This document shows positions 1 through 32,662 of a DNA stretch of 32,662 nt, in pieces (within the stretch, counting starts at the first letter, position 1; the number at the start of each line of letters is the position of its first letter). Origin of the DNA: a virus. The notes under the pieces are model-generated. The model was not told the origin of the DNA. It searched no databases and saw only the letters and a program-made list of their open reading frames with translations. Made by a program: the position numbers and the translations under genes. The stretch covers positions 1 through 32,662 of the IMG/VR virus record IMGVR_UViG_3300027138_000017. One strand, 5' to 3'.

Positions 1-510
1 ACTTATAACGGTTGGGTTGCTTGACGGTTCTATCGTTGCTATTGGTTGAATAACTGGTGCTTCGTATGGCGCATCGTCTTCTTGGTAGTAGTCGCCTTCC
101 ATGGCGGCTAAATCAAATTCGTCCCACCCAAGAGCGTCTATGAGGTTGTCGTATTGTTCGCCAACTTCTCCGAGTAGTTCAAAAAGCATATTGCTGTCCG
201 TAGTGCCAAGTTCGTTTGTACGGTTATCGGCTAGGGCATAAGCGATTGCGCTTTCTGTATTTCCTTCAAATTTTACGCATGCGATTGTTTCCCACCCAAG
301 TTTTTTCGCTGCTTCATACTGATGGTTTCCAGCAATAATTGTTGATGTTCCGTCAGTGTTGTCTTTGATTACGATCGGTTTTACTTGACCAAATTCACGG
401 TATGACGCAACGATTGCATCAATGTTTCCTTTGCGCGGATTATTTTCAAGGTGCACAAGTTTTTCTAGCGGTGTTGCTAGGTGTTCTATGCTTTTATGAA
501 TACCTGACAT
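1..510 (-). CDS. ParB/Srx-like nuclease-domain protein (3' end outside window)
   Basis: The minus-strand frame is open from the ATG at 510 to the left edge: 170 codons are visible and no stop is reached, so the C-terminus lies outside. The N-terminal half has the phage-type ParB N-domain pattern: LENNPRKGNIDAIVASY near residues 21-37, then VKPIVIKD, and the signature GNHQYEAAKKLGW at 61-73, followed by ALADNRTNELG. In phages such stand-alone ParB-N proteins often act as nucleases or CTP-binding DNA proteins, and some regulate or accompany DNA methylation. Partition is unlikely because no ParA is visible. The start is supported by AGGAG five bases upstream. It begins directly after the stop of the 114-residue gene, so the two are surely cotranscribed with ruvC. 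The exact activity is not determined. Confidence 0.85.
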   Translation of the reverse strand, partial: MSGIHKSIEHLATPLEKLVHLENNPRKGNIDAIVASYREFGQVKPIVIKDNTDGTSTIIAGNHQYEAAKKLGWETIACVKFEGNTESAIAYALADNRTNELGTTDSNMLFELLGEVGEQYDNLIDALGWDEFDLAAMEGDYYQEDDAPYEAPVIQPIATIEPSSNPTVIS

Positions 511-855
511 TTAGGCTCCTGTTTGTATGCGAACATTGGCGTTCAATGTTCTGAGTGCGTCCAAAGATGTCCGCACGGTCAAAAGTTTTTCTCGTTTAGA
601 TTTAACTAACGCTTCGCTAATCTTATACGAGTACGCTTCGTCTGAAAGTTTGTAGTCCGCCCATGCTTCGCGTTCCTTGATACTGCCCTTGGCGGCTAGG
701 TACTCTTTAGCCCAATTCCCCTTCATGAGCGCATCTTTTTTCGCGGCGTCAACTGCTAGTACTTCAAATGCTTCTGTTTCTTCTTCAAGCATGCCTAGCA
801 ATCTCATGATTTCCGATTCAATCTCTACTTGGGATATTGGTTGTGACCTAGACAT
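511..855 (-). CDS. Small charged helical phage protein
   Basis: A protein of 114 residues, almost entirely charged and helical, with heptad-like spacing (IMRLLGMLEEETEAFEVLA, later ISEALVKSKREKLLTVRTSL). It ends in LDALRTLNANVRIQTGA, an ending I associate with small recombination-neighbourhood proteins of actinophages, though I cannot name a function. GGAG lies six bases upstream of the ATG. It overlaps the RuvC gene by 8 bases and is followed directly by the ParB-like gene. The tight packing suggests a role linked to recombination or DNA handling, perhaps as an accessory factor of the resolvase. No catalytic motif is visible. Confidence 0.8.
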   Translation of the reverse strand: MSRSQPISQVEIESEIMRLLGMLEEETEAFEVLAVDAAKKDALMKGNWAKEYLAAKGSIKEREAWADYKLSDEAYSYKISEALVKSKREKLLTVRTSLDALRTLNANVRIQTGA

Positions 856-1375
856 TTTGTTCTCCTGTTATTGCCGTGAAGTCGCATTTTTTAAGTGCCA
901 AAAATTGATCTTCATTCCATTCGTATTGCGATAATCCCAAATAGGTCAGTGTCATTTGTTCAAGAATCCAAGCATCACATCTATCATTGCCATCACCACC
1001 AGACCAGATTATCCCCGTTTTAGCCGAGATCGCTGACATGACTTCCGATTTCCCTGAGTTCCCTTTCCCTGTGGCGAATTTTGCTCTACAGGTTGGAGGT
1101 ATGACGACTATTGGGATTCCGAGTTCTCGTAATGCGACTCTAATAACTCCACCTAGTTCACCGATGGAGTGGGCTTGCGAGTGACGGGAGGCGTATGAAT
1201 ATCCCTCAATGGCAACTATTTTTACTTCAGCCTCTTGGGCTAGTTTTATAATTTCGTTGCGTATTTCTAGCAGTCGTTCGGATCCTTTGTTTTTGGACTT
1301 TATGCTTGTCGTTAGTCCACCGATGCTCACTCCTGTGCTTGTGAGTGAAAGATCTAAACCCATTATTTGCGCCAC
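848..1375 (-). CDS. ruvC: RuvC-like Holliday junction resolvase
   Basis: A protein of 175 residues with the RNase H/RuvC fold signature. The first strand is IMGLDLSLTSTGVSIGG with catalytic Asp8; VKIVAIEGYSY holds Glu57; GGDGNDRCDA (126-135) holds the distal pair Asp131/Asp134. The length matches the family. The protein should cleave four-way junctions or branched replication intermediates before packaging, as a Mg-dependent dimer. The first codon shown is GTG at 1375; an in-frame ATG at 1363 gives MGLDLS and is an alternative. Neither has a good Shine-Dalgarno sequence, which fits initiation on a very short or absent leader. It is divergent from the glycosyltransferase gene across only 23 bases. 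Confidence 0.92.
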   Translation of the reverse strand: MAQIMGLDLSLTSTGVSIGGLTTSIKSKNKGSERLLEIRNEIIKLAQEAEVKIVAIEGYSYASRHSQAHSIGELGGVIRVALRELGIPIVVIPPTCRAKFATGKGNSGKSEVMSAISAKTGIIWSGGDGNDRCDAWILEQMTLTYLGLSQYEWNEDQFLALKKCDFTAITGEQNV

Positions 1376-1386
1376 ATTTTTAAGGT

Positions 1387-1395
1387 TACTATAGT
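1387..1395. promoter_or_regulatory. Candidate divergent promoter with palindromic -10
   Basis: The 23-base gap between ruvC and the glycosyltransferase contains TACTATAGT, of which ACTATAGT (1388-1395) is a perfect palindrome. On the plus strand TACTAT (1387-1392) would start transcription about at the ATG of the glycosyltransferase (1399). On the minus strand TATAGT (1394-1389) would start it just before the GTG/ATG of ruvC. I see no convincing -35 on either side. This is a positional inference from sequence only. Confidence 0.45.
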
Positions 1396-1398
1396 TTT

Positions 1399-2382
1399 AT
1401 GGATCGTATTTTTGTTGCAATTCCGTCTTTTCAGGAAGAGGATCTCGTCAAGACCGTTGACAGCATTTTTGAGATGGCAGACGATCCTGATCGTGTTTTC
1501 GTCGGTATATGTAATCAGCGTTCGGATAGAAAGGATTTTGAGACTTTTGACTGTTTCGGCGATCATGTTCGTGTCGTTGATTTGCGTTCCCCGTTCCCGC
1601 TTGGTCTTGGGCATGCCTATTACCTTGCATCTCAGTTGCTTCAAGAAGAGGAATTTGTTTTACGTGTAGACGCCCATACAAGAATGAAAGAAAAATGGGA
1701 CTCGGTACTAATTGAATATTTTAGAAAAATAGAGAAACAAGAAAATACAAGCAAATTAATATTAAGTCATTTAACTGGTGGATTTTATAAAATAAACTTA
1801 CATAAGGAAGATTTTATAAAATCTGAGTCTGAGGATATTTGGGTGCATGAAAAAGAACCCCCGAATTTGGATAGTTGGATGGACAGCCTTGTTTGGCAGT
1901 TAAACAAGTTCGCCTTAAATTCCGAGCATGAAAAACAAACAGACTATTCTTGGAGTGAATCCGATTTGGAAAACGGATACAAAGAAGTCCACATGATTTC
2001 TGGTTCCTTTCACTTTTCAACAAGAGACTTTCTGTTTGACTGCGAGGCTGATCCGCGACTATTTTTTTGGGGCGAGGAGCACGTTTTAGCAATGAGGGCA
2101 TGGACTCGCGGATACCGTATATACGGCATGAAAATCAACACGCAGTATACGAGTGGCAAAAACGGTGCATATCTAGAATCTGTGGGGTTGGACGATTGGC
2201 GCAACAAAGTCAAAGTGGAGCAATGTAACAAACCAAGAACGCTGGGTGGAAGTCAAATGGATCACCATGCTTCAGTGATCTTAAAAGGTGAAGAACTTGG
2301 TTTCTACGGTGCAAAAGATAAAGAATCATACGATGCGTACATGAGCAAAATAGGTTTAGACAGATTTGCCCGTGATAAATAA
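1399..2382 (+). CDS. GT60-like (Skp1 GlcNAc-transferase family) glycosyltransferase
   Basis: A protein of 327 residues. The N-terminus IFVAIPSFQEEDLVKTVDSI followed by ADDPDRVFVGICNQ matches the GT-A start of the family named after Skp1 hydroxyproline GlcNAc-transferase (Pfam GlcNAc). Residues 66-100 give FPLGLGHAYYLASQL, then LRVDAHTRMKEKWD, with the metal-binding DxH (91-93). Near the C-terminus ISGSFHFSTRDF and FFWGEEHVLAMRAWTRGYRIY match the family's acceptor/product region. It should transfer a sugar from a nucleotide sugar to a protein or glycan in the cytoplasm. In this phage the acceptor could be a virion protein, a host surface glycan or a hydroxylated residue, given two 2OG oxygenases in the window. 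The start lacks a Shine-Dalgarno sequence but has a -10 motif six bases upstream, so the mRNA may be leaderless. Confidence 0.82.
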   Translation: MDRIFVAIPSFQEEDLVKTVDSIFEMADDPDRVFVGICNQRSDRKDFETFDCFGDHVRVVDLRSPFPLGLGHAYYLASQLLQEEEFVLRVDAHTRMKEKWDSVLIEYFRKIEKQENTSKLILSHLTGGFYKINLHKEDFIKSESEDIWVHEKEPPNLDSWMDSLVWQLNKFALNSEHEKQTDYSWSESDLENGYKEVHMISGSFHFSTRDFLFDCEADPRLFFWGEEHVLAMRAWTRGYRIYGMKINTQYTSGKNGAYLESVGLDDWRNKVKVEQCNKPRTLGGSQMDHHASVILKGEELGFYGAKDKESYDAYMSKIGLDRFARDK

Positions 2383-2806
2383 AAAATCTGCGCCACAGAA
2401 GACTATTCTCTCCATTGACAAACAAGGCGCGTGGGGTGACGTCTCTTATTATCACAAACTTGAATGCGGACATATTGAAGTCCGAAAAAGGGCGTCATCT
2501 GCACCGAAAATTGCTTGCACTTGGTGCGTCATCGGGGAGGAAAAGGGAAGAGAACTCAAAGCATTAACTATCGTTCAGCCACCCACCCTTGAAGAGGTGT
2601 GGGATTTTTATGATGAATCAATAAATGAGGAAGTTAATGTTGCTCAACTTCGGGCAGGGATTGCGAGTTCCATAGGTTGTCCACAGGACAGTGTTGAGGT
2701 TGTGTCAGAGGTGGGCGAAGACAACATTCTTCGCGTGAACTATGTGACAGTTTTTTTAGATATTGAACTTGCAAAGAAAATTGGGAAATACGAGAAAAAC
2801 ATTTGA
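2372..2806 (+). CDS. Small zinc-ribbon-like phage protein
   Basis: About 144 residues. An early segment has YYHKLECGH followed by APKIACTWC: C32, H34, C49 and C52 form a CxH...CxxC zinc-binding arrangement of a type common in short actinophage proteins of unknown role. The C-terminal half (VAQLRAGIASSIGCPQDSVE onward) looks like a small alpha/beta domain. The GTG at 2372 is chosen as start; a TTG at 2366 is possible. Either way it overlaps the end of the glycosyltransferase, so translational coupling is likely. No enzyme family is recognised. It may bind nucleic acid or protein. Confidence 0.75.
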   Translation: MINKKSAPQKTILSIDKQGAWGDVSYYHKLECGHIEVRKRASSAPKIACTWCVIGEEKGRELKALTIVQPPTLEEVWDFYDESINEEVNVAQLRAGIASSIGCPQDSVEVVSEVGEDNILRVNYVTVFLDIELAKKIGKYEKNI

Positions 2807-2873
2807 ACTCCCTGACAGGGGTTGTAGTGTTAGGCGAACATTACACGGATAACAAGTCAACTCGGGGGGGATT

Positions 2874-3227
2874 TTGGACACTCAGGATATAAGTGACTTT
2901 TTTGATACGAGCAAAGCCTCGTGCAAGGGGAAAGACATCACCTTGTTCTATCCAAATCTGCCCGCTGGTCAGCATCGCAAAGATGTTGAATTAGCAAAAG
3001 AGATGTGCAAGGAATGTGAAGTCGTTGAGGGTTGCCTAGATTATTCCCTCCGCTATGAACCGCTTGGAGTTTGGGGTGGAAAAAGTGAAATTGAAAGAGA
3101 AATTCTGAGACGCCAGCAAAAAATAACTTTGCCACTTGATCGCAGGGCATCACCCACTGTCCGAAGGTCGGTTAACGCAGGAAGAGTACAGAGGATTATT
3201 AATAGATTAGACTTAGCAAATGAGTAA
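2874..3227 (+). CDS. whiB: WhiB-family [4Fe-4S] transcriptional regulator
   Basis: A protein of 117 residues with four cysteines at 17, 45, 48 and 54 (C-x27-C-x2-C-x5-C) that would hold the 4Fe-4S cluster, followed by the WhiB turn motif GVWGG (65-69) and a basic C-terminus (RRQQK ... RRASPTVRR) that would contact DNA. WhiB proteins bind the region-4 domain of the primary sigma factor and retune host transcription. Phage copies are known to interfere with host WhiB genes and superinfection. The family is restricted to Actinobacteria and their phages and is the best host marker here. The start is probably TTG at 2874, just after a run of seven G; no in-frame ATG exists before residue 44. Its last 8 bases overlap the primase-helicase gene. 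Confidence 0.93.
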   Translation: MDTQDISDFFDTSKASCKGKDITLFYPNLPAGQHRKDVELAKEMCKECEVVEGCLDYSLRYEPLGVWGGKSEIEREILRRQQKITLPLDRRASPTVRRSVNAGRVQRIINRLDLANE

Positions 3228-4974
3228 TGCTTCTGTCCCACAACATGTTGACAGGTTCCTCTCAAAACTGAACGGTGTCCGTCCTACAAGTAATGGCTGG
3301 GAGGCTCGTTGTCCATGCCGTAACGACGATAACAATCCATCGCTCTCTGTGGGCTTAGGAAATGAAGACAAAATTCTACTTACCTGCCATCGCGGGCAGG
3401 GCTGTTCCGTTGATCAGGTTTGTCAGTCGGTGGGGTTAAAGTTGGCTGATCTTTATCCTGAAAAGAAAGAGGAACGCAAACTTTCTCTTGTCGCTACATA
3501 CGATTATCGTGACGAAAACGGGAAACTTCTTTTTCAAAAGCAACGGTTCGTGGATCAGTGGGGAAAGAAAACTTTCCGACAAAGACGACCAGACCCTGCC
3601 AATAAGGGCAAATACATTTTTTCTTTGGACGACACACCAAAGGTTTTGTATCGCCTACCCGATGTCCTCCACGCTAAAGACAATGGAGAAGTGATTTGGC
3701 TTGTTGAAGGTGAAAAAGATGCTGACAATATGGTCGCTTTGGGTTTCTGTGCGACAACACCACCAAACGGTGCGGGCAAGTGGCTTGACATACATACTCG
3801 CGCATTAGAGGGCGCTCAGGTGTGGATTATTGCGGACAATGACAGTGTAGGTAGAGACCACGCAAAAATGGTTACTAAAACACTTGAACAAAACGGATGC
3901 ACTGTTGTCAGTTGGGTTCCTCCAAATAATTTTAAAGATGTATCAGAACTTTTAGGTGCTGGTGGAACAATTGATGATCTAGTTGAAATGAAAGACTCCG
4001 AACCTTTGGACGACATAGTCCAACATGAAGAAGAGGAACAACAAACCGAAGCGATCGTTGAAGCGACGACACCACTAGTTGCGCTTGCTGAAAGATTGAA
4101 TTCCCTGTTAATCCGTGAGGATATTTCGGAGAATGTTCGCTTAACAAAAGCATCAATGCTTATCGGCTCATTTGGACGTGAAGATGAAATTGATAGGGGA
4201 AGACTTGTCAATTGGTCGCAATTTTTGTTGGAGACCGAGAACGAAGACTATGACTGGATTATCCCTAATGTTCTTGAGCGTGGAGAGCGAGTAATTGTTG
4301 TAGCCGCTGAAGGCGTCGGAAAAACAATGCTCGCAAGACAGGTGGCGATCTGTAGTTCATTCGGCATCAACCCATTCACCATGTCTCGCATGAAACCCAT
4401 ACGAACATTAACTATTGACCTTGAAAACCCTGAGCGAATCATTAGAAGAACTTCGGCGAACATCATGGGTGCAGCGCGCCGTCTTGGCTATTTGGACGGT
4501 GAACCTGAGTGTCATATCCTGATTAAGCCGTCAGGTGTTGATTTGATGCGTCCGTCAGACAGATCAATTATTGAAGAAGCAGTTGAGACCATTAAACCTG
4601 ATCTAATTTTGCTCGGTCCGATCTACAAATCTTTTGTTGATCCGGGTGGCAGGACATCGGAATCAATCACTGTTGAAGTAGCCAAATACTTTGACATGTT
4701 GCGTGATTACTACAACTGCTCATTGTGGCTTGAGCACCACGCCCCATTGGGGACATCTTCTACCACTAGAGATTTGCGACCGTTCGGTTCTGCCGTGTGG
4801 TCACGCTGGCCGGAGTTCGGTCTATCTCTGACTCCTGACCCAACGGCTGTGGGGGATTATGTCTATGATGTGCGACATTTCCGTGGCGCGCGAGATGTAC
4901 GGGAGTTCCCGACTAAAATGAGAAGAGGGAAAATCTTCCCATTTGAAGTTATTGAATTTATGAAAGCATCCTGA
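3220..4974 (+). CDS. Bifunctional primase-helicase (zinc ribbon, TOPRIM, RecA-like ATPase)
   Basis: A protein of 584 residues. A CHC2-like zinc ribbon has CPC at 31-33 and CHRGQGC at 56-62. The TOPRIM domain has LVEGEKDAD (catalytic Glu163) and IIADNDSVGRDHA (Asp206, Asp208). The C-terminal RepA/AAA_25-type ATPase has Walker A AAEGVGKT (362-369), a TIDLENP segment and PDLILLGPIYKS. It should lay down primers and unwind DNA at the phage fork. It is shorter than separate DnaG plus DnaB but typical of phage fusions. The acidic linker around 255-280 (EEEEQQTE) separates primase and helicase. The ATG overlaps the WhiB stop (ATGAGTAA), indicating coupled translation, and the HTH gene follows after one base. 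Confidence 0.9.
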   Translation: MSNASVPQHVDRFLSKLNGVRPTSNGWEARCPCRNDDNNPSLSVGLGNEDKILLTCHRGQGCSVDQVCQSVGLKLADLYPEKKEERKLSLVATYDYRDENGKLLFQKQRFVDQWGKKTFRQRRPDPANKGKYIFSLDDTPKVLYRLPDVLHAKDNGEVIWLVEGEKDADNMVALGFCATTPPNGAGKWLDIHTRALEGAQVWIIADNDSVGRDHAKMVTKTLEQNGCTVVSWVPPNNFKDVSELLGAGGTIDDLVEMKDSEPLDDIVQHEEEEQQTEAIVEATTPLVALAERLNSLLIREDISENVRLTKASMLIGSFGREDEIDRGRLVNWSQFLLETENEDYDWIIPNVLERGERVIVVAAEGVGKTMLARQVAICSSFGINPFTMSRMKPIRTLTIDLENPERIIRRTSANIMGAARRLGYLDGEPECHILIKPSGVDLMRPSDRSIIEEAVETIKPDLILLGPIYKSFVDPGGRTSESITVEVAKYFDMLRDYYNCSLWLEHHAPLGTSSTTRDLRPFGSAVWSRWPEFGLSLTPDPTAVGDYVYDVRHFRGARDVREFPTKMRRGKIFPFEVIEFMKAS

Positions 4975-4975
4975 C

Positions 4976-5593
4976 ATGGCTGAAAAAGGTTTAACTAGAG
5001 AATTTCTTGCCGAGCGTGACTTGCGTATTTTCAAGATGCGTCAGGCTGGTGTTCCAATCGCTGAGATAGCACGCAGGTTCGGGGTCGGTACTTCCAATGT
5101 TTCCAACTCAATCCGAAGGCAACTTGGCAAGTTGAATCAGGAGGCTTTGCTGGCTTACCCCGAGGTTCTTCAGATGGAACTTGAGCGTTTGGATGCTCTG
5201 CAATCCGCAATCTGGCCGTTAACACAACACCGAAAACAAAAAATGGACGACGGCACAGAGGTTTCTATTGAGCCAGATATCAAGGCTGTGTCTACTGTTC
5301 TTTCTATTATTGATCGTCGCGCAAAATTGTTGGGTATGGAACAAACGAATGTGAATGTTCAAATGGATGTTCGCGATGCTTCTCCGTTGCGGGCTGTTTT
5401 GGCTGGCGCACCGGGTGTGGTTCAGACGGAGAAGTTTGATTCTGAGGCTGAGGCTAAGAAACTTTTGATGCTTATGAGCGATGCGGGAATTATGCCTCGT
5501 GAGACAATCAAAGAATTGCTCGGTGATTTGTCTGCGTTGGGTGAGGGCGAAGATGATATTCAGGATGCTGAAATAGTTGATGCCGAAGAATGA
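4976..5593 (+). CDS. Helix-turn-helix DNA-binding protein, possible small terminase
   Basis: A protein of 205 residues. A helix-turn-helix lies at about 22-45 (AGVPIAEIARRFGVGTSNVS), followed by a helical middle with MELERLDALQSAIWPL, and then IIDRRAKLLGMEQ, a phrase common in phage HTH/small-terminase proteins. The C-terminus is acidic (EGEDDIQDAEIVDAEE). A small terminase would recognise the packaging site and recruit the large subunit. No large terminase is visible here, so a replication-initiation or regulatory role next to the primase-helicase is the alternative. It starts one base after the primase stop. Confidence 0.72.
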   Translation: MAEKGLTREFLAERDLRIFKMRQAGVPIAEIARRFGVGTSNVSNSIRRQLGKLNQEALLAYPEVLQMELERLDALQSAIWPLTQHRKQKMDDGTEVSIEPDIKAVSTVLSIIDRRAKLLGMEQTNVNVQMDVRDASPLRAVLAGAPGVVQTEKFDSEAEAKKLLMLMSDAGIMPRETIKELLGDLSALGEGEDDIQDAEIVDAEE

Positions 5594-5612
5594 TTAGTAT
5601 CACAAAAAGAGA

Positions 5613-5643
5613 TTGACACTATCTAATTTCGTAAAACGATAGT
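5613..5643 (+). promoter_or_regulatory. Weak promoter candidate before the small membrane protein
   Basis: TTGACA at 5613-5618 matches the -35 consensus exactly. A GATAGT at 5638-5643 is a four-of-six -10 but the spacer is 19 bases, longer than ideal. It would drive the 57-codon gene at 5669. Low confidence. Confidence 0.25.
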
Positions 5644-5668
5644 TTCTTGCAGTTGATCGCTCGCAGAG

Positions 5669-5842
5669 ATGGCATCATGTATTCCTATGATTATTGCATT
5701 TCTTATTACAGCGGCGATCGTTGTTTCAACTCACTCATTCCTGATGAATTCCATTGATAAATTTGACCGTTACGGCGATACTGGCGGTTCATTCCGCGAA
5801 TGGACAGAGTTTGAAAAACAGAAAAATCCGTTAAATTTCTAA
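5669..5842 (+). CDS. Small single-pass membrane protein, 57 residues
   Basis: ATG at 5669, TAA at 5840-5842. The protein begins MASCIPMIIAFLITAAIVVS, an uninterrupted hydrophobic segment at residues 5-20 that should span the membrane. It continues with a polar tail rich in charged and aromatic residues (DKFDRYGDTGGSFREWTEF). The start has only a weak GCAGAG upstream. Its stop TAA touches the TTA (reverse stop) of the oxygenase gene with no base between. The function is unknown; a holin-like, spanin-like or superinfection-exclusion role is possible, but no lysis genes are nearby. Confidence 0.55.
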   Translation: MASCIPMIIAFLITAAIVVSTHSFLMNSIDKFDRYGDTGGSFREWTEFEKQKNPLNF

Positions 5843-6607
5843 TTACCTTTTTCTGTCGTAGTAATACCCTGAGTTTTTCCATTGTTTAACGTTTGGGTCA
5901 CCAAGCAGTGAGGTCATATTCTTTTCGTATCCTTCGTCAACTGCACCTTCATATTGCTTTGAGTTGCTGTAGTGACCGATGATCGCTTTTCGTGTAATTT
6001 GTTTATTGGTTGGTATGAGTGCACGGTGAATTAGATTCCCATGCCAAATGAGAACATCCCCTTTTTCGGCAAGAAATGTAAAGTGCTGAATTTCTTTGTG
6101 ATCTTCAATCTGCCGTTCTATTTCGTGGTTAAACCACCTGCCGTCTCTAATCTCACCATTATTTTCACCGAAATAAACTGAATACTTGTCAATATCCCAC
6201 TTGTGCGATTTGGGTATGAGTTGGAATGGTCCTGATTCGGGCAACACATTTTCTGATGCAACCCAAGCACCAATATAGTTATTGAATGCAACTGGGTTGG
6301 ATAATGTTGAATCATGATGCCAAGGTTTTTCACTGCTCATAGCCCAAGTGTCCACGCGATGAAGAGCAACGGCAAGTTCTAATTCAACAAAAAATTCAGA
6401 AATAATTGGACTGCACATTATGTCCATTACTTCGGGATGTTCTAGGTGCTCTGACTCTTTATCCCACCCAAAATTATTTCCATATTGATCAGTTTTGTCG
6501 GAGTTTTCTTTATCCCATGCACAATTGTATTCATCTATAAGACTTTCGCTTATAGCCTTTTTGAATACCACATAACCATTTTCGTGGAAAAAATCTATTG
6601 GTTCCAT
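5843..6607 (-). CDS. PhyH-type Fe(II)/2-oxoglutarate dioxygenase
   Basis: A protein of 254 residues with the phytanoyl-CoA dioxygenase pattern: N-terminal FFHENGYVVFKKAIS; iron ligands His97 and Asp99 in KPWHHDST; distal His194 in GDVLIWHGNLIHRA; and Arg206 for 2-oxoglutarate in TRKAIIGHY. SGPFQLIPKSHKWD is the typical loop before the distal ligand. The family hydroxylates small molecules, modified bases or side chains with loss of CO2 from 2-oxoglutarate. All ligands are present, so it should be active. The substrate is unknown. It lies 8 bases after the unknown 210-residue gene, presumably in one operon. Confidence 0.88.
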   Translation of the reverse strand: MEPIDFFHENGYVVFKKAISESLIDEYNCAWDKENSDKTDQYGNNFGWDKESEHLEHPEVMDIMCSPIISEFFVELELAVALHRVDTWAMSSEKPWHHDSTLSNPVAFNNYIGAWVASENVLPESGPFQLIPKSHKWDIDKYSVYFGENNGEIRDGRWFNHEIERQIEDHKEIQHFTFLAEKGDVLIWHGNLIHRALIPTNKQITRKAIIGHYSNSKQYEGAVDEGYEKNMTSLLGDPNVKQWKNSGYYYDRKR

Positions 6608-6615
6608 TTTCTTAT

Positions 6616-7248
6616 TTATACATCGTCCCTATAAAATATTTCAAATCCGCAGTGCATTACTGCTGAGGCAAGTGTACCAAAGTATGTTTCTCGGTCTAGA
6701 GATGAGTCAATCGGTTCCTGTTTTAGTTTCAACGACGCTTTTAGCGCTGCGGGGTATTCAATATCGCGCATTGCTTTCCCGCCATTAAACCAAAGCACAT
6801 CGCCGAAATCAACTTTTCTTCCTAGTTGCACCTTGTATGGCATCGCCACAAAAATATGGTCGTCAAGTGTTAGGTGGGTAAAAGATACGCATTCTGTTAC
6901 TGGTGAGTCTTTTAAAGCAAAAAGTTGTGCGAGGTTTTCACCAGATGTTTCGGCTGGAGCCATTGAGCAGTATCCTTCGGCTGCGATGGTGAATTCTGTG
7001 ATTCCCCAACCACGACGCATGATCACGGAAGCCTCTATTAATGATCGGATCCGCTCATCTTTAGGTATGGAGAAAGTATTTTTAAGTTGAATTATTGTTG
7101 CCAACTCATTATTTTTCCACCCAAATATGTTTATATTTAAATCGGAGCCAATTCCATCTTCTTCAATTAAAGAAGTTTTTGCAGTTTTGATTGACTCGGC
7201 GCATAGCGCTATTTTGTCAAATTCTGTTTCGTAGAAGCCTGTATACAT
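6616..7248 (-). CDS. Unknown phage protein, 210 residues
   Basis: A protein of 210 residues, mixed alpha/beta, with no signal peptide or membrane segment. No recognised family. It has LNINIFGWKNNELATIIQL early on, then VIMRRGWGITEFTIAAEGY, LDDHIFVAMPYKVQLG and VDFGDVLWFNGG. Regular alternation of strands suggests a compact enzyme or binding fold. It sits directly upstream of the PhyH oxygenase and is probably cotranscribed, so a role in the same modification pathway is a reasonable guess only. A TACAGT hexamer lies 13 bases before the ATG. Confidence 0.75.
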   Translation of the reverse strand: MYTGFYETEFDKIALCAESIKTAKTSLIEEDGIGSDLNINIFGWKNNELATIIQLKNTFSIPKDERIRSLIEASVIMRRGWGITEFTIAAEGYCSMAPAETSGENLAQLFALKDSPVTECVSFTHLTLDDHIFVAMPYKVQLGRKVDFGDVLWFNGGKAMRDIEYPAALKASLKLKQEPIDSSLDRETYFGTLASAVMHCGFEIFYRDDV

Positions 7249-7288
7249 GTTAGGAAACCCTACTGTATGGTCACTTCGCCAAAATGAT

Positions 7289-7324
7289 GGGGTTGCATTT
7301 ATGCTATTTATTTTGTACTAGTGT
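7289..7324 (+). promoter_or_regulatory. Candidate promoter of the H1-like gene
   Basis: GGGGTTGCATTT (7289-7300) contains a TTGCAT -35-like box at 7293-7298, 17 bases before TACTAG (7316-7321), with TAGTGT (7319-7324) as an alternative -10 that would give a leaderless mRNA starting at the ATG (7332). The same 12 bases recur upstream of the MCP gene. Confidence 0.4.
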
Positions 7325-7331
7325 TTTTTCT

Positions 7332-7649
7332 ATGACATCAAAACAACCAAAAAAATCCAATAAAAAGAAGGCTCCCGTCAAGAAGGCGTCTGCAAAGAAG
7401 ACTCCTACAAAGAAGACTCCTGCTAAAAAGGCTCCTGCCAAAGAGGCATCTGGACTGAAAACTAAGGGACTTGTCGCTGCTAAGGATCCTTATTTGTTGG
7501 CAAAAGTCGGTGAAACGAAAGAACAATTCGCAAATGCCGAAAAGTTCATGAAGGTCATGGCTGAACAGACTGCCGTCATCAGAGTTAATGATGTGAAATC
7601 TTTGCCTCTTCGCAAGAAAATGCTTGCGTGGTTCAAGATTAGCAAGTAG
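7332..7649 (+). CDS. Histone-H1-like lysine-rich protein
   Basis: A protein of 105 residues from the ATG at 7332 (longer in-frame starts would add an unlikely hydrophobic leader). Residues 6-40 are a Lys/Ala/Pro/Thr repeat of the KKAPAKKA type (KKAPVKKASAKKTPTKKTPAK), as in histone H1 tails, AlgP and the tail of actinobacterial HupB. The C-terminal 60 residues form a compact part (DPYLLAKVGETKEQF ... SLPLRKKMLAWFKISK). The tail should bind DNA without sequence preference, so a role in compacting phage DNA or displacing host nucleoid proteins is plausible. The lysines are also obvious acetylation sites, of interest given the deacetylase-fold enzyme at 13594. It is followed by the DNA methyltransferase gene. 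Confidence 0.78.
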   Translation: MTSKQPKKSNKKKAPVKKASAKKTPTKKTPAKKAPAKEASGLKTKGLVAAKDPYLLAKVGETKEQFANAEKFMKVMAEQTAVIRVNDVKSLPLRKKMLAWFKISK

Positions 7650-7653
7650 TCTT

Positions 7654-7670
7654 AACCCCAATGAGGGGTT
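7654..7670 (+). terminator. Short hairpin between H1-like and methyltransferase genes
   Basis: AACCCC (7654-7659) pairs with GGGGTT (7665-7670) across a five-base loop AATGA. There is no U-tract of quality, so this may be a weak terminator, an attenuator or a stabilising 3' structure; the ribosome binding site GAGGGG of the next gene follows directly. Confidence 0.3.
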
Positions 7671-7683
7671 TACGAGGGGAAAA

Positions 7684-9060
7684 ATGACAAACGAAGAAAC
7701 AGTGCTGCCATTTGTTATTGATTCAAACATTCTCCTTGGTGATGTACGGGAAACTCTTGCGTCTTTGGCGGATAACAGTATTCACTGCGTTGTCACCTCA
7801 CCACCGTATTGGGGTCTAAGGGATTATGGAACTGCCACTTGGATTGGTGGCGATCCTGAATGCTCTCATAAACGGGATAGTAAGTTCAGTGAGAGTTGCT
7901 CAACTGGACAGAAACTTCTTGAAGGCGCTATCGGTGACGGCATTTATAAAGTCCAATGCCCTCGTTGCGGAGCGATGCGCAAGGATAGCCAACTTGGTTT
8001 AGAGCCAACCGTTGACGAATATGTAGAACATATGGTGGAAGTGTTCCGTGAAGTTCGCAGAGTTTTACGAGAAGACGGAACGCTCTGGTTGAACCTCGGC
8101 GACTCTTATGCAGGTAGCAACGGGAATGGGTGGAAGCAGTCAATCGCTTCTACTAATGCTTCTAACGCTGGTGGGGAGAACGAAGATTTCAGAGCCAAAA
8201 TAGGTCGCGATGACGGCGATCTCAAACCTAAAGATTTAGTTGGTGTTCCTTGGCGTGTTGCCTTTGCTTTGCAAGCAGACGGCTGGTATTTGCGTCAAGA
8301 CATTATTTGGGCTAAACCGAATCCGATGCCCGAATCTGTTCGCGATAGGTGCACCAAAGCGCATGAGTACATGTTTCTGTTGACGAAGAAGTCACATTAT
8401 TTCTTTGACAGTGAAGCAATAAAAGAACCAGCAAAATATGCTTACGACGACAGGGGGTCTCGTGCAGACAGCCGTAAAGATGCAGGTATTTCTAACGCAA
8501 TGCATGGCTCAACTGGAGCCTTTAGGAACAAGAGGTCTGTATGGACTGTGACAACGAAACCATTCAAGGGAGCGCACTTCGCGACCTTCCCGCAGGATCT
8601 GATAGAGCCTTGCATCTCCGCTGGTACGAGCGAAATGGGATGTTGTGCTCAATGTGGGTCACCGATGGTCCGTCAAGTGAATCGCAAGAGAATAGCCCGA
8701 AACGAACTTCCAGTGAACGATCCTCGTTACCGTCCAAACAACTACGAAGGCGCATATGGGGAAATAAATGGCAAGGGAGACGCAGGTTATTCCCAAACCG
8801 ACACAATCGGGTGGGAAAAGGCTTGCAAATGCGAAACCGCTGAAACAGTGCCCTGCACAGTGCTTGATGTGTTTTTTGGTGCTGGCACTACTGGCGTGGT
8901 GGCACAAAAGTTGGGTAGATCATATTTGGGCTGTGAGTTGAACCCCGAATATGCGCAGATTGCGACTGAGCGTCTATCTGCCGAAAAAGAGAAGTTGAGA
9001 ATTGCCCGTGAGATTGAAGAAAGCCAACTCACGCTTTTTGAGGTTGCTTCTGAGGGGTAA
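7684..9060 (+). CDS. Beta-class DNA methyltransferase (N4-C or N6-A)
   Basis: A protein of 458 residues from the ATG at 7684, preceded by GAGGGG; an open frame exists upstream but lacks a better start. Motif IV VTSPPYWGLRDYG (catalytic SPPY at 39-42) comes first and motif I FFGAGTTGVV (about 397-406) near the end, the order of beta-class amino-methyltransferases. Between them lie Cys pairs (VQCPRCGAM, GCCAQCGSPM, KACKCE) that suggest a zinc-stabilised insertion. VPWRVAFALQADGWYLRQDIIWAKPNPMPES is split here as VPWRVAFALQ and WYLRQDIIWAKP and is characteristic of the family. It would protect phage DNA from host restriction or mark it. No cognate nuclease adjoins it, so it is an orphan enzyme. 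Confidence 0.92.
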   Translation: MTNEETVLPFVIDSNILLGDVRETLASLADNSIHCVVTSPPYWGLRDYGTATWIGGDPECSHKRDSKFSESCSTGQKLLEGAIGDGIYKVQCPRCGAMRKDSQLGLEPTVDEYVEHMVEVFREVRRVLREDGTLWLNLGDSYAGSNGNGWKQSIASTNASNAGGENEDFRAKIGRDDGDLKPKDLVGVPWRVAFALQADGWYLRQDIIWAKPNPMPESVRDRCTKAHEYMFLLTKKSHYFFDSEAIKEPAKYAYDDRGSRADSRKDAGISNAMHGSTGAFRNKRSVWTVTTKPFKGAHFATFPQDLIEPCISAGTSEMGCCAQCGSPMVRQVNRKRIARNELPVNDPRYRPNNYEGAYGEINGKGDAGYSQTDTIGWEKACKCETAETVPCTVLDVFFGAGTTGVVAQKLGRSYLGCELNPEYAQIATERLSAEKEKLRIAREIEESQLTLFEVASEG

Positions 9061-9123
9061 TAAATGTTGTATTATTTACCTACATAGGTATTCCAGTATT
9101 TCTCTTTGACTTGGAGGTCAAAA

Positions 9124-9555
9124 ATGTCAGCATCAGCACCACTTCTTCTCCCAATGACGGTTACAGGCGCAGTCGCAACAACTTCTTCAGTTGTTACCCG
9201 CGTTCCTGTTTCGGGTCGTGTTCGCGCAATCACGGTTGCTGCTGGTACCGCACCTGTTGGTTCAGTTTTGAGTGGAACAGTTCGCAAGGCTAGCGCCGCT
9301 GGAACTGTTGTCGGAACTTGGTCAATCGCCGCTGGTGCAGTTTCGGCTGTAGCAACAATGTCAACCGTTGATGGTGCCGATGAACTCGCAGCAGACGATC
9401 TTGTTTACTTGGTTGTTGGTGCAGTTGGTTCGGGAACCGCTGGTTCTAACTTGACCGCTCTTCTTCAAATTGATCAATCAGCAGATCAAGATGGTTCAGA
9501 TGTTGTTGCAGTAGCAACACTTCGTGGCAACCACCCAGGTGGAGTTGTAGCCTGA
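9124..9555 (+). CDS. Small Ala/Val/Thr-rich protein, possible virion decoration protein
   Basis: A protein of 143 residues from the ATG at 9124, which has GGAGGT seven bases upstream, the best ribosome binding site in the plus-strand set. The composition is extreme: Ala, Val, Thr, Ser and Gly dominate (MTVTGAVATTSSVVTRVPV, AAGTAPVGSVLSG), with nearly no Lys and no Cys, and alternating beta-strand character. It ends in VAVATLRGNHPGGVVA. This looks like a small abundant beta-sandwich structural protein such as a head decoration or fibre component; no family is recognised. A strong hairpin terminator follows. Confidence 0.7.
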   Translation: MSASAPLLLPMTVTGAVATTSSVVTRVPVSGRVRAITVAAGTAPVGSVLSGTVRKASAAGTVVGTWSIAAGAVSAVATMSTVDGADELAADDLVYLVVGAVGSGTAGSNLTALLQIDQSADQDGSDVVAVATLRGNHPGGVVA

Positions 9556-9585
9556 TAATTAAGTAAGTAAAAATTTAAACCCGAC

Positions 9586-9635
9586 AAATAGTTGATCCCC
9601 CACATCCGTGCAGGTCTGTGGGGGATCAACTATTT
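9586..9635. terminator. Bidirectional terminator, 19-bp perfect stem
   Basis: The left arm 9586-9604 (AAATAGTTGATCCCCCACA) is the exact reverse complement of 9617-9635, with a 12-base loop. It lies between the convergent genes ending at 9555 and 9634 and includes the last two bases of the minus-strand stop codon. Outer A/T pairs supply short U-tracts in both directions, so it should stop transcription from both sides. Confidence 0.85.
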
Positions 9636-9999
9636 ACGGGCGTAGAACTGTTATAGCAACCCTGTCACTTGCTTTTCTAAGCAGAGCAACAGCATCTTCT
9701 TTAGTGCAAATAGCGCACCACTCTGCTATTTCTTTTCCTGTAATAAGTTCTAGATATTCACAGAAGAATCTTGCTCGTCCACACATGAATGGCGCAACAC
9801 CACATTCCTCTGCATCAGCAATTCCTTCTGCGAGTAGTTTTTCTTTCGCACCGCATGCAAGAAGTATCGCACCCCAAATGTCTACCTCTTTTGAGTACGG
9901 GTCATATGTCGTGTGGTTGGAGAACCCATGTTTCTCTAATATTTCTATAGCCTGCTCGTAGACATGATGAGCACCAAGTTCTTTTAATGTTGGGAACAT
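9634..9999 (-). CDS. DUF6197-like small phage protein
   Basis: A protein of 121 residues. It resembles the actinobacterial/phage DUF6197 pattern: an N-terminal helix with EQAIEILEKHGFSNHTTYDP, a central DIWGAILLACGAKEK and a C-terminal AEWCAICTKEDAVALLRKAS. Five cysteines (two in AEWCAIC) could bind metal. The assignment is by recollection of pattern and is moderate. Its ATG overlaps the stop of the upstream 85-codon gene by one base (TAATG), so it is translationally coupled within the ribonucleotide reductase operon. Confidence 0.72.
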   Translation of the reverse strand: MFPTLKELGAHHVYEQAIEILEKHGFSNHTTYDPYSKEVDIWGAILLACGAKEKLLAEGIADAEECGVAPFMCGRARFFCEYLELITGKEIAEWCAICTKEDAVALLRKASDRVAITVLRP

Positions 10000-10256
10000 T
10001 ATTCTGTTTCAATCCCATTTTTTTTACAAAGATCGGCATATGCAAGATTCGGACTTTCCCCTATCCCAACTGTCTGTTGGTACTCGTCGGTGAATAGATC
10101 AACGGCATCGCAGTCGTCACCATGAAAGTAATTGAACATGGGTTCGGTGAATTCATCGCATTCTGGGAATGCAATCCACTTTCCGCCTTCATATATCCCG
10201 CTATACCTCGCCTGTCTAATGACGACGGGGTAAAGGCTGATTATTTTTTTGGTCAT
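9999..10256 (-). CDS. Small acidic protein downstream of ribonucleotide reductase
   Basis: A protein of 85 residues, acidic, with RQARYSGIYEGGKWIAFPEC and a following FNYFHGDDCDAVDLF. The GIYEGGKW segment recurs in small phage proteins of unknown function. It starts one base after the reductase stop and ends overlapping the next gene. Position alone suggests a link to nucleotide metabolism; no thioredoxin or glutaredoxin CxxC motif is present. Confidence 0.72.
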   Translation of the reverse strand: MTKKIISLYPVVIRQARYSGIYEGGKWIAFPECDEFTEPMFNYFHGDDCDAVDLFTDEYQQTVGIGESPNLAYADLCKKNGIETE

Positions 10257-10257
10257 G

Positions 10258-12186
10258 TCACTTTATTGGGCAGGCACCAGTCGCACAATCGTCAATGGTG
10301 AGATCCATTCCTGTTGCCTGACTGAGTGGAATGCTCATGTCAATTTTCTTTAATAGCGAACCATACTGTTCTGGTGTGATTTCTTCGTATGGAGGCAAAG
10401 GGAAGTTGTGGTCGGCGTGAAGTAGGAATGAAACAGACTTGACACCTGTGTCGTAGTTCTTGGAGAGCCACTCTTTGATGGATTCAAGTTCTTCCTTGCG
10501 GTAGTACACGGTCACCGAAACGGCGTTGTCTGCCCACTCGGTTTGCATTTTCCGTACCCACTCAAGTTGCTCAACGGCTGTCATGTTTTCTGCGAGAACT
10601 GCGTTGTCTGGTGACTTGCATGGGAATTCAACGACGTAGCGTGTGTGGTCTTCGCGACCGTCAATGCCGATATCCCAAACAACCTTGTGTCCTCGTTTGC
10701 GGAGACCGTCAACAAGGGCGTCAGACGCTCCAAAACGCACCCTACGGATGTAGAACGGTGCGAATGCGGGATGAATGCCCGGAGTGATCCCGGGGAGCAA
10801 TGAGAGCGTCCCTGATGGCTGAACGGTTGTCAACCTGACAGAACGAGGGAAACCTTTTTCCTTTGAATAGTTGACATCAAATTCGTCAAGGTTGCGGTAT
10901 GCCTCATCCAACCAAGAAACCTGTTCCTCGGAAGCCTGTAGAACACCAGAGATGCTTTGTCCTAGACGCGCATTTTTGGCAACAATTGCATTTGTTTTGG
11001 CGTAAGGGTAAGCAAGACGAGTGATTTGCTTTTGAACCATGTAAAGGAGTTCTGATAGTTCCTTGAACTGCTCAATACTGCATATGTTCGGCAAGAAAAT
11101 TGTCGCAAGGTTGCAGGACTCTCCGTCACCCAAACCAATTTCTGCACATGGGTTGAATCCTTCAATAGTTTTATCTGCTCGTTCTTCTTTGAGTCGTCCG
11201 AACTTTCGGGCGAGGCGACGATTCACCAAGCCGTACGGCTCACCGCCACCTGTGTAGCCCTTCCATAGTTCTGGCATGATGTGGTCGTAGTAGTCGGCGT
11301 AGATGCTGTTGTTTGAGTTTGCTCGGTAGCCGGGGATATCTCCCGAAGCCCAGTTCTTTGCTCGCAAAAACAGAACATCGTCAGGGTCGCCGATAGCGAT
11401 CTGTGCGGAGCGTCGTGATGATCCTGAAACAACAACCCGACCGATGATGTTGCAAATGTCAAGGACATCAATTGAACGAAGTTTTTTTCCTTCGCGTGCT
11501 TCCATTACTTTACAAATGTCTGCAATTCCGTCTACCAACGCACCGGGTCCGCTTGCTGTTCCACCGAATGTTTTTAGTGGTGCACCGAATTCGCGAATAA
11601 GGATCGTTGAATAGGAGAAAGATTTACCTGTATCAAAATAAGACTTAAGGACGCTGTGTAGTAGCCGTCTCCAACCTTGACGAGAGTCAGGAACAATGAT
11701 GTCTGCATCGTTTGAACGGTCGTGTGTGATTTTTACATTAGGCAAAACTTTTGGTAGATCATGAATTTTTGCTCGTTCAACGGAGAATCCAACTCCACCG
11801 CCAAGCATCAGGTGATCAAAGAGGAACTCAAAATCTTCTACTTTTTCTATGTTTACGAAATAGCAGTTATTCAGTGAAGCGGCATTGAACTGCTTGATCA
11901 ACGGAGTTCCAAGTTGCCATAGGGCGCGACCAGAGAACGATCCACGCAGGTGAAATACATGGTCAAAAAGTTTTTCTGCTTGATCTTTTGTGAGTGGTGT
12001 CCCAATTTCTACTGCACCGTTCACGCATCGCTGTACTGTTTCCAACCAAGTTTCGTTTCGGTTCAACTCTTCAATCCGACGAGAGTATGTGCGTAGGTAG
12101 ACAACCTCGCCAAGACCGCTGAATCCCCATGGGGGTGTCTGTGTTTTGTATCGGTCTACAAATTCTTGGGATAACAGCGAAGTCAT
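10258..12186 (-). CDS. nrdJ: Adenosylcobalamin-dependent (class II) ribonucleotide reductase
   Basis: A protein of 642 residues from the ATG at 12186, which has GAGG five bases upstream; a longer frame to 12243 is read through a probable promoter. Active-site features: SLNNCYFV (Cys108), NPCAEIGLGDGESCNLA with thiyl Cys347, Glu349 and partner Cys358, and the C-terminal redox pair Cys634/Cys639 in DDCATGACPIK. The 347-358 and 634-639 spacings equal those of the Lactobacillus monomeric triphosphate reductase (408-419, 731-736). It should make deoxynucleotides in the cytoplasm using the host's vitamin B12 coenzyme, without oxygen dependence, for phage DNA synthesis. It is about 100 residues shorter than the Lactobacillus enzyme. 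Confidence 0.93.
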   Translation of the reverse strand: MTSLLSQEFVDRYKTQTPPWGFSGLGEVVYLRTYSRRIEELNRNETWLETVQRCVNGAVEIGTPLTKDQAEKLFDHVFHLRGSFSGRALWQLGTPLIKQFNAASLNNCYFVNIEKVEDFEFLFDHLMLGGGVGFSVERAKIHDLPKVLPNVKITHDRSNDADIIVPDSRQGWRRLLHSVLKSYFDTGKSFSYSTILIREFGAPLKTFGGTASGPGALVDGIADICKVMEAREGKKLRSIDVLDICNIIGRVVVSGSSRRSAQIAIGDPDDVLFLRAKNWASGDIPGYRANSNNSIYADYYDHIMPELWKGYTGGGEPYGLVNRRLARKFGRLKEERADKTIEGFNPCAEIGLGDGESCNLATIFLPNICSIEQFKELSELLYMVQKQITRLAYPYAKTNAIVAKNARLGQSISGVLQASEEQVSWLDEAYRNLDEFDVNYSKEKGFPRSVRLTTVQPSGTLSLLPGITPGIHPAFAPFYIRRVRFGASDALVDGLRKRGHKVVWDIGIDGREDHTRYVVEFPCKSPDNAVLAENMTAVEQLEWVRKMQTEWADNAVSVTVYYRKEELESIKEWLSKNYDTGVKSVSFLLHADHNFPLPPYEEITPEQYGSLLKKIDMSIPLSQATGMDLTIDDCATGACPIK

Positions 12187-12228
12187 TACATCCTCTTTCG
12201 GCGCACTAGGCAATATGGGTGGAGAACA

Positions 12229-12257
12229 ATAGTACAGCACCAAGTATTTTAAGTAAA
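12229..12257 (-). promoter_or_regulatory. Candidate promoter of the ribonucleotide reductase operon
   Basis: On the minus strand TTTACT (12257-12252) is followed after exactly 17 bases by TACTAT (12234-12229). Transcription would begin near 12222, leaving a leader of about 36 bases with the GAGG ribosome binding site. No cobalamin riboswitch could fit in this space. Confidence 0.45.
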
Positions 12258-12260
12258 ATC

Positions 12261-12554
12261 CTAATTACGGGTAAGGTTATATTTTCTTGCCTCAGATAAA
12301 GGGATCACTTGACCGACAGCAAATTTGCGAACTTTGGCGAAAACACCAGCAGAGATTTCTTCGTCTACAAAAAAATCTTCTTCTATTCTAAATGTTTGCT
12401 TGTCATCTAGTGATTTGAAGATACCCAATCCGAAAAGTCTTTCAGGAGGTTTATGTCCTTCGGGTACGCAGTTGCCGTTCGGGTCACCGCAAACAATGCA
12501 TGGTTCGGAGACTGCTCGCAAGATTTCTATGTCACCAAAAATGTACTCAGGCAT
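12261..12554 (-). CDS. Small zinc-knuckle protein
   Basis: A protein of 97 residues from the ATG at 12554 (a TTG two codons earlier is possible). The N-terminal part has EPCIVCGDPNGNCVPEGH, a CxxC...C...H zinc knuckle of a kind repeated in short actinophage proteins. The C-terminal part is beta-rich with FRIEEDFFVDEEI and ends KFAVGQVIPLSEARKYNL, a phrase seen in structural or regulatory small proteins. A perfect TATAAT ends five bases before the ATG and there is no near Shine-Dalgarno sequence, so a leaderless message is likely. Function unknown. Confidence 0.74.
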   Translation of the reverse strand: MPEYIFGDIEILRAVSEPCIVCGDPNGNCVPEGHKPPERLFGLGIFKSLDDKQTFRIEEDFFVDEEISAGVFAKVRKFAVGQVIPLSEARKYNLTRN

Positions 12555-12559
12555 AGGCA

Positions 12560-12565
12560 ATTATA
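12560..12565 (-). promoter_or_regulatory. Perfect -10 box giving a leaderless start
   Basis: On the minus strand TATAAT occupies 12565-12560, five bases before the ATG at 12554, directly after the terminator of the preceding gene. Transcription should begin at or next to the start codon. A clear -35 is not visible. Confidence 0.5.
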
Positions 12566-12585
12566 CCTCGCCCTAGGAAAAGGAA

Positions 12586-12609
12586 AAGGAGCGCCTTTCG
12601 GCGCTCCTT
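12586..12609 (-). terminator. Rho-independent terminator after the 80-codon gene
   Basis: AAGGAGCGCC (12586-12595) pairs with GGCGCTCCTT (12600-12609) over a four-base loop. Read on the minus strand the stem is followed by TTTTCCTTTTCC, a usable U-rich tract. It separates the gene at 12650-12892 from the next minus-strand unit. Confidence 0.85.
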
Positions 12610-12649
12610 CCCTTCTATGCGAGGGGGCATAGACTGATTGCCCCAAATG

Positions 12650-12892
12650 TTAGTTTTTGGGTGCGAACTTGTTTTCCAACTTCATTGCCTTCATTTCTTC
12701 TGCAAAAAGTTCATCAAACTCTTCGGTGTATCGGGTTTGTAGAACAAAAGATGCACGACGCTTCGCCTCGTTGCGACGCTTTGCCTCAACTTTGCGCAGT
12801 TCGGCGCGACGGGCGCGCTCCTCTGCGGGTAGTGGCTTGCGTCCACGGCTAACCCCAAGTTTCTTTTTCAGTTGCTGATATGTTGTAGCCAT
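12650..12892 (-). CDS. Small highly basic helical protein
   Basis: A protein of 80 residues. It starts MATTYQQLKKKLGVSRGRKP and continues as one long charged helix (EERARRAELRKVEAKRRNEA), ending in an acidic stretch (EEFDELFAEEMKAMKLE). AGGAG lies seven bases upstream of the ATG. The gene is monocistronic: its own 5' region of about 170 bases and its own terminator. The +/- charge segregation suggests a DNA- or RNA-binding protein, or a small protein that interferes with a host factor early in infection. No family is recognised. Confidence 0.75.
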   Translation of the reverse strand: MATTYQQLKKKLGVSRGRKPLPAEERARRAELRKVEAKRRNEAKRRASFVLQTRYTEEFDELFAEEMKAMKLENKFAPKN

Positions 12893-13025
12893 ATTGGGCT
12901 CCTATTTCTGTCTAGTGGTTTATGTCTTCCTGAAAAGAGAGACTAACTAACATGTCGGAGAAAAACAACTTTTTATATAAAAAAACTTAAATATATATTC
13001 CTTGTATTCAGAGGGTTTTGTCGGG

Positions 13026-13055
13026 TTGCCAAACGCCACACATGGGGGCTACACT
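13026..13055 (+). promoter_or_regulatory. Candidate leaderless promoter of the phosphatase gene
   Basis: TTGCCA (13026-13031), an 18-base spacer, and TACACT (13050-13055), six bases before the ATG at 13062. The predicted start site falls on the ATG. The flanking 12893-13020 region is very AT-rich (runs of A and TA steps near 12970-13000) and also serves the divergent 80-codon gene. Confidence 0.5.
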
Positions 13056-13061
13056 TACGGT

Positions 13062-13589
13062 ATGAGTAATATACCTACAAATACTAAAGAAAGCGAATAT
13101 ATGGAAACCTCACTAATAGCCATGCCGACCGTCAGAAACCTTCAAGAAGCACGAAGCCAATGCCTTGAATATGACGCTGTAATCACCGCCGGTCCTTTCA
13201 AGGACGAAGTGCGTGACTTCAAACACCCTATACATAAGGTCGTTGAATTCAGGGACACCATGTTTGAAAGCAATGGCGGACCGACATTTGACGATGTTGT
13301 TGAACTGATTGAATTTGGCGTTGGAGTTCCTAAGTTGTTGGTTCACTGTCACGCAGGAATATCTAGGTCTACAGCAACAGCATGGGGCGTGGCAATAGCA
13401 AATGGCGTTGACCCGCTTGAAGCATTTTTGACGCTACAAAAACAGCATCCGATTGAGAAAAGTTTCTATCGTGGTGCTCGTCGCACTTTTGCACCCAACA
13501 CGCTGATGGTCAAACATTTAGATAACTATTTCAATCTTGGAACAACTCTTTCAGAGATACGCAACAACCACACAGAGATGGGTTGGTAA
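13062..13589 (+). CDS. Dual-specificity / tyrosine-type protein phosphatase
   Basis: A protein of 175 residues from the ATG at 13062. The P-loop LLVHCHAGISRSTATAWG has the nucleophile Cys96 and Arg102 (HCx5RS), the core of cysteine-based phosphatases. The preceding segment VVEFRDTMFES could supply the general acid (Asp65). FYRGARRTFAPNTLMV near the end resembles the family's C-terminal helix region. It would remove phosphate from Tyr/Ser/Thr residues or small substrates in the cytoplasm. There is no Shine-Dalgarno sequence, but a -10 box lies six bases upstream. Four bases separate it from the deacetylase-fold gene, so the two are one unit. Two virion-type kinase-like proteins occur in the same window. 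Confidence 0.87.
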   Translation: MSNIPTNTKESEYMETSLIAMPTVRNLQEARSQCLEYDAVITAGPFKDEVRDFKHPIHKVVEFRDTMFESNGGPTFDDVVELIEFGVGVPKLLVHCHAGISRSTATAWGVAIANGVDPLEAFLTLQKQHPIEKSFYRGARRTFAPNTLMVKHLDNYFNLGTTLSEIRNNHTEMGW

Positions 13590-13593
13590 TTTG

Positions 13594-14541
13594 ATGAAAG
13601 TTTTTTGGAACGAAAACTACACATGTATTAAGCATGATTTTGATACATCACGGAAATCAAACAACATTGTCAGCATGATCAATTCGGATAACGATATTGC
13701 CGAAAGGGTTCGCTTACTTAAAGACATACCCGAAATCCAAATTGTTGACCCTGAGCAGATCACGGACATTTCTGTAACGGATCGCCTCATCAGCAAATGG
13801 CTCACCCCGAAATATGTTGAAGCACTAAAGACAAATAATGATTCACATCTATCGCAAAGCCAAGGTTTTGGTTGGTGCAAAAACACATACAAGTTTGCTC
13901 GCGCACACACGCACGGCTTAGTGGCATCAGTAGACGATGTGAAGGCAGGCTCTAACAGGAGCGGAAGTCTTTCCTCGGGTCTTCATCATGCTTCAAGGGG
14001 TAGCGGTGCGGGGTTTTGCACTATCAACGGGATAGCACTGTCAGCGATCCACGCATATCAGCAAGGATTTGAACCTATTGTTCTTGATTTTGATGCTCAC
14101 TGTGGCGGTGGAACCATGGACTTTTTGAAGGAATTCAACAAGAACTTTCAAACATCAGTTAAACCGATCCGACACATTGACTTATCAACGAACTGGTTTG
14201 ACGAATATGACATTGCCGAAAACGAGACATGGGCTTCCCTACATGTTCTTGGTCGTGAAGAAGACTATTTAGAGGAAATTAGGAATGCCTTGAATTTGGC
14301 AGAACCGTTCGTAACAGATAAGACACTATTTATCTATAACGCAGGAATTGATCCAATAGGATCTCACGGGATAGACGAAAGCGTCATAGCGGAACGAGAG
14401 AAAATGGTTTCTAATTTCATTGGTTCCAACAAGGCTATTTTTGCTTTAGCAGGCGGATATTCTGGCGGAAAAACAACACGAGATGATGTGGCAAAAACTC
14501 ACCTCCGAACTATCTATGGTTGGTCATGGCAGACGAAATAA
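13594..14541 (+). CDS. Histone-deacetylase-fold Zn amidohydrolase
   Basis: A protein of 315 residues from the ATG at 13594. Arginase/deacetylase features in order: N-terminal MKVFWNENYTCIKHDF; SSGLHHASRGSGAGFCTING with the charge-relay His131/His132; LDFDAHCGGGT with zinc ligands Asp167 and His169; NAGIDPIGSHG with third ligand Asp253; LAGGYS with catalytic Tyr289. All catalytic positions of class I/II-like deacetylases are present. Bacterial relatives deacetylate acetyl-lysine proteins, acetylpolyamines or related amides. A phage enzyme could erase host protein acetylation or process a metabolite. It lies between the phosphatase and a small zinc protein, with overlaps downstream. Confidence 0.88.
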   Translation: MKVFWNENYTCIKHDFDTSRKSNNIVSMINSDNDIAERVRLLKDIPEIQIVDPEQITDISVTDRLISKWLTPKYVEALKTNNDSHLSQSQGFGWCKNTYKFARAHTHGLVASVDDVKAGSNRSGSLSSGLHHASRGSGAGFCTINGIALSAIHAYQQGFEPIVLDFDAHCGGGTMDFLKEFNKNFQTSVKPIRHIDLSTNWFDEYDIAENETWASLHVLGREEDYLEEIRNALNLAEPFVTDKTLFIYNAGIDPIGSHGIDESVIAEREKMVSNFIGSNKAIFALAGGYSGGKTTRDDVAKTHLRTIYGWSWQTK

Positions 14542-14792
14542 TTCACGGGCTTTACGCCACATACACGAACTCTAAATGTAGATGCGGACTATGCAAAAAA
14601 GCAGCCGCCGAATACATGCGTGGGTACAGAAAAACCTCAGCAGGAAAGTCTCAGGCTAGGTTTCACCAAATCGTTGCCAACAAGCGTTCACAGATCGCCA
14701 TTAAATGGATTAAAGATAACCATCCAGAACAATGGGATAGAATATGTTCACGAGCGATCAGGATTGTTGAAAAACAAGAAAACGGAGAATGA
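14526..14792 (+). CDS. Small CRC-type zinc/basic protein
   Basis: A protein of 88 residues from the ATG at 14526, overlapping the end of the deacetylase-fold gene by 16 bases. The start HGLYATYTNSKCRCGLCKKA followed by AAEYMRGYRK is a widespread short actinophage module with Cys18, Cys20 and Cys23 and a basic helix. The remainder is basic and helical, and probably binds nucleic acid. No function has been assigned to this module that I can state with confidence. Confidence 0.75.
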   Translation: MADEIIHGLYATYTNSKCRCGLCKKAAAEYMRGYRKTSAGKSQARFHQIVANKRSQIAIKWIKDNHPEQWDRICSRAIRIVEKQENGE

Positions 14793-14793
14793 A

Positions 14794-15024
14794 ATGCCTT
14801 ACGGCGGAGACAATATGGAGAATCGTTTTGAAGAGTTTGTTGAAGAAACAAACCAAAAACTAAAAGAACTTGAAACGATGATTCGCATTCTTCAGTCTGA
14901 GTTGAATTCAGCAAAAAGAGAAACCGTGAAAGTCAACATAACTAATCAGGACATCAAAAGTTCACTTGGCTCAACTATAAAAACAGTCGGCGATCTAGTG
15001 CGGAAAAACGGTTTCAAGAAGTGA
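14794..15024 (+). CDS. Small coiled-coil protein, 76 residues
   Basis: The ATG at 14794, with GGAGA five bases upstream, gives a 76-residue protein. Residues 9-43 form a probable coiled coil (ENRFEEFVEETNQKLKELE, TMIRILQSELNSAKRE), followed by a polar C-terminus ending KNGFKK. A longer reading from 14620 would overlap the preceding gene in another frame and is not supported. The role is unknown; it may be a scaffold or partner for its neighbours. Its stop overlaps the GTG of the next gene. Confidence 0.72.
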   Translation: MPYGGDNMENRFEEFVEETNQKLKELETMIRILQSELNSAKRETVKVNITNQDIKSSLGSTIKTVGDLVRKNGFKK

Positions 15025-15608
15025 ACCGATACACAGGTAGCAGTAATCAAGAGGCATTTGTTTTAGACATTCTTGATTATAAAAAAGATGGCTTTTATGT
15101 TGAACTAGGCGCGTTTCATTCATCTGAAGGTAGCAACACCAATGTTTTAGAAAAGCAATTCGGGTGGCAGGGTGTCTCGTTTGAACTAGTTGATGAGCGT
15201 CGTGAAGAGTTCATTGAAAACAGGTCAAACCCTTGCATGGGTGACGCTTTGAACTTTGATTACATCAGTTACTTTCATAACAACCATTTTCCAAAACAAA
15301 TTGACTACCTACAAGTAGATATTGATACTGGCTATGACAGGGCTACGAGACCTAACGGGAATCATTACACCACTCTTCTAGGTCTAATCACTGTTCCTTT
15401 AACGCAGTACAGGTTTTCAATTATTACCTTTGAACATGACGCGAACATGTATTTCCGTAATACAGGGCAAAGAGACGCACAACGGGAAATCCTTGACTGT
15501 CTTGGCTACACGCTTGTTGTGAGAACGATCCACGAAGATTGGTGGGTTGACCCAACGGTTATCAGCCCTGATGTATACAAGAAACATATGAGGTGGGAAA
15601 CGCTTTGA
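15021..15608 (+). CDS. FkbM-like SAM-dependent methyltransferase
   Basis: A protein of 195 residues starting at GTG 15021 within a GTGA overlap. GFYVELGAFHSSEGSNT (24-40) is the SAM-binding motif I of FkbM-type enzymes. WQGVSFELVDERRE holds the acidic residue after strand 2, and IDYLQVDID (94-102) corresponds to the strand-4 region. FEHDANMYF and VVRTIHEDWWVDP resemble the C-terminal part of FkbM relatives, which O-methylate sugars or other hydroxyls. The neighbour is a 2OG oxygenase sharing a TGATG overlap, so a hydroxylate-then-methylate pathway is conceivable. Confidence 0.75.
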   Translation: MNRYTGSSNQEAFVLDILDYKKDGFYVELGAFHSSEGSNTNVLEKQFGWQGVSFELVDERREEFIENRSNPCMGDALNFDYISYFHNNHFPKQIDYLQVDIDTGYDRATRPNGNHYTTLLGLITVPLTQYRFSIITFEHDANMYFRNTGQRDAQREILDCLGYTLVVRTIHEDWWVDPTVISPDVYKKHMRWETL

Positions 15609-16168
15609 TGGGTGTTGAACCATTTACCCCGTTTGTTTATTTAACAAATTTCTTGGCAGAAGATCGTTTCAAGGATATTCTTGATCAGGCTCTTAGCCGT
15701 GATGGCGGTTCAAGTGAACAAACCCCGCATTTAGTTAACCTTGATGGCGTTGGGACTTGGGAAGTTCGTGAACAAATCAATACCCTTTACCCGCTTCACT
15801 GTCAGCAAAATCTTCTCAAGATAAAAGGTGGAAATGTCCTTGCTTTTTATGAGAACCGAGGAATGGATGTTCACCAAGACTCTGTCCCTAATAAGGATTA
15901 TCCAGACGATCCAGAGATTGGTTTCTCCCCGAATGCTTCTGCCGTCTACTACTTGAACGATGACTACGAAGGTGGGGAAGTTTGCTTCACAAGCAGTAAA
16001 CCGCCTTTGCCTCAAACCCCTGTAGACAACACCGAGTTGAGGAATTTATTCACCCTAAAACCACAACCAAATTCGTGCATATTCTTTGATGCGAACCTGT
16101 GGCATTGGGTTAGACCTGTAACCAAGGGAAAAAGGTTCTCTTCAACATTCTTTTTACTAGTTGAATAA
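15608..16168 (+). CDS. P4H-like Fe(II)/2-oxoglutarate oxygenase
   Basis: A protein of 186 residues from the ATG at 15608 (TGATG overlap with the methyltransferase). Iron ligands are His89 and Asp91 in MDVHQDSV and distal His166 in FFDANLWHWVRPV; Arg176 in KGKRFSSTFF should bind 2-oxoglutarate. AVYYLNDDYEGGEVCF is the typical prolyl-4-hydroxylase-like core strand. The family hydroxylates proline or other side chains of proteins. It belongs to a different family from the PhyH enzyme at 5843. Possible targets include virion proteins or host proteins; a GT60-like enzyme in the window belongs to a family that glycosylates hydroxyproline in eukaryotes. Confidence 0.87.
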   Translation: MGVEPFTPFVYLTNFLAEDRFKDILDQALSRDGGSSEQTPHLVNLDGVGTWEVREQINTLYPLHCQQNLLKIKGGNVLAFYENRGMDVHQDSVPNKDYPDDPEIGFSPNASAVYYLNDDYEGGEVCFTSSKPPLPQTPVDNTELRNLFTLKPQPNSCIFFDANLWHWVRPVTKGKRFSSTFFLLVE

Positions 16169-16185
16169 AGGACTAATCTAGGTAG

Positions 16186-16344
16186 ATGCTTGAAAAAACA
16201 CATCTAGCGGAACAAGGATTCAACCATTTGGTTGATAGCGAATTAGAAAAACTACGTATAGAGGTAGCGGATCTAAAGAAACAGATTGATTACCTTAAAA
16301 GCGACTTGAGGTATTACGAGTTTCAGGCAACAACAAAACTTTAG
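16186..16344 (+). CDS. Small coiled-coil protein, 52 residues
   Basis: ATG 16186 to TAG 16342-16344. The protein is highly charged with leucine heptads (SELEKLRIEVADLKKQIDYL), so a short coiled coil is likely. AGGTAG precedes the ATG directly, and a TAATCT hexamer six bases upstream could give a leaderless message. The stop overlaps the reverse stop of the nuclease gene by four bases (TTAG). Coding is likely but not certain. Confidence 0.5.
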   Translation: MLEKTHLAEQGFNHLVDSELEKLRIEVADLKKQIDYLKSDLRYYEFQATTKL

Positions 16345-16742
16345 TTGTTTTTAAATTCAGCCCATGTTTTGTCGCCAACACCAAAGTACTCACGAGCGCA
16401 ACCAGCCTGAATGATGTCTATGTTTAGGCAGGCGGTTTTAGGGTCGTTGATCTGATCAGAACTGAAGATACGCGCAAGAATGCGACCGTACTTGTCGTTC
16501 TTGTCGGGGATTGTATTAACAAAAACCCACTCATGACTTGTCAGCCAATCTTCAGTGAATTTCTTTGCTTTTAGACCTAATTCTTTTTCCTTCAAATCCT
16601 TAGTCCGAGACTCTGGTGTATTTATTCCATACAAACGAACACGCATTTTGTGATGGATATTGAAACCTAGATCAACCATCAACTCAACAGTGTCACCGTC
16701 AATGACTTTCAATAGTTTTGCACCGTACCAAAATCTTTCCAT
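16341..16742 (-). CDS. SNase-like (thermonuclease family) nuclease
   Basis: A protein of 133 residues from the ATG at 16742 (a TTG at 16748 is possible). It has the staphylococcal nuclease fold motifs: LLKVIDGDTVEL (Asp15, Asp17), MRVRLYGINTPESR (Arg36, Glu44) and KYGRILARIF (Arg87). Those residues match Asp21, Arg35, Glu43 and Arg87 of the model enzyme. The position of Asp40 is Asn41 (GINTPE), a substitution found in various homologues that may alter calcium binding. There is no signal peptide, so it acts inside the cell, perhaps in host DNA degradation. It sits two bases after the Cys-rich gene. Confidence 0.88.
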   Translation of the reverse strand: MERFWYGAKLLKVIDGDTVELMVDLGFNIHHKMRVRLYGINTPESRTKDLKEKELGLKAKKFTEDWLTSHEWVFVNTIPDKNDKYGRILARIFSSDQINDPKTACLNIDIIQAGCAREYFGVGDKTWAEFKNN

Positions 16743-16744
16743 GG

Positions 16745-17506
16745 TCAATCCTTGTCTTTGGAGTTCTTGTATCGTTCAAGCATTCTTTTGCCCTTGGAGG
16801 CTAATTCCCTAGCATCATCTGCATTCTGTGGGACTGGTTCACCCCAAGCAGCCGCTGAAAGAGCGAGTCGTGTTGGGCGACCCTTTTCGTCTTTCATAGG
16901 ACCAGAAGGATTGGTGAAGAACCGTGTAAGAAATGATCCTTTGCGACGCATCTTGTCTGGTGTGTCGGCTCTTCCTTTGACACCGGGTTTGAGGTTTGAT
17001 CCTTCTGTTCTGTTGAAGTGTTCCCTGCCAGCGGCGGTTAAACCACCCTTTGGATCACGCAACGGTTTGGCAGACTTCTCCTTAACGATCGGACCACCCG
17101 CAACCCATGCACGACAAGTCCTCTTTGATGCACACTTAAAATCAAATGCTTCGCAATATCCAAGTTCGCCAGCACTATCAATTGCTTCCCACTCATCTTG
17201 ACGATCGCCACCAGTTACACCTTTGTTGATGCAGTCTTTCATTGAAGGTGTTTGAATGAAAAGTGAACAGTTTCCGCACAACTGTTTTTTCGCAGAAGCA
17301 TTATCAACATCCCACTCTTTTGTCAACTTGCCCCAGTACTCTGTGTTTGGTTCAGAAGGATTAAGCGGACCATACATCGCTGTCTTGATTGCTTTGCCTC
17401 TGTTAGCAAGGTTTACCGCAATGTCCTGTGTCGCTTTAGGGCAAGATTCTTCCGCTTTGACACGAATAGAGATTGGTTGACCGTTAATCAAATCAGTGAA
17501 TTTCAT
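16745..17506 (-). CDS. Cys-rich protein with DUF6321-like C-terminus
   Basis: A protein of 253 residues in two parts. Residues 70-140 hold six cysteines in CGNC (77, 80), Cys92, GYCEAFDFKCASKRTC (118, 125, 131), reminiscent of a high-potential iron-sulphur or zinc site and common in aquatic phages. Residues 145-225 hold LRDPKGGLTAAGREHFN, NLKPGVKG, MRRKGSFLTRFFTNPSGP and PTRLALSAAAWGEP, which I recognise as the phage DUF6321 signature. The function is unknown; the fusion of both parts suggests DNA/RNA contact by the basic C-terminus. It follows the MCP terminator and precedes the nuclease. Confidence 0.8.
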   Translation of the reverse strand: MKFTDLINGQPISIRVKAEESCPKATQDIAVNLANRGKAIKTAMYGPLNPSEPNTEYWGKLTKEWDVDNASAKKQLCGNCSLFIQTPSMKDCINKGVTGGDRQDEWEAIDSAGELGYCEAFDFKCASKRTCRAWVAGGPIVKEKSAKPLRDPKGGLTAAGREHFNRTEGSNLKPGVKGRADTPDKMRRKGSFLTRFFTNPSGPMKDEKGRPTRLALSAAAWGEPVPQNADDARELASKGKRMLERYKNSKDKD

Positions 17507-17530
17507 AGTTCCTCATTATCCCACAAAAAG

Positions 17531-17572
17531 CAAAAACCCCGCCCCAACCTTTCGGCTAGAGCGGGGTTTTTG
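17531..17572 (-). terminator. Rho-independent terminator after the major capsid gene
   Basis: CAAAAACCCCGC (17531-17542) is the reverse complement of GCGGGGTTTTTG (17561-17572), an 18-base loop between. On the minus strand the stem ends in a U-rich run (TTTTTGCTTTTTG). It lies 15 bases beyond the MCP stop codon and should isolate the capsid message. Confidence 0.9.
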
Positions 17573-17587
17573 TTAATTACTTAATGA

Positions 17588-18904
17588 TTACGGTGCTGCT
17601 GGTGCGCCGTCAAAAGATACCTTGACGAACGACTCTGGACGCTTGACTGCAAGAGCCAAACGCTGTTCAGCAAGAATCACAATTGCGTTACGCACGAAGA
17701 AGTCTGCATGCTGTTCGCTAATGCGAATGCTTGGTGACTCACGGTCGTAGATTTGTGCTCCTGTACCGAATGCGCCGATAAGTGCAGTGCCTTCAGCAAT
17801 TGCAGGGGTGTCCACAACTGGGATCCTCCACAACTTCTGCTCGCCACCCATTGCAACAGAAACTGCTACGACATAAGCGCCGTTGCCGTCCTTGCTGAGT
17901 TCAATGTCTTCCCAATCGTTCGGGTTAAGAACGATACCCGATGGCTCGTAGTAAGCCAAGAAGGAAAGGGTTGCGGCACGACGGATTGCGTCAGCCTTGG
18001 TGTCGCTCATACCAGCAGTTGCTGAGTACACGCCATCCGACCAGTCGTAGGTCTGTACGCCCGGGGTATTCAAGATACCCGTAAGGTTTTCGCCAGTTCC
18101 TGAACCGTTAAGGATTTGTGCATCTTCCTGCAAGCGAAGACCGTACATCAACTCGTTGTCAATGATTGAGCGTAGTTGTGGCTCATCAGCAAGAACATTG
18201 CGGTGTGCGGCTTCCCAGTGAGCCAAGGTGCGAACAGGAGCCTGCTCACCAACGAAGGTGAAAGACGACTGTGGCTTGGCGCCGAATGCGGAACCCGAAC
18301 GCTCAGCAACTGCTGCTGCGTTGTTGGTGAATCCCGTCATGCGGAAGTATTCAATGATCGCAGCAGTCGTGGTGCGACTTGGGAACAAGTCACGAACACG
18401 CTTGGTACGCATTGGAGGAATAACCATTGCATCGCGTTGGATGGTTCCGAACGAGCCAGGTGTACCAGTTGGGAGTGCCGAGTACAAGTCTTTCTGACTG
18501 TACACTTCGCTACCCGACTTGTATGGTGCTGGCATGTTTGCCGAACCGCTCTGCAAAAGGGACTTGAACTCTGCTGAAGCAAGGAATGCCTCACCAATGC
18601 TCTTGCGACCCATTGACTGAACTACATGCTGGATTTCTTGTGAAGCGAAAGCCGAAGCCTGTGCTACTGAATCCTGTGGCTCTGAAGCCCACTTGTCAGC
18701 ATCGCGCATTGACTCAAGGCTCTCAACGAGCGACTTGATCTCGCGGATGTCTGCCATGTTCTTGTCAAACGCGGTCTTTTGTTCTGCGGATACGACTACG
18801 GTGCCGTCTTCAATTTTGAAGTTGTCGGCGATTGTCTTGTTTTCTGCCATCTTGGTGCGCATTGCACCTTGAAGTTCAGTTAAACGGCTGTTGTCAAATG
18901 ACAT
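17588..18904 (-). CDS. HK97-type major capsid protein
   Basis: A protein of 438 residues from the ATG at 18904, with AGGAG eight bases upstream; the GTG at 18913 overlaps that site and is less likely. Residues 1-110 are a charged helical delta/scaffold-like segment (LTELQGAMRTKMAENKTIAD, REIKSLVESLESMRD). The HK97 fold follows: TGTPGSFGTIQRDAMVIPP, MRTKRVRDLFPSRTT, an E-loop-like FGAKPQSSFTFVGEQAPV, DAQILNGSGTGENLTGILN, and the P-domain helix region PSGIVLNPNDWEDIEL with LWRIPVVDTPAIAEG. It assembles the icosahedral shell; the N-terminal segment would be removed by a protease. No separate scaffold or protease gene is identified in the window. Confidence 0.95.
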   Translation of the reverse strand: MSFDNSRLTELQGAMRTKMAENKTIADNFKIEDGTVVVSAEQKTAFDKNMADIREIKSLVESLESMRDADKWASEPQDSVAQASAFASQEIQHVVQSMGRKSIGEAFLASAEFKSLLQSGSANMPAPYKSGSEVYSQKDLYSALPTGTPGSFGTIQRDAMVIPPMRTKRVRDLFPSRTTTAAIIEYFRMTGFTNNAAAVAERSGSAFGAKPQSSFTFVGEQAPVRTLAHWEAAHRNVLADEPQLRSIIDNELMYGLRLQEDAQILNGSGTGENLTGILNTPGVQTYDWSDGVYSATAGMSDTKADAIRRAATLSFLAYYEPSGIVLNPNDWEDIELSKDGNGAYVVAVSVAMGGEQKLWRIPVVDTPAIAEGTALIGAFGTGAQIYDRESPSIRISEQHADFFVRNAIVILAEQRLALAVKRPESFVKVSFDGAPAAP

Positions 18905-19056
18905 GTTGTTCACTCCTAGTGAATTGGATTTGGTTGGTGATTACTTATGTTTCTTTATTGCAGACTTCGGTAAGCACCTAGTCCAGTTACTATTACTGTA
19001 ATACGAGAATAACATCAAAGTAGTATTAGAAATGCAACCCCATATTTAACACTCGG
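18905..19056 (-). promoter_or_regulatory. Leader region of the major capsid gene
   Basis: This 152-base gap holds no gene. On the minus strand it begins with GGGGTTGCATTT (19041-19030), identical to the box before the H1-like gene, then AT-rich sequence with TACTAC and a GTATTACAGTAATAG segment containing the short inverted repeat ATTAC-A-GTAAT, and ends with AGGAG before the ATG. A separate promoter for the capsid message is likely; the exact -10 is not clear. Confidence 0.4.
19030..19041 (-). repeat. 12-base repeat GGGGTTGCATTT, copy upstream of capsid gene
   Basis: Exact minus-strand copy of the plus-strand sequence at 7289-7300. Both are intergenic and orient toward a downstream gene. 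It could be a -35 region or an activator site. Confidence 0.4.
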
Positions 19057-21264
19057 CTATTTGGGACGGTATCTTTTAACTACCTTTGGACAGCATCCGC
19101 CAGCGTATTTGACACCGTATTCGCCTTCTTCAAAATCAGCCCATTTCTTGGCTGTTTTACGGCTTTTCCATGGGTGGTCAATAGGCAAAAGATCATTATC
19201 TTCTGAATACTTTACATCTTTAGGTTTGTCGGAGTTCAGCAACGATAGGAACTTTGAGACCCGATTATTTGCTTCTTCTCGTCCTCCGTCGGACAGCCCT
19301 CTGACGAATACCACCTTGAGGTCACGGAGGTTGGTTTTGGCAGAAGTTTTTGCTTTAGCGTTGTTCTTGCGTACCATGACAGCAAGGTTGTTGATGTCTG
19401 TGCTTGTCACAGTCGGCGGTTTTTTCTTTGGCTTAGGGACACCTTTGAAGGAAATGATGCCATCGCTTAGCGCATCTTTTTGTGATGGTTTTGCACCTCG
19501 TACTAGCATGATGTCTCTTACTGGTAGATCTTCTGGACGCCAAACCCATGGCAAATCGTCGTACACTCTTCTACCAACTTCGTTCATGTGTTGCTGTACT
19601 TGCTTGGGAGAAAGTTTAAACTTGCGCGCCGTGGCAACATAAGCCTGAGCCAACAACTTCCGTTTTTTCTTTTCCTGAGCCTTTTCGTCGTTGCCCCATT
19701 CTGCTTGTTCAAAAAGATTGTCAACAAGGTCATCCCAATGTTTTTTAACTTCTCGGGCTTTTTCAATGCTGACCATGCCCGGTGGGAGACGAGGGACATC
19801 TGGTTTACGACGCTCTATCTCAAATTCAATCTCTCGTTTCCTTTTAGCAAGTTCGTCTCGCCGAAGTTGGTTTTCCCATCTGGTTCGTTCGCGCTGTTGT
19901 TGTGGTGTTAACCTTTTCTTTGGTACTTTTTTCTTGGGCGCTGGTTTTTTGTTTTTAGGTTTTGGCACTTTTGCTACAGGAATATTATCTTCGCCATCTG
20001 CACCAGTAGCAAAACCGTCTCCGTCTCCATCTTCAAGAGCGCCTACCCCACCGATCGGTTTGAACATTCTTCTATATCCACCGATTGAACGACCAAGTGC
20101 TTTTTCCTCTGTTTCTGATTTCTTTTTGAAACCCGAACCCTGACGGCGAGGATTATTCCTCGGGCTGTTATCCCCTCGGATACCTGTGACACGGTTGTAG
20201 TCGGACACATTGGAACATGGAAGCCAAACAAGTTTCCCATCCCGTGCCGTATAACGGCGAATACCGATACAGCCAAGATTCCTTGAACGGATACGAGCAG
20301 AATCAGGATCGCTGAAAGTATCAGGATCTGTGGAACGGCTAACAAAGTTGACGAAACCCTTTTCGTCCATTGACCCATCAGAATTACTCGTAAGAGTCGC
20401 TACTATCTTTTTTATTTTTGCTTTACGAGAACGAAATCCGCCTTCTACCCCAAAAATTTCATTCTCTGGATCTTCTTCAACATCGTCAGATGGTTCAACT
20501 TCGTAGATGTATATCTTCTGTCCGGGTTTCACGACATCCGATCCATAACCACGAGCATCTTCAAGTTTTGAAGTTAGGTAGACGTAGTTTGTGTTGTTGA
20601 ACTCATTTGCGTCAATGTCGGGATGTGCTCGTGGCTTAACTCCAGTTTCCGAAGGTGGGAGTAAGTAGTCCCCAACATTCAACTTCACTGTGCTTCCATG
20701 AAACATTTTTTTAGGTATTTTGGGTACAGGAATATTATCTTCTCCGTCAGGACCAGTAGAGAACCCGTCACCATCACCATCAAAATCAGATACACCACCA
20801 ATAGGACGACCTAAAGACTTACCAGAAAACGAGCCAGTTACAAGCCCGCCACCCGGCAAAGTAGCAATACCAGTAATAGGTTTCTCGTCAAGGTTCTCCC
20901 AACCCCGTTTAGGTGCCTTATGGTTGCAAATCGCATAATACTTTTTCCCTGCAAGCATGACAGTTCGCACACCACCACAACCACGAGCCTTAGAAATAGC
21001 AACAGCATCAGCACGATTCTCGTAATATGCATCAGACTTTGTTTCTAAACGCTTGGTGCGTTGAACCATTTTTGGCAAAGGTTTTTTGTTATTTGAAGCA
21101 CGAACTTTCAGATACTCTTCTTTACCCTTTTTGATACCCTCATATTCTTCGTGTGAGGCGCAAGGCATCCAGCCAGCATCGGTCTCATGAGCGCCCTGAC
21201 ATCCAAGCATGCGGGCAACACGAAGCGCTTGATCTCTAGTGGTTTTTTCTTTATTTTCTGACAT
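19057..21264 (-). CDS. Large capsid-region protein with Arr-like ADP-ribosyltransferase domain
   Basis: A protein of 735 residues. The N-terminus has a cysteine module (LGCQGAHETDAGWMPC, 20-35), related in pattern to ARGCGGVRTVML...YYAIC and to LGCIGIRRYTARDGKLVWLPC (330-350). Residues 187-292 match rifampin ADP-ribosyltransferase (Arr): MFHGSTVKLNVGDYLLPP (His189), NYVYLTSKLEDARGYG (Tyr229), YIYEVEPSDDVEEDPEN (acidic catalytic site near 263-267), and FRSRKAKIKKIV. Two DxDxDGF blocks (160-180 and 411-430, each with EDNIPV) look like calcium-binding spacers. A Lys/Arg-rich helical C-terminal half ends YGVKYAGGCCPKVVKRYRPK. It should transfer ADP-ribose from NAD to a target. The stop of the preceding gene overlaps its ATG (TAATG). 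Confidence 0.85.
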   Translation of the reverse strand: MSENKEKTTRDQALRVARMLGCQGAHETDAGWMPCASHEEYEGIKKGKEEYLKVRASNNKKPLPKMVQRTKRLETKSDAYYENRADAVAISKARGCGGVRTVMLAGKKYYAICNHKAPKRGWENLDEKPITGIATLPGGGLVTGSFSGKSLGRPIGGVSDFDGDGDGFSTGPDGEDNIPVPKIPKKMFHGSTVKLNVGDYLLPPSETGVKPRAHPDIDANEFNNTNYVYLTSKLEDARGYGSDVVKPGQKIYIYEVEPSDDVEEDPENEIFGVEGGFRSRKAKIKKIVATLTSNSDGSMDEKGFVNFVSRSTDPDTFSDPDSARIRSRNLGCIGIRRYTARDGKLVWLPCSNVSDYNRVTGIRGDNSPRNNPRRQGSGFKKKSETEEKALGRSIGGYRRMFKPIGGVGALEDGDGDGFATGADGEDNIPVAKVPKPKNKKPAPKKKVPKKRLTPQQQRERTRWENQLRRDELAKRKREIEFEIERRKPDVPRLPPGMVSIEKAREVKKHWDDLVDNLFEQAEWGNDEKAQEKKKRKLLAQAYVATARKFKLSPKQVQQHMNEVGRRVYDDLPWVWRPEDLPVRDIMLVRGAKPSQKDALSDGIISFKGVPKPKKKPPTVTSTDINNLAVMVRKNNAKAKTSAKTNLRDLKVVFVRGLSDGGREEANNRVSKFLSLLNSDKPKDVKYSEDNDLLPIDHPWKSRKTAKKWADFEEGEYGVKYAGGCCPKVVKRYRPK

Positions 21265-21521
21265 TACTTTTTGGTTTTTTTCTTTTCAGGTTTCGTCTCA
21301 GATGAGTATGGCATAGACATACCAAATTCCATAAAAAGTTCATCAATTTTGTTTTTGTTATTCATCAAATAACTAACCATTTTTTCAATGTCACCATCTT
21401 CACCATTTTCGTGAGCGAAACCGAAAGCGGTTGAAATTATTTTTGAGCGTGTTTCATCGTTCTTTATGTTTCTGAATAATTCATCTCTGATAACAGATTT
21501 TTGTTCGTTGGTTAGTTTCAT
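21264..21521 (-). CDS. Small partner-type protein after the 1159-residue gene
   Basis: A protein of 85 residues from the ATG at 21521, with AGGGAT upstream and ten bases after the stop of the large gene. It is helical and charged (LTNEQKSVIRDELFRNIKND, IEKMVSYLMNNKNKIDELF) with a Lys-rich end (KPEKKKTKK). No family is recognised. Its position mirrors the small genes at 25011 and 28415, each directly downstream of a large array gene, so it may be a chaperone, immunity-like partner or packaging adaptor. Confidence 0.72.
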   Translation of the reverse strand: MKLTNEQKSVIRDELFRNIKNDETRSKIISTAFGFAHENGEDGDIEKMVSYLMNNKNKIDELFMEFGMSMPYSSETKPEKKKTKK

Positions 21522-21531
21522 AAAATTATCC

Positions 21532-24500
21532 CTAGCGTACCCGTGCGCCAATTTTTTGTTCGCCAAAACTCAGAACTGCACCACTCAAAGGTGCATTACC
21601 CACGAACCAGTGCTTAATATATTCTCGTCTTGCTTTGTCTGCGATGTTGCCATCATCAATCAAGAATATTGCATCTTGATGGCTATATTTGCGTCCTGCC
21701 CGTCCAGACTCAATAAATTTCTTGACACGAATGTATTGCTCGTCTGAAGAAATCAATCCACCCGGACCAAAGTTTTTGTAAAACTTCAATGCTTCTTCAA
21801 ACCTTTGGTAATGAGTGCTATTCATTCCGCCAAGTCTCTCTTTGAAACCAACTCGTGCCCAAACATATTTCCCGTCCTCAGCAGGACCGACTTCAGCAGT
21901 TTGTATTCCAATTGCTTTGAGATAGGTGAATGCTGTCTGATTGTAGATTGTTGCAAGATCTGCCGCTTTGTCCACATCGGATCGGATGAAAAATGAGTTT
22001 TGATAAACCTTCTTGGCATCTCCGGGGTAAATCGTTCTAGAAGAAACAGCAATTCCGAACCGCAAGACCCTTCCGTTAGCGTCAATCTCATCAAAAGATG
22101 TCTGTAGGTTAATTTTTCCATTATCAACGGAATAGGAAGTTACTGATACTTTGTACAACTTTCCATTAGCACCTTTAATGACAGGATGGGAATATGCTTC
22201 CCTGATATATGACTCCTTCTCGGATGCGCTAAGCGAAGCCCATTTTGCTGGCGTCATACCTTTAAACTTCGGTTGAGGACCACCTGCGGGATATCGTTCA
22301 TCAAGATATTTCTCTAACTTTTTACCCCGTTTAGATATTGCTTTATCTATGTCGGCTTCAATCTTTGCTTTGACAGCGTCAGGTGTTATCTTCCCTAAAT
22401 TGGAATCATTTTCGTTAATAACAAAACCTTGTTCTTTTCGGGCTAGCGCACTCTTGAGATCTTTTTCAAATCTTTTACGAAGTTCAAGCGAAACTTTTTC
22501 TCTAACTAAGAGTTTGTTTGCTTGATCCAACTGTCTGATATTGCTACCAGTTTGTTGAAAAAGCCTCCACTCTTCGTCATAGCGTGCTTGTCTATTTGCG
22601 ATCTTTACGTTTGCCTGAACAGTTCCGTCCTGATCGTCAAGATAATCCTCTATTGCCTCGTCTACCGATTTGCCACCAGCGATAGCGTTAAGTGCTTTAT
22701 CCAAAGCATCGTGATGATCATTGAGTCGTCCCTGTTGCTCGGCACCATGATTAAATTTCAACTTGTCAAGTTCTGCAATCATTGCCGCTAGTTCGGGAGC
22801 GTTATTGATTGCTAGAAGTTTTTCTTCAATTTCGCGATTCTTGTCTGGTTCAAAAGCGGGTTTGAATTCTAGGGGCTTGTATGCTATTTCTGTTGGGGCT
22901 CTATCGGCTCCGTTGGGCTTTTTGGGAGCGCTCGCATCACCAGTAGGAGTAGGTGTTGGTGTTGGGATTGGAGTTGGGGTTGAAGGTGTTTTTGGTTTGG
23001 TTTTAGGTTTCGGTGAGGATTCAGATGCAACATTTTGTAATGCTTGTTCAAAGAATTCGTTTTCAAGAACGCGTCGTCGCCTATCCTGAGCATTAACAAC
23101 AATCCTATTTAATGCATCTGCTCTTCTTTGACCAGTTGCGGCGCCATCTTGAATCAGTTCAACATCGCCGTCCATTCGGCTTTGAGCCTCACGAATTTCC
23201 TGCAAGTTAACAGCAATTCGTTCTCTCAGATCTTCGGGCTCGCCAAAATCTCCATCAAGAATCCTGCGCCTAAAGAATCTTCTGACATCATTAATTGGTT
23301 CTTCTTCAGCGTCCCACTGTGCTCTCATCACCTCTCGTTCTTCGGCATCTAGATCATCTCCTATCGCGGGAATCCAACCTCGTACAAAATTGTCAAAAGC
23401 ATCATTCTCTAGAAGAGGAACACCAAGAGGCTCAGGAGCGAATGTGCTGAATGGTGGAGAACCAGAACCGACTTGGTCAAGAACTTCTTGCCAACCTTCG
23501 CGGTGATCAAACATGCGCATCTTCAAATCAGATATTGTCAACCGCTCGTTGCCAACATTTATGTAGTCATTGAGGGAAAGTTTTTTATCATCAATTGCGT
23601 TTTCTATTTTTTCCAACCGTGCATCTACATCTCTGATTCGTGATCTTGCTTCTCTTGATTTAGCCTGAAGCCTTTCGCGACCACTTGGATAGTTTTCAGA
23701 GTCGTTGATTAGGGCGAGGCGCTGTTCTCTTAGCACAAGATTCATATACTGTGAAAAACGTTGTGGTTTATTCATCTGAAGTATTTCGTCTAGATCAACT
23801 TCCTGACCGATCTCTCTTTCTCGTTGCCTCTTTTTTGCGTCGGCAAGCACAGCCTGTTCCATCGCTACGCGGTTTTGTCGCAATTCTTCTGAACGCGCAG
23901 CATTGTCACTATTTCCGGGTTGTGGTTTTCTGCGTTTAGGTTGGGCGTTCCGACGCTCTTCCGATTCAGCATCAAGTAGCGCACCAATGTCGTTCCTGTC
24001 AGGGTTTGCCCTAGGGCGACGAGGCTTAACGACTTTTGGTTCAACAACTGTGCGTGGAGGCTGAAGACGCCTTACCTCTTCTTCCAACTTAACTATTTTT
24101 TCTCGTTGACGCCTGATTCCCTGTGGAGCCGCACTATTCTGTCGCATCATCTGCAACATGTCTCGTGCTTCGTTAAGATCACGCTCTGCTACTGCAAGCG
24201 GATCGGTCTCTCCTGCTTGGCGTGTTGGTGCTTTAGGTTTCTTTGTTGCTTCAACTACGGCACGACGGCGACGACGAGCAGGCGCTTCACCAGTTCTTGG
24301 TGCGCCCGGCTGTTCAATTTCGCGTTGCATTCTTCGTTGTTCTGATTCACGAAGATTTCCTTCACCCCGTGGTCTCGCAGGTTGACGTCTACGGGCAGGA
24401 CGAGCAGGTGCTTCGCCTGTTCGTGGCGCACCGGGCTGTTCAATTTCGCGATCCATGCGTCGTTGTTCTGAATCTCTAACATTTGGTGCACGCCTTCTGC

Positions 24501-25011
24501 GCTGTGGGCGAGGTGCAGGTGTCAATTCCCTAGGTGCTTCAGGTGTATCAACTGATGGTGGTCGTGCAACAACAGTTCTCCTACGCGCACCACGAGGGCT
24601 TGGCGTTCCTCCGCCGTCTAACCTATCTGCGACACCACGCAAACCTTGCTCAAGACGACCAGCGCCACCGCCTTCAGGATTAAGTCTTGCAAGTATTCGG
24701 CGTTCGCGACGAGCAATACGACGACCACGGCGAGCATCATCAACATTCTCTAAGCGTTGACCAATGTCTGATATTTGGTTAGCGATGCGTCGCGCTACGC
24801 CCCAACCACAAGACCGACCAAAACGATCTGTTATCTGTCCACCGTATCGTGTTCCTGTTGGGCATCGCCAGCCACCACGACGGTTGGTGCCGGGAATAGA
24901 AAGGCTTGGATCCCACATGGCGCGAACAGCCTTAACTTCGTAAGCAATCGTGGACGTGTTCTGTTCACTAAGAAAAGATTTTGCTTTGAAGTCAACAATA
25001 TTCTGAAGCAT
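21532..25011 (-). CDS. Giant array protein C: shared N-module, Arg/Pro linker, unknown C-terminal domain
   Basis: A protein of 1159 residues. Residues 1-89 are the shared module (FLSEQNTSTIAYEVKAVRA, WDPSLSIPGTNRRGGWRC, GTRYGGQITDRFGRSCGWG). Residues 90-360 are a basic, low-complexity Arg/Pro/Ala linker that carries two copies of a SEQRRM.REIEQPGAPRTGE unit (about 178-203 and 220-245). A long helical region with many charged repeats follows, then a Pro/Thr hinge near 690 (TPTPIPTPTPTPTGD). The C-terminal 215 residues contain GKYVWARVGF (1047-1056) and a closing HWFVGNAPLSGAVLSFG, a layout that recalls GNAT-like folds, but this is weak. It is probably a virion-internal protein. The ATG overlaps the upstream stop by one base. 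Confidence 0.82.
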   Translation of the reverse strand: MLQNIVDFKAKSFLSEQNTSTIAYEVKAVRAMWDPSLSIPGTNRRGGWRCPTGTRYGGQITDRFGRSCGWGVARRIANQISDIGQRLENVDDARRGRRIARRERRILARLNPEGGGAGRLEQGLRGVADRLDGGGTPSPRGARRRTVVARPPSVDTPEAPRELTPAPRPQRRRRAPNVRDSEQRRMDREIEQPGAPRTGEAPARPARRRQPARPRGEGNLRESEQRRMQREIEQPGAPRTGEAPARRRRRAVVEATKKPKAPTRQAGETDPLAVAERDLNEARDMLQMMRQNSAAPQGIRRQREKIVKLEEEVRRLQPPRTVVEPKVVKPRRPRANPDRNDIGALLDAESEERRNAQPKRRKPQPGNSDNAARSEELRQNRVAMEQAVLADAKKRQREREIGQEVDLDEILQMNKPQRFSQYMNLVLREQRLALINDSENYPSGRERLQAKSREARSRIRDVDARLEKIENAIDDKKLSLNDYINVGNERLTISDLKMRMFDHREGWQEVLDQVGSGSPPFSTFAPEPLGVPLLENDAFDNFVRGWIPAIGDDLDAEEREVMRAQWDAEEEPINDVRRFFRRRILDGDFGEPEDLRERIAVNLQEIREAQSRMDGDVELIQDGAATGQRRADALNRIVVNAQDRRRRVLENEFFEQALQNVASESSPKPKTKPKTPSTPTPIPTPTPTPTGDASAPKKPNGADRAPTEIAYKPLEFKPAFEPDKNREIEEKLLAINNAPELAAMIAELDKLKFNHGAEQQGRLNDHHDALDKALNAIAGGKSVDEAIEDYLDDQDGTVQANVKIANRQARYDEEWRLFQQTGSNIRQLDQANKLLVREKVSLELRKRFEKDLKSALARKEQGFVINENDSNLGKITPDAVKAKIEADIDKAISKRGKKLEKYLDERYPAGGPQPKFKGMTPAKWASLSASEKESYIREAYSHPVIKGANGKLYKVSVTSYSVDNGKINLQTSFDEIDANGRVLRFGIAVSSRTIYPGDAKKVYQNSFFIRSDVDKAADLATIYNQTAFTYLKAIGIQTAEVGPAEDGKYVWARVGFKERLGGMNSTHYQRFEEALKFYKNFGPGGLISSDEQYIRVKKFIESGRAGRKYSHQDAIFLIDDGNIADKARREYIKHWFVGNAPLSGAVLSFGEQKIGARVR
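24277..24354 (-). repeat. Linker repeat unit 2 (SEQRRM...PGAPRTGE) in protein C
   Basis: Codes for residues 220-245, LRESEQRRMQREIEQPGAP followed by RTGEAP. Nearly identical to the unit 42 residues earlier and to a unit in the 950-residue protein. Confidence 0.8.
24403..24480 (-). repeat. Linker repeat unit 1 (SEQRRM...PGAPRTGE) in protein C
   Basis: Codes for residues 178-203, VRDSEQRRMDREIEQPGAP followed by RTGEAP. Spaced 42 residues from the second copy. Confidence 0.8.
24745..25011 (-). repeat. Shared N-terminal module, copy in protein C
   Basis: Codes for residues 1-89. Stretches such as CGACGGTTGGTGCCGGGAAT (plus-strand view) are identical at the DNA level to the copy at 27677-27943, pointing to recent duplication or gene conversion. 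Confidence 0.9.
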
Positions 25012-25286
25012 TATTCGCTAAATTTCGCTTTCATCATGTCCAAGTTTTCTTGCGAGTATGGAATTGTCTCGTATTCAAAGTTCTGTGCAGATGTAATCCA
25101 ATATTCAACTGGATCTTCCATTGTCCCATTCTTTACGAATTGGCTGTAACTGCTTTCTGGATCATCAATAAGTTTTTTGATTGACTCTGCTGTATCACCA
25201 GATCCGAATACTTCAACATTTTTACCGTCGCACGAAATACCAAAACCAAAGTTCTGAATTACACCAATAAGTTTTTTCATAGTCAT
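25011..25286 (-). CDS. Small partner-type protein after the 994-residue gene
   Basis: A protein of 91 residues from the ATG at 25286 (or 89 from 25280); AAGGAAA lies just upstream. It starts MTMKKLIGVIQNFGFGISCD and continues GKNVEVFGSGDTAESIKKLI, with an acidic, aromatic C-terminus. It looks like a compact alpha/beta protein. It starts five bases after the large gene's stop, and its stop overlaps the start of the 1159-residue gene. It shares no obvious sequence with the other two small partners. Confidence 0.72.
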   Translation of the reverse strand: MTMKKLIGVIQNFGFGISCDGKNVEVFGSGDTAESIKKLIDDPESSYSQFVKNGTMEDPVEYWITSAQNFEYETIPYSQENLDMMKAKFSE

Positions 25287-25291
25287 TTTCC

Positions 25292-28276
25292 TTAAGGGTT
25301 TATTTTCTGCATCAGAAGATCAAGATATTCAGGGGATGCGAATTGGTCAATATTGTAGACAAGATCTGCCATTCTGTCATCTTTCGCATCAATGTCCAAA
25401 GCGTCAAACGCTTGGTTCATTTCGTTTACGCGACGCAAACCTACACGCATATTTTCTGCCGCCAACGCTATGTCCGCCTGTAATTCAGCACGAATCGCAT
25501 TTACTTCGCGAGTTCTTGCCGCCCCAACTTTCCCGTTAAGGCGTTTTGAATATCCACCCCATGACGCTTGATCCATCATCAGCCTAGACAAATACTGCAT
25601 TTGCCCTGACGCGCTCTTTCTACCAAATAGAGCGCGACCAAAATCCAATGGGATAGCGCCGTTGCCTTTGATCTGGTCGCCATTACCGTTATGCCTGTCG
25701 GCAACATTCATGATTGCATTCAAAGCACCATTAAAGAAACGAGACTTTGCATCAGTGACGCCACCCGGGCTGTAACGACCCGCAACTTTTCCTTCTGCGT
25801 TATTGACAAAAATGTCCATTAACAAGAATGGGTTATTGTTGCTTCCTTTGACAAGCCTTGGTGCACCATTTGCAAAACCAATTTGTTTAGCAAGAATGTT
25901 GCCGATTAGTTCTGCGTGCTGAGATATCTTTTTCCCGTTTCCTTGGTTGCTCTCCCAACCTCTATCTGGTTTCTTCAAAAAATATCCGCGACCCCATTTG
26001 GCTGGATCGTCAGATAGGTGAAAGTAATAGAGTGGAGAAGTAATACCGCTACTAGCAGGAACTTCAATAAATTCTATATTTTTGTCCTTCAATGCCTTGA
26101 TAAGTTTTTTTGTATCTTCATCAATTGCTGGTGGTGCTTCATTGAGTGATCTGCGAAAATTCGTAGACAAACGCTTCATGATTTGAACAACTTCTGCGTC
26201 GTCAGCGGATGGAAAAACAGATCGGACAGCATCAACAACATTTGGGCTCATCGCACCACGATCCTTGTGTGTGCGCTTTTGTATTACGTCTAAAAGAAAT
26301 TCGTCAGGGATATCTGCAAGCGATCCCCTGTACCTTCTTGCGTCTGCAAGGGTGTTTATCCCCTTGTTTCCAACACGAACTGCGACAAACTTTCCATCGT
26401 CTGGCTGTAGTTTAGGCAATTCGGTGTAGTGGTTATCCACAAGATTATTCATCTTTAATTGTTGGGCGTTTCTACCACGCTGACGTGTAGGCGCTCGTGG
26501 TGGAGTCCGTGGTGTTGGCGGTTCAGGTGGTTCGCTATCTCCACCGCTTTGATCCAAAAATCGTTGACTGAAATCGCGTAGATAACGATTCAACGATGCT
26601 TGATCCTGTAAACCTCGGTACTCTTGTTCTAGAGCATCACCATCAACACTATTTCTTGCTATGAGACCACGGAATTCTCCGTTTTCCTGTGGGAGTAATT
26701 CAATTTCCCAGTTTCCTTTTTTCCATCTTGTTGAACCGTCAGGCTGATTAACGGCGTCCCAACCCTCTCCACCAAAATCGGGCATTTTTACATTTGCCCG
26801 TGCCGGTGCGCCCCCGTCTCCGGGTGTGACAAAACCACGACCATCTGGTGAGCGTCGCGGTCGGCGTGCAGGGCGTGCAGGGCGTGCAGGTGCTGGCTCG
26901 GGAACATCATTCGCTTGTGGTTTGCGTGATGCGCTACGACCAGCACCCTGTGCTGTTGCTTGCCGACGGCGACGACGGTTATTTTGTGGGCGACGATTAC
27001 GAGGCGCTGGTGGTTCAAAATCCAGTGGTGCTGAACGACCGTGTGCATCTTTCCAAGCATCGCGAAGATTATTTTTGTTGATCTCATACCATTCACGGCG
27101 AGTCAACATTCCTGCGTTTCCGCCACCTTCGCGAATTTCTCGTACTCGTTTAGCGTATTCACCATATTTTCGTAATACATACGGTTTGAAATCTTCTGTT
27201 TCACTAGCGTCGGAAGCATCTCTTGCGGTGAGAACATCAACATTTGCTGGTTGTGGCGCAACGCGCGGGCGTGCTTGTGGTCGTACCTGTGGGCGTCGTT
27301 GTCCTGCTGGTGCTGGTCGGCGTGCAGGACGAGGTTTTGGTGCAGGTGTAGGCGCTGTTTCTGGTAGTACATCGCGACGACGGTTCCTTGGCACTCGTGC
27401 AGATGGTGCTTCTATTTCAGGACTCGCTTGTCTGTTTGGAACCCGACGTTGCCCGACTAGACCGCGTGCGACGTTTCGCCAACCGTCGTCAATGCCATCT
27501 GTTTCTGCAACTACGCCACGACCCACTCGTGGTTTTGGTGAATCTCCGCCATCTAAACGATCAGCGATACCTCTTAGACCGCCTTCAACCCGACCAGTTT
27601 CCGCAACTCCGCCAAGCCGTCTCATCATGCGGGCGTTACGGCGATCAAGACGACGCTTCCGTTTATCGTCATCTCGTTGTTCTAAGCGTTCGCCAATGTC
27701 GGCGATTTGGTTTGCGATTCGTCGCGCAACTCCCCACCCGCACGAACGACCAAAACGATCTGTGATTTGTCCGCCGTACCTTGTGCCAACAGGGCATCGG
27801 AAACCTCCACGACGGTTGGTGCCGGGAATAGAGAGGCTTGGATCCCAAACTGCACGAACACCTTTGATTTCAAAATGCGCTGATGAACGAGTTTGGTCAG
27901 AAATAAAAGAAGATGCTTTAAAAGTCAAAACATTTTTGAACTCTGCATCAGAAAACTCTGATAGCAAAACTTCTGAAATAGATAAGACTGGCAGGTGCTT
28001 TAATTCAATTGGCTCGCTTTGAATTTCGGTAAGTGAAGCAAATTTTTTCTGAACTGCTGTACCAGATGGGCTTGGACCTTCAATGATTTTGGATGCGTCC
28101 ATAGACTGAACAAGTTCAGGTTTGGTTATTGGTGTTTTGGCATATTCTTCGCGAAGTATCCCAACAAGTTCCTTGGCATCTTCCGTCATTGGCTTGAATG
28201 TGGATCCCTCAGGGGTCGTTGAAACAACCATAAATGGGGTGTTGTCACGGTTCTTGATAATGAAAACTAGGTTCAT
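25292..28276 (-). CDS. Giant array protein B: shared N-module, linker, kinase-like C-terminal domain
   Basis: A protein of 994 residues. An extra 111 residues (MNLVFIIKNRDNTPFMVVS onward) precede the shared module at 112-200 (FKASSFISDQTRSSAHFEIKG is its variable start, split here as FKASSFISDQ and HFEIKG; then TDRFGRSCGWG). An Arg/Pro/Ala linker spans about 200-620. The C-terminal third has atypical-kinase features: GYFLKKPDRGWE (candidate ATP lysine 768/769), Glu789, VADRHNGNGDQ (catalytic-loop-like, 858-868) and IPLDFGRALFG (metal-binding Asp878), resembling PI3/4-kinase-, HipA- or FAM20-type kinases. It should act on a protein or lipid after delivery, if active. AGGs upstream are weak; a 138-base gap precedes it, unlike its neighbours. 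Confidence 0.82.
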   Translation of the reverse strand: MNLVFIIKNRDNTPFMVVSTTPEGSTFKPMTEDAKELVGILREEYAKTPITKPELVQSMDASKIIEGPSPSGTAVQKKFASLTEIQSEPIELKHLPVLSISEVLLSEFSDAEFKNVLTFKASSFISDQTRSSAHFEIKGVRAVWDPSLSIPGTNRRGGFRCPVGTRYGGQITDRFGRSCGWGVARRIANQIADIGERLEQRDDDKRKRRLDRRNARMMRRLGGVAETGRVEGGLRGIADRLDGGDSPKPRVGRGVVAETDGIDDGWRNVARGLVGQRRVPNRQASPEIEAPSARVPRNRRRDVLPETAPTPAPKPRPARRPAPAGQRRPQVRPQARPRVAPQPANVDVLTARDASDASETEDFKPYVLRKYGEYAKRVREIREGGGNAGMLTRREWYEINKNNLRDAWKDAHGRSAPLDFEPPAPRNRRPQNNRRRRRQATAQGAGRSASRKPQANDVPEPAPARPARPARRPRRSPDGRGFVTPGDGGAPARANVKMPDFGGEGWDAVNQPDGSTRWKKGNWEIELLPQENGEFRGLIARNSVDGDALEQEYRGLQDQASLNRYLRDFSQRFLDQSGGDSEPPEPPTPRTPPRAPTRQRGRNAQQLKMNNLVDNHYTELPKLQPDDGKFVAVRVGNKGINTLADARRYRGSLADIPDEFLLDVIQKRTHKDRGAMSPNVVDAVRSVFPSADDAEVVQIMKRLSTNFRRSLNEAPPAIDEDTKKLIKALKDKNIEFIEVPASSGITSPLYYFHLSDDPAKWGRGYFLKKPDRGWESNQGNGKKISQHAELIGNILAKQIGFANGAPRLVKGSNNNPFLLMDIFVNNAEGKVAGRYSPGGVTDAKSRFFNGALNAIMNVADRHNGNGDQIKGNGAIPLDFGRALFGRKSASGQMQYLSRLMMDQASWGGYSKRLNGKVGAARTREVNAIRAELQADIALAAENMRVGLRRVNEMNQAFDALDIDAKDDRMADLVYNIDQFASPEYLDLLMQKINP
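27677..27943 (-). repeat. Shared N-terminal module, copy in protein B
   Basis: Codes for residues 112-200. It is the only copy placed internally behind an extra N-terminal domain, and it is most similar to the copy in protein C at the DNA level over the SIPGTNRRGG part. Confidence 0.9.
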
Positions 28277-28414
28277 TGTTTACTTTCCACATTTGTGAAG
28301 GCATTGAGCAAGCCCTGAAAGTCTTGCGTCGCAATATCGCTACCGTAAAATGGTATCACTAACAAGGCGGCGCTAATTTAAAGGCACCAACAAATAAAAT
28401 AGTGTGTAAATATA
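28277..28414. other. 138-base gap in the head array
   Basis: The only sizeable gap between genes of the array upstream of 21264. No open frame of note. On the minus strand it contains TTGTTAGTGATACC and AT-rich runs that could hold an internal promoter for protein B. No terminator hairpin with a U-tract is apparent. Confidence 0.3.
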
Positions 28415-28702
28415 TTACTTGGAAGTTTTTTGTATTTCTTTTATCAGCGAAGCAACAAGATCGGCTGAAGCACCCTCGGTAATTTTTGGCTGGTCAATAC
28501 CCTCGCTCATGATATTTCCGATACCCATATACCCGAACCCGATTTTCGGGTCATCAAAAATATTTTTACTTTTCGGGGAGTCTTCTTCCGTCTCTTCCAC
28601 ACCGTTTGGTCGGTACAAAGAGAACTTGCCCTTTGCACTGGCGACGACGAGCATCTGCAATTTGCCATTTTGTCTTGCTTCGTAGGTTATTGGGAAAGCC
28701 AT
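28415..28702 (-). CDS. Small partner-type protein after the 950-residue gene
   Basis: A protein of 95 residues from the ATG at 28702, with AGGA nine bases upstream; a TTG at 28720 is a longer option. It starts MAFPITYEARQNGKLQMLVV, then a strand-rich KGKFSLYRPNGVEETEEDSP and a helical end SADLVASLIKEIQKTSK. The general layout (two strands, acidic loop, C-terminal helix) is like the extra N-terminal domain of protein B, though direct identity is low. Role unknown; position suggests a cognate partner of the kinase-like protein upstream. Confidence 0.72.
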   Translation of the reverse strand: MAFPITYEARQNGKLQMLVVASAKGKFSLYRPNGVEETEEDSPKSKNIFDDPKIGFGYMGIGNIMSEGIDQPKITEGASADLVASLIKEIQKTSK

Positions 28703-28723
28703 AATCTGTAATCCTATCAACTA

Positions 28724-31576
28724 TTAGAGGAATTGGTCAACCATGTCGTCTAGGTTGTTCTCAATCCAAGAGATTCTAGCCTCGGCTACCCGTTTTAGGG
28801 CTCGGATGTGTGCTTTCTCAATGTCTGATAGTTGCGCTCCGTTTGCCTGAATACGGTCAACACCAAGAATCGTGTCTAGATCTTCTTTCATTTTCCCTAC
28901 AGACCTACGCATGGTTTCCTTCAAAATTCTTCTGTCTCGGGGATTTTGGATTTTGTAACCAGCACGTTTCAACCCAGTGACCCCATTATTGAATTGATCC
29001 CTGTATTCCCTCACCCCGGGATTCGCAACTATTGCATTAGCCCATCGTTCAAGGTGTTCAGGTATTTCATTAACGTCAACACCATCACGGCGACCACCAC
29101 CAAGCAAACCGTGGTCAATGACACCCAAACGGACACGACCTCCAGCCTCCACCCACATGAAGTTTCCTCCATGCCTGTCCCTGTTGTCAAGAACCATGTC
29201 TAAAACAGCGATTCTTCCAACATCTCTAGGGTTTATTTTAGTAGCCACAACATCCAAACCATCTTTAGCGTCTTTCCACTCTCCTTGAACACCATTTTCC
29301 CACTGATGGATATCCCTCATCATTATCCATCGGCGAGGCTGTACTAGACGACCAGCAATAGGGTCGTTGGCTATCACATTGCCGAGACGCAAATGGTTTT
29401 CGTCGTTCCCAAATTCAAGTGCCTGAGCGGCACGCATGCCAACATTCTCAAGTAGACCGTCATTCGCCCCATAGGTTGACGACTTCATAAACCACTTTTC
29501 GCCAGTGTTTTTGTCTACTACTTTAAGAACACACCAAACATCAGCACCACCGTTGCTTTGTTTAACAAGTTCAAACTTGTATCGCCTATTCTCAAACTTT
29601 GCACCACGCTCAAAATCCTTGAAACCGTTCCTTATGAATCCTGCTACTTCAGCATCGGTGTACTCTCTGCCACGTTGAAGGTTCCCATCTATGAACTGTC
29701 CGTCAACCACAGCATCAATGACAATTCCGTCTTGAACATCAGCAAGATTACCACCATCCTCATGTAACTGTTTGATGGCTTCATTTAGCATTTGTTCTCT
29801 ACCAATTTTCCTTGGTGATCTTCCTCCTGCGTCAGCATCGGGAACGATTTTGTCCTCAGGAATTGCTTCTTCGGCATCAGGTGCTGAAGGCTCAGTTGGG
29901 CGGGCTGGTGGCTGCGCGCGTGGCGGATTTTGTATTACTGGCACATTATTGTTGCCACCCGCAGCAGGAGGTCGTTGTCTGAATTCAATACCAGCATCAA
30001 TTTCAGTAATTCTCAACTCGGCAGCCGAAACACCCTCTTTTAGATTTTCTTTTTGCGCCCACATCCGCAATAAATTATCTCTGGCTTCGTCTCTTGCTCG
30101 TTCGTTACCATTCTTTTTGCTTTGCCAGTCTTTGAAGGCTTCATCAAATCCTGCTTGAGCCTGTTTAAGGAGTTGTTGGTCTTGAATTTTCTTGCCTAAA
30201 ACTTCTTCTTTAGATAGGTTGCGCAAATTATTGTAAGCATTTGGCTTGTATCTTTTAACTTGTTCCTCTACTGCTTGTACTACACGCCGATCTCTGTCTT
30301 GATCAAATTCTCTGCGCGGGTTTATGTCCCTTGCTGGGATTGGTGGTGGACCTGCTGGTCGTGCGGGTGCTTTTGGTTCAGGTGCTTTTGGTGCGGGCGC
30401 TGGCGGTGCGGGCTGTGGCGCTCCTGCCTGTTGTGCAAATATTTGTTGGTTAACAAAATTGCCACGAGCATTACGCTTATTGTTGTCACCGTAATAGCGA
30501 CCGAACCTTCTTTCTAGTTCGGCTCTCTCTTCACCTTCAGGGAAATCTGGTTTACGCCAATACGCATCTTCGGGTAGCCCACGAAGATCACCGAAACGGT
30601 TACGAACATTGCGAATAGAAGCAGCGTCTGGAACGCTTCCACCCAACTCGTCTGCTGTTGGATTCCATGCGGGTGGATCAGGAATTGGTGTTGATGGTTT
30701 CTGTTGTTCTGGCGGTTTTGGTGCAGGTTTTCTGCGTGGCACCTTCGTCGGTTCGGGTTTAGCACTGTCAACAAAATCTGCTTCAGGCTTTCTTCTTGCT
30801 GTTCGTTTCGCGCCCTGTTGTGCTGCGGCTCGTCGTCGGCGTCGTGGAGCATTCGGTCTTGGTGGTTCACCTGTCCGTGGCGCGCCGGGTTCAACTAATT
30901 CTCGTTCCATTCTTCGCTGTTCAGATTCACGTAGTTTCCCCCGTCTCCTACCTGCTTCGCGTCCCAGTTCCGCAAGACGTTCTAGATCTATGTCGGTGCG
31001 ACCGTTGGCATCAATTACTCTTCCATCGCCAAGTGTGATTCTTCCGTTTTCATCTTGATTAGGCATGCGAGGAGTGGAGGTTCGTGGACGGGCTGGTGAT
31101 TGCACAGGAATTCTTGGGCGTTGTCGCTGAACAGGGATTCTTGGGCGGGCAGTTGGTCGTGCTTGTTGCGGAGCCTGTCCACCCTCAAGTGCTTCTGCAA
31201 TATTTCGTGCACCACGCTCAAGAAAACCTGGCTTGTTCTGACGAGCCAACATTCGTTGTACACGAGCATTGCGTCTTGCCAAACGGTCGTTCCGTTTGCG
31301 GTCATCAATGTTTTCTAAACGCTCACCGATATCTGCGATTTGGTTTGCAATACGGCGTGCAACACCCCATCCGCATGAGCGACCAAATCTGTCGGTTATT
31401 TGTCCACCGTAACGGGTGCCAACTGGACAGCGCCATCCTCCGCGACGATTCGTTCCGGGTATAGAAAGACTCGGATCCCAAATCGCTCTAACGCCTTTTA
31501 CTTCATAACTGAAAGTACTGGATGTTTGTTCAGATAGGAAAGTAAGAGCCTTAAAATTTACTTCGTTTTTGAGCAT
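28724..31576 (-). CDS. Giant array protein A: shared N-module, linker, PI4K/HipA-like kinase domain
   Basis: A protein of 950 residues. The shared module is residues 1-89 (FSYEVKGVRAIWDPSLSIPG, RCPVGTRYGG, TDRFGRSCGWG). A basic linker with one SEQRRMERELVEPGAPRTGE unit (near 217-236) and long Pro/Ala runs extends to about 640. The C-terminal domain has EKWFMKSSTYGAND (candidate Lys698), Glu710 in LLENVGMRAAQAL, RRWIMMRDIHQW, IAVLDMVLDNRDRHGGN (catalytic Asp/His/Asn at 800-805) and LGVIDHGLL (metal Asp821). This order is that of PI4K-II/HipA/FAM20-type atypical kinases and is better preserved than in protein B. It should be a protein or lipid kinase of the virion or of the entry stage. Confidence 0.85.
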   Translation of the reverse strand: MLKNEVNFKALTFLSEQTSSTFSYEVKGVRAIWDPSLSIPGTNRRGGWRCPVGTRYGGQITDRFGRSCGWGVARRIANQIADIGERLENIDDRKRNDRLARRNARVQRMLARQNKPGFLERGARNIAEALEGGQAPQQARPTARPRIPVQRQRPRIPVQSPARPRTSTPRMPNQDENGRITLGDGRVIDANGRTDIDLERLAELGREAGRRRGKLRESEQRRMERELVEPGAPRTGEPPRPNAPRRRRRAAAQQGAKRTARRKPEADFVDSAKPEPTKVPRRKPAPKPPEQQKPSTPIPDPPAWNPTADELGGSVPDAASIRNVRNRFGDLRGLPEDAYWRKPDFPEGEERAELERRFGRYYGDNNKRNARGNFVNQQIFAQQAGAPQPAPPAPAPKAPEPKAPARPAGPPPIPARDINPRREFDQDRDRRVVQAVEEQVKRYKPNAYNNLRNLSKEEVLGKKIQDQQLLKQAQAGFDEAFKDWQSKKNGNERARDEARDNLLRMWAQKENLKEGVSAAELRITEIDAGIEFRQRPPAAGGNNNVPVIQNPPRAQPPARPTEPSAPDAEEAIPEDKIVPDADAGGRSPRKIGREQMLNEAIKQLHEDGGNLADVQDGIVIDAVVDGQFIDGNLQRGREYTDAEVAGFIRNGFKDFERGAKFENRRYKFELVKQSNGGADVWCVLKVVDKNTGEKWFMKSSTYGANDGLLENVGMRAAQALEFGNDENHLRLGNVIANDPIAGRLVQPRRWIMMRDIHQWENGVQGEWKDAKDGLDVVATKINPRDVGRIAVLDMVLDNRDRHGGNFMWVEAGGRVRLGVIDHGLLGGGRRDGVDVNEIPEHLERWANAIVANPGVREYRDQFNNGVTGLKRAGYKIQNPRDRRILKETMRRSVGKMKEDLDTILGVDRIQANGAQLSDIEKAHIRALKRVAEARISWIENNLDDMVDQFL
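30860..30934 (-). repeat. Linker repeat unit in protein A
   Basis: Codes for residues 215-239, LRESEQRRMERELVEPGAP followed by RTGEPP, the same unit found twice in protein C. It is absent from protein B. Confidence 0.8.
31310..31576 (-). repeat. Shared N-terminal module, copy in protein A
   Basis: Codes for residues 1-89. Protein identity with the copies in B and C is very high from WDPSLSIPG through SCGWGVARRIANQI, while the DNA differs at many third positions, so the protein is under purifying selection. Confidence 0.9.
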
Positions 31577-32662
31577 TTACGATTTCTTTCGCTCTTTTGC
31601 GAGATCAGGTTTGATGAATGTTTCGTAAAGCCAGCGTGGAGCCTTCCGTGTAACACCATCTGCACCAGTGTATTCAACGAGTTCTAATGCATCTGGAATT
31701 TTTCCACTGTCAACAATAAATTTGAATGCACCTTCCGATGCGTTCGCAAAATCCTCAATGTTTTTTATAATATTGTCTTTATTGCTTGACTCCGCAAGAG
31801 AGTTGATCATTCGCGGAAACTTTCGCTTCTCACCAATAGTGAAAGGACGTGATCGTTCAATACTGATGCTCACACCGTTAGGTGCAACGAAAGCAATTTT
31901 GCTCATTGAAGGACCACCCAAGAGCGCTAGATCATCAGCACCTATGTCAGATGGAAGTTGAACTGCACGAACCATCGCACCATCAACCATGTCAGGGTTC
32001 TCACTGAAGGAACGCAAAACCGATGATGGAACTACAGGGCGAAGAACCACGCCATCTCTACGGATCATTCGTCCTTCGCCTCGTGGTGCACCCTTCAAAA
32101 GACTCACCGCATCAGACACAGACTTGCCAAACTTGTCTTTTTGGAAAGCACCTGTTCTTGGTATTTGTGCCATGCGTTGAATTTGAATGGTGCGCGTATT
32201 GCTTGGATTTCCTTCTAATACTTCAGAAAGGTTTTCTGCTCGTGCTTGTGGCAGTCGTGTGGTTGCCCCTCGTACCGCGCGAGCAATTAGTGCGAGTGGT
32301 CCTGGTATTTCAAATAGTTGCGCACCACAGGTTGAAAAACGGTTGTCTGTGAATCGTCCACCATATTCAAAACCAGCAGGGCATCGCGCTTGACGCTTGC
32401 GATTAGGCTTTAGTCTGCTTAATGCGCCACCACCACCGCCGGGTACGAGCGCGCCGTAAACTCTTGAACGAATAGGTGATGTAAGTGGCGAAATGTTCCC
32501 CGGTGTCAGTGCAGAACCAACGGCTTGTGCCGCTCTACCTGCCGTGCTTCCAGAACCAATTAGTCCTGCTTTCGTTTCCATGTCCTCTGCATCGTCTTTT
32601 CCGACACGGTATCCACCACCACGCTTTTTGTATTCACGAACAAGCCAAGCATTAGCGTAAGC
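31577..32662 (-). CDS. Capsid-region protein with a related RCPxG...TD.RFSTCG motif (5' end outside window)
   Basis: The frame stays open to the right edge: 27 codons before the internal ATG at 32581 read AYANAWLVREYKKRGGGYRV, then GKDDAED, which looks coding, so the true start lies beyond the window and 361 residues are visible. A Gly-rich segment (LVPGGGGGALSRLKP) precedes RCPAGFEYGGRFTDNRFSTCG, a divergent version of the shared module's cysteine motif. The rest is mixed alpha/beta (SKIAFVAPNGVSISIERSRP, RMINSLAESSNKDNI), ending WLYETFIKPDLAKERKKS. It may be a portal-associated, protease or ejection protein; I cannot assign it. Its stop lies directly before the ATG of protein A. Confidence 0.75.
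   Translation of the reverse strand, partial: AYANAWLVREYKKRGGGYRVGKDDAEDMETKAGLIGSGSTAGRAAQAVGSALTPGNISPLTSPIRSRVYGALVPGGGGGALSRLKPNRKRQARCPAGFEYGGRFTDNRFSTCGAQLFEIPGPLALIARAVRGATTRLPQARAENLSEVLEGNPSNTRTIQIQRMAQIPRTGAFQKDKFGKSVSDAVSLLKGAPRGEGRMIRRDGVVLRPVVPSSVLRSFSENPDMVDGAMVRAVQLPSDIGADDLALLGGPSMSKIAFVAPNGVSISIERSRPFTIGEKRKFPRMINSLAESSNKDNIIKNIEDFANASEGAFKFIVDSGKIPDALELVEYTGADGVTRKAPRWLYETFIKPDLAKERKKS

Follow-up and report, generated by a model that had tools for sequence, protein, structure and literature searches.

Following up a 32,662-nucleotide stretch from an uncultured virus (IMG/VR record IMGVR_UViG_3300027138_000017, positions 1 to 32,662, hereafter the window), we revealed by computation an array of three large head-region proteins, C, B and A, that combine a constant front module with C-terminal enzyme folds, or tips, paired with specific small genes and exchanged with them as one block between relatives. 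The array very probably consists of effector-partner cassettes. Delivery of the tips by the virion is likely, and the small partner plausibly acts as the inhibitor of its tip; the complete reading, in which a tailed phage keeps a polymorphic effector array among its head genes, with virion-delivered, swappable tips and cognate inhibitors, stands at about even chances. Packaging, injection, the target and the inhibitory role of the partner are what we infer around this observed organisation.

Array layout and head gene context

All features described here lie on the minus strand of the window. Protein C (28724..31576, 950 aa) comprises the module, a basic linker and a HipA/CotH/PI4K-like kinase domain of type T4. 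Protein B (25292..28276, 994 aa) comprises an N-terminal extension (27941-28276), the module (27659-27922), a basic linker and a kinase domain of type T2 (25295-26374), and protein A (21532..25011, 1159 aa) the module (24727-24993), a basic linker and a GNAT-like C-terminal domain (21535-22434). At the far end of the array, an HK97-type major capsid gene (17588..18913; Pfam Phage_capsid, 3.5e-45) encodes a protein whose best relatives among the matches listed, from Gordonia and Brevibacterium phages, are 45-56% identical. The location in a head cluster proposed in the earlier note was confirmed, with portal and S78 prohead protease genes upstream of the array in locus L016, and the HK97-type capsid gene downstream of it in the window and in L039. 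The L016 portal protein also has a head-morphogenesis-like stretch (PHROG) at its C-terminus. The phage is probably tailed, with an actinobacterial host. No integrase or resolvase (PF00589, PF00239) was matched in 29 records of up to 145 kb and of unknown completeness, PADLOC returned weak matches only, and a promoter scan gave 16 occurrences for 16.6 expected.

The site-1 gene (31577..32662) runs off the window, which holds its 3' part only and leaves its 5' end open, the open frames of close relatives reaching 573-592 aa. Its divergent core RCPxGF..GG.FTD....STCG (32315-32389), for which it had been listed as a fourth array protein, was indeed recovered as a weak module match within the window's own record (E 3.5e-5); the same core occurs in 31 sequences, and the site-1 protein aligned with the module at an hhalign probability of 86.8%. 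The site-5 protein (19057..21264, 735 aa) has a core common to relatives and an insert that contains an Arr-type ADP-ribosyltransferase (ART) domain (about 20464-20703; Pfam Arr-ms, E 6.2e-6, above cut-off) and DGDGDGF..G.DGEDN linkers; the protein also has a DUF3721 match. This insert is optional, being absent in L017 and L027 and different in L016, and has no small gene of its own behind it, so that not every tip has a partner. Sites 1 and 5 also occur in forms without an enzyme tip. Site 0, the gene just beyond the window, shows several C-terminal types, groups 1 and 2 of which had no Pfam match above cut-off; an IDGHHR motif in L038 may be ParB-like. Polymorphism is wider than the A/B/C array, extending to the site-0 C-terminal types and the optional ART insert.

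Constant front module and basic linker

The module of ~90 residues, the Arg/Pro/Ala-type linkers and the non-MuF character attributed to A, B and C in the earlier description all held. Searching the window's own record recovered the module in C, A and B at E 3.8e-61, 3.5e-52 and 7.2e-50 (about 7e-50 or better throughout), and its profile placed it at 31292..31558 in C (E 5.6e-44) and at the positions given above in B, A and the site-1 gene. An extension of ~112 aa precedes the module in B, which adds to that description. Up to three module proteins were found per record, and a core of ~25 residues (RCPxG..TD..CG) in up to five head-region proteins. The survey yielded 113 module proteins in all, from which 20 that were truncated where the fetched locus ends were set aside; counts omit loci L001-L004, which are pieces of the window, and are based on 68 distinct complete proteins. 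Across these 68, the module has a median pI of 10.8, and the linkers, with a median pI of about 10.0, consist of R, K, P or A at 41%; the long basic linker is probably disordered.

A Pfam scan of A, B and C up to E 1 matched no MuF model (PF04233/PF06152 and relatives), the comparison with MuF being by Pfam only. By tblastn, no module relative was detected in 50,697 sequenced phage records, where protein C, the L016 site-0 protein and the front part of the L041 site-0 protein returned nothing. A scan of genome contigs let through one of 115 candidate stretches, a 25-residue match in an Elusimicrobia MAG that we took as chance and not as a true module relative.

Enzyme folds of the tips

Each of A, B and C carries one recognisable enzyme domain. 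The kinase domain of C (28727..29806) retains the K, E, D-R-H..N and D of the catalytic core, and its predicted structure (pLDDT 89.2, pTM 0.90) resembles CotH kinase (Z 14.8), CtkA (13.4), PI4KIIIb (12.9), HipA (Z 12.0, rmsd 4.7, 237 aligned) and HipT (Z 10.5), CotH and CtkA thus scoring higher than HipA. The top Foldseek rows were a mix of eukaryotic protein kinases and PI3K, and VIA-align gave a different order. Residues E120, D210, R211, H212, N215 and D231 are invariant in 37/37 kinase sequences; the best Pfam HipA_2 match (E 1.2e-5) lies among type T1 members, and a PDB sequence search with two kinase profiles produced best matches of only E 0.087 or worse. The kinases fall into five types, of which T1, T2 and T4 have one fold by profile comparison.

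The C-terminal domains of A, B and C had been described as unrelated to one another, which stood for A (hhalign 0.1%) and fell for B and C. Because these two have a kinase fold in common (hhalign 96.8%), their tips are, on profile comparison, variants of one kinase superfamily and not unrelated effectors. For A, the 50 listed Foldseek rows were all acyltransferases of GNAT or p300/CBP type, as were most VIA rows. The match is weak, with a best Z of 7.8 and 7 of 930 Foldseek matches reaching E 0.001, and the resemblance of the predicted fold could be a common arrangement; a PDB sequence search with the GNAT-like profile gave no match. Slot A is invariable, the GNAT-like protein being encoded by the last module gene found in the locus in 17/17 distinct cases.

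Among more distant relatives, L063 combines kinase and poly-A polymerase/CCA-like domains within one protein, whereas Pfam gave no match for the long relatives L058, L060, L061 and L047, and one below cut-off for L056. The literature covered, which was partial, did not describe HipA/PI4K-like kinases attached to this module.

Small partner genes and their pairing with the tips

As had been noticed, a small gene encoding ~90 aa lies directly behind each array protein, at distances of 5-21 nt. The partner of C (28415..28702) has 95 aa from the ATG at 28702, within a TTG-start ORF beginning at 28720; that of B (25011..25286) has 91 aa; and that of A (21264..21521) has 85 aa from the ATG at 21521, the TTG-start ORF beginning at 21566. 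They start 21, 5 and 10 nt past the stop of C, B and A, respectively, the spacing of A being read from L028, a sequence 99.98% identical to the window over 14745-26316. Under an ATG-only rule, a small ORF was present behind 64 of the 68 module proteins. A 65th, a sequence found in L015, L017 and others, has a GTG start, L020 lies at a contig edge, and the two distinct proteins of L056 and L057 showed no small ORF; these four were left out of the mutual information below. Both cassette members are under purifying selection, with dN/dS of 0.03-0.24 in 19 of 22 comparisons and saturation in the other three (0.175 and 0.074 for the partners of C and B against L005, 0.074 for the A partner in L028 against L006).

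The partner follows the tip. In the 64/68 proteins, the mutual information between C-terminal type and partner family equals the whole C-type entropy, 2.53 bits, for a maximum of 1.15 in 2000 shuffles, while the backbone class carries 0.43 bits about the partner, just below its highest shuffle (0.44). No small-gene family was found behind two C-terminal types among the 68 proteins. Where modules are at least 95% identical, 32 of 57 informative pairs have tip type and partner in common, 25 have neither in common and none is discordant, these pair counts being non-independent owing to related sequences and the records of unknown completeness. Partners are also diverse within a type: the BLAST cut applied here separates 100 of 357 same-type pairs into different partner families.

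The small genes had further been thought unrelated to one another, and the six partner groups were indeed without detectable mutual relation, the highest hhalign probability of 18.7% leaving a single chaperone family unsupported. Neither was the N-terminal extension of B, suspected by eye to be a fused partner, supported as such (hhalign 4.4% at best). Nine small proteins and this extension were scanned against Pfam, with no match above cut-off, HipA-type models included.

The alternative that survives best, even if we consider it unlikely, makes the small protein a folding or packaging chaperone, or a loading adaptor, for the tip of the same delivered effectors; it would not be an inhibitor and need not protect any cell. 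The partners are small, mostly acidic (pI under 7 in 49/61) and encoded directly behind the tip, a lytic phage would have no lasting need of immunity, as the lack of integrase or resolvase matches in the 29 records would allow, and tip-specific pairing equally suits chaperones. Yet T1, T2 and T4 share one fold and their partner groups have no detectable relation, which is more expected of inhibitors of diverging active sites; small antitoxins of HipA-like kinases are moreover known (HipS; PMC8262856, available text).

Exchange of tip and partner as one block

Comparing the window with its relative L007, without an identity filter, delimited two blocks with no blastn hit (E 1e-3) in the latter. 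The first (28364..29891) covers the kinase domain and partner of C, between matching flanks (85-89% identical alongside, 94% further upstream). The second (25012..26497) covers the kinase domain and partner of B, with similarity resuming at 25011, the first base of gene A. L016 and L017 are likewise 93.9% identical over 14.5 kb, share nothing over kinase and partner (14510-16282) and match again from the next gene, and the same replacement of tip and partner as one block distinguishes L012 from L013. The pattern is reversed between L016 and L007, where identity of 73-81% upstream rises to 94.7% over the kinase, the partner and the next module. On the site-1 protein tree, 15 three-module loci imply at least 3 and at least 5 swaps at positions 1 and 2; all lineages together give at least 10 and 11, position numbers being not strictly comparable between two- and three-module lineages.

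An invariable association of homologues with the same C-terminal domains, named in the earlier note as evidence against a polymorphic system, was found in slot A (17/17) and not in slots C and B, where different kinase types follow modules of identical protein sequence. The logic it had put forward, of a constant module with a variable tip and a tip-specific small partner, is upheld, with 25 pairs that differ in C-terminal type at 95% module identity or more.

It is improbable that the array proteins are head components acting in the producing cell or procapsid, for example by modifying capsid or DNA-bound proteins during assembly, and not delivered effectors. Their position, flanked by the prohead protease gene in L016 and by the capsid gene in the window and L039, and the tip-less forms of sites 1 and 5 would suit such a role, but a structural modifier should stay constant with the head cluster, and the tips are replaced amid adjoining sequence that is 89-94% identical. 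We give very little credence to 'Trojan horse' toxins, by which eukaryote-like kinases and ARTs would be released into protists that feed on infected cells, a role put forward for the VIP2-like ARTs of freshwater phages (PMC6802176, in the text available). The kinase fold does resemble CtkA and PI4K as well as HipA, but the closest match is the CotH kinase of bacteria, HipA itself lies near PI4K, and a toxin acting only on eukaryotes needs no tip-specific partner in a bacterium, whereas the partner changed with the tip type in 25/25 pairs. Mis-joining of strains in metagenome assemblies, conceivable as modules of different positions are 73-81% identical in DNA across genomes, is hardly credible as a source of false swaps. 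Such joins would leave the tip-partner link intact, as it sits within ~1.5 kb of non-repeated sequence; the blocks end in the linker and where the next gene starts, not in the module; and identical combinations were seen again in contigs named separately (L016, L018, L019; L015, L017, L023) as well as within contigs of 138 and 145 kb.

Proposed mode of action and comparison with known systems

In the favoured model of virion-delivered effectors with cognate inhibitors, the array proteins would be made late, together with the capsid, and their front part would place them inside the procapsid, where the basic linker could lie on packaged DNA. They would exit with the DNA on infection, the tips then modifying host (or rival) proteins in a T4 Alt-like manner, and the product of the small gene behind a kinase or GNAT-like tip would keep it silent in the producing cell. 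T4 internal head proteins bear a capsid targeting sequence that is removed by the prohead protease. A head-packed enzyme delivered with the DNA is, by analogy, the model adopted here, T4 Alt being packaged in the head and injected (PMC5512222, available text); unlike Alt, the array tips are polymorphic and have partners.

More tentatively, the array may represent a second polymorphic effector-immunity system of the phage head, independent of MuF and in possibly purely lytic phages, with the RCPxG..TD..CG tag loading exchangeable kinases, GNATs and ARTs, the kinase and GNAT cassettes holding their own antidote, and arsenals that differ between relatives and may target each other or host defences. 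MuF polymorphic toxins (Jamet et al. 2017, PMC5576092) similarly have a constant head-associated N-terminus, a variable C-terminal enzyme, a small ORF behind and a gene in the head/packaging cluster; in the text available they are reported only from temperate phages, of Firmicutes, and kinases are mentioned 0 times in the main text. By contrast, A, B and C have no MuF domain, records hold up to three module and five core proteins, and the capsid relatives are myovirus-like actinophages, with no integrase match in 29 records. If this reading is right, head-packaged polymorphic effectors would extend beyond MuF toxins of temperate phages, and phages that look lytic would possess arrays of interchangeable enzymes that modify proteins, a matched partner accompanying most of them, with cassettes that differ between close relatives. 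The five kinase-partner types and the GNAT-like pair would then offer defined pairs for toxicity, inhibition and specificity, along with a short candidate head-loading tag. The question this raises, why a host-killing phage should need a tip-specific small protein, separates the model of an inhibitor from those of a chaperone and of phage-against-phage use.

Polyvalent proteins of phages and conjugative elements (Iyer et al. 2017, PMC5512222) are, in the available text, large, multidomain proteins whose genes accompany those of the virion; they are predicted to be injected and have ARTs and GNATs among their domains, and recombining cassettes are suggested for one kinase locus. The kinase described there is of Ser/Thr/Tyr type, has lost its C-terminal subdomain and occurs mostly in phages of Verrucomicrobia-Chlamydia and Bacteroidetes; the main text mentions neither HipA nor PI3. 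The array resembles these proteins in size, in its virion gene setting and in its ART and GNAT-like domains; it differs by having mostly one recognised enzyme per protein and a tip-specific partner gene. With HipBA/HipBST it shares a kinase fold (HipA Z 12.0, HipT Z 10.5) adjoining a small gene. The small antitoxin HipS is related to a HipA subdomain of about 100 aa (PMC8262856, available text), whereas the array kinase is fused to a head-region module and its partners have no HipA-type Pfam match.

The capsid protein places Gordonia phages GMA6 and ScarletRaider and Brevibacterium phage Cantare among the closest sequenced relatives; none of the three had a module match by tblastn. In at least one of the three, the portal-to-capsid interval holds an RNA ligase-annotated gene, a VIP2-like ART-annotated gene and large HE[LI]GH-motif proteins, and several interval proteins, by eye, start with or contain a repeated VR.VR...YG.P.GT-like front stretch that differs in sequence from the module.

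Organization of the head-region array

The array is located between the protease and the capsid gene, in an order that is a composite of the window and of two related viral loci, L016 and L039, each annotated in part. In the window, a 32,662-base IMG/VR virus record, all on the minus strand, a 5'-cut gene that runs off the sequence (site 1, from 31577 to the window end) is followed by proteins C (28724-31576), B (25292-28276) and A (21532-25011), each with its own small gene directly after it, then by a 735-aa gene (site 5, 19057-21264) lying between the small gene of A and the capsid gene, and finally by a HK97-type major capsid gene (17588-18913; Phage_capsid, 3.5e-45). L016 has, in this order, a portal gene (phrog_2662, 1e-94; head-morphogenesis-like matches at the C-terminus of its product), an S78 prohead protease (6.5e-11), a 498-aa gene, a small gene, a 617-aa gene at site 0, the position just beyond the right end of the window, a small gene, a 583-aa site-1 gene and the counterparts of C, B and A. 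In L039, a major head protein (1.4e-64) follows the site-5 counterpart.

Module, linker and relatives

The common module that the earlier note had recognized in A, B and C is beyond doubt, with E-values of 7.2e-50 or better within the record (C, 3.8e-61; A, 3.5e-52; B, 7.2e-50) and a weak fourth match in the cut site-1 gene (3.5e-5), and the observation as a whole is confirmed more strongly than the sequence alone could show. Scanning viral contigs with the module recovered 59 loci, from which, together with the window, the module HMM retrieved 113 module proteins (72 distinct modules, one to three per locus); 93 of the 113 are complete, representing 68 distinct whole sequences and 66 distinct C-terminal stretches of 300 residues. 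No module match was found in a collection of 50,697 phage records, no cultured phage carrying the module was encountered, and one scan of bacterial genomes returned a single dubious match. The RCPxG..TD..C core also occurs in the site-0 and site-1 proteins, which hhalign relates to the module (93.3% and 86.8%, respectively) and to each other (81.5%), and a profile of distant modules matched one to five times per record in each of 29 records. Modules (median pI 10.8) and linkers (median pI 10.0) are strongly basic, the tips are milder, with a median pI of 8.1 and a net charge of +1, and 49 of 61 partners have a pI under 7, a distribution that would suit proteins lying on packaged DNA.

Ahead of its module, B carries an N-terminal extension (27941-28276) akin to the N-termini of other module proteins. 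Long extensions, starting with M..VFIIKNRD..PFMVV in the group of the window, were observed in 39 distinct module-protein sequences. Pfam matched nothing in the one extension scanned, and profile comparison revealed no relation to the partner groups. A linker unit, [ED]SEQRRM.RE....PGAPRTGE.P.R, is repeated in A (24259-24348 and 24385-24474) and found again in C (30839-30928), suggesting that linkers recombine too.

Identity of the C-terminal tips

The last 360 residues of C, modelled with AlphaFold from a 37-sequence alignment (pLDDT 89.2, pTM 0.90), were closest to the CotH kinase among the solved structures that were re-aligned (Z 14.8, rmsd 3.9, 268 aligned), followed by CtkA (13.4), PI4KIIIbeta (12.9), HipA (12.0), VPS34 (11.9), actin-fragmin kinase (11.1) and HipT (10.5). 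The Pfam signal of C itself was weak (PI3_PI4_kinase, 0.0044) and the Pfam scan of B returned no kinase match; members of type T1 reached 3.1e-7 for PI3_PI4_kinase and 1.2e-5 for HipA_2, and profile comparison linked T4 (the type of C) to T1 (99.5%) and to T2 (the type of B; 96.8%). An alignment of 37 kinase tips covering five types shows no variation at E120, D210, R211, H212, N215 or D231 and at least 90% conservation of K108, so that, judged from these residues, the kinase tips appear catalytically competent.

The model of the A tip (pLDDT 85.8) returned 930 Foldseek matches, of which 7 reached E 0.001 and the best 50 were acyltransferases of GNAT or p300/CBP type. Its VIA rows, with Z up to 7.8, were mostly GNATs, including the toxins TacT, AtaT and KacT, under a top row occupied by the acetyl-CoA-binding isocitrate lyase 2; given these low Z values, we call this tip GNAT-like, short of proven. 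The description of the C-termini as unrelated thus stands for A and is too strong for B and C, whose tips are variants of one kinase fold. The site-5 protein carries an Arr-type ART domain (Pfam 6.2e-6, above cut-off).

Pairing of tips with their partners

C-terminal types (T0 to T7) were assigned from a BLAST comparison of the final 300 residues and partner families by a separate BLAST of the small proteins (E < 1e-5). Among the 68 distinct complete proteins, each small-protein family is restricted to a single C-type. The converse is looser, several partner families being possible per C-type: of 357 same-type pairs, 100 have partners from different families, an effect due in part to the fine cutting of the families. 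The mutual information between C-type and partner equals the full C-type entropy (2.53 bits, computed for those 64 of the 68 proteins in which a small ORF was found), whereas the highest of 2000 shuffles gave 1.15 bits, also when shuffling inside backbone classes. Backbone class and partner share 0.43 bits, slightly below the top shuffle (0.44). When proteins on separate contigs were paired at a module identity of 95% or more, 32 pairs shared both type and partner, 25 differed in both, none was discordant, and in 8 one of the proteins lacked a partner. Each of the types T0 to T4 is found both with and without the long N-terminal extension on the module protein, and T5 was seen only with it (4/4).

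Several observations count against a polymorphic effector reading. Slot A is invariant, each of the 17 distinct T0 tips being of the same type and belonging to the final module gene detected at its locus; the B and C tips are only variants of a single fold; no small ORF was found behind two module proteins; the nine partners scanned have no Pfam match above cut-off; and the ART insert of the 19057 gene has no partner gene.

Exchange of tip-partner blocks

As related sequences are not independent, swaps were counted along a rapidly built tree of 41 site-1 protein rows, in which 8 of the 26 inner branches are open. Over all lineages, module position 1 requires at least 10 changes (34 loci) and position 2 at least 11 (29 loci), the numbering of positions not being strictly comparable where one lineage has two module genes and another three; restricted to the 15 three-module loci, the minimum is 3 and 5. 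Identity between L016 and L017 is 93.9% along 14.5 kb that reach the linker of the second module gene; no match covers the kinase domain of this gene and its small gene, and similarity returns (81%) within 3 bases of the start of the next open frame, a pattern repeated between L012 and L013 at 88.7%. The reverse pattern relates L016 to L007: identity is 73-81% upstream, rises to 94.7% across the kinase, its partner and the module that follows, and is 91.5% beyond. Between the window and L007, two blocks (28364-29891 and 25012-26497) have no match at E 1e-3 between flanks of 85-94%, and L007 combines modules at 100% protein identity to those of B and C with different kinase types and partners. 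Both cassette members are under purifying selection: in the 19 unsaturated comparisons (of 22), dN/dS ranges from 0.03 to 0.18 for small genes and from 0.08 to 0.24 for tips.

Variation beyond the three module genes

The site-0 gene (e.g. L016:6122-7972, L007:6271-7956, L025:2105-4024 and L031:5695-7992) combines a conserved front of ~110 residues with several C-terminal types, most of which have a small gene downstream. A first set of 24 formed six groups, and a further scan brought the total to 36 distinct complete C-termini in 11 BLAST groups; some of these are short or may be broken frames, and many of the loci share contigs with earlier ones. Named domains were a PI3/PI4-like kinase (1e-6) and DUF3626 (6.2e-10), and the other groups tested, including two recurrent ones, had no Pfam match above cut-off. 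Every partner family is confined to one site-0 group, but two such families are found within the kinase group and two within group 3, and several rows lacked a detected partner. In the distant locus L063, the site-0 protein (L063:639-4163) joins a HipA/PI3-like kinase to a poly-A polymerase/CCA-like domain (PolyA_pol, 5e-31), and the module protein (L063:4506-9170) opens with a stretch that we take to resemble a 2'-5' ligase.

The site-5 gene occurs without insert (L017; L027:7295-8431), with an Arr-type insert (window 20464-20703; L028) or with other inserts (L016:19326-20267; L029:14515-16197). LG..IGG...DGDGDGF.TG-like linkers adjoin the inserts in this otherwise constant head-region protein.

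Proposed working of the array

The delivery and effector role proposed in the earlier note is partly supported: enzyme folds, tip-partner pairing and block exchange are computed results, and loading, injection, target and inhibition are what we infer from the head location and from known systems. Most likely, the array proteins would be made late, together with the head, into which their front part would load them; carried on the genome, they would be delivered upon infection, and the tips would then modify proteins in the cell. Precedents for this scheme are T4 Alt and polyvalent proteins (PMC5512222), ARTs in the head region of myoviruses (PMC9503650) and MuF toxins (PMC5576092; PMC12226406). 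Each small protein would most likely silence the tip it belongs to inside the producing cell, for which HipS, described as the antitoxin of HipT (PMC8262856), is a precedent. That it might instead be a chaperone for its tip is a less likely alternative, with which the pairing is nonetheless compatible, chaperones being able to be tip-specific as well.

We file the array as a variant form of head-encoded polymorphic effectors. The MuF domain is missing here, which sets the array outside MuF systems by the features tested, yet it would work like one. MuF toxins are, in the account of PMC5576092, known only from temperate phages, whereas no integrase or resolvase match was found here in 29 records of up to 145 kb, suggesting that these phages may be lytic.

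Host and other genes

A WhiB gene in the window (PF02467, 1.6e-13) and capsid relatives, the best among the matches listed being Gordonia and Brevibacterium phages (45-56% identity), make an actinobacterium the probable host. Tail-sheath genes are annotated in the cultured Brevibacterium phage Cantare and Gordonia phage ScarletRaider. Between portal and capsid, these two (L064 and L065) and Gordonia phage GMA6 (L066) show VR.VR...YG.P.GT.I... repeats, seen by eye at the start of, or inside, ART-like and HE[LI]GH proteins; this stretch differs from the module and is possibly an analogous head-loading tag.

On the plus strand, a histone-deacetylase-family gene (13537-14541; PF00850, 2.1e-18) overlaps an ORF (13002-13589) that has no Pfam match at 1e-3 and an HC.AGISRS motif, presumably phosphatase-like; the two could be erasers for the phage's own acetyltransferase-like and kinase effectors. 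The window further encodes a GlcNAc-type glycosyltransferase (1399-2382), a phytanoyl-CoA dioxygenase family protein (5843-6607), a DNA methylase (7624-9060), a B12-type ribonucleotide reductase (10258-12243), a 2OG-Fe(II) oxygenase (15593-16168) and a staphylococcal-nuclease homologue (16341-16748).
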